From positions 3,254,501 through 3,318,500 of the forward strand of contig NZ_CP022121.1 in assembly GCF_002224645.1 (NCBI RefSeq): DNA of 64,000 nt. The letters are read 5' to 3'. Source of the stretch: Dehalobacterium formicoaceticum (GTDB lineage Bacteria > Bacillota > Dehalobacteriia > Dehalobacteriales > Dehalobacteriaceae). Shown piece by piece: positions 1-64,000 of this stretch; the first letter of the stretch is position 1, and the number at the start of each line of letters is the position of its first letter. The translations under genes and the position numbers were made by a program. Under the pieces are notes generated by a model, which ran no database searches, was not told where the DNA came from, and saw nothing but the letters and a program-made list of their open reading frames with translations.

Positions 1-1251
1 ATTAGTGGCTCCCGTAATCACTTGGATTTCCGCCGTGATGCTCCCATCTGTCCCCAAGCTTCCCGCTGAACCACCGGCGATCATATCTGCCGCTTCCGGA
101 TAGCCAATGACTTTTTCCATGGGAGGCAGGGTCACCACCTGATTCGCATTGCCTGCAGTTACAACAGCATTGCCCAGGGGCGTGGAATCAGCCAGAGACT
201 GGGATGCCCCATCCTGTCCGGCATATTCATCACATATTAAAACCGTTTTGATGCCCTTGTTTTCCAATTTAGTGCAGTTCATCACCAAGTCCGCATCGGG
301 ATTTCCGAAACCTTCTTCTGAAACAATGGCTGCGTCGGCACCCAAAAATTCCACCAGTTTGGCTGTATAACAGGAAGAACGTTCTTTATCCGCCAAGGTT
401 ACATTCTCATTGGTCAGGACAACCCCGATAAAATTAATATCTTTACCATGGCGTTCATAAAGTTCATGGATTACAGGGCTGTTTTGATGCACATAGGTAG
501 GATTTTTGTCACAGGCAGAGACACAGTTCCCACTGGCAATGGCTCCGTCCATCACCTCGGTGGGATAAATCAAGGTGGGCAGGATTTTCTTGACATCTTC
601 CCCGTAAAGGTAAGTATCATGGAGCAAGCCCTGACTTTGCAGCATATAAACATAAACCACCTTGGGGAGATCAGGATACTCCTGCACTTGCTCCACCAGG
701 GGTTTGGTTTCGTATGCTTTCACTTCGTCCGGCTCGATGTTTCGACCCGCCTCTCCCAAATAGGCGGCAGCTCTAAATCCGGCCATTCTTACCACCAATT
801 CATGTTCATGCTGGTTCAAGCCTGCTTCAGGCTCTACCTTCAGCACAATGTTTTGGGTGACGGAAAAGGGGGTATATTTGGCTCCGATCCCGGACATATC
901 AATAATTCCCTCCTGAAAACCAACAATTCTGCCCGTGGTAACGACAGCAGCCCCTTTCAGCACATGGGTTCTTCCCTCCCCGACTGTGTCTACGGAACTG
1001 ATAAATCCCGGCAAAATGCCCCCGCTGCCGGATACCTTTACTCTGGGCTCGATGACATCCTTCACCGGGATAATCCTGGTTTTGTCTCCCGGTTTAGCCA
1101 GATCAATCACTAACGAAACAATCCGTTCATCATCACCGGCAGCAGCCTTTGCCAGTTGATCCCGGTCGATAAAAAGAGTCTGATTGACAACTTCAGTTTT
1201 ACTGCCGAATTGTACATCCCTAATGAAAATGTTCCCCAATTCTAAGCGCAC
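1..1251 (-). CDS. grdE: Glycine/sarcosine/betaine reductase component B, GrdE-type (3' end outside window)
   Basis: This is the proprotein that is cleaved into the pyruvoyl-containing and small subunits of the substrate-specific component B of Stickland reductases, which make acetyl phosphate from glycine (or a betaine/sarcosine analogue). 417 codons are visible, starting at a GTG preceded by AGGAGGTG; the frame is still open at base 1, so only the last residues are missing compared with the usual ~430 aa. The self-cleavage site is visible as Asn242-Cys243 in the motif GNCVSACDKN, where the Cys becomes the pyruvoyl group. It lies downstream of grdX and a glycine riboswitch, which favours glycine (GrdE) over betaine (GrdI) or sarcosine (GrdG) as substrate, but the sequence alone does not settle this. 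Confidence 0.87.
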   Translation of the reverse strand, partial: MRLELGNIFIRDVQFGSKTEVVNQTLFIDRDQLAKAAAGDDERIVSLVIDLAKPGDKTRIIPVKDVIEPRVKVSGSGGILPGFISSVDTVGEGRTHVLKGAAVVTTGRIVGFQEGIIDMSGIGAKYTPFSVTQNIVLKVEPEAGLNQHEHELVVRMAGFRAAAYLGEAGRNIEPDEVKAYETKPLVEQVQEYPDLPKVVYVYMLQSQGLLHDTYLYGEDVKKILPTLIYPTEVMDGAIASGNCVSACDKNPTYVHQNSPVIHELYERHGKDINFIGVVLTNENVTLADKERSSCYTAKLVEFLGADAAIVSEEGFGNPDADLVMNCTKLENKGIKTVLICDEYAGQDGASQSLADSTPLGNAVVTAGNANQVVTLPPMEKVIGYPEAADMIAGGSAGSLGTDGSITAEIQVITGATN

Positions 1252-1370
1252 AACCTTCACCTCCTATGAAATATTCCTGCAAATTTTTCTTAATCTTCTC
1301 TTTTTAATTCGTTTTAAATTCGCTTTAAGGTTGTATTTAAAACGAAACCATCTTTTTAAAATTTTCGTCA

Positions 1371-1757
1371 TCATTTTTCAAAATAGATCGTGTTTGGCAG
1401 AGCGTCAATCGCTGACTGCAACAGGTTTAAATCAATCATGGCAAAATCTTCGATAACCGAATTGTTCCAAGACCTTGCCAAAACCGGCATTTTGTTTAGT
1501 ATTTCCATTGCGGACTCAATCATGCTTAAGGATTGGTAATCAAGGGTTCCCCTTTCCTGGGTCAGGATCAGAGATTTAAAAGGGGTTTCATTTGGTTTGA
1601 TGCTTCCTGCCAAGGGATGATTCAAGAGCTTGCTGCCCTGGTGAATGAAGTTCCTTGCATCCACGAAAACCTCCTGTAAAGACCCCTTTACTTGGCGCGC
1701 CTGCCGGTAAGATTGCCATACCGCAGGATTATTGCTGATAATAAAGGCTTTCTCCAT
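1371..1757 (-). CDS. grdX: GrdX family protein
   Basis: A 128-aa protein of the GrdX family, found at the head of glycine/betaine reductase operons; its biochemical role is unknown. The family-typical centre, HPLAGSIKPNETPFKSL, is present at about residues 50-70. I start it at the ATG at 1757, with AGGTGA four bases upstream; a GTG nine bases earlier has no ribosome binding site. It is the first gene after the tandem glycine riboswitch and is followed after about 120 bp by grdE in the same direction, so the two should be co-transcribed. Confidence 0.85.
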   Translation of the reverse strand: MEKAFIISNNPAVWQSYRQARQVKGSLQEVFVDARNFIHQGSKLLNHPLAGSIKPNETPFKSLILTQERGTLDYQSLSMIESAMEILNKMPVLARSWNNSVIEDFAMIDLNLLQSAIDALPNTIYFEK

Positions 1758-1837
1758 TTTTATCACCTGAAATCAAATTTAATAATCAAATTTAATCATC
1801 GTAAAATTAGGTAAAAATTTAATAAAAAAATTTAAAA

Positions 1838-1885
1838 ATAAAAAGACACAGCAAAGAAAATATTGCCGTGCCTCTGTCTTTTTAC
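1838..1885 (-). terminator. Terminator of the riboswitch expression platform
   Basis: On the minus strand AAAAAGACA (end of aptamer 2) can pair with TGTCTTTTT about 25 bases later, followed by an A/T-rich tail. The overlap with the aptamer's 3' conserved strand makes pairing mutually exclusive with the ligand-bound fold. Confidence 0.65.
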
Positions 1886-2047
1886 CTGAGAGATTAGCTG
1901 TAGACCAACCAGTTTGCTCCGTCGGTGTCTTTTGACTTTCCAGAGTTGAGTCCTGACGCGGTCCTTTTACCTGAAAGTTTCACTTTCAATTTGCTAAAAT
2001 CAAAAGCTTGCTTCTTCGGTACCCAATGGGATTCTCCCACGTCTTTC
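1865..2047 (-). promoter_or_regulatory. Tandem glycine riboswitch
   Basis: Read on the minus strand, the leader of grdX holds two consecutive glycine-aptamer-like units. The first (about 2047-1951) contains GGGAGAATCCC, ACCGAAG and the conserved end TTTCAGGTAAAAGGAC. The second (about 1950-1865) contains ACTCTGGAAAGTC, ACCGACGGAGCAAACTGG and CTCTCAGGTAAAAAGACAG. These match the known glycine riboswitch blocks (ACCGRMGG and CTCTCAGGTAAAAGGACAGAG-like). The 3' strand of aptamer 2 overlaps the 5' arm of a terminator hairpin, so glycine binding probably controls read-through into grdX-grdE. Confidence 0.9.
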
Positions 2048-2148
2048 ATACTCAAATACTATTCATTTTATAAAACGAATTTTATTTTGGTAAAATTATT
2101 TACAGGAAATCAAAAGCTTCTTATATCAATTATTATTTAATTATTTGC

Positions 2149-2177
2149 ATTGTACCAAATTTTTCATGTCAGGTCAA
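2149..2177 (-). promoter_or_regulatory. Sigma-A-type promoter of the grdX leader
   Basis: On the minus strand TTGACC (2177-2172) and TACAAT (2154-2149) are separated by 17 bp. It sits just upstream of the first glycine aptamer, so transcripts would carry the full riboswitch. Confidence 0.75.
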
Positions 2178-2179
2178 CC

Positions 2180-2470
2180 GGGTAAAATCATTTTACTTCA
2201 TTTTTCAAAACCTTTGCATCAATTTTGCCACATTATTTTCTCAATTCAGGATTATTTTGCCTGATTTGTTTAATATTTTGACTTCCTGGCCGGCACCTGT
2301 TTTTTTCCAAAGCTTTTAATGTTAAAATATTACTGTAGTTAAACCCTTTTCTTAAATGCATTATTTTTCTTTTACTGTTGCCGTCCAAAAAACGGCTTCT
2401 TTTTTTACCCATTTCTTTCATATTTTTCATATCATGAAACCCGCGAAATAAGGGATACTATTTTTGAGGT
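2180..2470. other. Intergenic stretch with no supported gene
   Basis: AT-rich sequence between the grd promoter and a small plus-strand ORF. A 65-codon minus-strand frame here (2233-2430) lacks a ribosome binding site and resembles nothing I recognise. I see no clear hairpin or repeat. Confidence 0.5.
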
Positions 2471-2477
2471 GATATGA

Positions 2478-2636
2478 ATGGCCAAAAAATCAACGAAACG
2501 TGATAACATTAGTAACAGTAAAATGAAGTCTTCTCTCTCCTCATCCAGCTGCCAAAGGCAAAAGGAATCTCCTTTAAGTCTGGAGCAATCTTTTCATGAA
2601 GCCCAATCCTCCAGCAGCGAGCAAGAAAAACTTTAA
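2478..2636 (+). CDS. Small hypothetical protein, 52 aa
   Basis: An unrecognised small ORF starting MAKKSTKRDN. It has a strong ribosome binding site, GAGGTGAT, five bases before the ATG, and is followed within 20 bp by a clear terminator, which supports it being real. It is basic at the N-terminus, then rich in Ser and Gln with an acidic tail, and has no membrane segment. Its short length and Ser/Gln/Lys composition recall small spore or cytosolic proteins, but that is only an impression. It is the only plus-strand gene in the first 14 kb. Confidence 0.55.
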   Translation: MAKKSTKRDNISNSKMKSSLSSSSCQRQKESPLSLEQSFHEAQSSSSEQEKL

Positions 2637-2655
2637 ACCCTTATCGGCAGTGAAT

Positions 2656-2684
2656 AAAAAATCCGCTGATTCAGCGGATTTTTT
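2656..2684. terminator. Bidirectional terminator
   Basis: AAAAAATCCGCTGA followed by TTCAGCGGATTTTTT forms a perfect hairpin with T tracts on both strands. It lies between the convergent 52-aa ORF and the htrA-like gene and can serve both. Confidence 0.88.
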
Positions 2685-2736
2685 ATTTCTTTTTTCCTTT
2701 TTCCTTTTCCCTTTTCCTTTTTATACCATCTGCAAG

Positions 2737-3909
2737 TTAACTTTCCTTTAAAATCACGGTAACTTTCCTTGTTTTCTGATTGCTATCCGTTACTTCTACA
2801 GTAACCTTATCTCCTGCCTTTTTGTTACTGATCAAGCCTACCAATTGTTCAATGGTTGTGATCTTTTGATTTTCAATTTTGGTGATCACCTCGCCGCTTT
2901 TAATACCGGCTTGATCGGCCCCGCTGCCGGGCACAACTTGATAGACATAGACTCCTTGCGCTAAGCCAAACCTTTGACTATCTGCCTCCGTTACGGTATT
3001 ACCCTGAATGCCCAGATAAGGACGCACAATCTTTTTATTTTCGATCAATTCCGTAATAATCGGTTTCGCTTCATTGATCGGGATGGAAAACCCCATCCCC
3101 TCCACGGAGGACTGAGCTAGTTTCACGGTGTTGATCCCGATTACCTGGCCTTTTTCATTGACCAGAGCGCCTCCGCTGTTGCCCGGATTGATGGCAGCAT
3201 CCGTTTGAATCAGATTCATGGTTTTATCCCCTAAAGCCAGCTCCCGATTCACCCCACTGATGATGCCGGCCGTAACCGACCCCGCAAAATTAGTACCCAT
3301 AGGACTTCCGATGGCTACCGCCAATTCTCCTACGGCAAGCTTTGCGGAATCTCCTAATTCGGCTGCCGGTAATCCGGTTTTATCCACCTTGATCACGGCC
3401 AGGTCCGTGGTTGCATCCCGACCGACTAAATTAGCCTTCAGTTTCGTCCCGTCCTGTAAGATCACGGTTAAGGCACTTGCGCCCTCCACCACATGGTTGT
3501 TAGTCACGATATGTCCTTGATTATCAATGATGATCCCGGAGCCGGTACCACTGCTTTCATAACGCTTCCCAAAAACATCTGTCTGGTTGGCGGTAATCTC
3601 AATTGCGACAATGGACGGCGATACCTTTTTGGCGATGGGCACCACCGGGGATGCGGTTAAATTCGATCCTGCCGAGGTTCCCGCTCCGGTACTTGCCGTT
3701 TGATTGATCGCCAGGCTGTCAGCGGCATAGGCCGAACTGTTTTCCCCCACTGACGCGGCCAGCAGTTGATTTACACCTAAACCGAATCCCGTGCCGATGA
3801 TGAAGGCACAGAGCAACAAAATAATAATCCCTTTTTTCCCTCCGGAAGGCTTCTTATTAATAACTTCCTGATAGCATCTTTCTTCATCATTGAATCTTTC
3901 TTCATCCAT
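2737..3909 (-). CDS. HtrA/DegP-like membrane-anchored serine protease with PDZ domain
   Basis: A 390-aa S1C-family protease for quality control of extracytoplasmic proteins. It has a short cytoplasmic N-terminus, one membrane anchor (about residues 27-50), a Ser/Thr/Ala-rich linker, the trypsin-like domain, and one PDZ domain (about 295-385). The catalytic triad is complete: His139 (TNNHVVEG), Asp169 (TTDLAVIKV) and Ser245 (NPGNSGGAL). It lies directly downstream of an OmpR-type two-component pair in the same orientation, an arrangement common for cell-envelope stress genes, so it may belong to that regulon. This is one of several possible paralogues (HtrA, HtrB, YyxA), so no symbol is given. 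Confidence 0.92.
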   Translation of the reverse strand: MDEERFNDEERCYQEVINKKPSGGKKGIIILLLCAFIIGTGFGLGVNQLLAASVGENSSAYAADSLAINQTASTGAGTSAGSNLTASPVVPIAKKVSPSIVAIEITANQTDVFGKRYESSGTGSGIIIDNQGHIVTNNHVVEGASALTVILQDGTKLKANLVGRDATTDLAVIKVDKTGLPAAELGDSAKLAVGELAVAIGSPMGTNFAGSVTAGIISGVNRELALGDKTMNLIQTDAAINPGNSGGALVNEKGQVIGINTVKLAQSSVEGMGFSIPINEAKPIITELIENKKIVRPYLGIQGNTVTEADSQRFGLAQGVYVYQVVPGSGADQAGIKSGEVITKIENQKITTIEQLVGLISNKKAGDKVTVEVTDSNQKTRKVTVILKES

Positions 3910-3962
3910 AACAATTCCCTCCTGTTCTGTTTTTTTTACTATAACATGAACCTTTGAACAAA

Positions 3963-5392
3963 TTATGAACAGACTGTTAACATTTGGGATTTTGTCAGGG
4001 TAAAGGTCATTTTAACTTGATTATCAGTGCTCTCGGCCCATATTTTTTGATCCATACGGCTGATCATTTCTTTCACAATCGCCAGACCCAGGCCGTACCC
4101 TCTCTTATCCTCGCCCCGGGAAGGATCTCCTTTATGAAAGCGGGTCCAGATTTTTTCCAGTTCCTCTTGATCCATAGTGACGCCGGTATTGGTGATTTCC
4201 ACCCAGATCCGATCCTTGTGTTCTGAGGTTTGAATGATAATTTTGTCCCCGTGGGGGGTAAATTTCACGGCGTTATCCAAAAGATTGGTGAGAATACGAT
4301 CCAAAAAATCAGGATCGGCTTGTACGGCAGCACTTTCCTGAAACAAGACCAGGGTAACCTCCAGCTGTTTCTCCTGAATCGGCTGTTCAAAAGAGAGGAG
4401 TTTACGGCGCAGGACCTCATGAAGTTCAAAAACCTGATTGTCCACCTCCACCTTGCCCTGCTGCATTTGGTTTAATTCCAGCAGTTCATTAGTCAGCTTG
4501 ATGATGCCTTTGCTCTCGGCCAACACAATTTCCAGATAATGCTGCTGTTGTTCCGGAGGGATGGTGCCGTCCAGAATTCCTTCAATAAAACCCCGGATCA
4601 GGGTCATGGGGGAACGGAGGTCATGGGAAATACTAGCGATAAAATTGCGCCGGTTATCTTCAATTTTTTCCAGGGATTCCGCCATTAGATCAAAACTTTT
4701 GGCCAATTCTTCAATTTCATCCCGGGTATGAATATTCAGCCTTTTTTGAAATTCTCCCCCGGCGATAATTTTCGCCGCTTCACTGATTTCCTTTAAGGGC
4801 CGGGAAATTTTCCGCACCTGAAAATATAGGATAGCATAAGCAAAGAGCATGGCAAAGATCATCGCCCCAAGAGTGATGCGATAGATATCAGCAAAGGTTT
4901 TCCGCACCTCAGGAAGGGAGGCATGAATTAAGATGCCCCCCCGGAAAGTACGTTCAAAATAGATGGGATAGCCGACAGAAAGAGCCGGTTGGTTTAACTT
5001 TCCGCCGAAGGTACCTTCTTCATACAGCACCTTTTGCTCCCATAATTGTTTTAATTGATCCTGTGCGATGCGCTGCCCCAGAAAACCCTCCTCCGCCGCA
5101 GCGGAAACCCCCACAATCAAGCCATCCTCGTTGACAATCCAAATCCGGGCCTTTAAAAATTGATCCAGCACTTCCAGATCATCTCTGAGACGCTGCTGAT
5201 CAATGCGGCCGGTATAAAGGGCCTGGATCAGATTTTCACTGATTTTTTTGCCTTGCTCCAGCAGCAGCTCTTTTTTGTCTCAATAAAATATTGATTAAAA
5301 AGCTGGGATAAAAGCAGAGCCAGGACGCCAAAGCCAAAAATCAAGGTGATGCCGTAAATGAAAAACATTTTTTTAAACAGGGTCCGTTTCAT
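3963..5392 (-). pseudogene. Sensor histidine kinase with a one-base frameshift
   Basis: Partner of the upstream response regulator. The coding frame starts at the ATG at 5392 (MKRTLFKKMFFIYGITLIFG, a first membrane helix) and overlaps the regulator's stop as ATGA. After IET it runs into an A6 run (plus-strand T6 at 5271-5276) and goes out of frame, reaching a stop about 20 codons later. Adding one A restores a continuous kinase: KKELLLEQGKKISENLIQ and onward into the frame that ends at 3963. The rest is complete: extracytoplasmic sensor region, second membrane helix, HAMP, HisKA with SISHDLRSP, and HATPase with NAVKFTP and GYGLGLAIVKE. Either a homopolymer sequencing error, a phase-variable tract, or a recent loss of function. 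An internal start near 5171 would give a protein lacking the first helix. Confidence 0.82.
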
Positions 5393-6072
5393 TTTTTCAC
5401 CTCAAATTTGTAGCCGACACCCCAAACTGTTTTCAGTTCCCACCTTTTTTCCTGATCATGAAACTTCTCTCTGAGGCGCTTGATATGGACATCCACAGTG
5501 CGGGAATCCCCGGAAAAATCATAGTCCCACACCTTTTCCAAAAGCTGCTCCCGGGTAAAAACCTGATTGGCATGAAGGGCCAGAAAATAGAAAAGTTCCA
5601 GCTCCTTGGGAGGAATTTCTATGGTTTGGCCTTGATAAGTGATTCTATATTCACTTTTATCAATCACCAGATTGGGGAAAACCACCTTTTCCTGTGTCTG
5701 AAGGCCATGACCGGCGCGCCTGAGCACCGCCTTGACCCGCGCCACCAATTCTTTGGGATCAAAGGGCTTGACCATATAATCATCGGCGCCGATTTCCAGG
5801 CCTAAGACCTTATCAAAGGTCTCCCCCCGGGCAGAAAGCATGATCACAGGGATACTGCTCACCTTGCGGATGGCTCGCAACACCTCCCACCCATCCACTT
5901 TGGGCATCATAATATCCAGCAGCACCAGATCCGGCGTCCAGGAATAAAACAAGGACAAAGCTTCCTCCCCTTGATAGGCGGCCTGGATTAAAAGGCCTTC
6001 CTTTTCCAGATAAAGCCGGATCAAATCCACAATATTTCGATCATCATCTACGACTAGTATTTTCCCTTCCAC
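5389..6072 (-). CDS. OmpR/PhoP-family response regulator
   Basis: A 227-aa regulator with a receiver domain (phospho-acceptor Asp53 in VLLDIMMPKVDG, acidic pocket D9-D11) and a C-terminal winged-helix DNA-binding domain (DSRTVDVHIKRLREK). It starts at a GTG with GGAGGT upstream. Its stop overlaps the start of the kinase gene by four bases (ATGA), which indicates translational coupling. The htrA-like gene follows the kinase, so envelope-stress control is a reasonable guess, but the signal is unknown and the kinase is frameshifted as read. Confidence 0.93.
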   Translation of the reverse strand: MEGKILVVDDDRNIVDLIRLYLEKEGLLIQAAYQGEEALSLFYSWTPDLVLLDIMMPKVDGWEVLRAIRKVSSIPVIMLSARGETFDKVLGLEIGADDYMVKPFDPKELVARVKAVLRRAGHGLQTQEKVVFPNLVIDKSEYRITYQGQTIEIPPKELELFYFLALHANQVFTREQLLEKVWDYDFSGDSRTVDVHIKRLREKFHDQEKRWELKTVWGVGYKFEVKK

Positions 6073-6095
6073 AGACTTACCTCCGAAAAAAGACT

Positions 6096-6800
6096 CTACT
6101 CTTCTGCTACAAGATCATGGGCATCAAGATCTTTTTTAACGTTTTGTACATGTTGAACCATTCTGGTAAACGCCAAATCCGGGTCATGTTGTTTAATCGC
6201 TTTGAAAACCTCCTCATGCTCCAATACAGATAAGTATTGACGGCCCGGAATTTTGAAGCTTTTATCCCTTATTTCACCGGTTAAATCTAATATGTTAACC
6301 ATTAATCTCATCAGAACTTTATTTCCCGATGCTTCCACGATCTTCAGATGAAACTCGGCATCAAGTAACGCAAGTTTTTCACTATTCATTAAGCCAAGCT
6401 CTTTACCCCTTTTGACAATATTTTCAAGGGCTAAAATATCCTCTTCCTTGGCATTTTGCGAACACCATAACGCTGCATAACCCTCTAAAATTTCCCTGAC
6501 TTGAAATATTTCATCAAAGGTACCATCTGTGATCTGAATCAGCGCTGCTAATCGGGATACATCTTCGTCCACTTCATTAACAAAAGCGCCCAGACCATGT
6601 CGAATCGTTACCATGCCCAGTCCGGACAAAGTTTTTAATGCATCGCGAACAACGGTTCTGCTTACAGAAAACACTTTGCACATTTCCCGTTCAGCAGGCA
6701 ATTTATCTCCAGGTTTAAGTTCACCGTTACTAATATTCTGCACAATTTGCTTGACAATTTCTTCGGATAGATTACCATGTGTTTTAACTGCTTCAAACAC
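6096..6800 (-). CDS. GntR-family regulator, FadR/FCD subfamily
   Basis: A 234-aa repressor-type regulator: winged-helix N-terminus (GDKLPAEREMCKVFSVSRTVVRDAL) and an all-helical FCD ligand-binding domain whose metal/ligand residues are visible (DAEFH, EHEEVF, MVQHVQ). A GTG at 6800 is preceded by GAAAGGGTG at good spacing; a GTG three codons earlier is possible. It is the last gene after the suy-lar-tct genes, separated from tctC by a terminator hairpin. The 13-bp palindrome GTGGTATTACCAC in the promoter of that operon fits the TGGT-N3-ACCA consensus of FCD regulators, so it probably controls the operon in response to the imported hydroxyacid. Confidence 0.9.
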   Translation of the reverse strand: MFEAVKTHGNLSEEIVKQIVQNISNGELKPGDKLPAEREMCKVFSVSRTVVRDALKTLSGLGMVTIRHGLGAFVNEVDEDVSRLAALIQITDGTFDEIFQVREILEGYAALWCSQNAKEEDILALENIVKRGKELGLMNSEKLALLDAEFHLKIVEASGNKVLMRLMVNILDLTGEIRDKSFKIPGRQYLSVLEHEEVFKAIKQHDPDLAFTRMVQHVQNVKKDLDAHDLVAEE

Positions 6801-6873
6801 GATTAACACCCTTTCAACAAGTAATGCCCTTTTAGGTAATATTATACATTATACAATATCACTATAAATAACA

Positions 6874-6913
6874 AAAGAGCAATAAACAATATTTAATGTG
6901 TTTATTGCTCTTT
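6874..6913 (-). terminator. Terminator after tctC
   Basis: On the minus strand TGTTTATTGCTCTTT pairs with AAAGAGCAATAAACA across a 10-base loop; read onward it continues into a T-rich run. It separates tctC from the gntR gene. AT-rich sequence just after it (6840-6865) contains TATAAT-like boxes that could start gntR transcription. Confidence 0.75.
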
Positions 6914-6932
6914 GCATGCTGATTAAAATCGC

Positions 6933-7925
6933 TTAATTAGATTTATCAAGCCCATACTTCTCTACAAGAGGTTTGACTTGTTCCGTATAGGTATTAACCA
7001 CTTCTGCGAATTCTTCCCCATTGAGATAATCTGCAGGTTGTCCAATCTGCTCCATGTCTGCAAGATAATCCGGGTTTGTGCATATTTTTTCAAATCCATC
7101 ACGCAACACCTGTAATACTGCCGGGTCAATATCTTTTGGAGCTGCAAATCCACGGCGAATATCGGAAACAAATTCAACATTTTGTTCTTTGAAAGTAGGA
7201 ACATCTTTGAGCCATGGATGACGTTCCTCAGATGCAATAGCTAAAAACTTATACTTACTCACATCTCTCATCACGTCATTTAAGTTGCCAATCATCGCAT
7301 CAACATGACCACCCATCAAAGCCACATTCTCATCTGCCGCACCGGTAAAAGGAACAAGTGTGAGTTCAATACCAAGCAAATCCATGAGCTGCAGTGCTGC
7401 AATATGATGTGCTGTAAAGGTTCCCACAACGCCTATTGTCATTTTACCGTCTTTTTTCTTAGCCTCTGCCACGAAATCCGCAACAGAATTCATCGGACTG
7501 TTAGCTTGAACAACCAGAAGATTAGGATCTTTTACAACCTGGCAAATAAAAGCGAAATCTTCGATCTTATAAGTAGCCTGGGGACTTAAAGCCTGCAAAT
7601 TGATATGAGGGACATTAATCCCGCCAATTGTATACCCATCTGTTTTAGCTTTTGTGATTGCTGTAAAACCAACTTGTCCGCCTGCACCGACCTGATAATC
7701 AAAGGTCAATGGCTGATCCTTAAACTCTTGCTTCCAATACTTGTCGATGATGCGTGCCTGAACATCACTTGAACCACCCGCTGTAAATGCGATAATCATG
7801 TTGACCGGCTTATCAGGAAAGTTGACAGCTTCCCCTCCCGGCGTTTTTTGGTTACCCCCACAACCAGTTAGGAGTAACGCACTCACTGACACAATAGCTG
7901 CTGCTAGCTTGACCCATTTTTTCAT
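6933..7925 (-). CDS. tctC: Tripartite tricarboxylate transporter, substrate-binding lipoprotein
   Basis: A 330-aa solute receptor of the TctC/Bug family. The N-terminus is a lipoprotein signal with lipobox LLTGC (Cys22), so it is tethered to the outer face of the membrane. The mature part has the family features VNMIIAFTAGGSSDVQAR near the start and GFAAPKDI later. It passes a carboxylate to the TctAB membrane complex encoded immediately upstream. TTT systems carry citrate, terephthalate, sulfolactate and other acids, so the substrate must be read from the enzymes in the operon, which point to a 2-hydroxyacid. Confidence 0.93.
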   Translation of the reverse strand: MKKWVKLAAAIVSVSALLLTGCGGNQKTPGGEAVNFPDKPVNMIIAFTAGGSSDVQARIIDKYWKQEFKDQPLTFDYQVGAGGQVGFTAITKAKTDGYTIGGINVPHINLQALSPQATYKIEDFAFICQVVKDPNLLVVQANSPMNSVADFVAEAKKKDGKMTIGVVGTFTAHHIAALQLMDLLGIELTLVPFTGAADENVALMGGHVDAMIGNLNDVMRDVSKYKFLAIASEERHPWLKDVPTFKEQNVEFVSDIRRGFAAPKDIDPAVLQVLRDGFEKICTNPDYLADMEQIGQPADYLNGEEFAEVVNTYTEQVKPLVEKYGLDKSN

Positions 7926-7965
7926 GATTTTACCTCCATATTTTCATTTTTTTACTGCACAATAG

Positions 7966-9474
7966 TTACTCAGATTCCTCAGCCAAAGCATCCTGAATAG
8001 CCTCCGGATTCTTAAAACGGGTATATAAGGACACTGCCAGTAAAACGAAAGCAACAGCAAGCAGTACCAAAGAAATAGGTCTTGAGAAGAATATAGCTAT
8101 GCTGCCATGAGACATGTTCAATGATTGTCTTAGAGACGTCTCAAAAATCGTCCCTAAGATCAGACATAAAATCAAAGGTGTCGTCGGGATCTCTATTTTT
8201 TTGAATAACCAGCCGATCAGTCCAAATATGATCGCTACACCAACATCAAACAACTTAAACCTTACACTATATGCTCCGATAAAAGAGAAGACCAGAACCA
8301 TCGGAGCCAATATGGAATAGGGTACTTTGACAAGTCTTGCCCACATAGGGATTAGGGGGAGATTCAAGACAAGCAGAATGACATTGCCAATATACATTGA
8401 AGCAATTACCGCCCAGACCAAATCCGCATTTTTTTCAAAAAGCGTGGGACCGGGCTGAAGCCCATACATCATAAATCCACCTAAAAGAACAGCCAATGCC
8501 GGTCCGGAAGGAATTCCGAAGGATAGCAGGGGCACAAAACCACCGCTGGTGGTCGCATTGTTTGCTCCTTCGGGAGCTGCGACGCCCCTCAGTTCCCCTT
8601 TGCCAAATGTCTCGGGATGTTTAGAGACACGTTTTTCAATATCATATGCCATAAAAGAAGTAACGCCCGGGCTGCATCCGGGTAATAACCCCAGGAAAAA
8701 CCCAACAATCGTTGATCGAATCATCGTCGGTAACAAATAGATGAATTCTTTAGCCGTTAAATAGAGCCTTTCCAGTTTTGCCTTATAGACCGGAGCACCA
8801 ATATTCTCCAAGTTGCTAAAGATTTCTCCTACAGCAAACAACCCGATAATGACACTAATAAAATCGATCCCTGACATGAGATCCATATTGCCGAAGGTAA
8901 AGCGGGAATATCCCGTCACGGATTCCATCCCAACCATCGCAATGAGAAATCCCAGTACAGCGGAAACCAATCCTTTAACTAAAGATCTTCCGGTAAGATT
9001 AATAACCACACTTAAGGCCAGAATCATTAAGGCAAAATACTCTGGCGGTCCAAATTGAAGAGCCACATTTGCTAAAGTAGGTGCAAAAAAAGTCAGTCCA
9101 ACAAGTCCGAGAGTCCCTGCAACAAAAGAAGAAATTGCCGCTGCCGCCAATGCCGGACCTGCCTTCCCTTGCTTTGCAAGTTGGTAACCATCTAATGCAG
9201 TTGCGACGGAACCAACCTCACCGGGAATATTAACCAGGATCGCCGTCGTTGACCCCCCGTACATGGCCCCATAGTAGATCCCCGCTAACATGATAATGGC
9301 TGGGATCGGCGGCAAAACTGTGGTTAGTGGCAGAAGAATGGCAATACCTGATGTTGGTCCTAATCCAGGTAATACTCCAACTAATGTGCCTGCCAGACAA
9401 CCTAAAAATCCAAATAACAGATTTTCAGGTGTTAATGCTGTAGCAAAACCGCTTAATAACATTGAAAAATCCAT
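7966..9474 (-). CDS. tctA: Tripartite tricarboxylate transporter, large membrane subunit
   Basis: A 502-aa integral membrane protein with about 11-12 hydrophobic segments. It carries the two signature stretches of TctA: GVLPGLGPTSGIAILLPLT near residue 35 and the related FFLGLLPGCSPGVTSFMAYD in the second half. It forms the permease with TctB and works with the TctC receptor by ion symport. It ends 41 bp before tctC and follows tctB at 57 bp. Confidence 0.94.
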   Translation of the reverse strand: MDFSMLLSGFATALTPENLLFGFLGCLAGTLVGVLPGLGPTSGIAILLPLTTVLPPIPAIIMLAGIYYGAMYGGSTTAILVNIPGEVGSVATALDGYQLAKQGKAGPALAAAAISSFVAGTLGLVGLTFFAPTLANVALQFGPPEYFALMILALSVVINLTGRSLVKGLVSAVLGFLIAMVGMESVTGYSRFTFGNMDLMSGIDFISVIIGLFAVGEIFSNLENIGAPVYKAKLERLYLTAKEFIYLLPTMIRSTIVGFFLGLLPGCSPGVTSFMAYDIEKRVSKHPETFGKGELRGVAAPEGANNATTSGGFVPLLSFGIPSGPALAVLLGGFMMYGLQPGPTLFEKNADLVWAVIASMYIGNVILLVLNLPLIPMWARLVKVPYSILAPMVLVFSFIGAYSVRFKLFDVGVAIIFGLIGWLFKKIEIPTTPLILCLILGTIFETSLRQSLNMSHGSIAIFFSRPISLVLLAVAFVLLAVSLYTRFKNPEAIQDALAEESE

Positions 9475-9531
9475 CGTCTCACCTCACACGAATGAAAATC
9501 GTTTATCCCTTTCTTTCCAAGTGATTGTTCT

Positions 9532-10044
9532 TTAGAATCCAAAGATGCCGATCGGCAGAGGAAGACCCAGCAATATCCTGAAAAAGTAAACAATAAGTCC
9601 CCCTGTTAATACACCTAATAAAGCACATTTCCATAACGCATATTTTCCAAGTTTTCGTGTTAAGTAGGTTACCAGAAGAAAAGTATCTAAACCATATCCG
9701 ATAATCTCCATTAGCCCAAGATAAAGAAGCAAGATTAAAAACATTCCCGCGACAGGCATTGCATCACTTAGCCGAATAACTGAATGTGTTATATTTCTAA
9801 TATTAAAAGATTGAATGATCAATAAAATACTAAGAACTGCAAGAGTTACCCCTAATCCCATTGGCAGGATTCCCGGTCCAAAATCCACACCCGGCATGCT
9901 TTTCGGCATTTTTGTTGCCATTACAATGACGAATATCGATAAGATTAACAAACATATTCCTGTTCTAAAATCCGTCTTCTTTGTAATTGGAATTTTACTG
10001 GTTAACATATTGTTTTTTAGTTCAGCAGCACTATTCTCGCTCAT
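9532..10044 (-). CDS. tctB: Tripartite tricarboxylate transporter, small membrane subunit
   Basis: A 170-aa protein with four predicted membrane helices, the size and topology of TctB. I start it at MSENSAAEL (ATG at 10044) because AGGAGG lies five bases upstream; the longer frame to 10125 has no ribosome binding site and runs into the hairpin after the suyB copy. It pairs with TctA in the membrane. Confidence 0.87.
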   Translation of the reverse strand: MSENSAAELKNNMLTSKIPITKKTDFRTGICLLILSIFVIVMATKMPKSMPGVDFGPGILPMGLGVTLAVLSILLIIQSFNIRNITHSVIRLSDAMPVAGMFLILLLYLGLMEIIGYGLDTFLLVTYLTRKLGKYALWKCALLGVLTGGLIVYFFRILLGLPLPIGIFGF

Positions 10045-10101
10045 TTCTTCCTCCTTTTGGGGGCTGTCTATTAAATGAATGTTTTCACAATTGATATGTG
10101 T

Positions 10102-10130
10102 GCTAAGTGCTTCTGAAAGAAGCACTTAGC
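10102..10130 (-). other. Intercistronic hairpin between suyB copy and tctB
   Basis: GCTAAGTGCTTC and GAAGCACTTAGC form a 12-bp perfect stem with a 5-base loop. There is no long T run, so it may be an mRNA-stabilising or attenuating hairpin separating enzyme and transporter genes. Confidence 0.6.
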
Positions 10131-10150
10131 CTTTCAAGACAAATTCTTAA

Positions 10151-11305
10151 TTATGCGCTGGGATAGAGACGTGTCAGCACAAATTCCTTGTGATTGAGCA
10201 CTTCGGCATCAGTGAAACATCCCCGAGATGTTTTGACAACACATTCCATCACCTTGTCTGCTGCTTGATCAAGAGTCAGTTCTCTGCTCAGTACGCCGCT
10301 GATATCTACATCGATATGCTCCGACATTGATTCACAGGTTTTCGGATTAGCCGACATTTTTATCACCGGTTCAATGGGGTTACCCACAATATTGCCTTGA
10401 CCCGTGATGAAGATATGGAGCGTCGCTCCCGCTGCCATCATCAGTGTGACACATTCAGCTGCCGCAGCTGAAGTATTCATGAAATAGAGCCCCGGTTTCG
10501 TAGGTTCTTCGGCCATTTCCAACAGACCGATAATTGGGCTCTTCCCTGCCTTTTGGATATTGCCCATCGCCTTCTCTTCGATGGTTGTTAAACCACCGGC
10601 AATATTCCCTTGGGTTGGCTGTGTGCCCAACAGGTCGGCTCCTTTGGATTCAATCATATCCATATAGTCTTTATGGACTCTTAAAAACTCTTGCGCCAGT
10701 TCAGGTGTAGCAAAGTGTTTAGCAAGAATATGCTCCCCGCCTGTCGTTTCAGGAGTTTCTCCAAAAATAACTGTGCCGCCCATTGCCACCAATCGATCTC
10801 CGACGACACCTGCTGTTGGGTTTCCGGCAAGACCGGAAGTCGTATCGGATTCACCGCATTTTAAGCTTACAACAAGATCTTTTAATTCACATTCTACTTT
10901 TTCTAAGGATGTGGCATATTTTACATATTCATGGGCTTTTCGGGATGCCATTTCAATTGTTTTTAAGTCACCATGACCTTCAATTCCGAAATAGGTCACC
11001 GGTTTCCCCGTTTCTGCAATGCCATCTGCAACTCGCTTCGCCCAGTTCGGTTCAATCCCGATGACAACAACTGCCGCCACGTTAGGATTGCGGCCTGCTC
11101 CAATGATGGTTTTGAAATGCAATTCAAGGTCTGCCCCGAATTGAATCCGGCCATAGGGATGAGGCAGAGCCAGGGTTCCTGCTATATTATTGGCAACTGC
11201 TTCACAAGCAGCATTGGACAAATCATCCACCGGAAGAATCAGCACATGATTACGAATACCGATCCGTCCATTTTCTCTACGATAGCCTAAAATTTTAGTT
11301 TCCAT
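10151..11305 (-). CDS. suyB: UxaA/SuyB-type lyase large subunit, promoter-distal copy
   Basis: A 384-aa member of the altronate/galactarate dehydratase superfamily (UxaA C-terminal type). The N-terminus, [20 protein letters not shown], and blocks such as [19 protein letters not shown] and GQGNIVGNP are what I recall of SuyB, the large subunit of (2R)-3-sulfolactate sulfo-lyase, which splits sulfolactate into pyruvate and sulfite using iron. Sugar-acid dehydratases share the scaffold, so the substrate is inferred. The preceding suyA-type gene overlaps it by 11 bp. The predicted protein is identical to that of the second copy at 12947-14101. Confidence 0.82.
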
Positions 11306-11591
11306 AGTCCCACCTCGCAGTCTTCAGATTATGGGTATGCACCCAATCTCCAACCTTAATATCTTCGGTTACTTTACCTACGTTTTCACCGTATTTTATT
11401 AGGTTTTCACCCTTTTTCTTTTCCTTGAGGGCTATCTTGTGCCCCAGTTGAATATCATGGTTGGATTTTACATGAAATTCTTTTCCGCTATGAATGTCTA
11501 CGCCCATGACTTCCTCGCCGGCTTTAATATCTTGCACGGCGACACCAACGTCATCCTGAGCTTCATGTAATAAGAATTTGTGACTGCTCAT
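11295..11591 (-). CDS. suyA: UxaA/SuyA-type small subunit (SAF domain), promoter-distal copy
   Basis: A 98-aa protein consisting of a single SAF domain, the N-terminal part of UxaA-type dehydratases encoded as its own subunit, as in SuyA. Visible blocks are [30 protein letters not shown] and [10 protein letters not shown]. It starts at an ATG with AGGAGGAAAAGG upstream and overlaps the suyB-type gene by 11 bp, so the two subunits are probably made in a fixed ratio. It differs from the other copy by a single Lys/Arg exchange (VGKVTED versus VGRVTED). Confidence 0.83.
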
Positions 11592-11626
11592 CCTTTTCCT
11601 CCTTCAATAAATTTTTATTTTTTAAA

Positions 11627-12907
11627 TTAAAGTGCCATTTTTTCATTTCTGATGATGGGAATAACCGAGTTTGCATAAGGCAATACTGTTATTTTTAACT
11701 CTCTCGAATTATCAGGGAGTACTTCGTCAATCGCCTCTTGCAGGCTCCGAACAACCTTCACCATAAGAGTCTTTGCCAATTTCTGGGGTACTTTGTCAGA
11801 AACCAAAATCGTTTTCGCTTTCAAAAATGTCCTGGTCCACAGATAAGCTTTATGGGGACCGACAACAAATTCTTTTTCCTTGAAAGAAGCAACAAGATCT
11901 GAAGGATCCTTGTACTGAGACATTGTGTTTATAAAACTCTCTTCTCCTGACCCATCAATACATTGAGCTACCAAGATGATGGTTCCCCCCGGTTTGACCA
12001 GCTGCAGAGCAGGGGTTAAGGCCTTCTGAGCCTGGTACACATTGATATCTTTCGGAAAACCTCCGGGAGAAGCCACAACAATGTCGGCTAAACTCATAGC
12101 TACCCCAAAAATACTTTTAGCAAATTCAACTGCGGTACGGTGAGCCGTCTGGGGGTGACCGGCCACTGCTTTAATGACCTTTTTTTGTGTATTCAGTACC
12201 ACGTTCACAATCATATCCACACCAATAAGCTGACCGCAATCTTCTAAATCCATGCGCGCCGGATTTCCTTCCAAATGCCCCAACTCAGCCCCTGGTTGAA
12301 AAAGCCGGACATGATTTCCTGTAATCGTTTCTCTGCCGCCTAATCCGATGACCGCACCTTTTACACCTGCCGTAAAGCCCATAAATTGATGGGCATCAAC
12401 CATGCCTGTAACGATTTTATAATCTGCCTGAGCAAAATATTTATTAACGTATACCGGAGTTCCCAAGGAAGATGTACCCATGAAAGCAAGACAATCCTGA
12501 TCATCGGCATCATGGGGCAGCACCTGTTTCACCCTTTTTGGCACTTCTTCGCCCAGGATATAATTTATTTCTTCCTGAGTTGCCGGATGATGCAATCCGC
12601 CGCCCACAAGCACGGTAATTTGTTCTTCATGGATCCCAAATTCAGCTAACCAGGGCAACAACTTTTCCAAAATGAGGCGGGAAGGGACGGGACGTGTCAT
12701 ATCACTGACAGCAATTGCCACTGACTTCGCGTTTCTGAGTTTATCAAAATTGATATTTCCTATTAAATCCTGTAAAGCTGCAGAAATTTGTTCACCGGCT
12801 TCGGCACCAGACTCTACCGATTTTAACCTGCCATATTCACAGTTAATTTCATCTGAAATCAAGCAAGATTGTGTCTCATGCCCATAGGGCACTTCAATTT
12901 TTTTCAC
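11627..12907 (-). CDS. larA: LarA-family nickel-pincer 2-hydroxyacid racemase
   Basis: A 426-aa homologue of lactate racemase. The known active residues of LarA all have counterparts: catalytic His107 in GGGLHHPAT, His173 in VDAHQFMG, Lys183 that would hold the pincer nucleotide in TAGVKGAV, and His199 as nickel ligand in TGNHVRLF. LarA homologues act on several 2-hydroxyacids besides lactate. It starts at a GTG. It lies between two copies of the suyAB-like pair, so it may interconvert the enantiomers of the hydroxyacid that the lyase consumes. The pincer-nucleotide synthesis genes larB, larC and larE are not in the window. Confidence 0.87.
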   Translation of the reverse strand: MKKIEVPYGHETQSCLISDEINCEYGRLKSVESGAEAGEQISAALQDLIGNINFDKLRNAKSVAIAVSDMTRPVPSRLILEKLLPWLAEFGIHEEQITVLVGGGLHHPATQEEINYILGEEVPKRVKQVLPHDADDQDCLAFMGTSSLGTPVYVNKYFAQADYKIVTGMVDAHQFMGFTAGVKGAVIGLGGRETITGNHVRLFQPGAELGHLEGNPARMDLEDCGQLIGVDMIVNVVLNTQKKVIKAVAGHPQTAHRTAVEFAKSIFGVAMSLADIVVASPGGFPKDINVYQAQKALTPALQLVKPGGTIILVAQCIDGSGEESFINTMSQYKDPSDLVASFKEKEFVVGPHKAYLWTRTFLKAKTILVSDKVPQKLAKTLMVKVVRSLQEAIDEVLPDNSRELKITVLPYANSVIPIIRNEKMAL

Positions 12908-12946
12908 GGTTTAACTCAACCTCACTTATGGATGGATTAATGATTT

Positions 12947-14101
12947 TTACGCGCTGGGATAGAGACGTGTCAGCACAAATTCCTTGTGATTGAGCACTTC
13001 GGCATCAGTGAAACATCCTCGGGATGTTTTGACAACACATTCCATCACCTTGTCTGCTGCTTGATCAAGAGTCAGTTCTCTGCTCAGTACGCCGCTGATA
13101 TCTACATCGATATGCTCCGACATTGATTCACAGGTTTTCGGATTAGCCGACATTTTTATCACCGGTTCAATGGGGTTACCCACAATATTGCCTTGACCCG
13201 TGATGAAGATATGGAGCGTCGCTCCCGCTGCCATCATCAGTGTGACACATTCAGCTGCTGCAGCTGAAGTATTCATGAAATAGAGCCCCGGTTTCGTAGG
13301 TTCTTCGGCCATTTCCAACAGACCGATAATTGGGCTCTTCCCTGCCTTTTGGATATTGCCCATCGCCTTCTCTTCGATGGTTGTTAAACCACCGGCAATA
13401 TTCCCTTGGGTTGGCTGTGTGCCCAACAGGTCGGCTCCTTTGGATTCAATCATATCCATATAGTCTTTATGGACTCTTAAAAACTCTTGCGCCAGTTCAG
13501 GTGTAGCAAAGTGTTTAGCAAGAATATGCTCCCCGCCTGTCGTTTCAGGAGTTTCTCCAAAAATAACTGTGCCGCCCATTGCCACCAATCGATCTCCGAC
13601 GACACCGGCAGTTGGGTTTCCGGCAAGACCGGAAGTCGTATCGGATTCACCGCATTTTAAGCTTACAACAAGATCTTTTAATTCACATTCTACTTTTTCT
13701 AAGGATGTGGCATATTTTACATATTCATGGGCTTTTCGGGATGCCATTTCAATTGTTTTTAAGTCACCATGACCTTCAATTCCGAAATAGGTCACCGGTT
13801 TCCCTGTTTCTGCAATGCCATCTGCAACTCGCTTCGCCCAGTTCGGTTCAATCCCGATGACAACAACTGCCGCCACGTTAGGATTGCGGCCTGCTCCAAT
13901 GATGGTTTTGAAATGCAATTCAAGGTCTGCCCCGAATTGAATCCGGCCATAGGGATGGGGCAGAGCCAGGGTTCCTGCTATATTATTGGCAACTGCTTCA
14001 CAAGCAGCATTGGACAAATCATCCACCGGAAGAATCAGCACATGATTACGAATGCCGATCCGTCCGTTTTCTCTACGATAGCCTAAAATTTTAGTTTCCA
14101 T
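12947..14101 (-). CDS. suyB: UxaA/SuyB-type lyase large subunit, promoter-proximal copy
   Basis: Encodes the same 384-aa protein as the gene at 10151-11305; the DNA differs at about ten positions, all silent. The function is as proposed there: lyase acting on a 2-hydroxyacid, most likely (2R)-sulfolactate. It overlaps suyA by 11 bp and is followed after about 40 bp by larA. As part of the first pair after the promoter it should be the more strongly expressed copy. Confidence 0.82.
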
Positions 14102-14387
14102 AGTCCCACCTCGCAGTCTTCAGATTATGGGTATGCACCCAATCTCCAACCTTAATATCTTCGGTTACTCTACCTACGTTTTCACCGTATTTTATTAGGT
14201 TTTCACCCTTTTTCTTTTCCTTGAGGGCTATCTTGTGCCCCAGTTGAATATCATGGTTGGATTTTACATGAAATTCTTTTCCGCTATGAATGTCTACGCC
14301 CATGACTTCCTCGCCGGCTTTTATATCTTGCACGGCGACACCAACGTCATCCTGAGCTTCATGTAATAAGAATTTGTGACTGCTCAT
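14091..14387 (-). CDS. suyA: UxaA/SuyA-type small subunit (SAF domain), promoter-proximal copy
   Basis: First gene of the operon, a 98-aa SAF-domain subunit. The frame is open ten codons further upstream, but the ATG at 14387 has AGGAGG at good spacing and is the start shared with the second copy. The operator palindrome lies about 50 bp upstream. It pairs with the overlapping suyB-type gene. Confidence 0.84.
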
Positions 14388-14437
14388 CCTTTTCCTCCTA
14401 ATAATATTTATCATCATTTACTAATGGTATGTTGTAT

Positions 14438-14450
14438 GTGGTATTACCAC
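14438..14450. promoter_or_regulatory. GntR/FadR-type operator
   Basis: GTGGTATTACCAC is a perfect 13-bp palindrome of the TGGT-N3-ACCA type bound by FCD-subfamily GntR regulators. It lies about a dozen bases downstream of the -10 box of the suy-lar-tct promoter, where bound repressor would block initiation. Confidence 0.7.
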
Positions 14451-14461
14451 TTACTATGGTC

Positions 14462-14490
14462 AGTTTATACGATTTTCCCCAACCTGTCAA
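14462..14490 (-). promoter_or_regulatory. Promoter of the suy-lar-tct operon
   Basis: On the minus strand TTGACA (14490-14485) is followed at 15 bp by TATAAA or at 17 bp by TAAACT. It is the only good promoter upstream of the operon's first gene. Confidence 0.65.
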
Positions 14491-14642
14491 TATACTTTAT
14501 TTTTTTTTTTCACAATCAATTTATCCGATTACAAACGGTCGGATAGTTTTAAATTATCTATCGCATAACTAATTGCAATTTTACAAAGGTATCTATCCAA
14601 TCTATAATAATAATGTAAAAACCTGGAGGTGTATTATCAATA

Positions 14643-14813
14643 ATGTCAACGAACCTTTCAATAATCATCGGCATCGCAATCTATGGATGTCTTGCAGGCA
14701 GTGCAATCACATACTATAACCTGAAGTTCAGGAATATTAAAAAATCTCCCAGGTACGAAAATACCAGGGAGAAGAAAGTCAAATGCAATGAACTTGTATA
14801 TTGTGCCTATTGA
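14643..14813 (+). CDS. Small hypothetical membrane protein, 56 aa
   Basis: An unrecognised small ORF (MSTNLSIIIG) with one hydrophobic segment at about residues 5-24, then a basic tail with Cys residues. GGAGGTG lies upstream but about 11 bases from the ATG, wider than usual, so the start is uncertain. It diverges from the suy operon and is followed by a stable hairpin at 14851-14888, which supports a real transcription unit. Confidence 0.45.
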   Translation: MSTNLSIIIGIAIYGCLAGSAITYYNLKFRNIKKSPRYENTREKKVKCNELVYCAY

Positions 14814-14850
14814 TGATTCTTCGTATAGCCTGAATCTTTTTTATAAACCG

Positions 14851-14888
14851 GAATCTCCGCCTTATCCTTTCGTTTAAGGCGGAGATTC
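14851..14888 (+). terminator. Hairpin, probable terminator
   Basis: GAATCTCCGCCTTA and TAAGGCGGAGATTC form a long stem with an 8-10 base loop. The T run after it is weak (CTTTTC). It follows the small plus-strand ORF and faces the anti-sigma-like gene. Confidence 0.6.
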
Positions 14889-14944
14889 TGCTTTTCATAT
14901 CCAACACACTCTAACGGGTATAATCTTTGTTATTGCCAAATACC

Positions 14945-16126
14945 TCAATCATTCTCATGCTTCTCTCTGATATTAAGGGTCAAAGGAATTTTATCTTTTT
15001 CTTCGGCGGAACCTTTCGTAAGCCCCCGGATGGTGGAAATCACTTGGGTGGTCTTGCCTTCTGATACCAGGATGAAATACCTTTCCGGTTCTTCCGGGGC
15101 GGTCACTTCTTTGGTCACTTCCAGGACATCAGGATTTGCAGCAGGCAGCTTTTCCATTCGTTCAATAAAATCTTGATATTGATCCCGGCTGACCTGATGT
15201 TCCACCACCTGATCCGGACTGATCTGCATCATCAGCATGTTCTTTGACTCATCGAATGCTTCAGCACTCTCTTGGGTATCTTCATATATTTTTGCACTCT
15301 TATCTAAGTCAGCTCCTGCCGCAGGGAGGGGAGCTTCTTTTGGGGATGGATCTTCCGGGACTGCCCTCCGCATTAAAATTTGATCTGAGGGAGCCGCTTT
15401 TTCCGTTTCCTTGGCAAGCTTCTGTTCCGGGGTCACCTGGGTCTGAGCCGACTGAGCCGGTTGGACCTTATTCTCCGACGCCGGCTTTTTTTCCGCAGCA
15501 GCCCTTTGATCCCCGGTACTACTCTTAACCTTATTTTCTGCAGCTTGCTTTTCTTCCCTGTTAATTGCATTATTCGTTGAATTATTTTCGTCATTGTTCT
15601 CCAAAACACCTACTGCGTTGCTTTCCTGATTATCCTGAACTTGGGTCTTTTGCTCCGGGATCTTAATCTTTTGCTCCTGAATCCCCTCGTCCGAATCATC
15701 CTGCATCAGAGCAGAATTTTGACTCTCGCTGATACCCGGGGCGGATGTGCCGGCATCGTCAATGGGAGCTGCAGAATTCCAGGGATTGGTCATCAGAGAG
15801 GAAATAACCGGATATAAGATCAACATGAGTACAGCTGCCATGGCCAAAGGAGCCCACCGGTGCGTAAAAATACCCCCCATGAATTTTCCCGATTTTCCTT
15901 TTTTGTCAAGCGCCGACAGCTGATGATGCAAATCGCGCTGAAAATCGGTGGGAAGGGGGATCTCCGGCATGTTCTGCATTAATTTGCTTGTTTTTTTCAA
16001 ATCCTCTAATTCCCGACGACAGTCAGGACAGGTTGCCAAATGTTTCTCAACGGAAGCTGTTTCCTCCTGACTTAAAACCTGGTCCAAATAAGGAGAGAGC
16101 ATATCCTGAATTTTTTCACATGTCAC
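14945..16126 (-). CDS. Anti-sigma-factor-like transmembrane zinc-finger protein
   Basis: A 393-aa protein with an N-terminal zf-HC2 domain (HLATCPDCRRE, the HxxxCxxC zinc motif at about residues 29-36), one membrane segment at about residues 91-111, and a long low-complexity outer region rich in Gln, Glu, Ala and Lys, ending in a folded segment (VSRDQYQDFIERMEKL). This is the layout of RsiW-type anti-sigma factors, which hold an ECF sigma factor at the membrane until a signal triggers proteolysis. No ECF sigma gene is next to it; the gene upstream is a small membrane protein. The partner is either elsewhere or lost. Confidence 0.78.
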   Translation of the reverse strand: MTCEKIQDMLSPYLDQVLSQEETASVEKHLATCPDCRRELEDLKKTSKLMQNMPEIPLPTDFQRDLHHQLSALDKKGKSGKFMGGIFTHRWAPLAMAAVLMLILYPVISSLMTNPWNSAAPIDDAGTSAPGISESQNSALMQDDSDEGIQEQKIKIPEQKTQVQDNQESNAVGVLENNDENNSTNNAINREEKQAAENKVKSSTGDQRAAAEKKPASENKVQPAQSAQTQVTPEQKLAKETEKAAPSDQILMRRAVPEDPSPKEAPLPAAGADLDKSAKIYEDTQESAEAFDESKNMLMMQISPDQVVEHQVSRDQYQDFIERMEKLPAANPDVLEVTKEVTAPEEPERYFILVSEGKTTQVISTIRGLTKGSAEEKDKIPLTLNIREKHEND

Positions 16127-16179
16127 TTACTATCCCCTCCTTTCCTCTCATAGACGAAACCGGACAAAAAATTGTTCCC

Positions 16180-16596
16180 TTAAACTTGGGTCGAAAGATC
16201 GTCCTGCTGATTATTTTTTAGAATTTCACTTAACTCCTGATATAATGCTGCTCCGTCCTTTCTGCTCAAGGCATTTAGGACAATGGTTACATCTTCTTGC
16301 CCTTCCTGACCGTGATAGCTTAAACGGAGATAACCCTTGCCCCTTGTGGGAAAGGAGAGCCTGGACAATTCATATGCTTTGGGCCCCGTCAGGCCCTGGG
16401 CAAGGATCATTTTTCCATCCTCAATCACCACATAGGGCTTTTGTCCCGCCCGATAATAAATCAGCCAAATAATCCCTAATACGACCAACAATCCGGCTAT
16501 CAGATAGGACTCTGACAAATAATATACCACTGCCCCCAGGAAAAATAAAATGCTGGTGATGAGGTTCAATCGATTATTTTTTTTGTAACTACTCAT
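16180..16596 (-). CDS. Small membrane protein with PH-like C-terminal domain
   Basis: A 138-aa protein with two adjacent membrane helices (about residues 10-45) followed by a soluble beta-rich domain (YVVIEDGKMILAQGL). The layout resembles bacterial PH-domain or YcxB-type membrane proteins; I do not recognise the exact family. It is the gene directly upstream of the anti-sigma-like protein and probably in its operon, so it may act with it at the membrane. Confidence 0.6.
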   Translation of the reverse strand: MSSYKKNNRLNLITSILFFLGAVVYYLSESYLIAGLLVVLGIIWLIYYRAGQKPYVVIEDGKMILAQGLTGPKAYELSRLSFPTRGKGYLRLSYHGQEGQEDVTIVLNALSRKDGAALYQELSEILKNNQQDDLSTQV

Positions 16597-16614
16597 TACT
16601 TCACCCCCGGACAG

Positions 16615-16646
16615 AAAAAAGCTTGGCCCGGAGGGCCAGCTTTTTC
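16615..16646. terminator. Terminator after folD
   Basis: AAAAAAGCTTGGCCC and GGGCCAGCTTTTTC form a strong stem with T-rich ends in both directions. It closes the fchA-folD unit. Confidence 0.82.
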
Positions 16647-16654
16647 TTTATGAT

Positions 16655-17515
16655 TTACAGTTGATTTTGCATTTTACAAGCCAGCACCGTATGTTTGCAA
16701 AGTACCGCTGTGGTTACAGAGCCTACGCCGCCGGGCACAGGTGTGATTTTATCGACAATCCCTTCGGCAGCCTGGAAATCTACGTCACCGCAGTATTTCC
16801 CCGGGTTGTCCGGATCTTCGTTAATCCCCACATCAATGACCACCTGTCCTGCTTTGACATAATCAGCCTTCACCATCTTGGCCCGTCCCACGGCAGCAAT
16901 AAGTACATCTGCTTCGCGGCATACGCCGGGTAAATCCTGGGTCTTGGAATGGCAGATGGTCACAGTGGCATTATCCCCCAATAAAAGCATGGCTAAGGGT
17001 TTTCCTACTACCAAAGAACGGCCCAAAATGACAGCTTTTCTTCCCTGGAGAGGAATTTCAAAGTGATGTAAGATTTCCATCACCGCCTGAGGGGTACAGG
17101 GTGGAAAACCGGTTTTATCGCCCACGAAGACCTTGGCGGCACTGCCCAGGGTTAAGCTGTCCACATCCTTATCCGGAGAGATCAGCTCCCGGATTTTACT
17201 TTCGTTAAGATGCTTGGGCAGAGGGCTGAACATGAGAATCCCGTTAACATCCTTACGGCCGTTGATCTCCTGTACCGCTTTTTCAAATGCTTCCTGACTA
17301 ATGTCTTCCGCATATTCAAAGACCTCAAAGTCAATACCGATGGATTCGGCAGTCTTTTTGGCCCCGCCTTCATAATATAAATCATCAGGCCGTGCACCCA
17401 CCCGGATAATCCCTAATTTGGGCACTACGCCCTGAGCCTTGATTTCCGCAACCTGAGCCTTTAAGTTTTCTTTAATGGCAGCGGCTACATCTTTTCCCAT
17501 TAATTTTTCCGCCAT
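16655..17515 (-). CDS. folD: Methylenetetrahydrofolate dehydrogenase/methenyltetrahydrofolate cyclohydrolase
   Basis: A 286-aa bifunctional enzyme that interconverts methylene-, methenyl- and 10-formyl-tetrahydrofolate with NAD(P). Typical stretches are [27 protein letters not shown] (variant of the LPLP motif), KDVDSLT, and the nucleotide site [15 protein letters not shown]. The start is the ATG at 17515 with AAGGAGG upstream. fchA lies immediately upstream, so C1 units at the methenyl level can be handled by two enzymes, as in acetogens and glycine or purine degraders. Confidence 0.95.
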
Positions 17516-17563
17516 GTTGATCCTCCTTTTCTCTCTTACCAAATCATTTGATTATGTATTCAT

Positions 17564-18196
17564 TTATTTTGTAATTTCATTTAATACGGATTGATAGACT
17601 TCATCTGCCACTTTAATCCCGTCATCTGTGAGATGGTCCACTTCTGCCTTGGTTGCTTTAATAAATTCCTGGTCTTCTATAGTATTCAGATTAATCATGA
17701 CATTTAATTTCCCGGCGATTAAAGAACCGCGCAAAAAGACCACACCGCAGCCCACATCAGAGATGAGCATCCGGCTGCCGATTTGACCCATGCGTTCATG
17801 GATTTTGATTCCTTCATAGGATTTGCGCATGATTTCCATGGGAACAGCGACAGCATTCTTGGATTCTCTTTCCAAAACTTCTGCTTTCACCTTTTTTTCT
17901 TCATCGGTGCCATTAGGTAAGCCATAAGCCTGGGACAAAGGCTCAAAAGCCTCCGCATCCTTGGCAATCAAAGCCAGGAGCTCTTCCTGGACTTTCAGGC
18001 CTTTTTCGATCAGTTCTTTGACTTCATCTTCCACCTCGGCATATTTCTTTTTTCCTACTGTGAAATTACCTACCATTGTGGAAAGTGCGATTCCGATAGC
18101 GCCTCCCAAAGCGGCCGCTCCGCCTCCACCGGGAACAGAAACCTTATCGGACAGAGCAGTAACAAATTCACGACAGCTTTTATCCACCAAAGACAT
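17564..18196 (-). CDS. fchA: Formiminotransferase-cyclodeaminase-like / methenyl-THF cyclohydrolase
   Basis: A 210-aa protein of the FTCD cyclodeaminase family (FchA). It has the Gly-rich motif VPGGGGAAALGGAIG near the N-terminus and GSLIAGKLNVMINLN near the C-terminus. It produces or hydrolyses 5,10-methenyl-THF. The start is the ATG at 18196, seven bases after AGGAGG. It is 48 bp upstream of folD in the same direction. Function could be cyclodeaminase (from formimino-THF) or cyclohydrolase; no formiminotransferase domain is attached. Confidence 0.88.
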   Translation of the reverse strand: MSLVDKSCREFVTALSDKVSVPGGGGAAALGGAIGIALSTMVGNFTVGKKKYAEVEDEVKELIEKGLKVQEELLALIAKDAEAFEPLSQAYGLPNGTDEEKKVKAEVLERESKNAVAVPMEIMRKSYEGIKIHERMGQIGSRMLISDVGCGVVFLRGSLIAGKLNVMINLNTIEDQEFIKATKAEVDHLTDDGIKVADEVYQSVLNEITK

Positions 18197-18341
18197 ATTC
18201 ATACCTCCTATGTTCAAATAATTACCGTAAAATACAATCCTTTTTATTATAACAGTCTTTGCTCCATAATTTCAATTATTTGCAAAGATAATTCATCAAT
18301 AAGTGCAAAAAATGATCCCAAAAATAATCTCATAGGAACCA

Positions 18342-18371
18342 AAAAGATCCCCCACGTTTCTGGAGGATCTA
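18342..18371 (-). terminator. Terminator after the excisionase-type gene
   Basis: On the minus strand AGATCCTCCA and TGGGGGATCT form a stem followed by TTTTTGG. Confidence 0.7.
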
Positions 18372-18376
18372 ATTGC

Positions 18377-18742
18377 TTATCCCTCTATTTTCTTATTCTT
18401 CATAAAGCTTTCAAAAGTTTCAAAGGGTATAATGTATTGCCTGCCTACCTTGACTGCCTCCAGCTTTTTGGATTTAATCAATTCTACAATGAAAGCGTAG
18501 CTTAATGGGATTTTTTCCATCAGCTCTTGAATGGTATAACCATTTACGTTGCGGCGCTCATGCATATTGGTGCGATAGTTCACCACATCTTCTTTGCCGA
18601 CAAAGTATTTGCGTCCTACTCGGTAAGCCGGAAGATTTCCATGATCAATATCCCTTTTTACTGTGCCATAGCTAGCTCCAATGGCCTCTGCCACTTCTTT
18701 TAAAGTAAAAAATTCTTTTTCAACGTTTTTATTGATACTCAT
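18377..18742 (-). CDS. Excisionase/MerR-like helix-turn-helix protein with two HTH units
   Basis: A 121-aa DNA-binding protein made of two similar HTH_17-type units: FTLKEVAEAIGASYGTVKRD...YRVGRKYFV (about 11-45) and YTIQELMEKIPLSYAFIVEL...VKVGRQYII (about 68-107). Such proteins read a short site and dock a wing (the VGRxYxx strand). No integrase or phage gene lies nearby, so it is more likely a small regulator than a true excisionase. It is monocistronic, with its own terminator. Confidence 0.78.
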   Translation of the reverse strand: MSINKNVEKEFFTLKEVAEAIGASYGTVKRDIDHGNLPAYRVGRKYFVGKEDVVNYRTNMHERRNVNGYTIQELMEKIPLSYAFIVELIKSKKLEAVKVGRQYIIPFETFESFMKNKKIEG

Positions 18743-18853
18743 ATTAACAACCCTCCTCTCATTGAACTTCCTTGTCAGTAATAGATTATACTCAAATTTG
18801 CTCCATAATATACATTGACAGGTTTTATTATCTTATTCTTCCCCTTTGATCTA

Positions 18854-18888
18854 AAAAACCACCGGTTCTTATCACCGGCGGTTTTCAA
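18854..18888 (-). terminator. Terminator after the transglutaminase/SLH gene
   Basis: On the minus strand GAAAACCGCCGGT and ACCGGTGGTTTTTT form a strong stem with a T tail. Confidence 0.85.
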
Positions 18889-18929
18889 AGAAGGTATATC
18901 AATGAGACTTAGATTTACGATTATTTGAC

Positions 18930-20540
18930 TTACTCTTGATTCAGACCCTCGCTTTTGTTCGCTAAACGAAATGTGCCATCCATCGCCCGGGACAAAATGA
19001 CTGCGACCTCCGCCCTTGTGACAGGTTTTTCCGGTCTGAACAAATTCCCCGGATATCCGGCCACAATTCCGCTTTCTGCTAAATTGATGATGCCCTCGTC
19101 AGCCCAGGCATAACCGGGCTGGCCTAAATCCTGGAAAGAAATATCGGAAAAAATGCGCGGAAAATTAAAGGCCCGGCCGATGATTACCGCCAATTCTGCC
19201 CGGGTGACAGATTTTTCCGGACGGAAAGTACCGTCAGGAAACCCGCCGACGATCCCCGCACCCTTTGCCGCCGCAATATCCGCATAACCCCAATAACCAG
19301 GGGTGATATCGGAAAACTGGGGTTGAGAGACATGATAATCCAGGGACAAAGCCCTGTTTAACATGGCTGCCAATTGGGCTCTGGTCACGAGATCATCCGG
19401 TCCAAACAAACCATTCCCGTATCCGCCGATGATGGGGGGGCTGAAATGAGATAAATAACGGATACTATCCTTCGCCCAATGGGTCGTGGAATCCCGGAAA
19501 GGAAAGATATGGTGCCCGAAAACCAGATTCTCAGAAAAATCAACCTGAGGTTTGGCACCGCTGTATTTGATTTCAATAAAAGCATCGTCACTGCGGCCGT
19601 AAGTAAAGAAAATATGGCGGGAACCGGGGGCAATCTGGCCAAATTTGCTCCAATCCACCACCTTATCTTTACGGGTACCGTTGTTGACCGTTAGTGTATA
19701 GGTGGGATCCAAGACCACCCAGCCCTGCTTGGGCAAGAGAATTTCCGGCCAGGTATGGCGCATCAGGGTAATATCCAAACTCCCGTCCTCATTAATAAAG
19801 GGAGGGCCGCTTTGCTCCCTGGGCAGGTACAGGTAGCCGGTCTGGGCCCGGGCAGGAATCCCTAATGAGCGGGCGGCGGCGATAAACAGGGCCGTGTAAT
19901 CCTCACAATTTCCAATCCCGGTGCGTAAGGCATGGACGGCACCTTGGTTGATGCTTTCCTCCGGTTCATTTTGATAGGTCATAAACAGGTTGATATCGGC
20001 AAATAGCTTACGGGCCATCTGATAAGGACTGGTCTCGTCTTTTACCACGTCCCGGGCATATTGAATGACCAGGTTGTTGGCCGACTCGATCTTTTTTTCC
20101 TCTGCCAGATACCCAGCATCAAAATTCTCCCGGGAATAACTGGTGCCAATCAGAGCTTCGTCCAGCTTGTAATCGATGCCGAAGTTGCGTACCGCATAGC
20201 GTTGCTCGATCACTTTTTCTTCTCCCGGCTGCAGGACGGCAATATGAAAAACGCCCAGACGGGTGCCCTTTTTATCTTCGATGATTTTCACCGGCCAGGG
20301 ACTCAGTTCTTCCCCCAGGAATTCCTGAAATACCGGTTGTTCATCATTCATCAGGGGAATGGTCACCTGAATATTATAGATGCTTTCCGTATCAGGATTA
20401 CTCACCACGGTGCGATGGGTAATGGTATAAACCCAGGGATCAGATTTGACAACCTCTTTATTCCGATTAGCAGCCACCCCGGCTTGCCCGGGAAAAACCA
20501 CCATCCCCAGGAATAATAAAAAACATATGATTTTTTTCAA
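18930..20540 (-). CDS. Secreted transglutaminase-like protein with three SLH domains
   Basis: A 536-aa exported protein. The TTG at 20540 is the best start: AAAGGAAG lies upstream and it gives a clean signal peptide (KKIICFLLFLGMVVF...GVAA); an ATG 18 codons earlier would add a polar tail. The middle holds a transglutaminase-like cysteine-protease fold with the triad in GIGNCEDYTALFIAA (Cys), LMRHTWPEI (His) and VVLDPTYT (Asp). The C-terminus has three S-layer homology repeats (from about 390), each with a TRAQ/TRAE motif, which anchor proteins to cell-wall polysaccharide. It is probably a surface cross-linking, hydrolytic or scaffold protein; the substrate is unknown. Confidence 0.88.
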   Translation of the reverse strand: MKKIICFLLFLGMVVFPGQAGVAANRNKEVVKSDPWVYTITHRTVVSNPDTESIYNIQVTIPLMNDEQPVFQEFLGEELSPWPVKIIEDKKGTRLGVFHIAVLQPGEEKVIEQRYAVRNFGIDYKLDEALIGTSYSRENFDAGYLAEEKKIESANNLVIQYARDVVKDETSPYQMARKLFADINLFMTYQNEPEESINQGAVHALRTGIGNCEDYTALFIAAARSLGIPARAQTGYLYLPREQSGPPFINEDGSLDITLMRHTWPEILLPKQGWVVLDPTYTLTVNNGTRKDKVVDWSKFGQIAPGSRHIFFTYGRSDDAFIEIKYSGAKPQVDFSENLVFGHHIFPFRDSTTHWAKDSIRYLSHFSPPIIGGYGNGLFGPDDLVTRAQLAAMLNRALSLDYHVSQPQFSDITPGYWGYADIAAAKGAGIVGGFPDGTFRPEKSVTRAELAVIIGRAFNFPRIFSDISFQDLGQPGYAWADEGIINLAESGIVAGYPGNLFRPEKPVTRAEVAVILSRAMDGTFRLANKSEGLNQE

Positions 20541-20738
20541 GGTTTTATCTTCCTTTACATTAAAAATATCTACCTTTTTATTCTTCATACACATTCACAT
20601 CCTGAGTTAATTCGATTTTACCGCTCTTCTTTCCTGCAAGGAAATCTATCCAGAATTGGAGACCCTTGCACACAGGCAGAAAAACACATGCCTATTATTG
20701 ACGACTTTGAAGGCCAAATAGTTCCCGTGATGAAAAAA

Positions 20739-20863
20739 ATACCCCAGGCAATGCCTGGGGTATTCTTGGTACTTTCCTATTTTCACCTATTTTTATACCG
20801 GGTAGCTGTTGACGTTTTGATCGCTTCCCACCAGGGTATAGTCCACCTTGGTTTTTGCTGCCA
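20739..20863. repeat. Degenerate copy of the oadA 3' end plus its terminator
   Basis: This segment matches 21026-21147: the hairpin CCCCAGGCAATGCCTGGGG followed by the antisense of the last ~23 codons of the carboxyltransferase gene (GGGTAGCTGTTGACGTTTTG onward, through the codons for DYTLVGSDQNVNSYPV). The match breaks off within the codons for LAAKTKV. It has no start and cannot be expressed alone. Confidence 0.85.
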
Positions 20864-21008
20864 GGGTAACCAGGGGGACGGTTCCTATGGTTCCCAAGTA
20901 AGCTAACCAGGGTAACCAGGGGGACGGTTCCGGGTAACCAGGGGGACGGTTCCTGTGGTTCCCAAGTAAGCTAACCAGAAGAACCGTCCCCCTGGTTAGA
21001 CCCCTGGT
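20860..21008. repeat. Array of GGTAACCAGGGGGACGGTTC repeats
   Basis: Three direct copies of GGTAACCAGGGGGACGGTTC, two copies of GGTTCCCAAGTAAGCTAACC, and an inverted copy, GAACCGTCCCCCTGGTTAG. The GGGGGACGGTTC core recurs in the 55333-55399 palindrome, so these belong to one family of intergenic palindromic repeats. Confidence 0.85.
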
Positions 21009-21025
21009 TAGAAGATGGTTAGAGA

Positions 21026-21055
21026 AAAAACCCCAGGCAAGGCCTGAGGTTTTTT
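21026..21055 (-). terminator. Terminator after the carboxyltransferase gene
   Basis: CCCCAGGCAAGGCCTGAGGTTTTTTT forms a hairpin with A/T-rich runs on both sides; on the minus strand it ends in TTTTTTCTC. Confidence 0.75.
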
Positions 21056-21071
21056 TGGTATTTTTCTATTT

Positions 21072-22496
21072 TCAAACCGGGTAGCTGTTAACGTTCTGAT
21101 CGCTTCCCACCAGGGTATAGTCCACCTTGGTTTTTGCTGCCAGACGCTCTTCCAGGAAAGTTTTCGCGACTTGAGGGAATAAGGCGTAGGAGAGCACATC
21201 CTCTTCCGTTTCCGCATAAAAACCAATTTCTTTTCTAGCTTCGTCCATTTGGGGTTTCAGGAAATCTGCCGGCCGTCCCGTAATGGGTATTTCTTCCCCG
21301 ATGATCTTTTTACGCACCTCTTCATTGATGGGCGCCGGTGGCTGTCCGTAGAGACCTTTCATATAGCTTTTGGTTTCGTTGGAAGCCATTTTGTATCGTT
21401 CTCCTACCAAAACATTGAGTACCGCCTGGGCGCCCACAATCTGACTGGAGGGCGTTACCAAAGGAGGATAGCCGAAATCCGCCCGCACCCGGGGCACTTC
21501 CTCCAGAACCTTGGGGAGTTTATCCAAAGCATTTTGCTGCTGCAGCTGGGAGATAAAATTGGAGATCATGCCCCCGGGAATTTGATATCTTAAAACATTC
21601 ACATCCACCTGGCCATCGGCCACATCAAATTGTTTGTAATGACCTCGCACTTTCTTGAAATATTCCGCCACTTCCGAAAGCTTATCCAGATCCAAACCGG
21701 TAGCAAAATCTGTATCAGCCAGGCCAGCCACCATGGTTTCAATGGCCGGTTGTGAGGTGGAAAGAGCAAAGGGAGAAATGGCACAATCCAAAACATCAGC
21801 CCCTGCTTCTACCGCTTTTAAATAAACCATAGAGGCCATACCGCTGGTATAATGACAGTGGAACTGCACCGGCAGCTGTACTTTTTCTTTGAGAGCCTTG
21901 ACCAAATCATAGGCGGCATAGGGGGTAATAATCCCCGCCATATCCTTGATGCAAATGGAGTCCGCGCCCATGTCCCTTAAAGTCTGCCCTTGTTTTACAT
22001 AGTATTCCAGATTGTGAAAGGGGCTGATGGTATAGGAAATTGTAGCCTGAATATGACCCCCTTCCTTCTTGGTTACATCCATGGCTTTGGCCATGTTGCG
22101 CACATCGTTTAAAGCATCAAAGATGCGAATAATATCAATCCCGTTATCAATGGCTTTTTTTACGAAGGACTCCACCACATCATCAGCATAATGGCGGTAT
22201 CCCACCAGATTCTGTCCCCTTAAGAGCATCTGCAGCTTGGTTTTTTTGATATGATGACGGAGTTTACGCAGTCTTTCCCAAGGGTCTTCATTCAAAAAAC
22301 GCATGCAGGTGTCAAAGGTAGCACCTCCCCATACCTCCATGGAATGAAAACCGATCTCATCCATCTTTTGCGCAATGGGCAGCATATCATCCACCTTCAT
22401 CCGGGTGGCCAGCAAAGACTGATGACCATCCCGAAAAGTGGTATCGGTAATACCAATTGGTTTTGGTTTATTTATTTCATTGACCTTATTCTTCAA
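21072..22496 (-). CDS. oadA: Oxaloacetate decarboxylase alpha / pyruvate carboxylase B-type carboxyltransferase without biotin domain
   Basis: A 474-aa biotin-dependent carboxyltransferase subunit. The TIM-barrel shows the metal site (TDTTFRDGHQS at the start, HCHYTSGMAS later) and the lysine motif CIKDMAG. It stops at about residue 474 after the conserved carboxylase (PYC_OADA) region; the C-terminal lipoyl-like biotin carrier with its AMKM motif, present in full-length OadA or PycB, is missing and must come from another gene. It is the size of the 5S subunit of transcarboxylase. It could interconvert pyruvate and oxaloacetate, which fits its place beside pyk and pfkA. Confidence 0.87.
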   Translation of the reverse strand: MKNKVNEINKPKPIGITDTTFRDGHQSLLATRMKVDDMLPIAQKMDEIGFHSMEVWGGATFDTCMRFLNEDPWERLRKLRHHIKKTKLQMLLRGQNLVGYRHYADDVVESFVKKAIDNGIDIIRIFDALNDVRNMAKAMDVTKKEGGHIQATISYTISPFHNLEYYVKQGQTLRDMGADSICIKDMAGIITPYAAYDLVKALKEKVQLPVQFHCHYTSGMASMVYLKAVEAGADVLDCAISPFALSTSQPAIETMVAGLADTDFATGLDLDKLSEVAEYFKKVRGHYKQFDVADGQVDVNVLRYQIPGGMISNFISQLQQQNALDKLPKVLEEVPRVRADFGYPPLVTPSSQIVGAQAVLNVLVGERYKMASNETKSYMKGLYGQPPAPINEEVRKKIIGEEIPITGRPADFLKPQMDEARKEIGFYAETEEDVLSYALFPQVAKTFLEERLAAKTKVDYTLVGSDQNVNSYPV

Positions 22497-22543
22497 TATC
22501 TATTCCTCCCTGATTAACAAGAGTTCTTTTTCACATTAATGCC

Positions 22544-22572
22544 ATTATAGCCCAGATTATTTCTTTTAACAA
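22544..22572 (-). promoter_or_regulatory. Promoter of the carboxyltransferase gene
   Basis: On the minus strand TTGTTA (22572-22567) and TATAAT (22549-22544) are 17 bp apart, between the end of pyk and the carboxyltransferase start. Confidence 0.75.
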
Positions 22573-22582
22573 ATGCGAACTT

Positions 22583-24337
22583 TTAAAGAACCTGGGTGAC
22601 GCCTAAATAAATTTGCCCCCGCGCGCTGTCTACGGTAACAACTGCCCCATCAGGAATGCGGGTTGTAGCTCCCTCCACACCGACAATCCCGGGGATTCCT
22701 AAATTGATAGCGACAATAGCGGCATGGGAGGTTAAACCCCCTTCTTCGGTAATTATCGCCGCAGCTTTTCCGATGACATCCATATAATCCCGATCGGTGC
22801 GGGAGGTGACCAGAATCTCCCCTTCTTTCAATCGATTCCTGGCATCCGCCCCGTCTCGTGCGACCCGGGCAATACCGGTGGCAACCATGCGGCCGATTCC
22901 GATGCCGCTGGCGGTAACCTCACTGACCACATGAACCTTAATCAGATTGGTGGTACCCGGTGTACCAACAGGCACCCCTGCCGTCACCACTACCAAATCC
23001 CCATGTTTAATCAATTTTTCCTGTAAAGCAGCAGCAACCGCCACTCCCACCATCTCATCCGTTCCGCTGGTGATGGGTGTCAGTACGCCTTCAACACCCC
23101 AGAGCAAAGATAACTTTTTCTTAACCCGAGGCGAGGGAGTGGCGGCAATAATCGGTGTCTTGGGCCGATATTTGGAGACCATCTTAGCCGTCGATCCGGA
23201 AGAAGTGGGCGTAATAATGGCCGCCGCTTTTAACCCATGGGCAATACTGAAGGAAGCCTGACTAATGGCATCGGTAATGGTGACCGTTTTGCTGTCTCTC
23301 CAGTTTGGGATACGATAGTGCAGGGCAGTCTCCGTTTTGGAGGCAATTCGGGCCATCGTGCTCACCGCCTCCACCGGATACTTGCCGGAGGCTGTTTCAC
23401 CGGAAAGCATCACTGCATCCGTGCCGTCAAAGATGGCATTGGCCACGTCACTGGCTTCCGCACGTGTAGGGCGCGGATTTCTGATCATAGAATCCAGCAT
23501 CTGGGTGGCCGTAATCACCGGTTTCCCCGCTTTATTGCACTTATGAATGATCGTCTTTTGCACCAAAGGAACCTCTTCCGCCGGAATTTCCACTCCCAGG
23601 TCACCCCGGGCCACCATAATGCCGTCGGACACCTTTAAGATTTCATCCAGGTTTTTTACACCGGAGCGGCTTTCTATTTTCGCAATAATATCGATATCCG
23701 ATTCCTTTTCCTCCAGAATGCGCCGGATATCCAAAACATCTCCCGGCTTGCGGACAAAAGAAGCGGCAATAAAATCAAGCTCCTGTTCGATACCAAAGTG
23801 GATATCCCCGATATCCTTCTCCATCAGACCGGGGAGATTGACCTCCACTCCAGGCACATTAATTCCTTTATTGGATGAAACTTCCCCGGCATTTTTCACC
23901 CGGCAAACAATGTCTTCCTCCCCGGTTTCTTTCACTTCCAGGCCAATCAAGCCATCATCGATTAAAATCGTGTTCCCGGGCACCACATCCCGGGGCAAGC
24001 CTTGATAAGTGACAGGAAAAACATTCCCTTCCCCAATCATGGGCCGGGTTGTCAAGATAATTTCCTGTCCCTCCACCACCGGAACCTTGCTTTCCTTTAA
24101 ACTGCCCAGCCGGATTTCCGGTCCTTTGGTATCCAGTAAAATCGCCACATTAGTACCCGTATTATCTGCCGCCTGCCGAATATTAACAATACGCCGGCCA
24201 TGCTCTTCGTGGGTACCGTGGGAAAAATTGAGCCGAGCCACATTCATGCCCGACTTCATCAGCTTTTCCAGGATCTCCACAGAATCACTTGCCGGCCCGA
24301 TGGTACAGACAATTTTCGTATGTATCAGCTGAATCAC
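22583..24337 (-). CDS. pyk: Pyruvate kinase with C-terminal PEP-utilising domain
   Basis: A 584-aa pyruvate kinase, longer than the usual ~470 aa. The catalytic part has TKIVCTIGPAS, the metal/PEP region VMVARGDLGVEIP and the signature ITATQMLDSMI. The extra C-terminal ~100 residues match the swivelling phosphohistidine domain of PEP synthase/PPDK, with the His motif GGLTSHAAIVA; this extension is known in Bacillus and many Clostridia and its role is unclear. The annotated GTG overlaps its ribosome binding site, so the exact start is uncertain by a few codons. pfkA ends seven bases upstream: a glycolytic operon. Confidence 0.96.
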   Translation of the reverse strand: MIQLIHTKIVCTIGPASDSVEILEKLMKSGMNVARLNFSHGTHEEHGRRIVNIRQAADNTGTNVAILLDTKGPEIRLGSLKESKVPVVEGQEIILTTRPMIGEGNVFPVTYQGLPRDVVPGNTILIDDGLIGLEVKETGEEDIVCRVKNAGEVSSNKGINVPGVEVNLPGLMEKDIGDIHFGIEQELDFIAASFVRKPGDVLDIRRILEEKESDIDIIAKIESRSGVKNLDEILKVSDGIMVARGDLGVEIPAEEVPLVQKTIIHKCNKAGKPVITATQMLDSMIRNPRPTRAEASDVANAIFDGTDAVMLSGETASGKYPVEAVSTMARIASKTETALHYRIPNWRDSKTVTITDAISQASFSIAHGLKAAAIITPTSSGSTAKMVSKYRPKTPIIAATPSPRVKKKLSLLWGVEGVLTPITSGTDEMVGVAVAAALQEKLIKHGDLVVVTAGVPVGTPGTTNLIKVHVVSEVTASGIGIGRMVATGIARVARDGADARNRLKEGEILVTSRTDRDYMDVIGKAAAIITEEGGLTSHAAIVAINLGIPGIVGVEGATTRIPDGAVVTVDSARGQIYLGVTQVL

Positions 24338-24343
24338 TCTCCT

Positions 24344-25303
24344 TCACATCGCTAAGATCCCGGACAAAATATAATCTTCCATATTAATCTCTTTAGACTG
24401 GCTGAGGGCCCATTCCAAATCAAAATCTTTAATCTCATCACCGACGATTCCGACCATCCTTTTTCTGAAACCCTTTAAAAGGAGTTGAACCGCTGCTGAC
24501 CCCATTTTACTGGCCAAAATCCGGTCTCCGGCAGAAGGCGAGCCCCCCCTTTGGATATGTCCCAGGACAATGACCCGGGTATCCAGTCGAGAAATATCAA
24601 GAATTTTTTTGCTGATTTCATAAGCGCCGGAAACGCCCTCCGCCACAATAATAATATTATGCTGTTTGCCCCGTTCCTGACCCCGTTTTAGGGTAGCGAC
24701 AATTTCATGGATATCAAAGGGTTTTTCCGGAATTATAATCGATTCTGCGCCCCCCGCCAGTCCTGCCGCTAAAGCAATAAAACCGGAACGCCGACCCATG
24801 ACTTCGATGACGAAAGCCCGCTCATGGGAGGTTGCGGTATCCCGGATTTTATTAATCGCATCCACTACCGTATTGACAGCGGTATCAAAACCAATGGTAC
24901 GCTCAGTACAAGGGATATCATTGTCAATCGTCCCGGGAATTCCGATGACGTTCATACCTATTTTTTCTAATTCAAGAGCGCCGCGAAAAGTCCCGTCTCC
25001 CCCGATCACAATTAAACCTTCCACCCCGGCCTCTCTTAGATGAGTGAAAGCCAGCGCCCGTCCTTCGGGAACAAAAAATTCATCACAACGGGCCGTATGC
25101 AAAATCGTTCCGCCCCGTTGAATAATATCGGCGACAGAGCTAATATCCAAGGGAACAAAGTCACAATTCAGGAGACCGGAATAACCTCTTCTCACACCCA
25201 TTACTTCCATGCCATGATAAATCGACGTACGTACAACCGCCCTAAGGGCGGCATTCATGCCCGGAGCATCACCGCCGCTGGTTAATACAGCCACCTTTTT
25301 CAT
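24344..25303 (-). CDS. pfkA: 6-phosphofructokinase
   Basis: A 319-aa phosphofructokinase of the bacterial allosteric type. It has the N-terminal GGDAPGMNAALRA, the nucleotide site GGDGTFRGA, and the active site GTIDNDIPCTERTIGFDTA with catalytic Asp. The Gly after GGD (GGDG rather than GGDD) and Gly before TIDND indicate ATP rather than pyrophosphate as donor. It is directly followed by pyk, the standard Firmicutes arrangement. Confidence 0.96.
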   Translation of the reverse strand: MKKVAVLTSGGDAPGMNAALRAVVRTSIYHGMEVMGVRRGYSGLLNCDFVPLDISSVADIIQRGGTILHTARCDEFFVPEGRALAFTHLREAGVEGLIVIGGDGTFRGALELEKIGMNVIGIPGTIDNDIPCTERTIGFDTAVNTVVDAINKIRDTATSHERAFVIEVMGRRSGFIALAAGLAGGAESIIIPEKPFDIHEIVATLKRGQERGKQHNIIIVAEGVSGAYEISKKILDISRLDTRVIVLGHIQRGGSPSAGDRILASKMGSAAVQLLLKGFRKRMVGIVGDEIKDFDLEWALSQSKEINMEDYILSGILAM

Positions 25304-25370
25304 ATTTCCACCCCTTTAAAGGTAGTTTATCCAGCAAATAATTTACTATGAAAGGCAGAGATTAACATGA

Positions 25371-25592
25371 TCAGCTTCCAATTGCTGCTCTTAATACCTC
25401 CTGGGCCTCTTCTACCTCCGTTTCCGGCACTAAAACTTCGACAGAACCGGAATCTCCCAAATGGGGAATCCCGATGGAACGCAACATCACCAGCACTCCT
25501 TCATTGGAGAGATAATTTTTGATCATTTCAGCTGTCGTTCGATTTGAAGCAATATAGACGACTGTCCACACTTTCGGCGCCTCCTTTCTCAT
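25371..25592 (-). CDS. DUF2007-type putative signal-transducing protein
   Basis: A 73-aa protein with a ferredoxin-like/GlnB-like pattern (VVYIASNRTTAEMIKNYLSN then VEVLVPETEVEEAQEVL). The DUF2007 family is widespread and of unknown function. It sits between pfkA and mtrB in the same direction, and CTCCTTT upstream on the plus strand gives it a ribosome binding site. Confidence 0.75.
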   Translation of the reverse strand: MRKEAPKVWTVVYIASNRTTAEMIKNYLSNEGVLVMLRSIGIPHLGDSGSVEVLVPETEVEEAQEVLRAAIGS

Positions 25593-25629
25593 CGATCACT
25601 AATTGTCCTTAATATCCCCGGAGCCTTTG

Positions 25630-25860
25630 CTAATCCCCGGACTCAATCCGGCCGTGTTTTGTTAAAATTTCCGCTTTACCGCGAATTTTAATCGCGGAGG
25701 TGTGCTCGGTAAATTGAGCAATTACCACTTCTCCCTTGTCCAATTTTTCCGTATGGTGAAATCGGGTATCCTTACCCCGTGTTAAGCCAAAAATGTTAAC
25801 CCCATTTTCCTGGGCCTTAACGACTACATAATCGCTGCTCAGGGATTTTTCCTGATCCAT
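25630..25860 (-). CDS. mtrB: Trp RNA-binding attenuation protein (TRAP)
   Basis: A 76-aa protein that aligns without gaps to Bacillus subtilis MtrB. TRAP forms an 11-mer ring that, with tryptophan bound, wraps (G/U)AG-repeat RNA and attenuates tryptophan biosynthesis and transport genes. The RNA-contact residues Lys37, Lys56 and Arg58 of B. subtilis are Lys39, Lys58 and Arg60 here (SEKL/TEKL and TSAIKIRG), and the tryptophan-pocket threonines are Thr27 and Thr32. There is no trp gene nearby and no folE (mtrA), its usual partner in Bacillus. Confidence 0.93.
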
Positions 25861-25886
25861 TTTACCGACCTCCTTTATCCACCCAT

Positions 25887-26378
25887 TCAGTCCTGTTGCC
25901 GAATGCCAAATTTTTTGGCCAAGGCTAAGGATACTTCTTCCGGCACTAAGCCCTTGACACAGCCCCCGAACTGAGCAACCTGCTTAATAATTTTAGAGCT
26001 GAGAAAAGAATATTTTTGATCCGTCATTAAAAAGGTGGTCTCAATATCCGGATGTAATTTTTTATTCATTAATGCCATTTGCATTTCATATTCAAAATCT
26101 GACACTACCCGTAAACCACGGATAATGGTGGATGCCTTCTTTTTCTTGCAATAATCGATTAATAAGCCTTGAAACAACTCTATCTCCACATGATCGTCTC
26201 CATCCAGCACGGCACGTATTAAATCTACCCGCTCCTCCAGGGTAAAAAGGGTATTTTTGTAGTTATCCCTAGCCACGGCAACAATCACTTTGTCAAATAA
26301 CCGAACAGATCGGTGAATGACGTCTAAATGTCCATTGGTCACCGGATCAAAAGTACCGGCATAGACAGCGATACGCAT
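25887..26378 (-). CDS. coaD: Phosphopantetheine adenylyltransferase
   Basis: A 163-aa enzyme of the penultimate step of coenzyme A synthesis, joining 4'-phosphopantetheine and ATP to dephospho-CoA. The nucleotidyltransferase motifs are [16 protein letters not shown] and [13 protein letters not shown]. The ATG at 26378 is preferred (AAGGAG eight bases upstream) over a GTG three codons earlier. Confidence 0.96.
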
Positions 26379-26530
26379 TCTTTCCACTCCTTAAAAAATT
26401 AAATCTGGTGCAGCATTTTTTCTTAGCTTCATTTCATAGCTTCATTTTTTCCCGATTATTAATCCTGATACAACCTAATGCAATCTTTATTCCATCTTTA
26501 AAAAGAATTTCCTGCCAGGGCCAAGAAAAA

Positions 26531-29500
26531 TCATGAAATCTTTAAAATTATATTTTCCGGCCCATAACGGCCTTTCAATTGCTCCATCATCTCCTCCGAG
26601 GGCGTAACCCAGTATTTTTTTTGGACCGATAAATATTTTCCAGTCCCCGCATTAAATAAATAGACAGGGGTATCTCCCGGGAAACCGTGCAGGATTTTTT
26701 GAATTGTGTTGAGATCCGCTGCGATTTCCTCCGCTTTTAATTTGATATAAAGCTTACCTTGGGCTTTTTTACCCTCCCCCGGGGGATGCAGGCTTTCACA
26801 GAACACCTTCATTTCTTCTTCCTGAAAGTTGGTTTTCCCTTCAATAACCAGCACTTGATCCAACTGAATCAACTCCTGAAAACGATGATAGGTTCGGGGA
26901 AAAGCAATACAGGCTAAATTGCCCGTAAAATCCTCGATGGTAAAATGGGCCATCAGTTCCCCTTTCCGGGTCATCACCGGACGCACAAAGTTTATGATGC
27001 CGCCGATTTTCACCGGGGAGCCGTCCCCTACCTGGGACAAGGAGTCGATGGAGACTACTGATTCTTCCTGCAGGGCTTGACTATAATCATCCAAGGGATG
27101 TCCGCTGACATAAAACCCGATCATTTCCTTCTCCATAGCCAGTAATTCCCGGGCAGGATATTCCGGTAAGTCAGGAAACTCATAACCTGCCGCCCCCTTA
27201 GGCTCCGCCATGCCCAGATCAAAGAGGGACAACTGTCCGGAGGTCTTTTCTTCCATTCTTTTATGTCCATACTCCAGGCATATTTCCATGCCTGCCAGCA
27301 GCTGAGATCTCTTAAAGCCTAAAGAATCAAAAGCACCGCAGGAGATTAAACTTTCCAGAACCCGTTTGTTGATGGGTACTCTTTCGCAAAAATCCATCAA
27401 GGAAATAAATTTTCCTCCTTCCCTTCGGGCTGTGATGGTGTTCTCAATGGCAGAACGCCCTACATTTTTGACGGCAGCAAGACCAAAGCGAATTTTATTT
27501 TCTACCACCGTAAAATTAATCAAGCTTTCGTTAATATCCGGGGGCAGGATATGAATGCCCATGCGTTTACATTCTTCAAGGTACACGGGAACCCGGTCCA
27601 TATTGTCCATGATGCTGGTGAGCAAAGCCGCCATATACTCCACAGGATAATGAGCCTTTAAATAGGCGGTCTGATAAGATACCAGGGCATAGGCCGCCGA
27701 GTGGCTCTTATTAAAGCCGTAACCGGCAAAATACTCCATGAGATCAAAAACCTGACTGGCAATCCCCGCTTCAATGCTCTTTTCCCGGGCTCCTTCAATA
27801 AAGTTTTTCCGCTGCCCGGCAATGACCTCCGGCTTTTTCTTCCCCATAGCCCGGCGCAGCAAATCCGCCTGACCCAAGGTAAATCCAGCCATGACACTGG
27901 CAATTTTCATCACCTGTTCCTGGTACAAAATAACGCCGTAGGTTTCTTCTAAAATAGGCTGCAGGGAGGGGTGCAGGTATTGAGTTTCTTTTTGTCCGTG
28001 CTTGCGATCAATAAAATCCTCCACCATGCCGCTCCCCAAAGGACCGGGACGATACAGAGCCACCAAGGCAATAATGTCCTCAAACCTTTCCGGTTTCAGA
28101 TTTTTCAGGATATTCTTCATCCCGGAGCTTTCTAATTGAAAGACACCGGAGCTTTCCCCCTGGGCCAATAGTCCATAAGCTTTTTCATCCTTTAAGGAGA
28201 TGGTACTAATATCTAATTTCAATCCTTGATTGAGCCTAATATTCTCCAAAGCGTCCTGAATCACCGTCAGGGTGCGTAATCCTAAAATATCCATCTTGAG
28301 GAGGCCGATTTCCTCCACCGTTTCCTTGGCAAACTGGGTGGTCACGGCACCGTCGGTGGTTTTTTGGATGGGCAGATGGTCGATCAAGGGATTCTTGGAG
28401 ATCACCACCCCGGCGGCATGAGTGGAGGCATGCCTGGGAATCCCCTCAAGCTCTCTGGCCAAATCAATCATTTCCCGGATCTGGGGATCCTCGTCATAAT
28501 AGGCTTTGAGATCATGATTTACCTCCAGAGCCTTATCAATGGTCATGCCCAGATCATTAGGGATTAATTTTGCCACCCGATCCACCTGGGCGTAGGGGAT
28601 GTCCAGCACCCGTCCCACATCCCGCACCGCTGCCTTAGCGGCCATGGTGCCAAAGGTAATGATCTGAGCCACCCGGTCGGTACCGTATTTCTCCACCAGA
28701 TAATCAATCACTTCACCCCGGCGTTCAAAGCAAAAATCGATATCAATATCCGGCATGCTGATGCGTTCCGGATTTAAAAAACGTTCAAAAAGCAATTCGT
28801 ATTTCAGAGGATCAATACTGGTGATGCCCAGACAATAGGCCACAATACTGCCGGCAGCTGAACCCCGCCCCGGGCCTACCATAATCTGATGCTCTCGGGC
28901 GAAATTCACCAAATCCCAGACGATGAGAAAATAGCCGGGATAATCCATTTGGGCGATGACTTCCAGTTCATAATGGAGCCGTTCCTCAACTTCCGGGGGA
29001 AAATCCGGGTATTTTTCTTTGGCGCCCTGGAGACACAGATGGCAGAGATAACTGTTCAGGGTAAAGCCGTCCGGCACCTGATAATCCGGCAGATATAAAT
29101 GATTAAACTGAAAATCCACCTGACAGCGCTGGGCAATGCGCAGTGAATTCTCTAAAGCTTCCGGATAATCGCCGAAAAGCAGGTTCATTTCCTGATAAGA
29201 TTTTAAGTAAAATTCATTGGTGGGAAAACGCATGCGGTTTTCTTCCTCGCGAATTTTCCCAGTTTGAATGCAAAGCAGCACATCCTGGGCGGCGGCGTCT
29301 TCTTTTCTTACATAATGAATATCGTTGGTGGCAACAAGAGGAAGGTTTAATTCACGAGCGATGCGGATCAAGCCCTGATTGACCTTCGTTTGTTCTTCAA
29401 TCCCATGCTGTTGGAGCTCCAGATAAAAATTGCCGGGCCCGAAAATTTCTCCATAGTTTCGGGCAATATCCCTGGCCTCTTCATAGCGGTTCTCCATTAA

Positions 29501-29935
29501 ACACTGGGGAATTGCCCCGGCCAGACAAGCACTTAAGGCAATGATCCCTTTGCTGTAGCGGCCAAGCAGCTCCCAATCCACCCGGGGCTTGTAATAAAAG
29601 CCTTCCAGGAAACCTAAGGAAACAAGCTTTGCCAGATTTTGATAACCTTCCTGGGTTTCCGCCAGGAGCACCAGATGATAAGGAGAATCATCCCTGCGGG
29701 GTTCCTTATCAAAACGGCTGCGCTGAGCCTGATAAACTTCGCAGCCAATAATGGGCTTAATGCCCTGTTTCAATGCTTCTTTATAAAAATCAATAACCCC
29801 ATACATGACGCCATGATCTGTAATGGCTACCGCCGGCATCTCCAGCTCCCGGGCTTTTTTGACCAGTTTCTTAATGCGGCTGGCCCCGTCCAATAAGCTA
29901 TATTCCGTATGGTTATGAAGGTGCACGAAATTCAC
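26531..29935 (-). CDS. dnaE: DNA polymerase III alpha subunit, DnaE type
   Basis: A full-length 1134-aa replicative polymerase. The N-terminal PHP domain (VHLHNHTEYS, AITDHGVMYG) is followed by the C-family polymerase core with GPGRGSAAGS and the catalytic acidic motif PDIDIDF at residues 395-401, a helix-hairpin-helix region (FNKSHSAAYAL before it), and a C-terminal OB-fold (VKIGGIINFVRPVMTRKGELM). It lacks the exonuclease insert of PolC. It is divergent from the spore genes ytrH-ytrI, which in Bacillus also neighbour dnaE. Confidence 0.97.
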   Translation of the reverse strand: MNFVHLHNHTEYSLLDGASRIKKLVKKARELEMPAVAITDHGVMYGVIDFYKEALKQGIKPIIGCEVYQAQRSRFDKEPRRDDSPYHLVLLAETQEGYQNLAKLVSLGFLEGFYYKPRVDWELLGRYSKGIIALSACLAGAIPQCLMENRYEEARDIARNYGEIFGPGNFYLELQQHGIEEQTKVNQGLIRIARELNLPLVATNDIHYVRKEDAAAQDVLLCIQTGKIREEENRMRFPTNEFYLKSYQEMNLLFGDYPEALENSLRIAQRCQVDFQFNHLYLPDYQVPDGFTLNSYLCHLCLQGAKEKYPDFPPEVEERLHYELEVIAQMDYPGYFLIVWDLVNFAREHQIMVGPGRGSAAGSIVAYCLGITSIDPLKYELLFERFLNPERISMPDIDIDFCFERRGEVIDYLVEKYGTDRVAQIITFGTMAAKAAVRDVGRVLDIPYAQVDRVAKLIPNDLGMTIDKALEVNHDLKAYYDEDPQIREMIDLARELEGIPRHASTHAAGVVISKNPLIDHLPIQKTTDGAVTTQFAKETVEEIGLLKMDILGLRTLTVIQDALENIRLNQGLKLDISTISLKDEKAYGLLAQGESSGVFQLESSGMKNILKNLKPERFEDIIALVALYRPGPLGSGMVEDFIDRKHGQKETQYLHPSLQPILEETYGVILYQEQVMKIASVMAGFTLGQADLLRRAMGKKKPEVIAGQRKNFIEGAREKSIEAGIASQVFDLMEYFAGYGFNKSHSAAYALVSYQTAYLKAHYPVEYMAALLTSIMDNMDRVPVYLEECKRMGIHILPPDINESLINFTVVENKIRFGLAAVKNVGRSAIENTITARREGGKFISLMDFCERVPINKRVLESLISCGAFDSLGFKRSQLLAGMEICLEYGHKRMEEKTSGQLSLFDLGMAEPKGAAGYEFPDLPEYPARELLAMEKEMIGFYVSGHPLDDYSQALQEESVVSIDSLSQVGDGSPVKIGGIINFVRPVMTRKGELMAHFTIEDFTGNLACIAFPRTYHRFQELIQLDQVLVIEGKTNFQEEEMKVFCESLHPPGEGKKAQGKLYIKLKAEEIAADLNTIQKILHGFPGDTPVYLFNAGTGKYLSVQKKYWVTPSEEMMEQLKGRYGPENIILKIS

Positions 29936-30024
29936 ATGATCATCTCATTTCTGCTTCAAAAAAATAATGTCGTAATGTCGTAAAGAAATAAACTTCTACA
30001 AAAAAAATGAATCTCCTTTAATAG

Positions 30025-30051
30025 AAAATGCACCCCTTTTGGAGCGCATCC
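30025..30051 (-). terminator. Terminator after the spore protein gene
   Basis: On the minus strand GATGCGCTCC and GGGGTGCATTTTC form a stem with G-T pairs and a short T tail. Confidence 0.6.
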
Positions 30052-30078
30052 TTCTTAGTCTTATCGAATTTGATTGAC

Positions 30079-30291
30079 TTAGTTTAATCGACCTGTTTTC
30101 ATATCCTTGAGTTTTTTTGTCATCAGCCCACCGATTTTTCCGGTCTCTGCAGCACTTAACCCTGCCCATCCCTCTTGCTTTACCTTGTCCGTCAGTCCCA
30201 GTTCCTCGGCAATCTCCAGCTTCATTTTCTCTACATGTTCAGGAGTTTTTTTGACCTTGCTTTTTCTTGATGGTTTAATTTTTGTGTCCAC
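30079..30291 (-). CDS. Alpha/beta-type small acid-soluble spore protein
   Basis: A 70-aa, lysine-rich protein with both halves of the SASP family: KMKLEIAEELGL and, after a short link, GWAGLSAAETGKIGGLMTKKL. These proteins coat and protect DNA in dormant endospores. I use the GTG at 30291, eight bases after GGGAGG; the longer frame to 30342 has no such site. It is the clearest single proof in the window that the organism forms endospores. The N-terminus is longer and more basic than in Bacillus SspA/B. Confidence 0.82.
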   Translation of the reverse strand: MDTKIKPSRKSKVKKTPEHVEKMKLEIAEELGLTDKVKQEGWAGLSAAETGKIGGLMTKKLKDMKTGRLN

Positions 30292-30338
30292 ACCAACCAC
30301 CTCCCTTGATATCTTACCCAAGGCAGATGATTTCATGC

Positions 30339-30965
30339 TCAAAGTCCGGGGAAATACTCTCGTTCCCCCAAAGAGACCACCACCTCACCGTGACAAAGAT
30401 CCCGGATTTTTTGGATCACTTCATCTCGCCGATCAAAAACAAGGATGCAGGAAAGCTGAACCTGATCCGTATAAAGAATATTTTCCACAAAAATATGTGC
30501 TTGCTCCAGAAAATTCTGCACTTTCCCCAGATTGTGGTAATCCAGGTATAAGGCAATTTTTTGCCCATCAATCTTTTCCATGATCACCGCATCCAGCATC
30601 GCTTCATGGGCTGCTTTGCCGTAAGCCCGGATTAAACCTCCTGTGCCCAATAGAACTCCGCCAAAATATCGGGTTACAACTACCAAGGTATCCTGTAAAT
30701 TTTCCTGTTTAATGATCTCCAGCATGGGACGCCCCGCTGTTCCGGAGGGTTCTCCTCCATCGTTGGCCCGTTGAATTTCATTGTTCTTGCCGATTCTATA
30801 AGCAAAGGTATGATGTCCCGCATCCGGCATGGATTTGCGCACCTCATCAATAAAGCCCAGGGCATCCTGCTCATCCCGCACCGGAGCGGCATGACCCATA
30901 AAAACGGATTTCTTTTCAACCAGGCGGGAAGTGCCTTTTTTGCTTAGAGTTAAAATTTTTTCCAT
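30339..30965 (-). CDS. YigZ/YvyE-family (IMPACT/UPF0029) protein
   Basis: A 208-aa protein with the N-terminal IMPACT domain (HHTFAYRIG, NDGGEPSGTAGRPML, VTRYFGGVLLGTGGLIRAYG) and a C-terminal DUF1949 region. The family binds nucleic acid or ribosomes and its bacterial role is not established. It is complete and probably monocistronic. Confidence 0.93.
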   Translation of the reverse strand: MEKILTLSKKGTSRLVEKKSVFMGHAAPVRDEQDALGFIDEVRKSMPDAGHHTFAYRIGKNNEIQRANDGGEPSGTAGRPMLEIIKQENLQDTLVVVTRYFGGVLLGTGGLIRAYGKAAHEAMLDAVIMEKIDGQKIALYLDYHNLGKVQNFLEQAHIFVENILYTDQVQLSCILVFDRRDEVIQKIRDLCHGEVVVSLGEREYFPGL

Positions 30966-31161
30966 GGTCTAACCCTTTTCCCTCTGCATATAATCTATTG
31001 TCTTATTTTACTATAAATAAAGGGGCTCTTCAATTGCATCATAACTTTCCTTTATCAAAGCAGTTTCTGCATAAAAATCTCCCCTAGAGAATATTAAATA
31101 CAAAAAGTAATTAGTAAATTTGTGCTGACCATGCTTCAATGGAAAGGAGCAGGGGAGGAAA

Positions 31162-31488
31162 ATGAATCTTTTTTATCAAAAATTACTTTTAATATACTTT
31201 ACCGCCTTGGGCGTATTAGTCGGTGCCTCCTTGATCGGCTCTATTGCCGCTGTGATTACCCGCTATCCCCCCATCGAAATATTATTAAGAATATCCCGGG
31301 AAATCAAAATTTGGGCCATTGTGGCAGCCATCGGGGGCACCTTTTCCACCATTGAAATCCTTCAGCTGGGCATTTTGGAAGGGGAAATCCGGGCTTTAAT
31401 CAAACAATTATTTTATATCATCTCTGCCTTTGCCGGAGCCCATACCGGCTATTTGATTATTACCCATCTGGTAGGCCGCAGCTTATGA
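31162..31488 (+). CDS. ytrH: Sporulation protein YtrH
   Basis: A 108-aa membrane protein with three hydrophobic segments (about 9-32, 48-68, 84-104), matching YtrH, a mother-cell sporulation protein that with YtrI supports late spore development. GGGGAGG lies just before the ATG. It overlaps ytrI by four bases (ATGA). Confidence 0.85.
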   Translation: MNLFYQKLLLIYFTALGVLVGASLIGSIAAVITRYPPIEILLRISREIKIWAIVAAIGGTFSTIEILQLGILEGEIRALIKQLFYIISAFAGAHTGYLIITHLVGRSL

Positions 31489-31979
31489 TCGCCCTTTTCT
31501 TTCACAAAGCCTCCCTGATAGCAGCCTTTATTATAGGGGTGTTGCTGGGTGCTGCCCTGACCGTGGTTGCCATTGGTCATACCGTTGATGATCTCTATTT
31601 CAAAAACAATGAACTATCATTACAGCTGGAGACAACCAGCAGGGAACTGACGGAAGTGAAGTCCACTCTTTCCCAATCAAAAGATAGGGTAGTCACAAAA
31701 ATCAGCCCCAAGATTAATCTATTGTCCGACGATTATACCCCTCAGGAAATAGAAAGAATCAAACTGGCCTTAAATAAAGAAATCATTAAACAATATGAAA
31801 AGATGATCGGCCTTCCTGTCAAGTCCCTGGAACCATCCATATTGCCGGGCATCCTCAATGGACGGATCATCACAGTGGAACAAAAACAATTTAAAATCCT
31901 CGTTAAAACCATGGTCATTGGAGAAGCCCTTTATCTGGAAGTGGATATCGAAGAAAACCGCCTGCCACCCTCTCTATAA
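31485..31979 (+). CDS. ytrI: Sporulation membrane protein YtrI
   Basis: A 164-aa protein with one N-terminal membrane helix (about 8-30), a coiled-coil stretch (NNELSLQLETTSRELTEVKSTL) and a C-terminal alpha/beta domain. Size, layout and adjacency to ytrH identify it as YtrI. Its start overlaps the ytrH stop, indicating coupled translation. Confidence 0.82.
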   Translation: MIALFFHKASLIAAFIIGVLLGAALTVVAIGHTVDDLYFKNNELSLQLETTSRELTEVKSTLSQSKDRVVTKISPKINLLSDDYTPQEIERIKLALNKEIIKQYEKMIGLPVKSLEPSILPGILNGRIITVEQKQFKILVKTMVIGEALYLEVDIEENRLPPSL

Positions 31980-31996
31980 AAATAGATTCTTAGATT

Positions 31997-32293
31997 TTAA
32001 TTTTCTGAGTATAATTCCATAGCATAATTGGATTGAGCCGAGACATAAACAATTTGAATAAAATGGGCATGCAAATTTTCTCTGATGTATTTTCCTGTTT
32101 CGATACCGTTCAACTTACTCATCTCGATATCCAGAAAAATTAAATCATAATGTGCTTTTTCCGCTATTTTTTGGCATAATTCTTCGCCGGTACTATATAT
32201 ATCCACATGGTATTTGTTGTTTATTTTTAACAGGTATTCTTCTAATTCTGTACAAAAGGAATTTTCATCATCGCAAATAGCGATATTTAACAT
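31997..32293 (-). pseudogene. Truncated LytTR/AgrA-type response regulator (receiver only)
   Basis: 98 codons of a receiver domain of the AgrA/LytR type (IAICDDENSF, LIFLDIEMSKLNGIETG with the acceptor Asp). The protein stops after YAMELYSEN, inside the receiver, so the end of the receiver and the LytTR DNA-binding domain of the usual ~240-aa protein are gone. No kinase is nearby. A ribosome binding site (AAAGGA) is still present. Most likely a remnant of a quorum-sensing-type locus. Confidence 0.72.
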
Positions 32294-32432
32294 CCTGATT
32301 CATTCCTTTACATGAAATATTTACTGTAAATTATAACATGCTTTGTCATGAAATAACACTATATGCTATTGCATAAGCAAAGTTAATAAACTTAAGGATA
32401 ATATTTTCATTTTCAGGCCTGACCCCTATTTT

Positions 32433-32539
32433 ATCAAATTCCAAGACTCCCACTTCTATAAGTGGGAGCTCCTATTTTCACTTCAGGTGGGGTAGATTCC
32501 CCATCTGAAGCCCCGATGTTCAGCTTTAGCTGAACGAGT
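32433..32539. repeat. IS200/IS605-like hairpin remnant or MITE
   Basis: CAAATTCCAAGACTCCCACT leads into the hairpin CTCCCACTTctataAGTGGGAG, then CTTCAGGTGGGG...CCCCATCTGAAG, then GTTCAGCTTTAGCTGAAC. Nested hairpins like these mark IS200/IS605 ends. A related set occurs at 42083-42190, and the first 20 bases recur at 51254. No transposase gene is present. Confidence 0.55.
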
Positions 32540-32812
32540 TCACTCGTAATGTGTCCACATACTAATTACTTTCACAGTGCGCTCTTTCTGATAAACCTGA
32601 TAGACAAATCTATGTTGTCTGTTGATTCTTATTGAGTAAGCACCGTTTAAATCTCCGACAAGTTTTTCGAAGGGTGGATAGTCTTCAAAGGGATTTTTTC
32701 GTACTAATTCCAGGAGAGTTTTAATTTTTTCGGAAAAGCCTGCTTCATATGCCTTGCGTTTATCTTTTAAGCCTTGCTTTGTGTAGACAATTTTCCAGGG
32801 CTCATAATTCAC
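32540..32812 (-). CDS. yoeB: YoeB-family mRNA interferase toxin
   Basis: A 90-aa RelE/YoeB-type ribosome-dependent RNase. The C-terminus shows SIRINRQHRFVYQV and ends in WTHYE, matching the catalytic Arg, His and Tyr region of YoeB. I start it at a GTG at 32812 (VNYEPWKIVYT) that overlaps the last 11 bases of the antitoxin gene (GTGAATTATGA), the usual coupling in this pair. Confidence 0.88.
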   Translation of the reverse strand: MNYEPWKIVYTKQGLKDKRKAYEAGFSEKIKTLLELVRKNPFEDYPPFEKLVGDLNGAYSIRINRQHRFVYQVYQKERTVKVISMWTHYE

Positions 32813-33062
32813 CGGCGGTATCCTCCAAATCATCCTCTATACACTCATCAAGAGGGGTATTTAATCCCTCCATAATTTTTTCCCTCATGGTAGGTACAGA
32901 GCAAAGATAGAGGGTCTCTTGGATTGACCTGTAATCTTCCTCAGACAATACAACCACATTTCCCGTTTTGCTTGTGATATACACGGGTTCGTGGGTTGTA
33001 AGTGCTTCTTCTATCAATTTAAAAAAATTGTTTCTCGCGGTAGTGGCGTTGATAATTGTCAT
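32802..33062 (-). CDS. yefM: YefM/Phd-family antitoxin
   Basis: An 86-aa antitoxin: N-terminal dimer/DNA-binding fold (IINATTARNNFFKLIEEAL, VYITSKTGNVVVLSEEDY) and an acidic C-terminus (DECIEDDLEDTAGEL) that would wrap the toxin. The ATG at 33062 follows AAGGAGGTG. It neutralises YoeB and represses its own promoter. Confidence 0.88.
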   Translation of the reverse strand: MTIINATTARNNFFKLIEEALTTHEPVYITSKTGNVVVLSEEDYRSIQETLYLCSVPTMREKIMEGLNTPLDECIEDDLEDTAGEL

Positions 33063-33120
33063 AAATATGAACACCTCCTTGATAAATATACATTATTATG
33101 CATCAATAAACATTTTAAAA

Positions 33121-33138
33121 CGTACATGATCATGTACG
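33121..33138. promoter_or_regulatory. Putative YefM-YoeB operator
   Basis: CGTACATGATCATGTACG is a perfect 18-bp palindrome about 60 bp upstream of yefM. It contains GTAC(A) half-sites like the TGTACA core of the Escherichia coli yefM operator. Confidence 0.6.
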
Positions 33139-33222
33139 TACATTATAGGTTTAATATAGTTTATGGTCAAGAGGGAAAAGGTGAACACTTTTAGTGGGAA
33201 CGGGGATGGATGGAAGAACAAA

Positions 33223-33297
33223 AATAAAATCCAAGCCTTTTAGAACAAAGCCGCGCAATCAGGCTGCTTTCCACGAAAAAGGTTGGATTTTTTCGTC
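33223..33297 (+). terminator. Large imperfect hairpin, terminator-like
   Basis: AAAATCCAAGCCTTTT and AAAAAGGTTGGATTTTTT bracket an inner stem (AAAGC...GCTTT around GCGCAATCAGGC). It ends in a T run on the plus strand, but no plus-strand gene precedes it, so it may end an unannotated small RNA starting near 33140. Confidence 0.4.
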
Positions 33298-33379
33298 GTA
33301 ACTATTGTGCATATAAGTCCCATAGCTTAAAGAAATTAAATAGGAGCCTTATTGGTTAAAGTTAATTCACTCTGTAGTA

Positions 33380-34216
33380 TCACTTATGCTTGATAAAAGT
33401 ACCTTTGTTCAACTCATCAAAGGCATGCTGCAGCTCTGCCTGGGTATTCATCACAATGGGACCACCCCAGGCGATAGGTTCGTGCAGGGGTTTTCCTGCA
33501 AAGAAAATGAAGCGCAGTTCAGTTTCTTCAGATGCAGATACGGTGATATAATCACCTTCTCCGAACAAAACAGCGGTTTTGGACAAAACTGTCTCTTCGT
33601 TAATGACACCATCTCCCTCGATGAGAAAAACGAACACGGTTTCATCGGATTTGGTAGGAATTTGAATCCTTCCGCCCTTGGCCAGGGAAATATCGTAGAT
33701 GGATGCGGGAATATGGTGGGGGGCAACGCCGGTCTTTTCTTCAAAACTGCCCGATAACACACGAACCTCTGCTCCATCCTTATTTATTTTGCCGATCATA
33801 TCCCGGGTGATCGCCAGATAGGCAGGCTCAGCCATTTTTTCCTCCCGGGGCAGGTTCAGCCACAATTGAAAACCCAGCATTCTGTCCGCCGCCTTGGGCA
33901 TCTCTTGGTGCATAATACCACTTCCGGCAGTCATCCACTGGCTTTCACCGGGATTAATGGTGTCCTTGTTACCCATGCTGTCCTCATGCTCTATTTTCCC
34001 GGAAATTAAATAAGTGATGGTTTCAATACCCCGGTGGGGATGCATCGGGAAACCGGCCGTATAATCTGACGGATTGGTTGAGTCAAAAGAATCCAGCATC
34101 AGAAAGGGATCGAAATCGTACACGTCTTTGTGCCCCAGCACCCGGACAAGCCGGACTCCCGCACCGTCTGTGGCTCTTTGTCCACGAATCATTTTATTAA
34201 TTTCACGTTTTTGCAT
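33380..34216 (-). CDS. Pirin-family protein
   Basis: A 278-aa two-cupin protein of the pirin/YhhW family. The metal-binding site in the first cupin is visible: HPHRGIETITYL, then EHEDSMGN with the later Glu and His (GSGIMHQEMP). Related proteins have quercetinase activity or act as redox sensors; the role here is unknown. It is monocistronic. Confidence 0.92.
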   Translation of the reverse strand: MQKREINKMIRGQRATDGAGVRLVRVLGHKDVYDFDPFLMLDSFDSTNPSDYTAGFPMHPHRGIETITYLISGKIEHEDSMGNKDTINPGESQWMTAGSGIMHQEMPKAADRMLGFQLWLNLPREEKMAEPAYLAITRDMIGKINKDGAEVRVLSGSFEEKTGVAPHHIPASIYDISLAKGGRIQIPTKSDETVFVFLIEGDGVINEETVLSKTAVLFGEGDYITVSASEETELRFIFFAGKPLHEPIAWGGPIVMNTQAELQHAFDELNKGTFIKHK

Positions 34217-34349
34217 CCTTTTTCCACTCCTTCATTTTCTTTAAAAGGCTCTTCAAAAGATATTTGCTGCAATTTCCCGAAGGATATAACAGCATCTTTG
34301 CCAAAAGTATAGCAAAAAAGGATAATTACCACAACCTTATTAATTATCA

Positions 34350-36707
34350 TTACTCAATTGTTATTTCTGGATTTGTAATCTGAAATTTACCATTTCTAAA
34401 TACAATATCTCCTTCAAAAATTGGAGTATCCTCGAAAAACTGGGGTTCTGCCATCTCCTCAAAGGCCAAACCAATGGGAACCTTTATTTTTAATCCATTT
34501 TCCGCCTCAAAGTAAACAATATTTCCGTAGGCTATATTTTTGAAAGTATACTCTTCATATCCTGCCGGCATATCATAGGTGTAACTTTTATTGCTGGTTT
34601 TTAATAAAATACTATTTTCTTTTTTATCATAATCAGCAGAAAGCATCGTTTTCATTTGTTCCAAATAATCACTGAAGATATAATCAATATAACCGGGAGT
34701 TCCAGCCTGCTTTAAAACATGTAATTCATCAATAGCTACTCCTGTACCTGAATTTACATTGAGGACACATACAATTTCATCCCTGCCGTCATGATCCAGA
34801 TCCTGCTTATTTAACACAGGCAAAATAAATCTCGGCGTTGTGTAAATCCAATTAAAAAGTTGCATATCATCACCATATTTTAGTACTACGCCGGTAGGCT
34901 TCATGCCATATAAATAGATATCCTCCTGGGGAAGTTCAGCGATCAAGGGATAGTCTGTGAATTCAAAGCGATCACTGGTGATAATTGACTTTTCGGTTAA
35001 ATCAGCAATACTTATTTCCTTTGCCGGTTGATTTCCGGTAAGATACCAATCATCAGTTGGCGGCCCCCCGGTCATCAAACCTTCCACATACCAACCATGC
35101 TCACCTTTGACCAGCCACAGCCATCGGGGGGAAACTCCTTTTTCAAAGGCAGAAGTGCCTCCCTCCTCAATATCCATTTCCAGCCAAAAACATGCCTTGT
35201 TTTCACGTACATCTTCTTGAATTATTTTGACATCTCTGATTTTTACCGTGTCCCAAATTTCCTGCCCCATGGGATCAAAGGGATGATCATGGGACCAAGA
35301 TAGGATGGACAGATAATTACTTTCCTTGAGGGCCTTGATGTAATCCTGGGCAGCCTGTAAAGCTGTGGGCGCAAAAGAATTCACTCTTTCCCATTCGGCA
35401 ATTTGTTCCCAGGCATCGATGACAACGAGGCGATTATCTTCTCGGCCAAAGGTAATAATCTCAGTCTGTTCATACTTTCCGCCGTCGCTGTCTGCCAAAT
35501 GATAGGTGATATTTGCCTTATCTCCCTCCACGTCAATGGTAAAACTCTCCACCCAAGGGCTGGAACCACCAATATTATAATTCCAATCATCACCGGATCG
35601 TTGTATTTGCTCGGCTACGAATTTTTCCTTCATACTCTCGGACATGATTTCGTAGCGTGGTTTACCGTCCCGGGTCCTGAGGGATTCGGCCCAAGTTTCT
35701 GCCATCTGCATTTTCTTCCCTTCATTATCGGTAATAGCATCGGGATTGCCGGAAAGTCCAATGACCATGGCCGCCACTAAAATGATGGCCGCAACTATTA
35801 CCCACAAAGCGGGGCGCCGGTAATTGAGGACGTTTGTGATACGCCCTTTGACACCTGTTTCCCCAAAGGATAAAGGACTTCCGCTGATCTTGCCCCTGTT
35901 TACAGCCAGTGATAATAAAGACGCGCTGTAATCCTTCTTGATTTCTGTACCCAGCTCCTTGATTACCTGTTCGTCACAGGACATTTCCATATCACGGCTC
36001 ATCAGTACAAAGCTGATCCAGACTATAGGATTAAACCAGTGAATACAAAGGACTAAAAAGGCAAAAGGCTTAATTATGTAATCAAAACGTCTGATATGGG
36101 TTTGCTCATGCTTTAAAATAAAGCTTTTCTCTGTTTCCGAAAGACCTAGGGGCAGATAAATCCTCGGACGAATGATACCCAGAACAAAGGGTGCGGCAAT
36201 TTTTTCACTTTCAAAAACATTGTCCTTCAAAAGCATCCCTGTGCTGACTTTTCGTTTTAATAAAAAGTAGGACGAAACACCGTAAACGACCAAGATCATC
36301 ATGCCGATTACCCAGATCAGCGATAAAGCAAACATAATCATCTCCATGGGATTGGCACCGGAATAAGGCACAGCTGCCGCCGGTAATGAACCGTTGATCA
36401 TGGCATTTACCTGATCCGGCCCGGTTTCCATCCGGGGTTGTGCCATCATCCCAATCTGATTAGGAATGTGATCCATGCTCCTTGATCCGTGAAAGAAGAC
36501 CTTTAAAATACTAAACGCGGAAGTAAAGGAAAAAGGACATATCAGGCGAAACAATACCACCGACCACAGGGAATAGGAAAAAATCTTCGGGGCTTTTTTC
36601 AGCAACAGCCGTGCAGCCATGACAAAGATAATAACGTAGCTTGCTGTGATGCTCATATTCAGAACTTTTAAAAATAAATCCGGCAGAAAAGGCAGAAAAT
36701 GTTCCAT
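34350..36707 (-). CDS. BlaR1/MecR1-like M56 membrane metallopeptidase with novel C-terminal sensor region
   Basis: A 785-aa sensor protease. The N-terminal ~330 residues have four to five membrane helices and the zinc motif HEQTH (about residue 200) followed by CDEQVIKELG, as in BlaR1. The outer C-terminal region is not a penicillin-binding domain; it holds two NTF2-like segments (WAESLRTRDGKPRYEIM..., ALQAAQDYIKALKESNY...) and a further beta-rich part. It should sense something other than beta-lactams and cleave the adjacent BlaI-like repressor. The ATG at 36707 has GAGGGGTGAT upstream; a GTG at 36716 overlapping the repressor stop is an alternative. Confidence 0.88.
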   Translation of the reverse strand: MEHFLPFLPDLFLKVLNMSITASYVIIFVMAARLLLKKAPKIFSYSLWSVVLFRLICPFSFTSAFSILKVFFHGSRSMDHIPNQIGMMAQPRMETGPDQVNAMINGSLPAAAVPYSGANPMEMIMFALSLIWVIGMMILVVYGVSSYFLLKRKVSTGMLLKDNVFESEKIAAPFVLGIIRPRIYLPLGLSETEKSFILKHEQTHIRRFDYIIKPFAFLVLCIHWFNPIVWISFVLMSRDMEMSCDEQVIKELGTEIKKDYSASLLSLAVNRGKISGSPLSFGETGVKGRITNVLNYRRPALWVIVAAIILVAAMVIGLSGNPDAITDNEGKKMQMAETWAESLRTRDGKPRYEIMSESMKEKFVAEQIQRSGDDWNYNIGGSSPWVESFTIDVEGDKANITYHLADSDGGKYEQTEIITFGREDNRLVVIDAWEQIAEWERVNSFAPTALQAAQDYIKALKESNYLSILSWSHDHPFDPMGQEIWDTVKIRDVKIIQEDVRENKACFWLEMDIEEGGTSAFEKGVSPRWLWLVKGEHGWYVEGLMTGGPPTDDWYLTGNQPAKEISIADLTEKSIITSDRFEFTDYPLIAELPQEDIYLYGMKPTGVVLKYGDDMQLFNWIYTTPRFILPVLNKQDLDHDGRDEIVCVLNVNSGTGVAIDELHVLKQAGTPGYIDYIFSDYLEQMKTMLSADYDKKENSILLKTSNKSYTYDMPAGYEEYTFKNIAYGNIVYFEAENGLKIKVPIGLAFEEMAEPQFFEDTPIFEGDIVFRNGKFQITNPEITIE

Positions 36708-36712
36708 GTTTA

Positions 36713-37072
36713 TCACCCCTCAAAGCTATCAATCAGTTTTTTCAGTTCTTCCGCTTCGGCGGAAGACAGTTTTTTATCACTCATAAAACTGGCAATAAAC
36801 TGGGGCAATGAACCATCAAAGGTTTTGCTTAAAAACTGCTCGCTTTCAAATTTCTGTACCTGTTCTCGTTTTACAAGAGCACTAACGATGGCGTTTTCAT
36901 TTTTCAATACTCCTTTTTCGCATAACTTTTTCAATACGGTATAAGTAGTAGATTTTTTCCAGCCCAGCTTTTCATGGCAATGCTTCACCAGATCCCCTGA
37001 GCCGAGGGGCTCATGCTCCCATACAATACAAGCAAAACGATATTCACTTTCGCAAAGATTTAATTTATTCAT
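36713..37072 (-). CDS. BlaI/MecI-family repressor
   Basis: A 119-aa winged-helix repressor: LCESEYRFACIVWEHEPLGSGDLV, then KKSTTYTVLKKLCEKGVL as recognition helix, and a C-terminal dimerisation helix. It precedes the M56 peptidase gene and nearly overlaps it, the standard BlaI-BlaR1 pairing. A palindrome over its own promoter supports autoregulation. Confidence 0.92.
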   Translation of the reverse strand: MNKLNLCESEYRFACIVWEHEPLGSGDLVKHCHEKLGWKKSTTYTVLKKLCEKGVLKNENAIVSALVKREQVQKFESEQFLSKTFDGSLPQFIASFMSDKKLSSAEAEELKKLIDSFEG

Positions 37073-37116
37073 GGCGCATCTCCTTTGGTCTATTTATGTA
37101 GACTTATTATAATCAC

Positions 37117-37145
37117 AGTCTATCATTATAGACCGTCCTTGTCAA
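37117..37145 (-). promoter_or_regulatory. Promoter and operator of the BlaI/BlaR1-like pair
   Basis: On the minus strand TTGACA (37145-37140) and TAGACT (37122-37117) are 17 bp apart. The inverted repeat GTCTATAATGATAGAC (37133-37118) covers the spacer and -10 box; half-sites recur further down at GTCTAC and TAGACC. This is the expected place for the BlaI-type repressor. Confidence 0.65.
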
Positions 37146-37149
37146 GGCG

Positions 37150-37215
37150 GGACGGGGGCGGCGGGACGGGGGGACAGGTACCTTGTCCCTCCCCCTCCCC
37201 CTCCCCCAAAAAAAG
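37150..37215. repeat. Intergenic palindromic repeat, left of the hipA module
   Basis: G-rich lead, then GGGACAGGTACCTTGTCCCT (a palindromic core), C-rich CTCC repeats, and CCCCCAAAAAAAGA. The same order is found at 38766-38828. Confidence 0.8.
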
Positions 37216-37253
37216 AAGGACTTTCACCTTAGACATATGACATCCCATCAAAC

Positions 37254-37284
37254 TCAAAAAAATCACCCATGTATATGAGTGATC
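37254..37284 (-). terminator. Terminator after the hipA-like gene
   Basis: On the minus strand ATCACTCAT and ATGGGTGAT pair across a 4-base loop, followed by TTTTTTTG. Confidence 0.8.
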
Positions 37285-37338
37285 CTTAAATCAATTTTAT
37301 TGATTTAATTCCTATAAATTTTAATTTTACATAGTGAT

Positions 37339-38271
37339 CTATTGATTAAATCCCGTGGTTTCATCTTGCTGTGACATTTCTTTCTCTTGTTTTATCAATA
37401 AATCCATACTGAAATCTAGTATTTTTTTCCTGCGCTCGGTAATCATTACTTTGTAAAAATCCTTTTGAATTGGTATAAGTGCAGGAATCCCATCAATCAA
37501 TTCATTTATTTTATCTATATTAATCCGTTGGGAAATTCTTTTTAAAGCTTTATTACACTCTGGATCTTTTAATGAAGATATAAAGTCAAAATAGGAAATC
37601 TTTTTACCATCTTCTTCAATAGATGACGCAGGAAATACAAATATTCTTTGATTAATTTCATCATCACTGTCCAAAACCTTCTTCATTCCTTCTTCTGAAA
37701 GCTGTGGGTACAGACAAGAACCACAATCATAAACTGGAGCTATTTCCACAGTTTTTAATTCTTCATCTATCAGTAATCCCCAGTTGCCATTATGCCTATC
37801 AAAATTTCCAAGCAATGCATCTACTATAAACAAATCCCAAAAAAACGAACGAATTTCATTTGGTGGTAATAAAGTTTGCTCTTCCATTGTTTTTAAAATA
37901 GATGACAATTCTTTTCCATATCCACTTTGTTCACTATCAATACAGGTGTTTTTTAGATGAGCAAACTCCATCAATTTCTTACCATCAGCTGTAAAGTCTT
38001 TGCAGGCAACTACAATTTTTTCTTTACCACGTCTATCTGTATATGTTCCTAATATAGTTTCTTGTGTTATAATCCCAAGGATTTTAAATATATTGCAAGC
38101 AATATATTCACTAATACATCCATTTGTATAACTCATGAATTTGTTTCTGCTAGGTACAGGTGGGAACTTTAACATATAACTTTCGCCTTCGTAAATGATA
38201 TTGATTTTATTTCCGTTTGCCCCGCCATAGGCTTTAAACTTATTTATCTCACACGATGTAAAATCAATCAT
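37339..38271 (-). CDS. HipA-family kinase, toxin-like
   Basis: A 310-aa single-chain HipA_C-type Ser/Thr kinase. The catalytic loop NFDRHNGNWG (Asp158, Asn163) and the metal-binding YDCGSC (Asp182, in place of the usual DxG/DLAP context) are present. It is shorter than classical HipA (~440 aa), lacking the N-subdomain 1, like the HipT or CtkA types. It overlaps the upstream HTH gene by eight bases, so the two form a toxin-antitoxin-like pair. The target is unknown; E. coli HipA phosphorylates glutamyl-tRNA synthetase and HipT tryptophanyl-tRNA synthetase. Confidence 0.83.
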   Translation of the reverse strand: MIDFTSCEINKFKAYGGANGNKINIIYEGESYMLKFPPVPSRNKFMSYTNGCISEYIACNIFKILGIITQETILGTYTDRRGKEKIVVACKDFTADGKKLMEFAHLKNTCIDSEQSGYGKELSSILKTMEEQTLLPPNEIRSFFWDLFIVDALLGNFDRHNGNWGLLIDEELKTVEIAPVYDCGSCLYPQLSEEGMKKVLDSDDEINQRIFVFPASSIEEDGKKISYFDFISSLKDPECNKALKRISQRINIDKINELIDGIPALIPIQKDFYKVMITERRKKILDFSMDLLIKQEKEMSQQDETTGFNQ

Positions 38272-38728
38272 CTAAATCCTCCTGAGTTTCTCCATAGAGA
38301 TATTCTTTTCTTAAATAATTTGCTTGTTCCTCAGTAATATAGCCTGCCCAAAGATCTGCATTAATTGAACCATATAGTTCGTTCCATAAGCAATCTAAGT
38401 GAAGCACCCCTTCTTTTTCACCTTGAATATAGGCTCTTAATGCTCCATCTAAAGTTCCCGATAAATTTGTTTCTAAATAAGATTTATCTCTAGGCTTTCT
38501 AGCATCTATATCATCTTTTGTTTCTATTTCTAATTCAATAATTTCTTCAATGGGCATTTCAAGTACCTTGGATAGTTTAGAAAGTGTTTTCACACTGCAT
38601 CTATTGAGGTCTGTCTTACCTGAAAATATATCAGATAATGTAGACCAGGGTACACCGCTTGCTTTTGATAAACTATATTTTGACATGCCTTTTTCTTTTA
38701 TAAGTTGTTGTATATTCATATTCATCAC
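38264..38728 (-). CDS. XRE-family HTH regulator, antitoxin-like partner of the HipA kinase
   Basis: A 154-aa protein with an N-terminal Cro/C1-type HTH (MSKYSLSKASGVPWSTLSDIFSGK, about 14-40) and an unfamiliar C-terminal part (SGTLDGALRAYIQGEKEG..., ITEEQANYLRKEYLY) that may bind the kinase. It starts at one of two near-adjacent ATGs after AGGTGAT. It probably represses its own strong promoter. Confidence 0.83.
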   Translation of the reverse strand: MMNMNIQQLIKEKGMSKYSLSKASGVPWSTLSDIFSGKTDLNRCSVKTLSKLSKVLEMPIEEIIELEIETKDDIDARKPRDKSYLETNLSGTLDGALRAYIQGEKEGVLHLDCLWNELYGSINADLWAGYITEEQANYLRKEYLYGETQEDLDD

Positions 38729-38736
38729 CTATATTT

Positions 38737-38765
38737 AGTATATCGGTACTCCGTTATAGTGTCAA
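38737..38765 (-). promoter_or_regulatory. Strong promoter of the xre-hipA module
   Basis: On the minus strand TTGACA (38765-38760), 17-bp spacer, TATACT (38742-38737). The spacer holds the imperfect palindrome TATAACGGAGTACCGATATA, a likely site for the XRE protein. Confidence 0.82.
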
Positions 38766-38828
38766 GGGGGACATAGGGAAAGGGGGACATAGGGACAGGT
38801 ACCTTGTCCCTCCGCCTCCCCCAAAAAA
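38766..38828. repeat. Intergenic palindromic repeat, right of the hipA module
   Basis: Two GGGGGACATAGGG(A) units, then GGGACAGGTACCTTGTCCCT, CTCCGCCTCC and CCCCCAAAAAAAGA; the core and tail match 37150-37215. Confidence 0.8.
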
Positions 38829-38858
38829 AGATAAAAGGGAACGTTTCCGTTCCCCTTG
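38829..38858 (-). terminator. Terminator after gerW
   Basis: On the minus strand AAGGGGAACG, GAAA loop, CGTTCCCTTTT, followed by A/T-rich sequence ending in TTTTTTT. Confidence 0.82.
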
Positions 38859-38872
38859 TTTGTTATTGTTAT

Positions 38873-39229
38873 TTACTCTTCATTTTCCTCCGATTTATCC
38901 TTAATCTGATTTACAATATCAGGAACCATCGCCAGCACCTTTTCCAGGGATCCCTTATCTTTCAGGGTAATTAAAGATACCTCACCACCCTTGATCACTA
39001 ATATGCTGTTAGGAGAGATTTTAGCTCCGACTCCGGTTCCGCCGCCGGTACCGTCATTTCCTTTTCCGTCCTTGCCTGAACCTCCGCCGGATCCCATACC
39101 GAAACCCACCTCGATAATGGGCACCAAGGTAACCTCTCCTACATTAATGGGATTTCCAATCACGGTTTCCGTACGGAAAAATTTTTCCAGTCTGTCAAAT
39201 AGCGTATCCAGGTTTTCTTTTAATTCCAT
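38873..39229 (-). CDS. gerW: Spore protein GerW/YtfJ
   Basis: A 118-aa protein of the YtfJ/GerW family, made during sporulation and needed for normal germination in Bacillus. It has the family features VIGNPINVGEVTLVPIIEVG, a Gly-rich middle (residues ~45-68) and SPNSILVIKGGEVSLITL. It lies downstream of the DUF2953 gene, the same neighbour as ytfI-ytfJ in Bacillus. Confidence 0.92.
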   Translation of the reverse strand: MELKENLDTLFDRLEKFFRTETVIGNPINVGEVTLVPIIEVGFGMGSGGGSGKDGKGNDGTGGGTGVGAKISPNSILVIKGGEVSLITLKDKGSLEKVLAMVPDIVNQIKDKSEENEE

Positions 39230-39367
39230 AAAAAAGACCCCCTTTTTATCATCGTATTTTTGTTGTCTTCAATCTACTTCATCCTACTTCAGCATAGTTC
39301 ATCCTACTTCATCTTTTTATTTTCAATTATTCAATACACGAAATTTCACGAATGGTTGCATTTATTT

Positions 39368-40000
39368 TTATTCTTTTCCTCTTCTTTTTTGCAGCATTTT
39401 TTTCAGAACCGGTCTTGCCGGCGGAGCAACAATGAACCTCAAACCATAGAAAAGCACTACTGCCGGTCTGATGCGTCCTTGAACCAATGCTCTTAGGTCC
39501 CTTACTCCCCCGGTAAAATCAGGCTCCACATGAATACCGGGAACAGTTGACCGGAAGGCTGCCAAAATTCCGGTGTAATAAGGATCATCAAATCCCCAAA
39601 CCCCTTCCAGCTTCATGACCTTGGGTGCGCTATGACGAAAAATGTCCCGAACCGTTTTTAGGATGGCCTTGATAAAACCCCTATCGAAGATACCAAAAAC
39701 ATCCCCCCATCTCCCTTTTTGACGCTTCTTTTCCGGTTTTGTCTCTTCTTTCTTTTTTTCAGATGATGCAAGTGGTTTTTTAAACAGGGTAATCCCTGCC
39801 AGCTGCAAGCCAAAGATATTTCTACCCCCAGCTGCCCATGTAAAAGAAATCTGAAATGGCCCTGCGCCAATATTCATCTCCCCACTGAATTTATCCTGCC
39901 ATAACCCTCGCAAATCATACCTGATCGGCGTCAGGATGATGATAAAAAACAGAGCAAAAACAACTAAGACTGCCCCCGCCAAAATATTCAGCACAATCAT
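39368..40000 (-). CDS. DUF2953 protein (YtfI-like)
   Basis: A 210-aa protein with an N-terminal membrane helix (residues 3-25) and the DUF2953 domain (TPIRYDLRG, a beta-rich part, then KVMKLEGVWGFDDPYYTGILAAF). The family is sporulation-associated and of unknown function. It precedes gerW by about 140 bp, as in Bacillus ytfI-ytfJ. Confidence 0.85.
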   Translation of the reverse strand: MIVLNILAGAVLVVFALFFIIILTPIRYDLRGLWQDKFSGEMNIGAGPFQISFTWAAGGRNIFGLQLAGITLFKKPLASSEKKKEETKPEKKRQKGRWGDVFGIFDRGFIKAILKTVRDIFRHSAPKVMKLEGVWGFDDPYYTGILAAFRSTVPGIHVEPDFTGGVRDLRALVQGRIRPAVVLFYGLRFIVAPPARPVLKKMLQKRRGKE

Positions 40001-40382
40001 TTATCATTCACCTACACACCGATGATTTTTTGCTTTGCATCGTCGAATCAGATTAATACTCCACCATGACTGAATTTTCCCTAACCTTAAATTAAACTAC
40101 CCTTATCCCTAAAATTATTATACACCCAAAACCAAATTCGGTTGCATAATTTAAAATAAATTTTAAAAAATTTTAAAAAAATCCTAAAAGATAAACACTT
40201 TACTAATGCGGCTTACCCCCGTCGGCAGCCCCCTCTCAAAATCATATTCTAGCTTCACTCCCTACTTTTTCCCCAAAATTTTCTTTATATGATTAGACCC
40301 ATTTTGTGGAGAAAAGTTCCAAATGGAAGATACAAATTTTCCGACTCAACAATATCGCTTTAGTGAATTGTTCCCATGTTAT
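40001..40382. other. AT-rich intergenic region
   Basis: Divergent region between the ytfI-like gene and the sigma-54 regulon. It is AT-rich with runs of AAAATTTTAAAA around 40150-40185. I see no ORF with a ribosome binding site and no clear hairpin. Confidence 0.5.
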
Positions 40383-40440
40383 GTTTGTCACTTTGTCACA
40401 TTGTCACCTATGACAAAATGTCACCGACAAAATGTCATAG
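40383..40440. promoter_or_regulatory. Upstream activator sites of the sigma-54 promoter
   Basis: Three tandem 8-mers (TTTGTCAC, TTTGTCAC, ATTGTCAC from 40384) are followed by two 13-mers, TGACAAAATGTCA and CGACAAAATGTCA. TTGTCA-CCTA-TGACAA gives a true inverted repeat at the junction. The cluster lies about 80-130 bp upstream of the -24/-12 promoter, the normal place for binding of an NtrC-type activator. Confidence 0.75.
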
Positions 40441-40510
40441 TTAGCCTATTAATTTTAGGAATATAGGCTGTAACCCGGCTATCTAAAGCACTTTTTTGTG
40501 CTTTCACTTT

Positions 40511-40526
40511 TGGCACGACTCTTGCT
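40511..40526 (+). promoter_or_regulatory. Sigma-54 (-24/-12) promoter
   Basis: TGGCAC-GACTC-TTGCT matches the sigma-54 consensus TGGCAC-N5-TTGCW exactly. It lies 120 bp before the first transporter gene. A sigma-54 activator with an intact GAFTGA loop is encoded 4 kb downstream. Confidence 0.9.
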
Positions 40527-40646
40527 ATATTAAGGGGCAGAACCTAATCATTATTAATATACTAAGCAAAAGATTGGGAGTTAAGGAGGTGGATTATAAA
40601 CAATCCCGGATTAGGTTTTACCAAAAATATAGTGGAGGAAAATAAG

Positions 40647-41993
40647 ATGGCACAGGTTAAGGTAAACAAAACATCCCCTTCCGGAGGATGGTCCGATCTT
40701 TGGAAAAAAGAAGATTACTGGGCAGTGTGGTTGGGTCTCGGGGTAGTTCTTATTGCTATTCTTTTATGGTCTTTTGGAAGTAATATTATGAAAACTATTG
40801 CTGTTTCGATACCTAGTTGGAGTGAGTTTGGTGAGCCTACCGCTTTTCTGGGCCAAAACATCGGCAATATCATCTTGCTTTATCTTTGTTTTTTAGCAAT
40901 TTTTTCTTTAGCTGTTAAGGTTTTAGGATATGACGTAAAACAGTTTGCTATCGGCTTTACTGTACTTTATGTACTCAGTGTCATTGTTACAATTTTTGGA
41001 TCCTGGACATTAATGAAAAAGTGGAACTTAGAAGCACCCCTTTTAGCACTTGCTGTCGGACTTATTTTAGGTAACTTTTTAACTATTCCTAAATGGCTGG
41101 ATGCTGCATTAAAAACCGAATTTTTTGTAAAAACAGGTATTGTATTAATGGGGGCAACCCTTCCTTTTACCCTGATCATGCAGTCCGGTCCGGTAGCGTT
41201 TTTGCAAGCTACCATCATTGCAGTAACTACATTTCTCACTATTTATTGGGCAGGAACCAGGCTCTTTGGCTTGGACAAACGTTTCTCCACTTGTCTGGCT
41301 GCCGGGGGTTCTATTTGCGGGGTATCTGCTTCCATCGCCATCGGCGGCGCGGTAAAAGCTGAAAAACAACATGTTTCCGTAGCAATTTCCCTGGTGGTCG
41401 TGTGGGCAACGATCATGATTTTTTCCTTGCCGATCTTGATTAAGGCTTTGGGTATTCCGGACGGTCCTGCGGGCGCTTGGATCGGAACCTCAGAATTTGC
41501 CGATGCAGCAGGTATTGCTGCTGCTGCAGCAATTGGTGAGCAGGCCATTAAAACCTTTACCTTAATGAAGGTAGTTGGGCGGGATATGTTTGTAGGTATT
41601 TGGGCCTTTATCATGGCATTGATTTCTGTTACCAAATGGGAAAAAAGAGACGATGGAACAAAGCCGAATGCCGGTGAGATCTGGTCCCGTTTCCCTAAAT
41701 TCGTTTTAGGATTCTTTCTTGCTTCTATTATTGTTACCCTCTTGATTTCCGGTCTTGATGCCTCTGCTGCTAAGACGGTTGATGCGGGTATTATTAAACC
41801 AATTAAAGAATTAAGGAGCTGGGCGTTTATCTTTACCTTCCTTTCTATCGGTTTAACTACTCGTTTCAGGGACTTAACCTCTGTAGGCTGGAAACCCTTT
41901 GCAGCCTTTACCACCGGGGTTTTAATAAATGTTCCTCTGGGATATATACTATCGGTGATTATCATGGGCGGTTATTGGGCCTTAGTGAAATAA
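40647..41993 (+). CDS. UPF0324/YeiH-type putative sulfate/sulfonate exporter, copy 1
   Basis: A 448-aa membrane protein of the UPF0324 (putative sulfate exporter) family, with about 12 hydrophobic segments. Typical blocks are KTGIVLMGATLPFTLI, AGGSICGVSASIAIGGAVKAE and WIGTSEFADAAGIAAAAAI. It is ~100 residues longer than E. coli YeiH because of an N-terminal extension (SDLWKKEDYWAVWLGLG plus two or three helices). The ATG at 40647 follows GGAGG. The same frame continues upstream without a stop to ATA/ATT codons next to a second strong AAGGAGGTG, so a longer form is possible. Expression is predicted to depend on sigma-54. The substrate is unproven. Confidence 0.88.
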   Translation: MAQVKVNKTSPSGGWSDLWKKEDYWAVWLGLGVVLIAILLWSFGSNIMKTIAVSIPSWSEFGEPTAFLGQNIGNIILLYLCFLAIFSLAVKVLGYDVKQFAIGFTVLYVLSVIVTIFGSWTLMKKWNLEAPLLALAVGLILGNFLTIPKWLDAALKTEFFVKTGIVLMGATLPFTLIMQSGPVAFLQATIIAVTTFLTIYWAGTRLFGLDKRFSTCLAAGGSICGVSASIAIGGAVKAEKQHVSVAISLVVVWATIMIFSLPILIKALGIPDGPAGAWIGTSEFADAAGIAAAAAIGEQAIKTFTLMKVVGRDMFVGIWAFIMALISVTKWEKRDDGTKPNAGEIWSRFPKFVLGFFLASIIVTLLISGLDASAAKTVDAGIIKPIKELRSWAFIFTFLSIGLTTRFRDLTSVGWKPFAAFTTGVLINVPLGYILSVIIMGGYWALVK

Positions 41994-42023
41994 TAAAATA
42001 GTGAATCAACCTCAAGAAATTTT

Positions 42024-42068
42024 AAAATAAGGATGTTGGCCAGGATAAACAGCCAACATCCTTATTTT
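42024..42068 (+). terminator. Terminator after transporter copy 1
   Basis: AAAATAAGGATGTTGGC and GCCAACATCCTTATTTT form a 17-bp perfect stem, so the first transporter gene is a separate transcript. Confidence 0.9.
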
Positions 42069-42072
42069 CACC

Positions 42073-42245
42073 TGACTAACTTGGCGTAAGTCTCCCACCT
42101 CTTTAGGCGGGAGTCAAACGCCAAATAAGTCATGCATTAGCAGTTCTAAAATTCAGATGGAGTAAAAAAATCTCCATCTGAATTAAGAACTTGCGTCAAG
42201 ATTTCCGATCTGAAAATTGATCGGTAATATTTTTACCTTATTAGG
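42073..42245. repeat. Nested hairpins, IS200/IS605-like remnant
   Basis: TTGGCGT...ACGCCAA encloses CTCCCACC-TCTTTA-GGCGGGAG. Next, GTTCT...AGAAC encloses TTCAGATGGAG-N9-CTCCATCTGAA. The arms resemble those at 32433-32539 in sequence and order. No protein gene is present. The remaining bases up to the kinase gene are AT-rich and may hold its promoter. Confidence 0.55.
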
Positions 42246-42330
42246 AGAACATTTTAATATCAAGCCGGTTATTTTAATGGTAAAATGATTTAATGAATGC
42301 AATTACTAATTGTGGAAATGGGGGAGCACT

Positions 42331-44418
42331 GTGGACAATACTTCTATTCCCTGGTGGATGCGTATTAGGACGCATGTACTCCTATTTGGCCTGGCTATGT
42401 CTATTTTCCCCTTATTTATCCTTAGCAATTTAAGCTTCAATACTGTTAAGCAATATATGCTAAATAGTATTTGGGAACAAAACTTTGAGGGAGTTTCCGT
42501 ACTGGCGGACGAAGTACAAGAGGTATTTAAGAATATTGAAAACAATTTAAGCTATATTTCTGTAGCTAATGGGGATGCTCTTTTAGGTGATGATGAAAAC
42601 AAAAGGCAATTAGTTTTTAAAACTTTACTAGATCAGGAACCTTTTGTTGAAGAAATAAGGGTAGCTGACAAAAATTTAACGGTGCTGGATAAAATCCCCT
42701 GGGGAAATACAGCTGAATCTGATTTATTTATTCCCTCCCATCAGTCTATTTTTCTGAGCAAAGTTATATTTTCTGAGACTGGTGATCCCAAGATGTATGT
42801 AACAACGGCTATTCCGGATCCTAATACAGGAGAAAGAATAGGGTATTTTCAAGTAAAAATTGATTTAAATAGCATCATTGACAATTTTACCGGACATCGG
42901 TTGAGTAAAGAAGGGAATTTATATTTTATTGATAAATCCGGTAATTTAATTGGACATACTGAATACAGCCGGGTTTTAGACCGGGAGGATTTTCGGGGAA
43001 ATCCTGCTGTACAAAACTTTTTGGAAGGGAATGAATATTCCCAGGGCACAGAGTATAAAAACTCTGAGGGCACAAATGTTATTGGCTGGTTTGCCAAAGT
43101 GGGTAACCCTGATTGGGGCGTATTTATTGAGCAAACCACCAGAGAGGCCTATCAACCTATTTATAGTTTTACATTGAAACTGCTCATCATTGCCATTTTG
43201 ATAATGATCATTGGTTCTCTTCTAAGTATTATCTTTGGTTTGAAGCTGGTTCAGCCTTTGGAGAACCTGGAAGGACAGGTTAAGAAAATTATCTCTACAG
43301 GCGACATTCAGGAGGAAATTCCTATTGAGAGTTGGGATGAAATCGGCAGGTTGGTCCAATCTTTTAATCAATTATTGTTTCTTTTAGACGAGACTAATGA
43401 AAATTTAAAAAACGAAAAAGAATTATTGCGCATCGTTGTTGACGGAATTGGAGCAGGAATGGTACTCCTCGATGAAGAAAGAAATATCGTATGGTGGAAT
43501 TCCATCTTCGCCCGTTGGTTTGGTGATAAATTAACTGATTTACCATGGAAACTTTCCCTGGAAAAAGATCGGGTCTTTACCGTCAATGTTAATGGAGAAC
43601 ACCGGCACATGCGTCAGATATTGTATGAATTAACACCTGATAAATCCAATAATGCCGCTTACCTATTGCTCCTCGAAGATGTTACTCAACAAACGGAAAT
43701 GGAAGCCCGGATGATAGAATCGGATAAAATGGCAACTGTCGGTCTTTTGGCCTCAGGGGTAGCCCATGAGATTAATAATCCTCTGGCGATTGTTGCCGCC
43801 CACAGTGAGGATTTGCTGGACCGCTTGAAAGAGGAAGATCAGAGTCTGGAGCAGGACGAAATTAAAGCGGGCTTAAATATCGTATTAGAACAAGTTATCC
43901 GCTGTAAACAGATTATATCTCGTCTCCTGGGTCTTGCCCGCAAGAGCCATGATAATGATTATGTGGATATTGGGCAATCAAGCGCTCAGGTTTTGGAACT
44001 ATTAAAGCATCGAGCAAAACAAAAAAACATAAAAATTGTGAGCCAGATTGATGCCGGCCTTTTTGTATTAGGCAACGAAAGTGAGTGGCAGCAGGTGGTT
44101 TTAAATATTGTCACCAACGCTCTGGATGCGTCAAATGCTGGAGGAACACTGGAAGTCGCGGCCGGGCGTGACGACAATAATAATGAAGAGATCCATTTTT
44201 CTGTACATGATTATGGGCAGGGTATTCCGGAAAAATATCTAAAGAAACTCTTTGTCCCTTTCTTTACCACCAAACCTGTGGGACAAGGAACCGGCCTTGG
44301 TTTATTTATCAGTTACAGTATCGTACAAAAGATGCAGGGAAAATTGTTTATTGACAGTACAGAAGGAAAAGGGACCATCGTAGATATTACCTTACCTTCT
44401 TATAAGGTGGGTGCATAA
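42331..44418 (+). CDS. Membrane sensor histidine kinase (Cache-HAMP-PAS-HisKA), NtrB/DctB-like
   Basis: A 695-aa sensor. First membrane helix at about residues 14-37, an extracytoplasmic Cache-type domain (about 40-275; [21 protein letters not shown]), second helix at about 285-310, HAMP, PAS, then HisKA ([19 protein letters not shown]) and HATPase ([25 protein letters not shown]). The GTG at 42331 has GGGGGAG five bases upstream; an upstream TTG is less likely. It overlaps or abuts the NtrC-type regulator gene. Cache domains commonly bind small organic acids, so it may read the transporters' substrate outside the cell. Confidence 0.9.
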
Positions 44419-44422
44419 TTTT

Positions 44423-45814
44423 ATGAAACATTATCAAAAAATCCTCATTATCGATGATGAAGAAGCTTTGCGCTCTATTCTTGTCCAACGCTTAAAGCGC
44501 AAAGGTTATGACACAATGCAGGCGGGTACAGCAGAGGAAGGTGCGGCCTGTGTGAAAGATAATTTAATTGATGTTGTCCTCTTGGATTTAAAGCTCCCCG
44601 ATGGGGACGGGCTGTCTCTTCTTCCTAGAATAAAACAAATGCAGCCGGATATCCAGGTTGTCATGTTAACGGGACATGGTACCATTGAATCCGCCATCGA
44701 GGCCATGAAACTGGGCGCTTATGATTATCTTACCAAGCCTTGCAATTTTTCCGAATTGGAAATTACCTTGGAAAAAGCCCAAGAACAGCGGAAGCTCTTA
44801 ATAGAAAATAAGGGGCTGAGGCAGGTTGTCAGCCGGCAGACCTCAGAACTAAAAATTATTGCAAAAAGCCCGCAAATGTCCCGCCTTTTGGAAATTACCG
44901 GCAAATTCGCTCAGGCTGATGCACCGGTACTGATCCAGGGAGAAAGCGGCGTGGGCAAGGAACTATTTGCCCGGGCGATTCACTTGGGCAGTGCTAGGGC
45001 TAACCGATCCTACATCCCGTTAAATGCCGGGGCCATTCCGGAAGCATTAATAGAGAGTGAACTTTTTGGCCATGAAAAAGGTGCTTTTACCGGGGCCGGG
45101 GGACAAAAAATCGGTCTAGTGGAAATGGCTGATAATGGTACGCTTTTTTTGGATGAAATAGGTGAAATGCCTTTATTATTGCAAGTAAAGCTCTTAAGGT
45201 TTTTAGAATCAGGGGAATTTCGCCGGGTGGGAGATACCCGACTGAGAAGAGTTGATGTCCGTATTGTGGCAGCAACAAACCGAGATCTGCAACAAGAAGT
45301 TAATCAAGGAAAGTTTCGCCAGGATTTGTATTATCGCCTAAACAGCTTGATTTTGGATGTTCCCCCATTAAGGGAGCGCCGGGATGATATTATTCCCCTG
45401 GCCGAATATTTTTTAGAGAGCCGAAGTAAGGTCAACCCTGCCGAAGGAAGTTATCTCTTGTCATCCGCTGCCAAGGAACAATTACTGAAGTATAATTTCC
45501 CCGGTAATGTACGGGAACTGGCCCATCTGGTGCAGCGGGGGATGATATTGACCAATGACGGGATAATTGAACCCATTGATATCTGGCCGGAGAAAGTTAA
45601 GCCCAAAATAAACAGTCCTCAATTAGTATCTTCCGATCAAGATAACCCTGACTTATCTAATGATAACCGATACCCGACACTTGCGGATGTAGAAAAGAAT
45701 TATATTTTATCTGTATTAGAAAAAACAGAGGGGAACCGCAACCAGGCAGCGAAATTACTGGACATCAGTGTGCGCAACCTTTACCGAAAAATCCAGAGTT
45801 ATGGGGTAGAATAA
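44423..45814 (+). CDS. NtrC-family sigma-54 activator
   Basis: A 463-aa response regulator with three parts: receiver (acceptor Asp55 in VVLLDLKLPDGDG), AAA+ domain (Walker A GESGVGKE, GAFTGA loop in HEKGAFTGAGG for sigma-54 contact, Walker B TLFLDEIGEMP, arginine-finger region) and a C-terminal Fis-type HTH (NRNQAAKLLDISVRNLYRKI). It starts four bases after the kinase stop, or at a GTG overlapping it. It is the obvious activator of the -24/-12 promoter at 40511 through the repeats at 40383-40440. Confidence 0.93.
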   Translation: MKHYQKILIIDDEEALRSILVQRLKRKGYDTMQAGTAEEGAACVKDNLIDVVLLDLKLPDGDGLSLLPRIKQMQPDIQVVMLTGHGTIESAIEAMKLGAYDYLTKPCNFSELEITLEKAQEQRKLLIENKGLRQVVSRQTSELKIIAKSPQMSRLLEITGKFAQADAPVLIQGESGVGKELFARAIHLGSARANRSYIPLNAGAIPEALIESELFGHEKGAFTGAGGQKIGLVEMADNGTLFLDEIGEMPLLLQVKLLRFLESGEFRRVGDTRLRRVDVRIVAATNRDLQQEVNQGKFRQDLYYRLNSLILDVPPLRERRDDIIPLAEYFLESRSKVNPAEGSYLLSSAAKEQLLKYNFPGNVRELAHLVQRGMILTNDGIIEPIDIWPEKVKPKINSPQLVSSDQDNPDLSNDNRYPTLADVEKNYILSVLEKTEGNRNQAAKLLDISVRNLYRKIQSYGVE

Positions 45815-45815
45815 A

Positions 45816-47150
45816 ATGGAGAAACTAACTGTTCCTTCCGGCAAATGGTCGGATCTTTGGCAACAGGAAGATTATTGGGCAGTATGGATTGGCCTGGTTA
45901 TTGTTTTGGCCGCTATTCTATTTAGGAACACCGGGAATAGTTTTTTAACCTTGCTAGTTTTTATTGTACCTGATTACAGTGATCCGGCTGCAGCAATAAG
46001 CTATGTACAAAATCACATGACAGCCCTCTTTGCCCTTTATTTGTTTTTTATGATTTTATTTGCCATTGCGGTAAAGGCCATGGGGCACCGGATAAGCTCT
46101 TTTATTGCCGGCTTTACCGTACTCTTTGTCATGAGTGCGGCAATCATCGTATGGGGCTCATGGAGTCTCATGGAAAACTACGGTTTGGAAACACCACTCC
46201 TTGCTTTGATTGTTGGTCTATTAATCGGTAATATTTTAAAGGTACCGAAGGGAGTGGACAATGTACTTCATACCGGTTTTTTTGTGAAGACCGGTATTGT
46301 CCTAACGGGGGCCACTTTACCATTTACCCTGATCATGATGGCAGGGGTAACAGCTTTTGCCCAAGCATCAATTGTCACGTCAGCTACCTTTCTCACGGTT
46401 TACTGGGCGGGAACCCGGCTCTTTTCCTTGGATAAGCGTTTTGCAGCTACTTTGGCTGCCGGGGGATCTATCTGCGGTGTTTCCGCAGCTATTGCCATCG
46501 GCGGGGCGATCAAGGCGGAAAAGCAACATGTGTCTATTGCTATTTCGGTAATTATCATTTGGTCAATTTTAATGATCTTTCTCCTGCCTTTTGCCATTAA
46601 TGTGCTGGATGTTCCGCCGGGACCGGCGGGTGCCTGGATTGGCACATCAGAATTCGCCGATGCACCGGGTATGGTTGTAGCGGCAGCTATTGATGAACAA
46701 GCCATTAAGACTTTTACATTGGTGAAAGTAATCGGCAGGGACATGTTTATCGGCATTTGGTGCTTTATTATGGCCCTTTTTTCTATTACCAGGTGGGATA
46801 AAAGATTTGATGGGACAAAACCTAATCCCTCGGACATTTGGATCCGTTTTCCTAAATTTATCTTGGGTTTTTTTGTCGCATCAATTCTAATCACAATTTT
46901 AACTGCCGTTTCAGATGTAAACAGCTATAATATAATAAGTAATAATATTATCAGCCTTGTGGAGGAGCTGAGAAATTGGACCTTTATCTTTGCTTTCCTC
47001 TCCATTGGCTTGACCAGCCGGCTAAAGGATCTTACCTTTGAAGGATGGAAACCCTTTGCGGCCATAGGCATTGGGGTTCTGGTGAATATTCCCATAGCAT
47101 ATCTGCTATCGGTAGTGATTATGGGTAGTTATTGGGCTGGAATTAAGTAG
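45816..47150 (+). CDS. UPF0324/YeiH-type putative sulfate/sulfonate exporter, copy 2
   Basis: A 444-aa paralogue of the protein at 40647-41993, with the same N-terminal WSDLW-EDYWAVW block, KTGIVLTGATLPFTLI, AGGSICGVSAAIAIGGAIKAE and WIGTSEFADAPGMV. It begins one base after the activator's stop, so it is co-transcribed with the two-component genes rather than with copy 1. The two copies differ enough to be an old duplication and may differ in substrate or direction. Confidence 0.88.
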   Translation: MEKLTVPSGKWSDLWQQEDYWAVWIGLVIVLAAILFRNTGNSFLTLLVFIVPDYSDPAAAISYVQNHMTALFALYLFFMILFAIAVKAMGHRISSFIAGFTVLFVMSAAIIVWGSWSLMENYGLETPLLALIVGLLIGNILKVPKGVDNVLHTGFFVKTGIVLTGATLPFTLIMMAGVTAFAQASIVTSATFLTVYWAGTRLFSLDKRFAATLAAGGSICGVSAAIAIGGAIKAEKQHVSIAISVIIIWSILMIFLLPFAINVLDVPPGPAGAWIGTSEFADAPGMVVAAAIDEQAIKTFTLVKVIGRDMFIGIWCFIMALFSITRWDKRFDGTKPNPSDIWIRFPKFILGFFVASILITILTAVSDVNSYNIISNNIISLVEELRNWTFIFAFLSIGLTSRLKDLTFEGWKPFAAIGIGVLVNIPIAYLLSVVIMGSYWAGIK

Positions 47151-47196
47151 TTTTGATTTTTAAAGGAAGTTAGATCTTTTTGGAAGGAGCAAAATC

Positions 47197-47565
47197 ATGC
47201 ATCCAGATAATGAAACATGTGTCCAACGAGCTCGATTCTTTTTTCACTTTTTTGAGAAAAAAGATTGGTTACCCGGTGAGAGGCCTCCTCTTGATGATAT
47301 TGTGAAGAAGAAAAATTTACGCCCGGAAGCAATTCGTAATTTAAATAAATTTCTTACTACCAGATTGGACAGGATTGCGAAAATGATGGAGCTATTGCTG
47401 GAAGTCCATGATGATTGGGCTGTTACCGGCAAAAAAGACATGGTATTAATGGAAACCGAAACCTTTGACTTCAACAAAGCGCTGGAGGTTTTAAAACAAA
47501 ATGGCTTTCATGATGACGAATTTATTTTAAAGGTGGAATACACCCGCAAATGGGGAGTTTTATAA
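47197..47565 (+). CDS. Hypothetical protein, 122 aa
   Basis: I do not recognise this protein. It is a soluble, mostly helical, charged protein (MHPDNETCVQRARFFFHFFEK at the start, KNLRPEAIRNLNKFLTTRLDRIAKMMELLLEV in the middle) with no signal peptide. AAGGAGC lies before the ATG. It lies between the second UPF0324 transporter and the TauE/SafE permease, all on the plus strand with short gaps, so it probably belongs to the same function. Confidence 0.75.
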   Translation: MHPDNETCVQRARFFFHFFEKKDWLPGERPPLDDIVKKKNLRPEAIRNLNKFLTTRLDRIAKMMELLLEVHDDWAVTGKKDMVLMETETFDFNKALEVLKQNGFHDDEFILKVEYTRKWGVL

Positions 47566-47647
47566 AAGAAAATCAAGTATTAAGGGGAATCGCCTGTTAA
47601 AATATCATCTTTAGCTGTGACAAAATAATTTAGGAGGAGTTTTCTGT

Positions 47648-48415
47648 ATGGTCTTTTCTTTGACAAATCTCCTTTGGGTGGTAATCCCCACATTATTGGC
47701 TGCTACTATACATAGTGTTACCGGTTTCGGCATGGGTATCGTACTGATGATATTTTTACCCATGGTTTTTTCCATAGGGCAATCGGCGGCTTTGGGCGCG
47801 TCCCTGGCAATTCTATCCACCTCTTTGCTGTTTTTTCAATATCGTAAAGCTGCTAACCTAAAATTATTGGTGGTCCCCCTGATCTTTTATTTTCCTGCCT
47901 TCTTTGCAGCCTTATCATTGGCCGTCCGCGTCCAATCTGATTTTTTGAAACCAGTATTAGGCATAATTTTTCTGGGTTTGGCTGTCTATTTTATTTTTTT
48001 CTCAGGCACATTCACCCTGCAGGCGAATATACAAACTGCCCTGATCTGTACCATGCTCAATGCCATCGTAGATGCCTTTTTCAGCATTGGAGGTCCTTTT
48101 ATCGTCATCTATCTTCTAGCCGCTACCAAAACAAAAGAAGAGTATCTGGGTACCCTGCAAGCTTACTTTATGATTTGTGCCATCTATGGGGTGACGATGC
48201 GCATTCTGAAACATCAGATTACCCCTTCCATGCTTCCGTTAATTGCCGCCGGCATGATCGCCTTGATCATCGGTATTTTTTTGGGCAGCAAGGTAGTAAA
48301 GCATATTGATGCACAAATGATGAGGAAATTAGTCTATGGTTTTATTGGCGTTGCCGGCATCATCACATTTCTATCCAGTCTGCCCACGCTGTTTGCCATA
48401 TTGTCCCTCTATTGA
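47648..48415 (+). CDS. TauE/SafE (TSUP)-family permease
   Basis: A 255-aa membrane protein with about eight helices and the TSUP repeat architecture (HSVTGFGMGIVLM in the first half, FFSIGGPFIVIYLLA in the second). TSUP proteins export sulfite, sulfoacetate or other organosulfur anions. GGAGGAG precedes the ATG. Together with two UPF0324 transporters and a possible sulfite-releasing lyase in the window, a sulfite or sulfonate role is plausible. Confidence 0.86.
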   Translation: MVFSLTNLLWVVIPTLLAATIHSVTGFGMGIVLMIFLPMVFSIGQSAALGASLAILSTSLLFFQYRKAANLKLLVVPLIFYFPAFFAALSLAVRVQSDFLKPVLGIIFLGLAVYFIFFSGTFTLQANIQTALICTMLNAIVDAFFSIGGPFIVIYLLAATKTKEEYLGTLQAYFMICAIYGVTMRILKHQITPSMLPLIAAGMIALIIGIFLGSKVVKHIDAQMMRKLVYGFIGVAGIITFLSSLPTLFAILSLY

Positions 48416-48465
48416 TACTGCCAAATCATTAGCTGCTCAGATTTTGTGCTAATTTGCTATTTATG

Positions 48466-48495
48466 TTGACTCTTAAACTTGAAATCTGTTATTTT
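48466..48495 (+). promoter_or_regulatory. Putative promoter of the DUF4317 gene
   Basis: TTGACT and TATTTT are 18 bp apart, 33 bp before the ATG of the DUF4317 gene. Confidence 0.5.
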
Positions 48496-48527
48496 AATAT
48501 GAGAATTGAATTAGGGGGCACTATTTA

Positions 48528-49700
48528 ATGAATAAAAAAGATGTAGCAAGTATTCGCAAAGAATTTAAATTAGATAATACAAAATTAAAACTAGAAGACA
48601 TTGTAAGTATTTACGTGAAAGGAGACAGCAAACAGATCATCGGCATCGAAAAAGAGTATTTCGGCATGATGGATACTCAAAAACAGGAACTTTATCTCAA
48701 AAATTTCAAAAAGCTGCTCACCGGTCCACTTGATACCAAAGTATTTGAGCTTGAGTTTTCCCATAATGAATTAGGGCAAAACCTTACCCAAAAAGCATTG
48801 ATGGACACCCTGCAGTCAAGTAATTTTATCGAACAAGCAGAAGAACTGGCTCGTAAGATCATTGAGAGCTGTGATTATCAAGATGATTTTGTGGTTTCCT
48901 TTTTACGGGGTGAGGTTTTTAAACCAATGAAGCTGGAAAAACGGGAAGATGAATCCGGCATTGATGACCTGGTATTTTCCTTTAATTTTTTTATGGGCAG
49001 TATTAATCCGGTAACGGTACCCCAAACGGCTCTCAAATTTGATTTTGAAGGCAAGGTATTTAGAGCGGCTCTGCCCATGGACGTAATTATCAACTTAAAT
49101 GCTCCCTTAGACGGGTTTATGTTTCCCTCCTGGAATGATCAGGCAGCGGATGTGAATAGAGTAGTTTATTACTCTAATAAAGCAAATAAACCGAATATGG
49201 AGTTTTTGGAGCAGGTTTTGGACTGCGATTTTCATGCTACTGCCCAATTAGAAAAGGAGCAGTTTTTTGAAATCGTGCAGGAGGTTGTGGGTATTGAGAT
49301 TGAAGCAGAAAAGATCGCAAGTATTTATGAAGGTGTGAACTACATTTTGACGAGGAATGAAGAGGAAGAGAACCCCGAAAGTGCCGCTGTGGGCTTAAAG
49401 GATATGGAGCAAATTCTGCACGCCAGCGGGGTAGAAAATACCGAACATCTTGAGACTGCTTTCATGGATATCACAGGTACGGACAACTATGAGTTTAAAG
49501 CATCCAACATTGTGCCCAAATTTACCGGGAAATCGATTAAAATCGAAAATGATACGGTGAGCATTGCCATCAGTCCCCAAGACCTGAAAAACATCAAGCA
49601 AGTCAAAAAAGATGGTCGGAAGTACTTGCTTATCGAAATTGATGAAACGGTAAATCTAGAAGGGTTTGAGTTAAGCACGGAAGCTTTAGAGGCTTTATGA
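48528..49700 (+). CDS. DUF4317 domain protein
   Basis: A 390-aa cytosolic protein beginning MNKKDVASIRKEFKLDN, the typical start of DUF4317, a family found in Clostridia with no known function. It is acidic, with no membrane segment or catalytic motif that I can identify. AGGGGGC precedes the ATG. It is the last plus-strand gene of this region and is followed by a terminator. Confidence 0.85.
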   Translation: MNKKDVASIRKEFKLDNTKLKLEDIVSIYVKGDSKQIIGIEKEYFGMMDTQKQELYLKNFKKLLTGPLDTKVFELEFSHNELGQNLTQKALMDTLQSSNFIEQAEELARKIIESCDYQDDFVVSFLRGEVFKPMKLEKREDESGIDDLVFSFNFFMGSINPVTVPQTALKFDFEGKVFRAALPMDVIINLNAPLDGFMFPSWNDQAADVNRVVYYSNKANKPNMEFLEQVLDCDFHATAQLEKEQFFEIVQEVVGIEIEAEKIASIYEGVNYILTRNEEEENPESAAVGLKDMEQILHASGVENTEHLETAFMDITGTDNYEFKASNIVPKFTGKSIKIENDTVSIAISPQDLKNIKQVKKDGRKYLLIEIDETVNLEGFELSTEALEAL

Positions 49701-49793
49701 GGCTTTATAAGGAAACCCGACTTATGGCACCGGTGGAAATCTTAGTTGCACTTATCCTTTTAATCTTAAAATTTATGCTTTCTGAAAGTACAA

Positions 49794-49828
49794 AAAGAGG
49801 ATACCAGACAACCTGGCTATCCTCTTCT
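49794..49828. terminator. Terminator between convergent genes
   Basis: AAGAGGATACCAG, ACAAC loop, CTGGCTATCCTCTT; A-rich before and T-containing after. It lies between the DUF4317 gene and the convergent nitroreductase gene. Confidence 0.75.
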
Positions 49829-49882
49829 CATTGATCGTGCATCGTAATCATTTGCTTTTTTAACAGAGATCTTTTGCGCTTT

Positions 49883-50551
49883 TTAATCGAAAACCTCCAG
49901 CACTTCTTCCATTCTCCGCCTTGTCTTTGGCCGATGATCCCTGTTTTTATAGCCAAAGGCAATCATGCAAGACAGCCTGAAATGTTCAGGATCATAGACC
50001 CCTTCTTTAATCAGAATCTCCTCCACCTCTTCCCGGTCAAAGCCCTCGATGGGGGTTGAATCCACACCCAAGATGGCCGCAGCGGTCAGCATATTGGTAA
50101 AGGGAATATAGGTTTGTTTGCAGGTCCAGTCAAATAATGCTCTTTCACTTTCCATCAGCTTAAAATCTTTTTCCTGGAAATTCTTAAACTTTTCCGTTCG
50201 GGCCGGGATCTGATCATCAGGAAACTGCTGAATTTCCTTGGTAATATATTGAATATATTCGGAATCATAGCGCATATCCTGATTGCTCCGCGCCAGAATC
50301 AGTACAAAATGGCTGGCGCCGTCAATGGATTTTTCCGCCCCCCAGGAATATGGTCTTATTTTTTCTTTGATTGCTTGATTATTCAGTAAGACAAATTTCC
50401 ATGGTTCATAGCCCATGGAACTGGGCGAAAGTCTGCCCGCCTCCATGATCACCATAAAATCCTCATCTGCTACTCTCTTTTCCGGGTCATAGCCTTTGCA
50501 TGTATATCTATTTTGAAAGGTTTCTAAAATAAATTTTCTTGCCTCCTGCAT
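49883..50551 (-). CDS. Nitroreductase-family flavoprotein
   Basis: A 222-aa FMN-dependent oxidoreductase (NfsB type): NRYTCKGYDPEKRV at the start, SPSSMGYEPWKFVLL, and AAILGVDSTPIEGFD. Its start is 14 bp from the HAD gene's stop in the same direction, so it may belong to the RuBisCO-like-protein cluster. The natural substrate is unknown. Confidence 0.93.
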   Translation of the reverse strand: MQEARKFILETFQNRYTCKGYDPEKRVADEDFMVIMEAGRLSPSSMGYEPWKFVLLNNQAIKEKIRPYSWGAEKSIDGASHFVLILARSNQDMRYDSEYIQYITKEIQQFPDDQIPARTEKFKNFQEKDFKLMESERALFDWTCKQTYIPFTNMLTAAAILGVDSTPIEGFDREEVEEILIKEGVYDPEHFRLSCMIAFGYKNRDHRPKTRRRMEEVLEVFD

Positions 50552-50565
50552 TCCAGATCACCCCT

Positions 50566-51222
50566 TTAAACCATTAATTGTAAGGCTTGGGCAAAGTCAT
50601 CGATGAAAAGATCACATATCTCCTTCATTTCTGCTTCTTCCTTACCCCGGTTGGAATCGTCCCGCACCCCAACGACATAAAAACCGGCTTCCTTTGCCAC
50701 CTGACAAGCCAGCAAAGAATCTTCAAAGACCATACATTCCTTTGGTTCCATGTGAAATCTTTGGGCGCAATGGATAAAGATCTCCGGGCTGTCCTTGGTG
50801 GTCTTTAGCTCGTCAATGGTAATGATATAATCCAAAAATTGATCGGCCCCTGTTCTTTTTACGGCTGCTTCCGCAAAATCCCGCATATTGGCGGTTGCCA
50901 GGCAAATTTTTAGACCCTTCTTGGATAGCTGCTCCATAAATTCAAATACATGGGGCTTTAACTGAATTTTATCTCGATAAATTAAAGCTACCTCGTCTAT
51001 CATAAATTTAAAAATTTCTTCCGGGGAGGCCTCCAAATGGTATTCCTTTTTGATATAGGATGCCCCATCCCGGAAACCTTTGGGCTTAATCTCCCGTAAC
51101 ATGTCATCATTGGGACTGATGCCGTGCTTTGCCAAAAGCTTCTTCAGCATCTCATCAATATAATTCATCGAAGTTACAATGGTGCCGTCAAAATCAAGGA
51201 TAGCTAATTTTTTCTGATTCAT
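50566..51222 (-). CDS. HAD-superfamily phosphatase
   Basis: A 218-aa hydrolase with all HAD motifs: LDFDGTIVTS (nucleophile Asp10 in DFDGT), CLATANMRDFAEAA (motif II), and VFEDSLLACQVAKEAG (motif IV), with an alpha-helical cap as in phosphoglycolate phosphatase or beta-phosphoglucomutase. It follows the RuBisCO-like gene by 68 bp in the same direction. In the methionine salvage pathway a HAD phosphatase (MtnX) acts right after a RuBisCO-like enolase (MtnW), so it may similarly remove the phosphate that the FGGY kinase adds. Confidence 0.9.
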   Translation of the reverse strand: MNQKKLAILDFDGTIVTSMNYIDEMLKKLLAKHGISPNDDMLREIKPKGFRDGASYIKKEYHLEASPEEIFKFMIDEVALIYRDKIQLKPHVFEFMEQLSKKGLKICLATANMRDFAEAAVKRTGADQFLDYIITIDELKTTKDSPEIFIHCAQRFHMEPKECMVFEDSLLACQVAKEAGFYVVGVRDDSNRGKEEAEMKEICDLFIDDFAQALQLMV

Positions 51223-51289
51223 TTTATTATTTTAATCCATTTCATTTTTTTTGATTCATCAAATTCCAAGACTCTCACTTCATCCGACC

Positions 51290-52618
51290 TTAATTCGTCA
51301 ATTCAAAGATGGATTTATGAGGATCATAAATCCCCCACTGATCAATGGCCGCTTTTAATTCCCCATGTTCTTTGGCATAATCTGACAAAGGAATGTTCTT
51401 CATGGCCGCCTCTGCTGCCTGATTTAAGGCTTTGACACCTGCTTCCAAACCCAGGGGATGAGCATGCATCCCGGCCCCGGCGCCAATGACAATATCGTTG
51501 CCCAAATCCTGCATCATCGCCGGGATCATGCCCGGATGAATGCCGGCACAGGGACTGGGGAAGGTTGGTTTCAGATCATGGAAAGGAGCCTGTAATGCCT
51601 GGGCGACCCGCACATATCTTTCCTTCATCCCGGGAACTTTACCATAGGCACTGTTGTAGACGACAAGATCCGCACCGTCTAATCTCATAAATTTACCGTG
51701 CACCAAATGGGAGGACAGTCCGGTATTTTCCCCCAAATACATGGCTCCGGCAAAGCAGGGATGGGCAAGGAGGGGCACATTGATCTCCGAATCTTCCGCC
51801 AAAGCTGCCAAACTGCCGTATCCTGAAGCATGCACATTTAACATCAAGGCTTCCGCCCCCAGCTCAAGGGCTCTTTTTGCTTTTTGCAGCATAATGTCCT
51901 GGCGATTGGTGATATTGGGGAAATAAAGGACTTTTTTGCCGGTCTCCTCATAAACTTCGTGCACAACCTGAACACAGGCTTTAATGCGGTCTTCCAAAGG
52001 CGCATGCACCGGATCGGCAATTAATTCGTCATCTTTAATAATATCTACTCCGGCTAAAGCCAGTTGTCTGAACTGTCTTTTGATTACATCGACGGGAATC
52101 CCGGTGCAAGGCTTGATCATGGCCATTACGGGCGGCCTTTCTTCGATGTTCAATAATTTCCTTAAGCCCTGAATCCCAAATTTCGGCCCTTTAAAGCCGG
52201 CGGTAAAGCTCTTGGGAAATTCCAATTCCAATAGCTTTAAATTATTGGTCATGGAAATATTGCCGAATACCGTGCTTAAAAGCTCCGGCATTTGATGGCC
52301 GATATTTTTCCAGGGGAAAGCGATTCTTACGATGCAAGACTTTTCTCCTTCCGGTGCATAAGCCTCATATCCGGGGACGGGAAAGACGCCGATAACCCGA
52401 CCCACGTGTTTCCGTCTCACTTCTGGTGTTTCATCGGGTACCGGCATCCATGTGCCTGTTGTCTGCTCTACCGCCACTGCTCCGGCCCGCATTAAAAAGT
52501 CACTGGTCTCCGCTTTCATTAAATAGGTGGCCACAATAAATTCGTCTAAGTTCAATGATTCTGGCTGACAAAAAATAATGGGATCATATTTTGTATGCAT
52601 AATCTTTGCACGCTCCAT
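51290..52618 (-). CDS. RuBisCO-like protein (form IV)
   Basis: A 442-aa RuBisCO large-subunit homologue. By alignment to spinach numbering it keeps Glu60 (here Glu51), Thr65 (Thr56), Asn123 (Asn120), Lys175 (Lys169), the carbamate/metal triad Lys201-Asp203-Glu204 (Lys195, Asp197, Glu198 in IIKDDEL), His294 (His286) and Lys334 (Lys327). It has lost Lys177 (Cys171), Arg295 (Pro), His327 and the SGG phosphate loop (CAG). It cannot be a true carboxylase but keeps the metal centre for enolase or isomerase chemistry. It begins two bases after the FGGY kinase stop. The substrate is unknown. Confidence 0.92.
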   Translation of the reverse strand: MERAKIMHTKYDPIIFCQPESLNLDEFIVATYLMKAETSDFLMRAGAVAVEQTTGTWMPVPDETPEVRRKHVGRVIGVFPVPGYEAYAPEGEKSCIVRIAFPWKNIGHQMPELLSTVFGNISMTNNLKLLELEFPKSFTAGFKGPKFGIQGLRKLLNIEERPPVMAMIKPCTGIPVDVIKRQFRQLALAGVDIIKDDELIADPVHAPLEDRIKACVQVVHEVYEETGKKVLYFPNITNRQDIMLQKAKRALELGAEALMLNVHASGYGSLAALAEDSEINVPLLAHPCFAGAMYLGENTGLSSHLVHGKFMRLDGADLVVYNSAYGKVPGMKERYVRVAQALQAPFHDLKPTFPSPCAGIHPGMIPAMMQDLGNDIVIGAGAGMHAHPLGLEAGVKALNQAAEAAMKNIPLSDYAKEHGELKAAIDQWGIYDPHKSIFELTN

Positions 52619-52620
52619 TC

Positions 52621-54252
52621 TTATGAATTTTTATTTAATACAGGATTGCTTTTAAACAATTCCTCCTGATACCTGGCTAAATCGTCATCATTTTCGTGAT
52701 TCTTCATGGTTGGATCCAATTCCAGCTCCCGCAAATATGAACATACATTAAAAGTATCTGACATTTGAACCTTTAATAATCCCTGATGACAATAATAGGC
52801 ATTTCGATAATAAATGGCATGGGCTTTATTGGGCTGATATGTTTTATCCGGAATTAGCAATTGGGCCAAGGTTTCTTTGATATCGGAAATATCCCCCACA
52901 GCATAAGCTGCCACCAACGCGCTGGCCAGTGTAGCACCTTCTTTTCTCTTTAATGTTACACCTTTGGCACTCAGGGCATCTGATTTGATTTGATTCCAAA
53001 CATCACTTTTACTGCCCCCTTCAGTGAAGATCACGTTATTAATATCCACACCTACATTTCTGATTTTGTCTGTAAAAGTGACATATTCATAGGCGATGGA
53101 TTCCAGAATGGCCCGCCACAGAACTCCGGTATCGGTAGCACTGGACATATTTAAGAAACATCCGGTGGCATTGGCTGCTTCATTACATCCCCCTTGTAAA
53201 TAGGGGAAAAACATGGTGCCATTAGATCCCGGGGGAACATTTTCTGCCAGGGCATTGGCTTCTTCATAAAAACTATTATCCCCGGTCCGGCCGATGACTC
53301 TGTCCCGAAACCACTGGAGGGACAGTCCCCCGGTGCGAATATAACCCCAGTAATAGTAGGTATCCGGTAGTGTTCCCGTAGTGAAGTACAAACCGGAATT
53401 GCGGCTTAGTTCCTCATTGATGCCATCCACCATCACACCGAACATGGCGGCGGTTCCCGCCACATCAGCAGCCATACCCGGTGACACAATCCCGCAGCCT
53501 AAGAAGGACTGCATGGTATCTCCGGCACCTGCCACAATGGGAACGCCCTGGGGCAGTCCGGTAAATTCTGCGGCCTCTTGGGAAAGATTGCCCACGATAT
53601 CCCAGGGTTTTACGATGCGGGGCAATATCTCCATCGGGATGCCAAACATGTCCATCTGTTTCCGGGACCAGGTCTTTTCTACAGCGTTAAAGCCGATTAA
53701 CCAGCCGGAGATGGTGCTCCAGTCGATAAACATATCCTTGGCTTTTAATCCGGCTAATTTAGATAAAACATAAGGCCCGTTATTCATGATTTTGGCACCG
53801 TGTTTTTTAAATGCTTCATGATTTTTTAAGAGCCACATGGCGATGACAGTGGGCTGTAACGCCTCAACAATGGAGTTGCCGCTTTCTTCAATCCAAATCG
53901 GTTCACAATTTTCTTTAATCCACTTTGCTTCTTTTTCTGCCCGGGAATCCAGATAGGGAATAAATGGAGTGATGGCATTGCCCTCTTCATCCACCCCCAC
54001 AACCCCGCAAATGATCCCATCACCACAAATTGCCCGTACATCTCGGGGATCGATACCGCTTTTGGTTAAGCATTGTTTGATGCCATTTAATGCTGATGTC
54101 ACATAAGCATCAGCGTCCAACTCTGCCCAGCAGGGCTGAGGATATAATATTTCATTTGCTGTAGCATGTTGAGCAACACTATTAAAATTTTCATCATAAA
54201 GCACAACTTTGGTGCTTTGGGTTCCGCAATCGAGGCTGATATAGTATTTCAT
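52621..54252 (-). CDS. FGGY-family carbohydrate kinase
   Basis: A 543-aa sugar kinase. The N-terminal phosphate-binding motif is YISLDCGTQSTKVVLY; the second domain has GAGDTMQSFLGCG and the C-terminal signature FTEGGSKSDVWNQIKSDAL. The length and WAELDADAYV stretch recall xylulokinase-like members. It should phosphorylate a polyol or ketose that is then used by the adjacent RuBisCO-like protein. It follows the SorC regulator by 40 bp. Confidence 0.92.
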   Translation of the reverse strand: MKYYISLDCGTQSTKVVLYDENFNSVAQHATANEILYPQPCWAELDADAYVTSALNGIKQCLTKSGIDPRDVRAICGDGIICGVVGVDEEGNAITPFIPYLDSRAEKEAKWIKENCEPIWIEESGNSIVEALQPTVIAMWLLKNHEAFKKHGAKIMNNGPYVLSKLAGLKAKDMFIDWSTISGWLIGFNAVEKTWSRKQMDMFGIPMEILPRIVKPWDIVGNLSQEAAEFTGLPQGVPIVAGAGDTMQSFLGCGIVSPGMAADVAGTAAMFGVMVDGINEELSRNSGLYFTTGTLPDTYYYWGYIRTGGLSLQWFRDRVIGRTGDNSFYEEANALAENVPPGSNGTMFFPYLQGGCNEAANATGCFLNMSSATDTGVLWRAILESIAYEYVTFTDKIRNVGVDINNVIFTEGGSKSDVWNQIKSDALSAKGVTLKRKEGATLASALVAAYAVGDISDIKETLAQLLIPDKTYQPNKAHAIYYRNAYYCHQGLLKVQMSDTFNVCSYLRELELDPTMKNHENDDDLARYQEELFKSNPVLNKNS

Positions 54253-54291
54253 CTAGATCCCCCTTAACATTTTTGCTTTCATTTCTTTTAT

Positions 54292-55218
54292 TTATTGTAA
54301 CAATTCCCTGGCTGTCTCTGAGTTGGTACAAAAAATATCAATGATCCCTCCCTTTAAAGCAGCCCGTATGGCTTCTGTCTTTCCCAGTCCCTCGGCGGCA
54401 GCTATAACACAGGGACATTTTTTGATGTGCCTGATTTTTGCACCTAAAAACATATCGCTCTGTTCCTTTAGAATTTCGTTACCCTCTGCATCAATAAAGG
54501 AACCGGCAATAATTGCCTGTGCCCCCTTTTGATGGGCCGTTAAAATTTCTTCATTACTGATATCGCATTGACTAAGGCTGGATTCAGTGGTAGTTTGTCC
54601 TATTCCGGTAATAATGATGTCCAGTTTTTCGTAGGCTTCAAAAACCGGTTTGATGGCCGGATTATTGATTAATTCTTTTCTGATTTTTTCTTCCCGGATA
54701 ACCATGGGCGTACTTAATACCATATGACCGGCATTCAAACGTTCGGAAAATCTTCGGCAATTATTATTGGCATACCAGTCGATGCCCCGGGATGTCGCCC
54801 CGGCCAGCAAGGGAATAAATTTCAGATCTTCACTATTGTGAATCATCGTATAGCTGGAGCACATTGCCAGTGTTTTGCCGGCGGAGATGCCAATATAGTC
54901 ACCTGGACGTACTTTTGATGAAACAACTCTGGATAGTTCTTCGGCAATTGCTCTTAATGGTTCCTTGCCGTAGGTATCTACCACCAGGACATCGGAAAGA
55001 TGAAATTTATTTTTAATATCATCGGCTAATTTGTAAGCTTCAGAAAAAGGATCCTTGACGGTAATGGAAACAATGTTTTTTTCTCTGGCTTCAGATAAAA
55101 TCCTGCTCACTTGAGGCCGGGAGATATACATCTTCTTGGCAATTTCACTTTGACTTAAACCTTCAAGATAATATAATTTGCTAATATCTACCATCAATTT
55201 CAACCTGGTTGAATCCAT
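54292..55218 (-). CDS. SorC/DeoR-type sugar-binding regulator
   Basis: A 308-aa regulator: N-terminal HTH (YYLEGLSQSEIAKKMYISRPQVSRIL) and a C-terminal sugar-phosphate-binding domain (GISAGKTLA, ITGIGQTTTESS). I start it at MDSTRLK (ATG at 55218), the family's usual beginning; the frame is open 24 codons further. It heads the kinase-RLP-phosphatase cluster and probably senses the phosphorylated sugar made by the kinase. Confidence 0.91.
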   Translation of the reverse strand: MDSTRLKLMVDISKLYYLEGLSQSEIAKKMYISRPQVSRILSEAREKNIVSITVKDPFSEAYKLADDIKNKFHLSDVLVVDTYGKEPLRAIAEELSRVVSSKVRPGDYIGISAGKTLAMCSSYTMIHNSEDLKFIPLLAGATSRGIDWYANNNCRRFSERLNAGHMVLSTPMVIREEKIRKELINNPAIKPVFEAYEKLDIIITGIGQTTTESSLSQCDISNEEILTAHQKGAQAIIAGSFIDAEGNEILKEQSDMFLGAKIRHIKKCPCVIAAAEGLGKTEAIRAALKGGIIDIFCTNSETARELLQ

Positions 55219-55332
55219 CAAATCACATCTTTCAGCAAGTGTTATGATCATTCTAACTAAAATTATACTATAAGAAAAAGCATTCTTCAATCATTTGTGC
55301 ACTTATGAACATTTGTGCAATAAAACAGAGGG

Positions 55333-55399
55333 GGTAAAACAGGGGACGGTTCTTTGTTCGATGATGCTCATCGAACAAAGAACCGTCCCCTGTTTTACC
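55333..55399. repeat. Perfect 67-bp palindrome of the GGGGACGGTTC family
   Basis: Two 32-bp arms that are exact reverse complements (starting GGTAAAACAGGGGACGGTTC) separated by TGC. It contains the GGGGACGGTTC core seen at 20860-21008. It lies between the end of the nitrogenase-like operon and the start of sorC and could form a long RNA hairpin, though no T run follows. Confidence 0.95.
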
Positions 55400-55411
55400 A
55401 CTGTATAACCT

Positions 55412-56725
55412 TTAGAAATTAAGACCGTTTAATAGCTGCTCTACCAGCAGAAGACTCCCCTGGATACCTAAATGGGTTTTGGGGATCACATCGAGATAGC
55501 CCAGGCTGGGCAGTTCAATTTCGATGCCGCTGAAGATCTGCTCCTGTAATTTCAGCTGGGCAATGGTACTCCCGTTGGACAAGACAATATCGCTTTTGGC
55601 TGCAAAAATATCCCGCTGCCAGGCAGACTCCAGGTGGTGCTCCTTTAACAAATCCTGCACTTGTTCTTCATATAAACCAGGATCATCCTCCGGGAGATTT
55701 AGGCTTGTCGGCACCATGCCCAGGTATTGAAAAAGAAAATCCGTATAAGCCAGGAGGGCTGAGGACGGGGCTTCAACTGCGAAGGTCGTTCCCTTGGGCA
55801 GTCCGGTCAGAGCATATACATTGGAAATCGGAATATAGGCGTCGGCCCGGGCTTTTTCCAGGGCCGAGATCAAGGAACGGCTTGTAAAGGATGCTCCCCC
55901 GGCCAGGCTCTCCTCCCTTAAAACTCCTTCAAAATAGGACTGAGTCAGATCGAAGCCGATGGGCAGCCCCCTGTCAAATAAAAAGTAGGGCATCCCCAAA
56001 GCTTCTTGCAGATATTTTGCCACCTCCAGACCTAATTCCGGATAGAGGATCACATTCAGGTCGGCCTGGGGAATTTTTTTGATTTCCTCCAGGCTGGTAT
56101 CTGCGCACAAAACACAATTGATCTGGAGACCGCATGCATTGAAAAGCCGTTCCATTTCCTGAATATCTCCTAGAAAATATTTATTGTAAATGGAAATTCC
56201 GATTAAGTTGACCAAATTGCCCTGTTTCTTGCCCGGTGCTGTTTCTAGAGGAAGACTTTTCAACAAGACAATCAATGCATCCTGAAAGCCACGATAAAAG
56301 TTTTGGGAATATCCGGGATTCTCGATGGTAATCACATGGGAATGGTGAATTTTTTTGGCGGCAATCCCAGCCAAATCGTCTCCGATTAAAGCAGCCCCGG
56401 GTGAATTGACGATCGCCACTAAATCCTGATCCTGTTTGTCAATATAATCTAATAAATCATTCAGTTTCTCCCCGCTGCCATATACATAATCATAGCTGTC
56501 CAGATAGGTACAAGGTACTCTGGGTTGTTTAAAATAAAATTTATCCGGATAGTTCAGGGGGTCGAAGGATGTTTGCCTGGGAAAGCGGCTGTCGGAAATA
56601 GCGCTGTGGTAATATTTGCAGCCTGTAGGCCCGTTGATAATCACCACGGACTTGTTGATGCCTTCCAAAGCAAAAACGATGCCCGATAAACTATCGGGTG
56701 TGATATTTTTGGAATAATATTTCAT
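55412..56725 (-). CDS. Nitrogenase component 1-like protein, NifK-type
   Basis: A 437-aa member of the NifD/NifK/BchN/BchB superfamily. Near the N-terminus it has Cys36 (NGPTGCKYYH) and Cys72 (RVPCTYLDS), at positions used for cluster ligands, but the third position is Pro109 in NSPGAALIGDDL where other members have TC before xxxxIGDDL. The C-terminal half has no FeMo-cofactor His/Cys that I can identify. Its start overlaps the end of the NifH-NifD fusion by 35 bp, so the two are translationally coupled and probably form a heteromer like NifDK or BchNB. It is the last gene of the operon. Confidence 0.87.
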   Translation of the reverse strand: MKYYSKNITPDSLSGIVFALEGINKSVVIINGPTGCKYYHSAISDSRFPRQTSFDPLNYPDKFYFKQPRVPCTYLDSYDYVYGSGEKLNDLLDYIDKQDQDLVAIVNSPGAALIGDDLAGIAAKKIHHSHVITIENPGYSQNFYRGFQDALIVLLKSLPLETAPGKKQGNLVNLIGISIYNKYFLGDIQEMERLFNACGLQINCVLCADTSLEEIKKIPQADLNVILYPELGLEVAKYLQEALGMPYFLFDRGLPIGFDLTQSYFEGVLREESLAGGASFTSRSLISALEKARADAYIPISNVYALTGLPKGTTFAVEAPSSALLAYTDFLFQYLGMVPTSLNLPEDDPGLYEEQVQDLLKEHHLESAWQRDIFAAKSDIVLSNGSTIAQLKLQEQIFSGIEIELPSLGYLDVIPKTHLGIQGSLLLVEQLLNGLNF

Positions 56726-58901
56726 CTTTTTTCCACCCTTCCACCAGATTTATCTGCATAAGCTTGGCCCATCTTTTGGCCAAGCACAATCCGGAAAAGA
56801 AACCCACATCGGGGGTATAGGGGATGGTATCGGCCACCACCTTCCCTTCCAAATCGGAAATGGCATAATTGGACAGGAAAAGATCCGGCCTTAGTTCTTG
56901 AATATCCTTTTCCCGGGCTCTCGGATCATATTTTTCCTCCAGGGGAAATTGACCGCCAAAGCGAGTCACAAAAACAGCATCCTGAGAAAAATCCAAAATG
57001 CCGACCTTTACAATCTCCATCCCGGCATCCAGGGCCACTTCCAAAAGCCAATCCAGTTGATGGTTGTAGGCAACCACCATTAATTTTTTCCCTTTTAGCA
57101 CCTTTTTCAATGCTTCTATTTCACGCCGGTAAACCGCTTCATTGTCCGCAATAACTTGAGGCAGCAGATGGGTCTTATGGAAAAAATCCGCCACCTTGGC
57201 CAGCCAGTTTTTCGTTTCATAAAAACCGATGGGGAACGGATCATCCAAAAAAACCGCCCCATACTCCTTTTGAAAAAAGCGTTTTAGCAGCCGCCCGGTA
57301 TAATCCTGGTGGGCCAGGATATTCAAAGGCGCCCTCATAAAATTCCGGATCTGATCCACAGTGGTTTCGCACAAATAACGGCAGTTGACCGTGATGCCTA
57401 AAGGGGTCAGTAAATCTGTAATGGCAGTGAAATTATCAGGGGTGTTTTTGGCCACCACCTTTTCCGAGATGATGTTTACGGTATCCGGCAAGGGAGATGC
57501 TTCCCGGTCAATCAAAGCTTTGGCAATGTTGAGATAGGCCAGGATCATGCCCTGAAGATAATCTCCTCCGATATTGCCGTCGGTGACAATGGGGATAACA
57601 GGTAGATCTTCTTCCTCCAAAGCGGCCATGGCGGTAAGGTCATCTCCGATGATGCCTGAAGGACAGGTACTGACCAGGATCACCGCCTTGGGCTGATCTC
57701 TTTTGGCCTCCTCTACCTTTCCCTTGAGCAGCTGGGCACCGCCAAAGACCATGGTTTTTTCATCCATTTTTGTCGACATCAGATTTGGGGCGATAGATAC
57801 AGGCAAAAGGCTGCCCCGTTCGAAAAGGCCCCTTCTGCCGCAAGAAGTCACCCCTTGATAGGTAATATAAGTGCAGCTTTTCGGCCCATGGGCCACGACA
57901 ATGGCATCCTGCACATGGACACTTATGGTAACAGCCCCATTAAAGGCACAGCCCCGCAGGGGTTCCTGGGAAACAATGCTCTTGGAAAAATATTGATCAT
58001 CATCCAGTTTGGTAGGGTATGCCTCTGCTCCCGCCATAATTTCTGACGGGGCAGCATCCTCCCTTTGCTCCGGTTTTTTAGGAACCGGGGACTGCTCCAG
58101 TCCTAAGACAATCTTTTCTAATTCTTCATCTGTTAAAGGCTTGGCAGCATACAATAGGGGACCTGCGATAATCTTTTGAGCCAGTTCCTTAAAGATCCCG
58201 GCTAGGGGCGAATGACTCCATCCTTCCACGATAGTCTGCCCGGTTTTTTCACCCAGGGCAAATTCATCCCTTCTGGGAATGACCGCAAAGACAGGCAGCT
58301 CCACCGCCTGGGCAAAGCCTTCCACCCGTTCCTTTTCACCCTGCACGTTACGCATATTCCAAATCAGTCCGGCCACCCGTTTTTTACCGTAATCGTAATT
58401 TTTAATACCCCGCAAAATATTATTGGCCGCATAGAGGGACATGAACTCTCCTGAGGTAACGATATAAATTTCATCGGCATATTCCTCACGAATAGGTACG
58501 GCAAATCCTCCGCAGACCACATCCCCCAGCACATCGTAGAGCACCAGGTCATAGGCGCGCTTCTGCAGATTCAAGGCATTGAGCAGTTCAAAGGTGGATA
58601 AAATGCCTCTCCCCGCACACCCCACCCCGGGCTCGGGGCCTCCCGCCTCAATACAGTCAACGCCGCCAAATCCAGTGCAGAGGATATCACTCAATTGATA
58701 ATCCATAGGATTGGTGTTCTTCAGATAATCCAGTACGGTTTGAATTTTTTGACCTTTGAGCAGCAATCGGGTGGAATCATGCTTGGGATCACAGCCGATT
58801 TGCAGCACATGCCGGTCTGCTTGGGACAAAGCGGCGGAAATATTGGCGCAGATGGTGGATTTGCCGATGCCGCCTTTGCCGTAGATGGCAACCTTTTTCA
58901 T
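56691..58901 (-). CDS. NifH-NifD-like fusion protein (reductase plus nitrogenase component 1)
   Basis: A 736-aa protein joining two components that are normally separate. Residues 1-~265 are a NifH/BchL-type iron-protein: P-loop GKGGIGKST (8-16), QIGCDPKHDST, and both [4Fe-4S] ligands Cys95 (GVGCAGRG) and Cys130 (DVVCGGFA). A Pro/Glu-rich linker (~270-305) leads to a NifD-type domain with the three cluster cysteines Cys318 (RGCAFNG), Cys343 (GPKSCTY) and Cys413 (STCPSGIIGDDL). The fusion means a fixed 1:1 ratio of electron donor and acceptor, unlike nitrogenase. It follows the propeller gene by 41 bp. Likely ATP-driven reduction of an unknown substrate. Confidence 0.92.
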   Translation of the reverse strand: MKKVAIYGKGGIGKSTICANISAALSQADRHVLQIGCDPKHDSTRLLLKGQKIQTVLDYLKNTNPMDYQLSDILCTGFGGVDCIEAGGPEPGVGCAGRGILSTFELLNALNLQKRAYDLVLYDVLGDVVCGGFAVPIREEYADEIYIVTSGEFMSLYAANNILRGIKNYDYGKKRVAGLIWNMRNVQGEKERVEGFAQAVELPVFAVIPRRDEFALGEKTGQTIVEGWSHSPLAGIFKELAQKIIAGPLLYAAKPLTDEELEKIVLGLEQSPVPKKPEQREDAAPSEIMAGAEAYPTKLDDDQYFSKSIVSQEPLRGCAFNGAVTISVHVQDAIVVAHGPKSCTYITYQGVTSCGRRGLFERGSLLPVSIAPNLMSTKMDEKTMVFGGAQLLKGKVEEAKRDQPKAVILVSTCPSGIIGDDLTAMAALEEEDLPVIPIVTDGNIGGDYLQGMILAYLNIAKALIDREASPLPDTVNIISEKVVAKNTPDNFTAITDLLTPLGITVNCRYLCETTVDQIRNFMRAPLNILAHQDYTGRLLKRFFQKEYGAVFLDDPFPIGFYETKNWLAKVADFFHKTHLLPQVIADNEAVYRREIEALKKVLKGKKLMVVAYNHQLDWLLEVALDAGMEIVKVGILDFSQDAVFVTRFGGQFPLEEKYDPRAREKDIQELRPDLFLSNYAISDLEGKVVADTIPYTPDVGFFSGLCLAKRWAKLMQINLVEGWKKDEILFQKYHTR

Positions 58902-58942
58902 AATATCACTTCTTTTTTATGGTTATTTTTAAAACTCTTTGT

Positions 58943-60142
58943 TCACTTCTTCAGGATATCGGGAAACTTTCCTTTTAACTGGTCCAGTGTTACATCTTTT
59001 AAACGGATGGTTTTCATTTCTCCCTTATTTCCCCCGGCTAAGACATCCCCATTGGGTAAGAGAAGCAAAGCGGAGACATATTGATTAAAGCCTAAAATCT
59101 TTTGACCAAGTTTCCAGGAATTTTCCTTATCAGGAATGCGGCTCAGGATTTGCATGGCACCGAAGCTTCCCCCCACCAACACCTCATCCGGTGATAAAAG
59201 CAAAAAGCCGGCAACATAATGATCAAAACCTGTGATTTCCTGAAGGATTTCCCAGGTATTTTTGTTTTGGGCATTGTGTCCCAGGATTTTGATGATACCG
59301 TCGCTTCCCCCCATGAGCACATGGCCCTCCGGCAGCAGCAAAGCCGTGGTGATATAGCTTTGTTTACCATCAACAGTTTCCTGTACCAGCCAATTATCAC
59401 CAACATCAGGATTATGCCGGAGAATTTTTATTTCTCCTTTATATCCGGCAATGAGGATCCTCTCCTCCGGCAGCAATAAGGATACTGTTGAGACAGCTTC
59501 CATGGTTTGGTGGATTTTCCAGATGTTACTCCCCTCGTCAAAGCGGATGATTTCCACTTCGCCCCGAATTCCCCCCACCAATACATCCCCATTGGGCAGG
59601 AGCAATAAATTTTCCACATAATGGTCACTGCCCTCAATCTCTTGCTTTATAATCCATCGGCCTTCCTGCCCGGGGTCGGGACCCAGCACTTTCAACTCCC
59701 CGGAGACACCCCCCGCCAGTACATCACCGTCAGGCAGGTGGATGGCAGTATGGGAATAATCATTAAACCCGGTAATGATTTGGCCGACCTTCCAGCCGAA
59801 CTCATCTTGAGATGGGGGGCTGAGAACTTTTATGCCCTCCTGACTACCCGCCACCAGAATCTGGCCATCGGGCAGCAATAATAAATCGTGGATATAAGCA
59901 TCAAATGCACTGAGACTTTGGTCCACTTCCCACAAGCCTTTAATGAGGGCTGGATACTGGGCCTGAAAGGCAGGCAGCAGTTCCGTCAGGATCCGGTCTT
60001 GTTCCCCCTGCACCTGGGTCATCTTTTCCTCAAATTCAGGGGTCAAGTAACCGCTATCATTTAACTGCCGATACAGTTCTTCCAGTTCATCCAGCAGACC
60101 TTTGTATTTGATCATCATTTCTTTTAATGTTTGAACATTCAT
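58943..60142 (-). CDS. Seven-repeat beta-propeller protein with N-terminal coiled coil
   Basis: A 399-aa protein, no signal peptide. After a helical N-terminus (about 1-80, YKGLLDELEELYRQL) it has seven repeats of about 45 residues with the pattern Y-x-x-x-LLLPNGDVLVGG-x-x-GE-[IV]K-[IV]L, ending in KDVTLDQLKGKFPDI. Seven such units should close a seven-bladed propeller of the WD40/Kelch-like type. Propellers are platforms for protein assembly. It lies four bases after the VWA gene, so its partner is probably the VWA/AAA pair or the nitrogenase-like complex. Confidence 0.83.
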   Translation of the reverse strand: MNVQTLKEMMIKYKGLLDELEELYRQLNDSGYLTPEFEEKMTQVQGEQDRILTELLPAFQAQYPALIKGLWEVDQSLSAFDAYIHDLLLLPDGQILVAGSQEGIKVLSPPSQDEFGWKVGQIITGFNDYSHTAIHLPDGDVLAGGVSGELKVLGPDPGQEGRWIIKQEIEGSDHYVENLLLLPNGDVLVGGIRGEVEIIRFDEGSNIWKIHQTMEAVSTVSLLLPEERILIAGYKGEIKILRHNPDVGDNWLVQETVDGKQSYITTALLLPEGHVLMGGSDGIIKILGHNAQNKNTWEILQEITGFDHYVAGFLLLSPDEVLVGGSFGAMQILSRIPDKENSWKLGQKILGFNQYVSALLLLPNGDVLAGGNKGEMKTIRLKDVTLDQLKGKFPDILKK

Positions 60143-60146
60143 GATC

Positions 60147-62255
60147 TTAGCTCCTAACTCCCATATCCTTTAAAGCATTTTTTAATGTTACGGTTAACTT
60201 CTCCGGCAAACTTTTTAAATCTTGCCCGATAGCAATGCCCAGTTGCAGGCCGGGGATATTGTTATTCCAGACCTCATTGAAAAGATAACTTTCCGTTTCA
60301 TTTACTTCCCCGATCTGAAAACCAAAAACGTAGATCCCCATCTGGATCAATTGTTGAATGCGTGCCGCCGTTTCCAGGGGATGGTCCGGTTCCCCATCGG
60401 TGATTTCGAAAATAATTTTTTTCAGTTTTTGATTCTTGAGCATCAGTTTATCCTTAAGGCTTAAGGTGTTTAAGATATCTGCCAATGTCAGAGCATCATT
60501 GGTGCAGCCCTTAATGGCTCTAATTGCGGTAATGGACTTAATAATATCCGCCTCATTTTTTTGAAAGCGCTTGCTTCTCTCAAACTCCTTAACCTTTTGA
60601 AAACCGGTGCCAAATAAATATACTTCGGAATAAACCTTGAGCTTATTGTTGATTTCCTTCCGGGTTTCATCCAGATAAATATTAAAATCCTTGATGGACA
60701 GCATGGTTAAACAGGCGGCTTGCTTGGCGGCAATGATTTTATTTTGGTCCATGGAGCGGGAACAGTCAATCACAAAGGAGACCTGGATGGTTTCTGGCTT
60801 TTCGATGGCGCTGGGCTTGACCTCCACTTCATCAAAAATCAAAGGATGGTAACGGATCCCTTTCAATTGATTTTCAATAATATTGGGATACTCCCCCACA
60901 AAGCTGTCTACATTTAATCGTCCCCGACGCTTTTTATCCATAACAATGTCATCGTATTCAATGGATCGTTCCACTAATTCCTTCCAAAACATTCTCATGC
61001 TGTTGCGGTAATCCGTGACGCTGGCTCGGATGCTCTCATAATCTGTACGCTCCAGGGAGGCAATTCCGTGTTTTTGATCAAACTCAGCCTTTGCTTTTTC
61101 CCGGTTATGAGCCTCCCTTTCTTCGGGACTCATATTGTTGTAAGTATCCTGTTTGGCAAACTCCTCCAGAATTTTCTTAATCTGCTCCTGGGAGATGGCT
61201 TCTTGCTTCGGATCCCCTTGGGGGCTGTTTTTAAAGGGGTTAAAATCTTCACCTTGATTTGTCTCTTCCTCAGATAATACCCCGGGATCCTCCTCCTTCC
61301 TCTTGGATCGGCCCCGGGAATTTTTTTTAGTTCGGGAGGAATCCGGTGCCCCAATAATGTCGGAAAAAGGCAGACCGCGTAGTTCATCATATAACAATTC
61401 CAGATACATGGGCTGGATGATATGACGAATAATTTGATAGCGCTTTTCAGTGTCCGTTAATTTGCCGACTCGGGGTTTTAAATTTTCGTCAACAATTTCT
61501 CTTAAATCCCTGCCCAGGATTTTTTTGTTGATCAGGGCCAAAACCTGAGGATCCACCCGGGTGATGTGGGCAGCGCCGCCTTTCAGTTCATTTTGAAACA
61601 GATAATAGATTAACTGCTGATGTTTAGGGAGAGTCATCAAGTTCTCTTGGTCATAGCCTAATTTTTGGTATAAGCTGGCCACATGATGATAGCCTTCGGC
61701 GGTAGCATAATAAGGGCTGCGTTTCCGTACCAGGTCGTTGACATAGATATCATCGAAAACAGTGTATAGGGTATAAAGTTCCTGATAGGCAAAATCAGTG
61801 ACCAGATCCTGATCAGGCAAAGGCTGGTCATCCCTGTTTTTTTCCGCCATGATCTCTGAAATGTGGTTGCCGGCTCCCTCTGCCCCTTGCTCCAGCTGTT
61901 CAAAATGCTTTAAGTAGGCACGGGGATTTTTGCGCATATCGATAAAATGACCCAGCTCGTGATAAAAGGCGAACTTGGTTTCTTCAACGGAATAGCCCTT
62001 TTCGATAAACCACAGGGCCGGAACAACCACCTTGTTCTCCTCCGGCTCGAAGGAGAAAACTTCCGCATCCGCCGATGCCTGGTAGGAAATAGAGGCATCC
62101 CCGGCAAAAGTCACTAAATCTCGGCTTTCCCGGCGGATCATGTCTTTCACCTGGGACAAGGAATTGCGCAGGCGCTCTTTTCTGAGCAACTCCTCCTTGA
62201 TTGCTTCCTGTTTAATTTGCTCTTCTTCCCTTTGAGGGTTATTTTCTTGATTCAT
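60147..62255 (-). CDS. VWA-domain protein with HExxH metallopeptidase-like segment
   Basis: A 702-aa cytosolic protein. The N-terminal half has a zinc-protease-like motif HELGH (His99-Glu100, His103) within a helical region; a charged linker follows (about 300-380); the C-terminal half is a von Willebrand A domain whose metal-ion site DxSxS is intact (Asp497-Ser499-Ser501 in FVIDCSRSMD). This is the layout of CoxE/NorD/DUF2201-type partners of MoxR ATPases. The ATG at 62255 has GGGAG eight bases upstream; an ATG five codons earlier does not. It follows the AAA ATPase gene by 64 bp. Confidence 0.85.
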   Translation of the reverse strand: MNQENNPQREEEQIKQEAIKEELLRKERLRNSLSQVKDMIRRESRDLVTFAGDASISYQASADAEVFSFEPEENKVVVPALWFIEKGYSVEETKFAFYHELGHFIDMRKNPRAYLKHFEQLEQGAEGAGNHISEIMAEKNRDDQPLPDQDLVTDFAYQELYTLYTVFDDIYVNDLVRKRSPYYATAEGYHHVASLYQKLGYDQENLMTLPKHQQLIYYLFQNELKGGAAHITRVDPQVLALINKKILGRDLREIVDENLKPRVGKLTDTEKRYQIIRHIIQPMYLELLYDELRGLPFSDIIGAPDSSRTKKNSRGRSKRKEEDPGVLSEEETNQGEDFNPFKNSPQGDPKQEAISQEQIKKILEEFAKQDTYNNMSPEEREAHNREKAKAEFDQKHGIASLERTDYESIRASVTDYRNSMRMFWKELVERSIEYDDIVMDKKRRGRLNVDSFVGEYPNIIENQLKGIRYHPLIFDEVEVKPSAIEKPETIQVSFVIDCSRSMDQNKIIAAKQAACLTMLSIKDFNIYLDETRKEINNKLKVYSEVYLFGTGFQKVKEFERSKRFQKNEADIIKSITAIRAIKGCTNDALTLADILNTLSLKDKLMLKNQKLKKIIFEITDGEPDHPLETAARIQQLIQMGIYVFGFQIGEVNETESYLFNEVWNNNIPGLQLGIAIGQDLKSLPEKLTVTLKNALKDMGVRS

Positions 62256-62319
62256 TTTTTGTTCTCCCATATTTTTGCCCGCCCTTCCTTATTTCAGGCA
62301 GACTCTTTCCGGCAAAAGG

Positions 62320-64000
62320 TCAGCTGATATCCTTGCTAAGTTTCTCCAAAGCTTTTTCAGTTAAATGCAGCTCTTCCATCTTTCCGGCAAAATCGGCATA
62401 TCGATCCATTTCAATTTTTTCTCCCATCGGTTCATCAAAAGTTATTTCCGGATAAATTTGACGGGCAGGCATCGGTCCGTATAAAATTTCAATCATTTCC
62501 CGAGGTGTTTTAATTTCCTCCGGTTTGCTGCGATATCGATATTCCGTTGATCTGATTTCATCAAACCCGGTTAAAGTTGAGCCCACAGGTTTTACCTGCA
62601 CATTCCATCCTTCGTTTTTTTGGAAAAAGCCAAAGCGTAAAGCCTGAGAAAAAATATAGCTTTGATCATCAGGATTGGTAATACTGGACAGAAAACCTTC
62701 CCACAAGGCTTTATCCAGGTCCTTTTCCTGGCCGGCATTCCATTGCTTTAAAACCCGCAGCACGTTGCGGATGGACAAAACGGAGCGTTCCAAGCGCGGT
62801 TCCAGAGCATCACCGGAGGATGTGGCTTGGGCCTGGCTGTCTTTCCATTTGCCGGAGAAAACATCCTGGGTGGTGCGAGCCAGCTGGGCCAGCTTAAATA
62901 GCTTATCAATGTACCGATCAATTTCCGGCAGCTTTAAAGCCCCGGAACGATCAGCCAGGACGGCAATCATAATATGGAAAAGCTCATTTTTTTCCGGATC
63001 CGTTTGATTATCCCAATTGCCCTCGTCTGTTTGAGGCAAATAATCATATTCAAAAATATCCAGGCGGGAGGCAAAGGCTTCATTAAAATCATGGGTACCG
63101 CTGTATCCGACAAAATTACTGCTTAAATTCCCGGTTCCGGTGATGGAAAAACCGTCGGCAATGACAATACGGTCGCCGCCGGGAATATAAGTGGTCTGAC
63201 CCGGTGAGCTTTGAATCACGTCATTTAAGGAGATCAAAACGGCATTGGGAATGGTATTGATCTCATCAATAATTACGGGTCTGCCCTCTTTTGCCCCTCG
63301 GTAAATTTCTTTTTCGATTTTTTCGATTTCCGTGCCAAAAGCCTGGTTTTTCAATTTATAAATCTCCAGGATCTTCCGGGCCGCCGCTTTTTCCGTCTGC
63401 CTGCGCAATTTATCCGACATTTTACTTAAGGCACGGTGATTCTCTTCTTGCCATGCCCCATATTCCCGGTTAAGATCCTCCATATGCTCCAGGATGGGCT
63501 TGTTGTCATATTTGGTTAATTTTAAGCCTTTTTCAATAAATAAATCCTGGGTCGATGTGTTTCTGGATCCGGAAATAAACAAAGGGGTGAATTTTTCCAC
63601 GGCTTCCGGATCGCCGCTTTCAAAAGCTTTTTTATATTCCTGCACTTGATGGTAATAAATATTACCGTATTTATTGACCTTTTCTTCCTTGGTTTTGTTT
63701 TGATTGTTTTTCAGCCACTTGACAAAAGCCTGGTCCGCTGCCTGCACAGCATGCTTATGCATCAGGTATTCTTTGGCGGTGACAATGGCCAGCTCGGTTT
63801 TACCGCCCCCTAGATGCCCGTGGATAAAGGTGGCTTGTCCCTCATTCATATTGGTCAGCATTCTTGCTTTACATATTTTTACATGAGCGGTCTGTACTAA
63901 ATTACCTTTTTGCACTTCTTCAATATAGTTTCTGTATTCCAGGGCATTGATGGCAAAATAAGCATCAGGATTGGTTTTTTTTAGCTCAGAGCGCTGATCC
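62320..64000 (-). CDS. MoxR-like AAA+ ATPase (5' end outside window)
   Basis: 560 codons are visible; the frame remains open to the window edge, so the true start lies beyond 64000. It has Walker A GHLGGGKTE, a long charged helical insertion (~180 residues) before Walker B PVIIDEINTIP, sensor-1 GTGNLSSNF and the arginine-finger region AFASRLDIFEYDYLP, in line with MoxR/CbbQ/NorQ-type ATPases. The insertion is much longer than in typical MoxR proteins. MoxR ATPases work with VWA proteins to remodel enzymes or insert metals; the adjacent VWA gene is the natural partner. Confidence 0.83.
   Translation of the reverse strand, partial: DQRSELKKTNPDAYFAINALEYRNYIEEVQKGNLVQTAHVKICKARMLTNMNEGQATFIHGHLGGGKTELAIVTAKEYLMHKHAVQAADQAFVKWLKNNQNKTKEEKVNKYGNIYYHQVQEYKKAFESGDPEAVEKFTPLFISGSRNTSTQDLFIEKGLKLTKYDNKPILEHMEDLNREYGAWQEENHRALSKMSDKLRRQTEKAAARKILEIYKLKNQAFGTEIEKIEKEIYRGAKEGRPVIIDEINTIPNAVLISLNDVIQSSPGQTTYIPGGDRIVIADGFSITGTGNLSSNFVGYSGTHDFNEAFASRLDIFEYDYLPQTDEGNWDNQTDPEKNELFHIMIAVLADRSGALKLPEIDRYIDKLFKLAQLARTTQDVFSGKWKDSQAQATSSGDALEPRLERSVLSIRNVLRVLKQWNAGQEKDLDKALWEGFLSSITNPDDQSYIFSQALRFGFFQKNEGWNVQVKPVGSTLTGFDEIRSTEYRYRSKPEEIKTPREMIEILYGPMPARQIYPEITFDEPMGEKIEMDRYADFAGKMEELHLTEKALEKLSKDIS

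Follow-up and report, generated by a model that had tools for sequence, protein, structure and literature searches.

To our knowledge, activities have been assigned to few RuBisCO-like proteins (RLPs), nearly all of them in the salvage of sulfur compounds or sugar acids. In RuBisCO itself, the binding site for the C5 phosphate of RuBP includes R295 and H327, that for the C1 phosphate end includes T65, W66, K334, G381, G403, and G404, and N123, the carbamate, and D203/E204 serve the metal and the enediolate. In MtnW of G. kaustophilus, Lys98 is reportedly the catalytic base, as described by Imker in 2007. An FGGY kinase, a sugar-binding SorC-type regulator, and a ketose-phosphate isomerase are found together in the erythritol operon eryABCD. 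The organism considered here, Dehalobacterium formicoaceticum, has long been called an obligate dichloromethane degrader.

The complete genome of D. formicoaceticum DMC (CP022121) has 3,766,545 bp (PMC5597755), and the window analyzed is a 64,000-nucleotide stretch of it. Within this window, sorC, FGGY kinase, RLP, HAD phosphatase, and nitroreductase genes lie in a row on the minus strand (49883-55215; Table 1). The first four had been read as consecutive in an earlier note on this DNA, a reading borne out by the minus-strand open reading frames and by Pfam profiles. In gene order the gaps are 39, 2, 67, and 14 nt, and thus the five genes probably form a single operon. An alternative TTG start of sorC is possible upstream, at 55290. 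Profile searches showed that the RLP is the sole PF00016 match and the kinase the sole FGGY_N match in the genome. No sugar transporter gene lies within the operon.

Table 1 Features of the RLP operon, in window coordinates
Feature	Position	Strand	Details
SorC-family regulator (HTH + PF04198 sugar-phosphate-binding domain)	54292..55215	-	307 aa from ATG; PF04198 E 8e-50
FGGY carbohydrate kinase	52621..54252	-	543 aa; PF00370 + PF02782
RuBisCO-like protein (RLP), form IV, 'KPC' branch	51290..52618	-	442 aa; PF02788 + PF00016 (E 6.5e-46)
HAD-IA phosphatase (predicted)	50566..51222	-	218 aa; PF13419 E 3e-25
FMN nitroreductase-family protein, probable last operon gene	49883..50551	-	222 aa; PF00881
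Promoter-like site upstream of sorC, TTGAAG-17-TATAAT	55262..55290	-	consensus scan only; such sites about as many in shuffles
Terminator-like hairpin after nitroreductase gene	49803..49817	-	consensus scan only

A perfect 32-nt inverted repeat with a 3-nt loop (window 55333-55399) separates the operon from nitrogenase-like genes located upstream of it. Its core, GGGGACGGTTCTTTGTTC, has 17 exact matches in the genome and none in a reversed control, and the repeat looks like a REP-type element placed between two gene clusters. Beyond it, window 55412-58901 encodes a 736-aa fusion of a NifH-like reductase with a NifD-like domain, alongside a second component-1-like protein of 437 aa, a pair that scored below the cut-offs of all the named nitrogenase families listed. 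Because the repeat intervenes and only one related locus is similar, these genes were rejected as part of the operon. In that locus (L064, a Peptococcaceae MAG), a distant nitrogenase-like component gene (505-2034, 28% identity to the window fusion) lies divergently beside an RLP gene (2574-3881, 53% identity).

The RLP has the RuBisCO fold, as given by an AlphaFold model (pLDDT 90.0) having PDB entry 2oem as its best fold match (40% identity). Eighteen RuBisCO active-site positions were mapped onto the protein through a MAFFT alignment with RuBisCO rows. The RLP keeps 12 of these (E60, T65, W66, N123, K175, K201, D203, E204, H294, K334, G381, and G404 in RuBisCO numbering) and replaces six (K177 by Cys171, R295 by Pro287, H327 by Val320, S379 by Cys357, G380 by Ala358, and G403 by Ala382). 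The carbamate lysine and metal acids K201/D203/E204 correspond to K195/D197/E198, and S379-G380-G381 of RuBisCO reads C357-A358-G359. The alignment thus confirmed what the earlier note had seen: carbamate and metal residues kept, Cys for K177, Pro for R295, a hydrophobic residue for H327, and CAG for SGG. With its fold, both Pfam domains, the metal and carbamate residues kept and the carboxylation residues lost, the protein is a form IV member of the RuBisCO superfamily, and with all six residues above replaced carboxylation would not be expected. Since both residues for the second phosphate, R295 and H327, are lost, the pattern suggests a substrate having one phosphate, at the C1 end. The cysteine at K177 is common to all close relatives and is therefore a marker of the branch rather than a peculiarity of the D. 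formicoaceticum protein.

The best fold matches of the model, 2oem among them, are MtnW structures, which raises the possibility that the RLP is a divergent MtnW (2,3-diketo-5-methylthiopentyl-1-phosphate enolase) working with an unusual kinase and phosphatase. The kinase-RLP-phosphatase order resembles MtnK-MtnW-MtnX, and NCBIfam model PRK09549 (MtnW) scored 409 against a cut-off of 409. However, the stricter MtnW model TIGR03332 failed (361 of 513.6 bits). The earlier note had considered that the residue pattern matched no form IV activity known to it. The pattern stands, but every MtnW row likewise has Pro at R295 and a hydrophobic residue at H327, which means that these two replacements do not separate the RLP from MtnW. 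The separating positions are E60, T65, N123, and K334, all kept in the RLP; MtnW rows have G, S, and K at the first three and S at K334. Counting from the alignment identifies the lysine in the N123 column as G. kaustophilus Lys98, a position occupied by Asn120 in the RLP and by Lys in 8/8 MtnW rows.

Two RLP trees were built, one of 78 rows and a careful tree of 50 rows, both without DeepYkr (R. rubrum RLP) rows. The window RLP groups with those of L053 and L054 (support 100/96) inside a 9-row clade (100/100), itself inside a 12-row clade (99/99) with hosts in Bacillota, Synergistota, and Thermodesulfobacteriota. A group of 16-18 rows that adds gut Lachnospiraceae is more weakly supported (92/87; SH-aLRT 89). 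MtnW forms its own clade (100/100) with the window RLP outside it in both trees, and a topology joining MtnW with the 12 RLP rows was rejected (p-AU 0.019). Note that two KPC rows (L078 and L096) group weakly with MtnW (87/62) and that the wider KPC branch may not be one clade.

D. formicoaceticum has methionine salvage genes elsewhere: mtnP, mtnA, a FucA-like class II aldolase gene, and a deaminase-like amidohydrolase gene lie together at ~1.426-1.430 Mb (L146 6104-9944). MtnP and MtnA both exceeded their model cut-offs, and the aldolase gave 194.8 bits to the fuculose-phosphate aldolase model and 82 bits to MtnB (cut-off 137). These genes correspond to those of the DHAP shunt (PMC5893883), and this cluster likely provides D. 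formicoaceticum with a DHAP shunt for MTA. As MTA salvage has its own genes about 1.9 Mb from the RLP gene (at 3.306 Mb), the RLP is not accounted for by methionine salvage. The earlier note had stated that no mtn genes are present, which holds for the cluster but fails for the genome. The mtnX and mtnB genes found beside reference MtnW genes are absent from the window cluster. Moreover, the classic pathway requires O2 for its final reaction, and D. formicoaceticum is a strict anaerobe. Given the clade, the Lys98 position, the neighbors, and the separate MTA genes, we rejected the MtnW identity: by these comparisons the RLP is not MtnW, and a divergent MtnW is quite improbable. The contention of the earlier note that the cluster does not serve methionine salvage is supported by the clade, the topology test, and the differing neighbors; of the characterized clades in the trees, MtnW and OiaX among them, none firmly contains the RLP with the same neighbors.

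A DeepYkr-like RLP would act on a thio- or deoxy-pentulose-1-phosphate derived from by-products of S-adenosylmethionine, the FGGY kinase supplying the phosphate. The R. rubrum RLP does catalyze carbonyl migration on a ketose-1-phosphate (PMC5893883, PMC6302742), and in L053 (on a contig shared with L034) a nucleobase permease gene and an ADP-ribosylglycohydrolase-family gene adjoin the kinase and RLP genes. However, MtnP and MtnA already yield 5-methylthioribulose-1-phosphate without an FGGY kinase, and related RLPs have sugar transporters of the PTS, ABC, and MFS types as neighbors. The RLP is also much nearer to MtnW (313 bits) than to 3qfw (117 bits), the latter presumably R. palustris RLP1. 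We consider this role improbable. A sugar-acid enzyme resembling OiaX and the DUF1537-paired RLPs, which would decarboxylate or transcarboxylate a 3-oxo-acid phosphate, shares the theme of a kinase paired with an RLP. In contrast, the OiaX model gave only 209.8 of 700 bits, R295 (Pro in the window RLP) is kept in OiaX/DUF1537-type proteins, the kinases belong to a different superfamily, and the OiaX and DUF1537-paired RLPs form a separate clade in the 78-row tree. On model score and R295 we rejected this type as very improbable.

The kinase has both FGGY domains, and its catalytic Asp245 (GAGD) is invariant in the alignment; the statement of the earlier note that its family differs from that of MtnK is correct. 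Twelve NCBIfam models matched, and the kinase stayed far below the cut-off of each (233 bits against 380 for xylulokinase, 160 against 528 for the AI-2 kinase); by these equivalog cut-offs the kinase belongs to no characterized FGGY subfamily. Attempts to name its sugar from the nearest relatives (plasmid matches of 25-28% identity, without a specific name) or from orthologs in RLP-free genomes (uninformative gene contexts) were unsuccessful. The nearest solved relatives of the SorC protein are DeoR, Lmo0547, SorC, and LsrR. As LsrK and LsrR likewise belong to the FGGY and SorC families, and isomerization of DPD-phosphate is enolization chemistry, the operon could process phospho-AI-2 with the RLP replacing LsrG. 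However, the AI-2 kinase score above, the 101 of 486 bits of the regulator to LsrR, and the lack of an lsr-type cluster around the RLP or those of its relatives make this scarcely credible, and the AI-2 route was rejected on the model scores.

Five other loci (L053, L054, L055, L056, and L058) have an ortholog of the kinase (55-75% identity) clustered with an RLP of the same clade, and relatives of 41-42% identity are clustered with RLPs in L062 and L063, each of which carries a second FGGY gene. The two genes are adjacent in L053, L054, and L058 and share a cluster in the other four loci. Because of this recurrence, the kinase-RLP pairing is more than chance. Genomes with no RLP match (G045, G111, G328, and G408) also encode kinase orthologs (46-49% identity), and thus the kinase is not bound to the RLP. 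Many anaerobes have the same residue pattern and kinase pairing, and by these sequence criteria the RLP is a member of a widespread uncharacterized branch and not an isolated oddity. FGGY kinase genes were also seen near KPC-branch RLPs of archaea (L108, L115, and L121), including Bathyarchaeota and Thorarchaeota MAGs.

The remaining operon genes have their own counterparts beside related RLPs. SorC orthologs (44-50% identity) accompany the same kinase and RLP in L054, L055, and L058. The FDFDGT-type and FEDS motifs of the HAD protein are conserved in aligned relatives, and HAD relatives (40-43% identity) lie beside the RLP in L054, L055, and L056. A nitroreductase ortholog (65% identity) directly follows HAD in L054, the same order as in the window, and L059 has a different nitroreductase gene just upstream of the RLP gene. 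Conceivably the kinase and RLP are the whole pathway, the HAD and nitroreductase being unrelated and the RLP product entering central metabolism as a sugar phosphate. HAD is absent from L058, an SDR takes its place in L057 and L059, and a paralog of 67% identity is encoded beside unrelated genes in the same genome (1525826-1526488; L192 8827-9489). Owing to this paralog and the absence from L058, the place of HAD in the pathway is unsure. However, the 14-nt HAD-nitroreductase gap, the order shared with L054, and the recurrence of four phosphatase families beside the RLP branch make a pathway of the pair alone rather unlikely. These families are HAD-IA, Cof-type HAD-IIB, 2-phosphosulfolactate phosphatase-like, and inositol monophosphatase, and their recurrence suggests that the product is dephosphorylated.

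Treating the RLP rows having the window-type kinase as one clade was rejected (p-AU 1e-51), and in L057 and L059, the sisters of L056, an SDR and another FGGY subfamily (~25% identity) replace the window-type kinase and HAD. Hence, the RLP is the constant part around which kinases are exchanged. The partners of sister RLPs that make sugar phosphates are FGGYa, an SDR plus FGGYb, and a galactitol-type PTS plus a GlpAB-like polyol-phosphate dehydrogenase. In gut Lachnospiraceae (L066-L070 and L128), genes for GlpA- and GlpB-like dehydrogenase subunits lie beside the RLP gene, and most of these loci add a galactitol-type PTS and a Cof-type HAD phosphatase. Sugar transporter genes adjoin the RLP clusters of L055, L057, L061, and L062, and the L060 locus comprises genes for an inositol monophosphatase-family protein, the RLP, a xylose isomerase-like barrel protein, FGGY, and HAD. 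In loci from Deltaproteobacteria and one Spirochaetes MAG (L109, L113, L122, L126, and others) the order is FGGY, class III aminotransferase, RLP, and a 357-aa protein that has no Pfam match. Syntrophs and Ca. Formimonas warabiya (L093, L071, L075, L082, and others) have RLP-PF09370-UPF0261-PF09370 clusters, often but not always with a 2-phosphosulfolactate phosphatase-like gene before UPF0261. These clusters are a second RLP pathway without assignment.

The reading that we favor, to which we give a probability of about 0.5, is that the kinase makes a ketose-1-phosphate, the RLP shifts its carbonyl or epimerizes it via an enediolate, and the phosphatase releases the product. The SorC-controlled operon would handle a sugar-type compound, in which a terminal hydroxyl would be phosphorylated by the FGGY kinase, yielding a monophosphate of the type CH2OP-CO-CHOH-R. 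Using Mg2+ and carbamylated Lys195, the RLP would remove the proton next to the carbonyl to form a RuBisCO-like 2,3-enediolate and reprotonate it elsewhere without carboxylation, acting as an isomerase, epimerase, or enolase. Dephosphorylation by the HAD protein would follow, perhaps with reduction of the product by the nitroreductase-family protein. Gene order, kinase-RLP recurrence, clade, the residues kept and lost, and the modeled fold are the direct observations behind this scheme. Enolization and a monophosphate substrate we infer from the established chemistry of the RuBisCO superfamily; the exact sugar, and the action of the phosphatase on the RLP product, are guesses. By analogy with oxidation of G3P to DHAP, the GlpAB/PTS neighborhoods support a ketose phosphate having its carbonyl beside the phosphate-bearing carbon. 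For the branch as a whole, it is a tentative proposal, a little short of an even chance, that the RLPs are enediolate isomerases or epimerases of ketose-1-phosphates that come from FGGY kinases or from a galactitol-type PTS plus a GlpAB-like dehydrogenase, and that they form the center of an anaerobic pathway for sugars or polyols across Bacillota, Synergistota, and Thermodesulfobacteriota.

An RLP branch that serves sugar kinases and keeps most of the enediolate machinery would extend the range of the fold and bear on the origin of RuBisCO chemistry. As the PRK09549 model was met exactly at its cut-off, RLPs of this branch may be misnamed methionine-salvage enolases. If the reading is true, D. 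formicoaceticum gains an unrecognized growth or salvage substrate and a sugar pathway beyond dichloromethane. No sugar growth of this organism is reported in PMC10327494, and in a limited literature collection we found no paper treating RLPs together with FGGY kinases.

Among known systems, MtnW (YkrW) is like the RLP in sequence (~40% identity), fold, carbamate lysine and metal acids, Pro for R295, and a hydrophobic residue for H327, and its gene is also followed by a phosphatase gene. In contrast, the RLP has Asn120 for Lys98, E60, T65, and K334 kept, a KPC motif rather than KG/KS, an FGGY kinase rather than MtnK, a separate clade, and MTA genes elsewhere in the genome. The DeepYkr RLP of R. 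rubrum and R. palustris (5-methylthioribulose-1-phosphate isomerase) shares the proposed carbonyl migration on a ketose-1-phosphate, but is distant in sequence (117 bits to 3qfw; trees without DeepYkr rows), and no methylthio context was found. OiaX and the RLPs paired with DUF1537 (four-carbon acid sugar) kinases likewise have a kinase gene next to the RLP gene in sugar catabolism, although their kinase superfamily is another, R295 is kept, and the OiaX score of the window RLP is far below the cut-off. The eryABCD operon, compared by gene families, has the same theme of FGGY kinase, SorC-type regulator, and isomerase, but its isomerase is not an RLP. RuBisCO forms I-III share with the RLP the fold and 12/18 of the active-site residues examined, whereas K177, R295, H327, S379, G380, and G403 are replaced in the RLP.

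Follow-up and report, generated by a model that had tools for sequence, protein, structure and literature searches.

The 64,000-nucleotide stretch of the Dehalobacterium formicoaceticum genome analyzed here (the window) raises the question of whether the five genes at its end form a single system, and of what the nitrogenase-like enzyme encoded among them might reduce. The five minus-strand genes listed in an earlier note, which was made from the sequence alone, were all confirmed as ORFs at their positions. The first is a MoxR-like AAA ATPase (62320..64473; 717 aa when complete, with 62320..64000 inside the window and 473 bp outside), in which the Walker A GHLGGGKT, the Walker B-type DEIN and the GTGN motif were all found, and which Pfam AAA_5 matches weakly (E 0.003, below cut-off). 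It is followed by a VWA protein (60147..62270, 707 aa; Pfam VWA PF00092, E 9e-6, above cut-off) with an N-terminal HELGH (HExxH) at residue 104 and a MIDAS-like DCSRS (DxSxS) at 502, and by a propeller-like protein (58943..60142, 399 aa) whose WD40-type matches all fall under the curated cut-off. The NifH-NifD fusion (56691..58901, 736 aa) carries PF00142 (Fer4_NifH, 314 bits) and PF00148 (Oxidored_nitro, 234 bits) in a single ORF, with the NifH domain at approximately residues 1-266 and the NifD-like domain at residues 303-736, and its NifK-like partner (55412..56725, 437 aa) matches PF00148 with 150 bits.

The previously described gaps of 4 bp and 41 bp and the 35-bp overlap hold, while the 64 bp given between the MoxR and VWA genes apply to the next in-frame ATG of the VWA gene and become 49 bp with its first ATG. 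Directly 3' of NifK lies a perfect 20-pair terminator-like hairpin (55343..55389), likely a terminator and one copy of a repeat, as its 16-base arm occurs 59 times genome-wide, 24 times forward and 35 times in reverse, vs. 0 for the reversed control. In a consensus scan of positions 54000-64000, the 49-, 4- and 41-bp gaps were free of minus-strand terminator-like sites, so that the five genes could share one transcript in this genome, possibly with some local benefit.

This tight spacing, with the hairpin only after NifK, favors one five-gene system in which the AAA/VWA/propeller proteins would insert or repair the nitrogenase-like enzyme's metal site, a role for which NorQ-NorD-type MoxR-VWA pairs, known to activate metal enzymes, offer a precedent. 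Against it stand 59 further NifHD loci besides that of the window. Two short patterns from the D domain served to gather them; of 107 matching stretches, 61 were confirmed and 59 are distinct, and they are for this reason an uneven sample, a few of them sharing a genome (L051 and L078, L081 and L101, L095 and L098). Relatives of the trio were found at none of the 59 (called ORFs, and six frames at E 0.001; loci of 3.2 to 21.3 kb). The reverse was also observed: a MoxR/propeller/VWA row without adjoining NifHD occurs in six other genomes (the middle gene sequence-matched in five), four of which lack the fusion and have an oleate hydratase gene next to the row. One more genome (G003) retains a remnant of the trio, with the end of an oleate hydratase gene beside it and no NifHD fusion, and Formimonas, from the same family as the window organism, carries NifHD-NifK but neither a MoxR nor a VWA relative. 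A VWA relative is present in 2/50 NifHD genomes, both of which hold the trio on contigs other than that of NifHD, a point in favor of a joint system, vs. 4/291 genomes of one class searched irrespective of NifHD, which is no clear excess. The five genes thus look like two separate modules lying head to tail, brought together by chance. As a conserved unit the five-gene system is largely refuted, and we consider it very unlikely; the suggestion in the earlier note that the AAA/VWA/propeller set matures, loads or reactivates the enzyme did not find support, the five families having been seen side by side at none of the other NifHD loci, and the chance adjacency that it named as the contrary outcome is what both sets of genomes indicate.

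The MoxR-propeller-VWA set is an independent AAA-VWA chaperone-type module. Its VWA protein had no match among plasmids, phages and viral contigs, nor did the propeller protein among viral contigs, and the single viral-contig match of MoxR (31% over 89 residues) lies among ORFs without a VWA or propeller relative. MoxR and VWA matched no solved structure at E 1, and none of the three proteins matched PADLOC defence-system models at E 0.1, a comparison that covered these proteins themselves, whereas MoxR-vWA conflict systems are defined by VMAP, iSTAND or FtsH partners. From what is accessible of their description (eLife 2020, PMC7159879), the MoxR-vWA ternary systems resemble the trio in combining AAA, VWA and a third component in one row, but differ from it in the propeller-like third component, the HExxH on the VWA protein and the oleate hydratase neighbour. 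A search for a nitrogenase-like system with MoxR and VWA gave no literature match, most subscription journals being outside its coverage.

The NifHD-NifK pair belongs to a family that spans six bacterial phyla and archaea, with K lying 3' of the fusion in most of the loci listed, usually with a short overlap. Clostridium tetanomorphum and Sporobacter termitidis are among the bacteria that have it. In a quick superfamily tree of 69 rows (17 D and 17 K from the family; Bch branches long), its D and K sequences formed distinct clades with SH-aLRT of 100 and 99. Within the nitrogenase superfamily, NifHD-NifK stands as a clade apart from BchN/B, BchY/Z, CfbD and MarD/MarK. The window proteins stayed below the NCBIfam cut-offs for all of NifH, NifD, NifK, Bch and Cfb: the nifH model gave 317 bits (cut-off 394) and the nifD model 102 bits (cut-off 654), the CfbC model was the best for the NifH part with 330.6 bits (cut-off 402), and TIGR03282 gave 37.3 bits (cut-off 268.4). 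By sequence, the best solved relative of the K subunit is 9d9u_C, whose entry bears the title methylthio-alkane reductase. A predicted structure for the D part (mean pLDDT 85.9) is about equally similar to nitrogenase, NifEN, Mar and DPOR chains among the 50 matches listed, and as it resembles all of them, it says nothing about the substrate.

The cysteine census comprised full D sequences from 53/59 loci and K sequences from 50/59, which together with the window amount to 54 D and 51 K. All three P-cluster cysteines of D are kept in 54/54 (Cys 318, 343 and 413 in the window) and one of the three in K (Cys36, 51/51), the Cys70 column being occupied by Asp (44), Glu (6) or a gap (1) and the Cys153 column by Pro (51). 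At the FeMoco ligand Cys275 no D sequence has Cys (0/54; His in the window; a Cys lies within six columns in four rows), and at His442 none has His and 31 have Cys, with an alignment that is less sure there. The earlier note is supported in seeing a nitrogenase-like reductase here and in holding nitrogen fixation unlikely; fixation by a NifHDK-type enzyme was rejected, given the missing FeMoco ligands, the loss of two K cysteines, the scores under the Nif cut-offs and a total of three PF00148 matches in the window genome. With three cysteines kept in D, one in K and the FeMoco Cys absent, the pattern predicts a single [4Fe-4S] cluster per D-K pair, as in DPOR and COR.

The family shares with DPOR (BchLNB) and COR (BchXYZ) an ATP-driven NifH-type donor and a residue pattern on the D-K pair that fits this predicted cluster, with Cys at the position of the fourth ligand as in BchZ, where BchB has Asp; it departs from both in its separate clades, the fusion of NifH to D and scores far under the Bch cut-offs. 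CfbCD of F430 biosynthesis is similar in the CfbC-like NifH part and would be so in tetrapyrrole chemistry, but CfbD is a single-subunit protein in a separate clade of the tree rows, while here a fused gene is accompanied by a second subunit and the family is mostly bacterial. MarHDK shares the likeness of the K subunit and two D P-cluster cysteines that were compared directly (the MarD row is partial). Unlike in MarHDK, however, the column of Cys270 of MarD, the large-cluster Cys, lacks Cys in all 54 sequences, and two K cysteines are absent, as judged through the NifK columns (the MarK row is partial). A methylthio-alkane-reductase-like enzyme of sulfur or methylthio-sugar metabolism, aided by a downstream RuBisCO-like protein and a sugar kinase, could be read from the 9d9u_C match and from the RuBisCO-like protein at 51290-52618, which matches MtnW-type models. 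Yet the Cys expected for an [Fe8S9C]/FeMoco-type cofactor and two of the three K cysteines are gone, the clade is separate from MarD/MarK and the RuBisCO-like query matched 0/59 loci, and such an enzyme was rejected as most improbable. In the accessible portion of PMC10418091, it is the group IV-A Mar-type genes, not the NifHD-NifK family, that are tied to a methyltransferase cluster.

What surrounds the family elsewhere points to vitamin B12. Cobalamin riboswitches were scanned at 44/59 loci (11 archaeal and four short loci left out), genome-wide counts being taken for the genomes of 50 loci and that of the window, and in the 42 loci whose genome had such a count, 19 riboswitches were observed vs. 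an expectation of 1.61 based on the density in the respective genome, distributed over 13 loci vs. 1.56 expected. The riboswitch leads the operon directly at L055 (166 bp before NifHD) and L053 (269 bp), and one gene lies between the two at L050, L102 and L103; at L056, L057 and L100 it is not ahead of NifHD on the strand of NifHD, and the matches at L085 and L100 are weak, scoring 34.6 and 34.5 bits against a threshold of 31.5. A control of other NifH loci gave 0/20 within approximately 1.5 kb, although it is small (74 kb, with about two expected at the family's rate).

A cobalamin riboswitch or a B12 salvage or uptake gene is present at 18/59 loci from several lineages, the other 41 having no B12 marker within locus stretches of 3.2 to 21.3 kb (15 of the loci lying outside the riboswitch scan). 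The most extensive row, at L064 (Spirochaetaceae/Treponema; Pfam), comprises adenosyltransferase-like, BtuF-like, FecCD, ABC ATPase, NifHD, NifK, CobU, TIM, CobT and CobS, and the same gene row was found by similarity at L070, from the same group. In a Chloroflexi locus (L076) the order is CobN, CbiZ, TIM, NifHD and NifK, and in Holophagaceae (L082) riboswitch, CbiZ, TonB receptor, TonB, NifHD and NifK. A CobA gene adjoins in Formimonas (L053), in a Methanomassiliicoccaceae MAG (L097) a BtuF-like gene lies downstream and the end of CobN two genes upstream, and both Marinisporobacter loci (L051 and L078) have a DUF71 gene 9 bp upstream. Mapped on a tree of all 54 D sequences, the B12 label (15/54 rows, with L097 scored as not linked, its link having been recognised afterwards) needed 10 gains or losses and was somewhat clustered, 7/500 shuffles being as low. 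None of 25 other NifH loci had a B12 gene, a control that is biased since its 13 B12 queries were taken from loci of the family. As to published parallels, what is accessible of PMC3541065 describes a B12 subgroup of the DUF71 family that clusters with BtuCDF, and PMC4285132, likewise in part, a Dehalobacter corrinoid-salvage operon with a riboswitch, BtuFCD-type transporter, CbiZ and CobN that is induced by corrinoid starvation, for which that part does not mention nitrogenase. The window locus itself has neither a riboswitch nor a B12 gene beside NifHD-NifK, and the B12 link extends to it by homology.

CobU, CobT, CobS and CbiZ work on complete corrinoids, and their presence, with that of the riboswitches, speaks against ring reduction of a non-corrinoid tetrapyrrole (e.g., of the heme or sirohydrochlorin type) for use of the skeleton or for detoxification. 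Such a substrate, which we hold to be rather unlikely, would suit the CobN beside NifHD in L076 and L097 and the TonB receptor of L082, for which the heme model scores above the B12 model (both under cut-off); moreover, the [4Fe-4S]-only relatives CfbCD and DPOR reduce tetrapyrrole carbon-carbon double bonds, according to the part of PMC12552129 that could be consulted. Other partners include Fur-ZnuA (L060, L063), glutaminase (L047), FeFe hydrogenase (L049) and an FAD oxidoreductase (L052), and the BtuF-like proteins match heme and siderophore binders too. The Fur-ZnuA loci would fit a function in the handling of metals or siderophores, in which case the B12 link would be a by-product of common ABC transporter types, and Dos Santos 2012 (PMC3464626, as far as accessible) proposed a coupling to metal transport for some nitrogenase-like genes near ABC transporters. 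Transporter type leaves the riboswitch enrichment and the Cob, CbiZ and CobN genes unexplained, however, and we regard metal or siderophore handling as decidedly unlikely.

Given the repeated B12 uptake and salvage genes and riboswitches nearby, the substrate is probably a B12-type molecule and not N2. We propose, with about even confidence, that NifHD-NifK is an ATP-driven reductase of a corrinoid, or of a closely related tetrapyrrole, in B12 salvage. In this two-component enzyme, electrons would pass from ferredoxin to the [4Fe-4S] cluster of the NifH domain, and ATP hydrolysis would drive them singly onto a second [4Fe-4S] cluster, to which D would contribute three cysteines and K one. From there, as in DPOR and COR and without any FeMoco-type cofactor, they would reach a substrate bound in the cavity between D and K, most likely a corrinoid or closely related tetrapyrrole that the cell imports or remodels. 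Adenosyltransferases need a Co(I) corrinoid before CobU/CobT/CobS or CbiZ can act, and the likeliest single step would be the reduction of a salvaged corrinoid towards Co(I), with reduction of the ring as the alternative. Stated for the lineages as a whole, an ATP-driven corrinoid reductase, often controlled by cobalamin riboswitches, may serve cobamide salvage in Bacillota, Spirochaetota, Chloroflexota, Acidobacteriota and some archaea, an extension that we offer slightly more tentatively.

Within a coverage that leaves out most subscription journals, no literature match was found for a nitrogenase-like system with a cobalamin riboswitch; for NifH with such a riboswitch, the partly accessible sources yielded only an Azotobacter genome report, and the word nitrogenase is absent from the accessible main text of PMC10344839, PMC9768040 and PMC10327494, which deal with the probable class or family of the window organism. 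The fused nifH-nifE/nifN-like class reported in 2012 from Archaea, Firmicutes and Deltaproteobacteria (PMC3464626, data not shown there) has the same gene layout and likewise lacks the FeMoco ligands, with no function or B12 link given in the accessible part of that paper.

The riboswitches and salvage genes offer this class, in print since then, a testable function, while the correction of the five-gene story leaves MoxR-propeller-VWA as a second orphan module with oleate hydratase beside it in four genomes. If the proposed function is true, nitrogenase-type ATP-driven reduction would serve vitamin B12 besides N2, chlorophylls, F430 and organosulfur compounds, a further tetrapyrrole type would join the substrates of the superfamily, and it would be explained how strict anaerobes could ready salvaged corrinoids at very low potential.

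The window spans bases 3254501-3318500 of a genome of 3.77 Mb in a single contig. The five minus-strand genes described in the earlier note were recovered as open reading frames: a MoxR-like AAA ATPase (62320..64473, the final 473 bp lying beyond the window), a VWA protein (60147-62270), a propeller (58943-60142), a NifH-NifD fusion (NifHD, 56691-58901) and a NifK-like protein (55412-56725). No minus-strand terminator-like site was listed by a consensus scan of the three intergenic gaps, and the row is followed at 55343-55389 by a perfect hairpin of 20 base pairs whose tail is T-rich. This hairpin belongs to a repeat family: a genome-wide search gave 59 occurrences of its 16-base arm, frequently arranged in inverted pairs, and none of the reversed control. 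On the 5' side of the five genes lies a gene for an AMP-binding ligase, and beyond it the genes are divergent. On the 3' side, genes for a sugar-binding-domain regulator, an FGGY kinase, a RuBisCO-like protein (its 409 bits equal the PRK09549 cut-off), a HAD phosphatase and a nitroreductase form one minus-strand row (window positions 49883-55290), which may encode a phosphosugar pathway that includes the RuBisCO-like enzyme. The sole Rfam match above the gathering score in the window is a glycine riboswitch (1949-2049, minus strand). A DUF3786 gene precedes the MoxR gene by approximately 7 kb (L010:9178-9831, a stretch of the same genome), and another lies directly 5' of NifHD in a Peptococcaceae MAG (locus L096:5824-6429).

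The single system into which the five genes had previously been joined is not supported. In 59 NifHD loci, obtained from a genome-contig scan with D (NifD-like) alignment and scanned as stretches of 3.2 to 21.3 kb, no relatives of the MoxR, VWA or propeller proteins were found, either in called ORFs or in all six frames (two versions per query). In the family of the window genome, NifHD-NifK is present in Formimonas without MoxR or VWA relatives, and genome G003 shows the reverse, a remnant of the trio without the NifHD fusion. The VWA query matched one genome in a phylum sample of 398, that of the window itself (E 1e-10), and two of the 43 genomes in the window's class. The other match in the class is G003, in which the end of an oleate hydratase gene adjoins a MoxR-like end and a remnant of propeller and VWA. 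Two of 50 NifHD-carrying genomes have a VWA relative, in both cases in a MoxR, propeller, VWA row on a different contig from NifHD. As the trio occurs elsewhere without NifHD beside it and NifHD loci occur without the trio, the joint row is, as far as seen, specific to the window genome; the five genes are thus two modules, and the five families were not seen side by side in any other genome.

The trio itself is an orphan AAA-VWA module with a possible link to fatty acids. In the class of genome G067, VWA relatives were present in 4/291 genomes, all four with a row of MoxR, a propeller-sized gene and VWA of the HExxH type, adjoined by a gene of 597-604 aa (L175:1154-8351, L176:1918-9147, L177:5002-12350, L178:1247-8364). 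The middle gene was matched by sequence in three rows, and that of L177 matched nothing. The adjoining gene encodes oleate hydratase in all four: two exceed the NCBIfam cut-off, and the remaining two are 82-90% identical to the first of these and match Pfam MCRA. None of the four genomes carries the NifHD fusion, and one has a separate NifH.

For the second module, a phylum search recovered NifHD in four more genomes (some of which, by sequence, recur among the 59 loci), with K, the NifK-like part, overlapping by 32 bp in two and directly downstream in one; the fourth is cut by a contig end. The records of the 59 loci, many of them MAGs, are labelled Bacillota, Actinomycetota, Spirochaetota, Chloroflexota, Acidobacteriota, Thermodesulfobacteriota, Thermoplasmatota and Methanobacteriota. 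In a superfamily tree of 69 rows, whose deep branching order is unsure because of the quick search and long Bch branches, D and K (17 rows each) formed their own clades (SH-aLRT 100 and 99, respectively), apart from NifD/E, NifK/N, methylthio-alkane reductase (Mar), Bch and Cfb-like rows. No NCBIfam cut-off for Nif, Mar, Bch or Cfb-like families was reached by the window pair or the proteins of six relatives.

The cysteine census of D and K predicts one [4Fe-4S] cluster in the pair. The three NifD P-cluster cysteines were kept in 54/54 D sequences and an extra cysteine, D205, in 53/54, while in K the NifK Cys95 equivalent was kept in 51/51, Cys70 was replaced by Asp or Glu in 50/51 and Cys153 by Pro in 51/51. 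The position of the FeMoco/[Fe8S9C] cysteine was Cys in none of the 54 D sequences (Tyr 31, Asn 6, Ser 5, His 3, Trp 3, Thr 3, Phe 2, Val 1), four of which have a Cys within 6 columns, and His was absent from the NifD His442 column in all 54. The Mar cluster ligands for comparison were taken from PMC12552129. At the His442-aligned column, where the alignment is less sure, Cys occurs in 31/54 D sequences, the window's not among them. The fold that AlphaFold predicts for the D part agrees with that of the superfamily and does not discriminate among relatives.

A connection of NifHD with cobalamin was indicated by cobalamin riboswitches. These were found genome-wide in 41/51 genomes searched, and 42 NifHD loci (671,849 bases) contained 19, vs. 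1.61 expected from each genome's own density, distributed over 13 loci vs. 1.56 expected; a control scan of other NifH loci, neutral but small, gave 0/20. The riboswitch lies 269 bp (L053) or 166 bp (L055) 5' of NifHD, is separated from it by a single gene in L050, L102 and L103, leads a row ending in NifHD-NifK in L077, L082 and L085 (a weak match in the last, 34.6 bits vs. a threshold of 31.5), and leads a row with adenosyltransferase-like and BtuCD-like genes in L067. It follows NifK in L051, L078 and L100, is oriented the opposite way in L057 and lies further downstream in L056. Thirteen B12-related queries matched within 1.5 kb in 11/57 NifHD loci (13/57 across the whole stretch) and in 0/25 other NifH loci, a control that is not neutral because the queries were drawn from family loci and the BtuF, BtuC and DUF4430 types are not B12-specific. 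Altogether, a riboswitch or B12 gene was present at 18/59 loci, namely those already listed with riboswitches together with L064, L070, L076 and L097, the last with a CobN gene. Against the link stand 41 loci without a marker, several with other partners. The window locus itself has no B12 marker, and none of the cobalamin riboswitches listed for its genome is close to the five genes. On a D tree of 54 rows the B12 label (15 rows) was partly clustered, but 10 gains or losses were needed to account for it, which means that the association was not inherited as a single block.

A second nitrogenase-like set in the window genome (L011:4241-9904, about 2189240-2194903; near 2189533) lies directly behind a cobalamin riboswitch and consists of NifH, a protein of 148 aa and a NifD-like protein, followed by a row of transporter genes of the BtuF/FecCD/ABC type. 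Its NifD-like protein belongs to a different clade from the window pair, and its setting points the same way as the B12 link of NifHD. A NifH-like sequence split between two reading frames (L012:3331-3715, genome about 2602330-2602715) is a probable pseudogene.

In this superfamily, a NifH-type donor paired with a D-K unit that has a single [4Fe-4S] cluster and lacks a large cofactor acts on a bound organic substrate, which it reduces. Corrinoid adenosyltransferases require Co(I), and CobU, CobT, CobS and CbiZ work on corrinoids after adenosylation, which makes reduction of the cobalt of salvaged corrinoids, as NifHD-NifK would perform it, the simplest fit, with reduction of the ring as the alternative. 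In the literature searched, where the class is treated in Dos Santos 2012 (PMC3464626, in excerpts), no B12 link of the fused NifHD class was found. The proposed role in B12 metabolism gives a new functional interpretation to a clade that is known but has no assigned function.

Follow-up and report, generated by a model that had tools for sequence, protein, structure and literature searches.

The window (the whole stretch of 64,000 nucleotides of Dehalobacterium formicoaceticum DNA that was analysed) carries on its minus strand a pair of genes related to those of nitrogenase. The first (56691..58901) is a single uninterrupted frame of 736 amino acids in which a NifH domain and a NifD-type subunit are joined in one chain, as the preliminary description had it. 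The NifH domain (residues 1-267; 58101..58901, minus strand) matches PF00142 at residues 2-266 (E 9.4e-94), and the NifD-type domain (residues 312-734; 56700..57968, minus strand) matches PF00148 at residues 318-715 (E 3.1e-69), both above the gathering score; between them lies a linker of 44 residues (268-311; 57969..58100, minus strand). The nucleotide and [4Fe-4S] motifs of the NifH domain are intact (P-loop GKGGIGKS, Asp38, Cys95, Arg98, Asp123, Asp127 and Cys130), and its model has the Fe protein fold (Z 37.7 versus 6n4k_A, 268 residues, rmsd 2.0). The structure models were built as single chains from 6 and 7 sequences and are of low confidence in the cluster loops; in the fusion, pLDDT is below 50 at residues 269-304 and 306-317.

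The second gene (55412..56725, minus strand) encodes a NifK-type partner of 437 amino acids (PF00148, E 1e-43, above the gathering score). The structure closest to its model is BchB, the best PDB sequence match of its profile is MarK, and its residues 33-84 have pLDDT below 50. The two genes, hereafter HD and K, overlap by 35 nt (56691..56725, minus strand), and an overlap of 32-38 nt recurs at L055, L056, L058, L059, L060, L069, L070, L071, L073, L074, L090, L096 and L168 (loci are given by number). Seven archaeal loci overlap by 4-22 nt, L072 has a gap instead, and L061, L078, L169 and L170 are outside this tally since their K start is uncertain. The overlap suggests coupled translation.

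Upstream of the fusion, and possibly on the same transcript judging by spacing, are genes for a beta-propeller-like protein (58943..60142, 41 nt away), a vWA protein with a HELGH motif (60147..62270) and a protein without Pfam match that has a GHLGGGKT P-loop-like stretch and is open at the window end (62320..63999), all on the minus strand. Relatives of the three were not found at other fusion loci; this, with the missing Pfam match of the third, led us to reject the trio as a chelatase motor of HD-K. Downstream, at 50566-54252, are genes for a RuBisCO-like protein, an FGGY kinase and a HAD phosphatase.

Occurrence of the fusion

At least 26 fused ORFs, from three bacterial phyla and the archaea, were recovered by a profile scan that yielded the best 80 loci and is no census. 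All have a full-length D match except L057, where the contig end cuts the gene, and L096, with a short D, so that 24 of 26 remain. The preliminary description had held that an assembly artefact would be indicated if all homologues were separate genes; these ORFs rule out both an artefact and a missed stop. It had also proposed to look for a stop or frameshift in relatives: five further genomes carry homologous fusions, 45-55% identical, with no stop between the domains. Across the 26 fused ORFs the linker varies from 22 to 103 residues. In the tree, which was a quick search with long branches flagged on deep archaeal and Myxococcota rows, the fused ORFs (at least 26) form one D clade together with two unfused rows, and the window fusion clusters with L055, L059, L060, L070, L073 and L168 (SH-aLRT 95).

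Scanning genome contigs with a single fusion sequence gave no match. Long open frames of 776-839 amino acids surround other NifH matches in six genomes; L045, the one examined, is a separate NifH of 286 amino acids.

H-D fusions in some Archaea, Firmicutes and Deltaproteobacteria are mentioned in a single sentence, with "data not shown", by Dos Santos et al. in 2012 (PMC3464626), section 11 of which gives no fusion sequences, cysteine pattern, context, function, corrinoid link or NifH-NifH-NifD form. Among the matches listed by our literature search (titles and the starts of abstracts, few subscription journals) there was no other paper on the fusion or on a B12 link.

The putative cluster site and the probable pairing of H domains

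The residues named in the preliminary description (Cys95, Cys130, Cys318, Cys343 and Cys413 of the fusion; Cys36, Cys72 and Pro109 of the partner) all stand where it had put them. The putative cluster ligands of the NifD-type domain, Cys318 (57948-57950), Cys343 (57873-57875) and Cys413 (57663-57665, all minus strand), are invariant in the alignment of relatives, as is one cysteine of K (25 K rows). In K, however, one canonical position is kept and not two, as had been claimed. Cys36 (56618-56620, minus strand), the putative fourth ligand, aligns with the Cys of 'GPQGC' in the BchB entry 3aet_B, the collinear stretch being weak when taken alone (1.1 bits); opposite Pro109 (56399-56401, minus strand) in the K profile alignment stands the Cys of 'ALTC' from the same entry; and Asp11 occupies the third canonical position, which we take to be Cys70 in NifK numbering. 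Cys72 (56510-56512, minus strand) lies between Cys36 and Pro109 at no canonical position, is aligned to a Ser of MarK, and is replaced by Ala or Ser in 4 of the 25 K rows. The unfused sister L097 has cysteines at all three canonical positions of its K.

The P-cluster set of three cysteines in D and three in K is thus incomplete, with three in D and one in K. As for the FeMo-co ligands, alignment with the NifD of C. pasteurianum puts His531 of the fusion, which is not conserved among relatives, at the position of alpha-Cys275; the profile alignments stop short of alpha-His442, and the C-terminal part contains no invariant His. The core of NifB was not found in seven of ten fusion genomes, the window's own (G000) included, where NifB profile matches were confined to positions 323-434 with none to the core. 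The pair, having a NifH-type ATPase and PF00148 subunits and missing the full FeMo-co ligand set, belongs on these sequence features to the nitrogenase-like (group IV/Nfl) superfamily.

Earlier it had been proposed that a bridging cluster of the [4Fe-4S] type, with five ligands, fits better than a P-cluster. The first half of this is borne out by the four invariant cysteines, the nearness of the K model to BchB and the absent FeMo-co Cys; the fifth ligand is ruled out, Cys72 being variable and outside the ligand positions. The predicted D/K site is fitting for a four-ligand cluster of the kind found in DPOR, held by three cysteines of D and one of K. DPOR (BchL-BchN-BchB) resembles HD-K in being a three-part ATP-driven reductase with three cysteines in its D-type subunit and one K-type ligand, located at what is presumably position Asp36 in BchB numbering; HD-K differs in that the putative ligand Cys36 stands where BchB has Asp and in the fusion of H to the D-type subunit. 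The curated NCBIfam cut-offs for DPOR were missed (BchL 207.5 of 345, BchN 49.6 of 420, BchB 65.5 for D and 87.2 for K of 490 bits).

Each fusion chain has one H domain, and in five of ten fusion genomes the fusion is the sole full-length NifH domain found. Because the Fe protein functions as a dimer (NifH, BchL), a pairing of H domains between two chains is probable. The assertion that electron donor and acceptor cannot dissociate is unsupported, given the 44-residue linker, its range in relatives and its low pLDDT. One homologue has the form NifH-NifH-NifD, a natural single-chain alternative to dimers formed between chains.

Cobalamin riboswitches and corrinoid genes

Cobalamin riboswitches are present at 6 of the 17 bacterial loci of the fusion clade that were scanned and at none of 24 other nitrogenase-like loci (Fisher p 0.003; with L059 left out, where the riboswitch is positioned after K, p is 0.008; the controls were hand-picked and kinship is uncorrected). 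The first 8 control loci had given p 0.13, and 16 more were then scanned to reach the 24. The other 11 bacterial loci and all seven archaeal fusion-clade loci scanned had no such riboswitch. A genome-wide scan gave at least 126 matches, 6 of them below cut-off (in seven genomes with more candidates, 108 first-look candidates were scored); among the matches listed there was none near the fusions L168-L170, and the 11 listed for the window's genome are all distant from its fusion, the window locus itself having none. Nor is the riboswitch exclusive to fusions, being found also at the unfused loci L097 and L171.

At L055 the order is riboswitch, CobA/BtuR-type adenosyltransferase (PF02572, 202.5 bits), riboswitch and, 269 bp on, the fusion. 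At L073 it is riboswitch, PduO-type adenosyltransferase (PF01923, 49.3 of 24 bits), PBP2, FecCD, ATPase, HD and K. The riboswitch lies 166 bp ahead of the fusion at L071 and is separated from it by one gene at L069. L060 has a weak riboswitch (34.6 of 31.5 bits), a CbiQ-type T component, a double ABC ATPase, an SLH protein, a DUF4430 protein, HD, K and an ECF S component. The unfused sister L097 has two riboswitches, a TonB receptor, PBP2, FecCD, H, D and K; the receptor scores highest in NCBIfam against TonB-B12 but, at 262.5 of 599.7 bits, stays under the cut-off. In the archaeal L075 the order is CbiZ, ChlI-like, ChlD-like, PBP2, FecCD, ATPase, HD, K, CbiK and CobN, the last scoring above the TIGR02257 cut-off; the gene order at L076 is similar.

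The adenosyltransferases of L055 and L073 are of unrelated types, each beside a single locus, and CbiZ, CbiK and CobN likewise each adjoin single loci. A tblastn search of 118 records with the two adenosyltransferases as queries, which may miss distant ones, found such genes only at L055 and L073, the query sources. CobN was present in one of ten fusion genomes and not found in the other nine, and was rejected as a general partner of the fusion. Beside the window copy no transporter or adenosyltransferase gene was found.

The corrinoid operon-2 of Dehalobacter restrictus comprises a cobalamin riboswitch, Fep/Btu-like transporters, CbiZ, CobN and Mg-chelatase subunits, and its protein is up 46-fold under corrinoid starvation (PMC4285132); the words nitrogenase and nif are absent from the main text of that paper. 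L075 and L076 have the gene set of this operon without its riboswitch. The association of the fusion family with cobalamin riboswitches and corrinoid genes is new.

Possible function of HD-K

We consider it somewhat probable that HD and K together form an ATP-driven, nitrogenase-like enzyme that reduces corrinoids or a related tetrapyrrole, assembled as (HD)2K2 or larger. Two H domains from different chains would form the Fe-protein dimer and hydrolyse ATP; the dimer would pass electrons to the DPOR-type [4Fe-4S] cluster at Cys318, Cys343, Cys413 and Cys36 of K, and from there they would reach a corrinoid lodged in the D/K cavity. In our view the likeliest reaction takes Co(II) to Co(I), a step that corrinoid adenosyltransferases require; alternatively the enzyme would reduce the macrocycle, as DPOR and CfbCD do. 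For the anaerobe clade as a whole we propose, more tentatively and at somewhat less than even confidence, that the fused enzyme is the corrinoid reductase of B12 metabolism, giving Co(I) to the adjoining adenosyltransferase with electrons delivered through NifH dimers formed between chains. The corrinoid reading extends to the window copy through kinship only.

The tetrapyrrole reductase CfbCD, the Ni-sirohydrochlorin a,c-diamide reductase of F430 biosynthesis (PMC7242693), is similar in that the H domain finds its best NCBIfam match in CfbC, though both cut-offs were missed (CfbC 330.6 of 402, CfbD 37.3 of 268 bits). HD-K is unlike it in that D and K differ, CfbD being a homomer (PMC12552129), and in that H is fused to D.

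Transporter genes raise the question of metal release, in which HD-K would reduce imported chelates (ferric siderophore, haem or metallo-tetrapyrrole) and the FecCD neighbours would be metal transporters. FecCD genes adjoin 7 of 28 fusion-clade loci versus 6 of 57 controls, weak evidence when taken alone, and the unfused paralogue in the window's own genome, L171, is arranged as H-148aa-K'-PBP2-FecCD-ABC. The substrate-binding proteins tested never have BtuF as best match, that of L075 going to IsdE (haem) and those of L171 and L073 to TIGR04281. The permeases of the same three loci, on the other hand, best match BtuC, and all transporter matches tested are below the curated cut-offs. It is the cobalamin riboswitch that was seen as regulator, at L171 too, and the neighbours include adenosyltransferases at L055 and L073 and CbiZ, CbiK and CobN at L075; with these, metal release appears unlikely.

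We are equally doubtful, or a shade more so, that HD-K is a reductive activator of a protein-bound cofactor, using ATP to drive electrons onto a low-potential corrinoid protein, or onto another enzyme, and not onto a free small molecule. Dehalobacterium lives by corrinoid methyl transfer, and NifH-type ATPases are generally known to attain potentials close to that of the Co(II)/Co(I) couple. Yet D and K are predicted by the models to keep the two-subunit fold of DPOR, which there holds a small tetrapyrrole, and the neighbours identified, in the part that was scanned, are genes for transport, adenosylation and salvage, not methyltransferases.

The sugar genes downstream in the window would suit a sulfur salvage like that of methylthio-alkane reductase, the RuBisCO-like protein, FGGY kinase and HAD phosphatase supplying a methylthio compound to HD-K. 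The RuBisCO-like protein does reach the cut-off of PRK09549 (2,3-diketo-5-methylthiopentyl-1-phosphate enolase; 409 of 409), MarK is the K profile match noted above, and MarHDK shares the H, D, K composition. In Mar, however, nitrogenase P- and [Fe8S9C]-clusters are held with MarD residues Cys270 and His429, and there is a MarB partner (PMC12552129), whereas HD-K is without the P-cluster ligand set, two of three positions being missing in K, and without the cofactor Cys ligand, nor was the NifB core found. The sugar genes come with a SorC regulator of their own and are set apart from HD-K by a repeat element, and at the other fusion loci examined no relatives of theirs cluster with the genes there; all of this makes the explanation improbable. 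A nitrogenase or NifEN-like scaffold, to which the alignment of the D profile with NifD and NifE might point, can be practically dismissed: the FeMo-co Cys is absent, K has a single cluster Cys, the NifB core was not found in seven of ten genomes and, among the NCBIfam matches listed, the nif cut-offs were missed.

With the donor tethered to its acceptor, HD-K offers a natural setting in which to ask whether the Fe protein must be released for every electron. The stoichiometry can be tested as well, H and D standing at 1:1 and no additional full-length NifH having been found in five genomes. If the corrinoid reading is true, corrinoids would join the substrates of nitrogenase-like enzymes and a branch of group IV would gain a function; anaerobes would possess an ATP-driven route to very low-potential Co(I) before adenosylation.

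The fused gene and its relatives

The NifH-NifD fusion gene (56691-58901, minus strand) is a stop-free frame of 736 codons, with PF00142 at residues 2-266 and PF00148 at 318-715. It overlaps by 35 nt the downstream gene for the NifK-type partner (55412-56725, minus strand), a second PF00148 protein. The window represents 64 kb of a single contig of 3,766,545 bp. The fusion reported in the preliminary description is genuine: the frame is uninterrupted, and homologous fusions of 45-55% identity are present in the genomes G002, G041, G348, G067 and G243. More fused homologs occur in G771, G807 and G649, and on contigs named as Clostridium tetanomorphum, Methanococcoides vulcani, Methanosarcina sp. 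KYL-1, and Treponema and Myxococcota MAGs. A script counted at least 26 fused ORFs including that of the window, of which 24 of 26 had a full-length D-domain match. The fusion is uncommon, being found in 5 of 398 genomes evenly sampled from the phylum (matches at E 1e-60), 4 of 391 from the class of G067 (E 1e-120), and 4 of 43 from the window's own class; the phylum and own-class tallies include G014, although its copy is split by contig ends.

The P-loop, Asp38, Cys95, Arg98, Asp123, Asp127 and Cys130 are all retained in the NifH part, so binding of ATP and of a [4Fe-4S] cluster is expected. The fused architecture is already known and not new, since Dos Santos et al. (2012; PMC3464626) mention it in a single sentence, with data not shown, for some Archaea, Firmicutes and Deltaproteobacteria; the same section of that paper describes related pairs of group IV in which few cysteines are conserved. 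Among the matches listed in a literature search with subscription journals mostly outside its scope, no other paper dealt with the fusion, the H:D ratio or a corrinoid link.

A quick-search tree of 81 D domains placed all 26 fused rows inside one 28-row clade (SH-aLRT 90). The remaining two rows are L084, whose H and D lie in two distinct frames that overlap, and L058, which is the second fragment of the fusion gene of G014. The sister group comprises five separate-gene loci (L097, L107, L128, L133 and L136; SH-aLRT 96). The simplest reading of this topology would be that the fusion arose once and that L084 was split afterwards or carries a frameshift. The window's row falls in a seven-row group with L055, L059, L060, L070, L073 and L168 (SH-aLRT 95).

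Cluster ligands and subunit arrangement

In an alignment of 26 D rows (fused, plus L058, L084, L097 and L133) Cys318 and Cys343 are found in 25 of 25 covering rows and Cys413 in all 26. In the partner, K, Cys36 is present in 25 of 25 rows, Cys72 in 21 and Pro109 in 24. The K protein of the unfused sister locus L097 has Cys at all three of positions 11, 36 and 109, whereas the other 22 rows covering position 11 carry Asp (21 rows) or Glu (L077); two K cysteines thus appear to have been lost in the fused clade and one retained. In profile alignment with 3aet_B, an entry for BchB, Pro109 fell opposite the cysteine of ‘ALTC’ and Cys36 opposite that of ‘GPQGC’ (the stretch is collinear but weak, at 1.1 bits); Cys72 fell opposite a Ser of MarK. 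The native BchB residue at the ‘GPQGC’ site is Asp36, 3aet being a variant. With D supplying three protein ligands and K the fourth, the set fits one [4Fe-4S] cluster of the DPOR kind. The [4Fe-4S]-type cluster originally suggested is supported, as are Cys36 and a proline at the third K position, but the proposed fifth ligand, Cys72, is not. The position of the FeMo-co cysteine is occupied by His531 in the window's fusion (profile alignment), and the residue varies among relatives. No NifB core was detected in 7 of the 10 fusion genomes, the window's own among them; these gave either no match at all or tails within profile positions 312-436.

The K model is nearest to BchB: DPOR B-type chains fill the top eleven VIA rows (Z 31.5-33.8, 385-397 residues, rmsd 3.3-3.6), NifEN, MarK and a further DPOR chain come next at Z near 30, and a Foldseek search also pointed to BchB. 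For the D part the matches were to chains of BchB, Mar and NifEN, at Z 25-26. The fusion and its partner (HD-K) lack at least one tested defining feature of each of nitrogenase, DPOR, CfbCD and Mar; DPOR and CfbCD are the systems they most resemble in working.

The Fe proteins of nitrogenase and DPOR are homodimers on each D/K half, and the fusion has one H per D, giving one H per half. Since the fusion's own is the only PF00142 match above 100 bits in G041, G067, G771, G807 and G649 (the rest score below 45), the H of one chain probably pairs with that of another, within or between tetramers. It had been argued that donor and acceptor in one chain cannot dissociate. This does not follow, since linkers measure 22-103 residues across fused ORFs, that of the window (44 residues) is mostly modelled at pLDDT <50, and H pairing is probably between chains; undocking while tethered is possible. 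At L078 (2627-5884), from a Myxococcota MAG, a 1085-aa NifH-NifH-NifD chain carries two P-loops, each of its H domains having both cysteine motifs, and would provide an H dimer from a single chain. FecCD and PBP2 sequences lie near this gene.

Cobalamin riboswitches and gene neighbours

A cobalamin riboswitch (RF00174) was detected at 6 of 17 bacterial fusion-clade loci. It lies 269 bp upstream of the fusion in L055 and 166 bp upstream in L071, heads the fusion-containing gene run in L069, L073 and L060 (a weak match, 34.6 vs 31.5 bits), and is downstream of K in L059. None was found at L056, L057, L058 (same genome as L057), L061, L070, L072, L074, L078, L084, L090 or L096, at any of the seven archaeal fusion loci scanned, or in the window. 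It was also absent from 24 hand-picked control loci of other nitrogenase-like systems, though four of these carry FecCD genes (Fisher p 0.003, or 0.008 without L059, kinship ignored). A whole-genome search gave at least 126 matches over 10 fusion genomes (29.1 Mb, sizes rounded). At this density the chance of two or more of 20 loci having a same-strand riboswitch within 500 bp is 2e-4, again ignoring kinship. Among the matches listed, none is near the fusions of G000 (the window's genome), G041, G014, G243, G771, G807 or G649, the nearest being 11 kb away in G649. The riboswitch link is not exclusive to the fusion, because unfused L097 has two and an unfused paralogue in the window's genome has one. 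A molybdenum/tungsten riboswitch (L125:5248-5384) lies ca. 0.5 kb past an unfused NifH gene that belongs to a different nitrogenase-like system.

In L055 a CobA/BtuR-type corrinoid adenosyltransferase gene (PF02572, 202.5 bits) flanked by two cobalamin riboswitches (L055:7252-9070) precedes HD and K, which are followed by a riboswitch and genes for SLH and DUF4430 proteins, a CbiQ-type component and a double ABC ATPase. L060 holds this ECF, SLH and DUF4430 set as well, in a single run with HD-K; the SLH and DUF4430 proteins may resemble transcobalamin's two halves. In L073 a riboswitch comes first, then genes for a PduO-type adenosyltransferase (PF01923, 49.3 vs 24 bits; NCBIfam PduO_Nterm, 58.6 vs 108), PBP2, FecCD, ATPase, HD and K. 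As the CobA/BtuR- and PduO-type families are unrelated, the occurrence of each beside HD-K at one locus is suggestive; no further adenosyltransferase neighbour was found in 118 records searched. L075, from M. vulcani, encodes CbiZ, ChlI-like, ChlD-like and TIM barrel proteins, PBP2, FecCD, ATPase, HD, K, CbiK and CobN (above the TIGR02257 cut-off), and L076 has a similar set. In Dehalobacter restrictus a comparable set of transporter, CbiZ, CobN and chelatase genes is described as rising 46-fold in protein under corrinoid starvation (PMC4285132).

At unfused L097 (413-10923) two cobalamin riboswitches, a TonB receptor (best match TonB-B12, under cut-off), an ExbB-type protein, PBP2 and FecCD precede separate H, D and K genes, H beginning right behind FecCD without an intervening ABC ATPase gene. 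The paralogous operon of the window's genome (L171:3241-8904; G000:C1:2189240-2194903) comprises a cobalamin riboswitch, NifH (281 aa), a 148-aa protein without a Pfam match, a PF00148 protein (400 aa), PBP2, FecCD and an ATPase called ABC-type from its sequence start only. Two short NifH-like fragments of 90 and 58 aa (G000:C1:2602357-2602715, minus strand) are likely a decayed nifH.

FecCD neighbours alone, at 7 of 28 fusion-clade loci vs 6 of 57 controls, do not separate the clade well; FecCD proteins are also used for siderophores. BtuF is not the best match for the binding proteins of L075, L171 and L073, CobN occurs in 1 of 10 fusion genomes, and within the sequence scanned no corrinoid marker was found at more than half of the fusion loci.

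In the window, propeller, vWA (HELGH motif) and P-loop-like proteins are encoded in a row upstream of the fusion (58943-63999), reminiscent of MoxR-vWA-propeller ternary systems, a name taken from a Pfam model matched by another protein. Downstream, genes for a SorC-type regulator, an FGGY kinase, a RuBisCO-like protein and an HAD phosphatase (50566-55290) constitute a probable sugar or methylthio-sugar salvage operon; the RuBisCO-like protein scores at the PRK09549 cut-off. The near-perfect inverted repeat between K and the SorC gene (55329-55403) is a REP-like element, since its 21-base core has 77 genome matches (≤2 mismatches) vs none for the reversed control. Elsewhere are a glycine riboswitch aptamer (1949-2049, minus strand; 58 bits) and two 384-aa ORFs (10151-11305 and 12947-14101) flanking a 426-aa ORF; the identical printed translations of the pair point to a recent duplication.

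Predicted function

On balance we lean slightly towards HD-K being a reductase that acts on a corrinoid or tetrapyrrole. For the window's own copy the corrinoid case rests on tree placement, because its neighbours are propeller, vWA and unassigned proteins upstream and sugar-type genes downstream. Reduction of the corrinoid ring is an alternative to reduction of the metal. Adenosyltransferases require Co(I), and a NifH-type ATPase would be a fitting supplier of such low-potential electrons, which favours Co(II)-to-Co(I) reduction of a corrinoid that has been either imported or newly synthesized. Cobalamin riboswitches usually shut genes off when B12 is plentiful, and HD-K would on this basis serve B12-poor cells.
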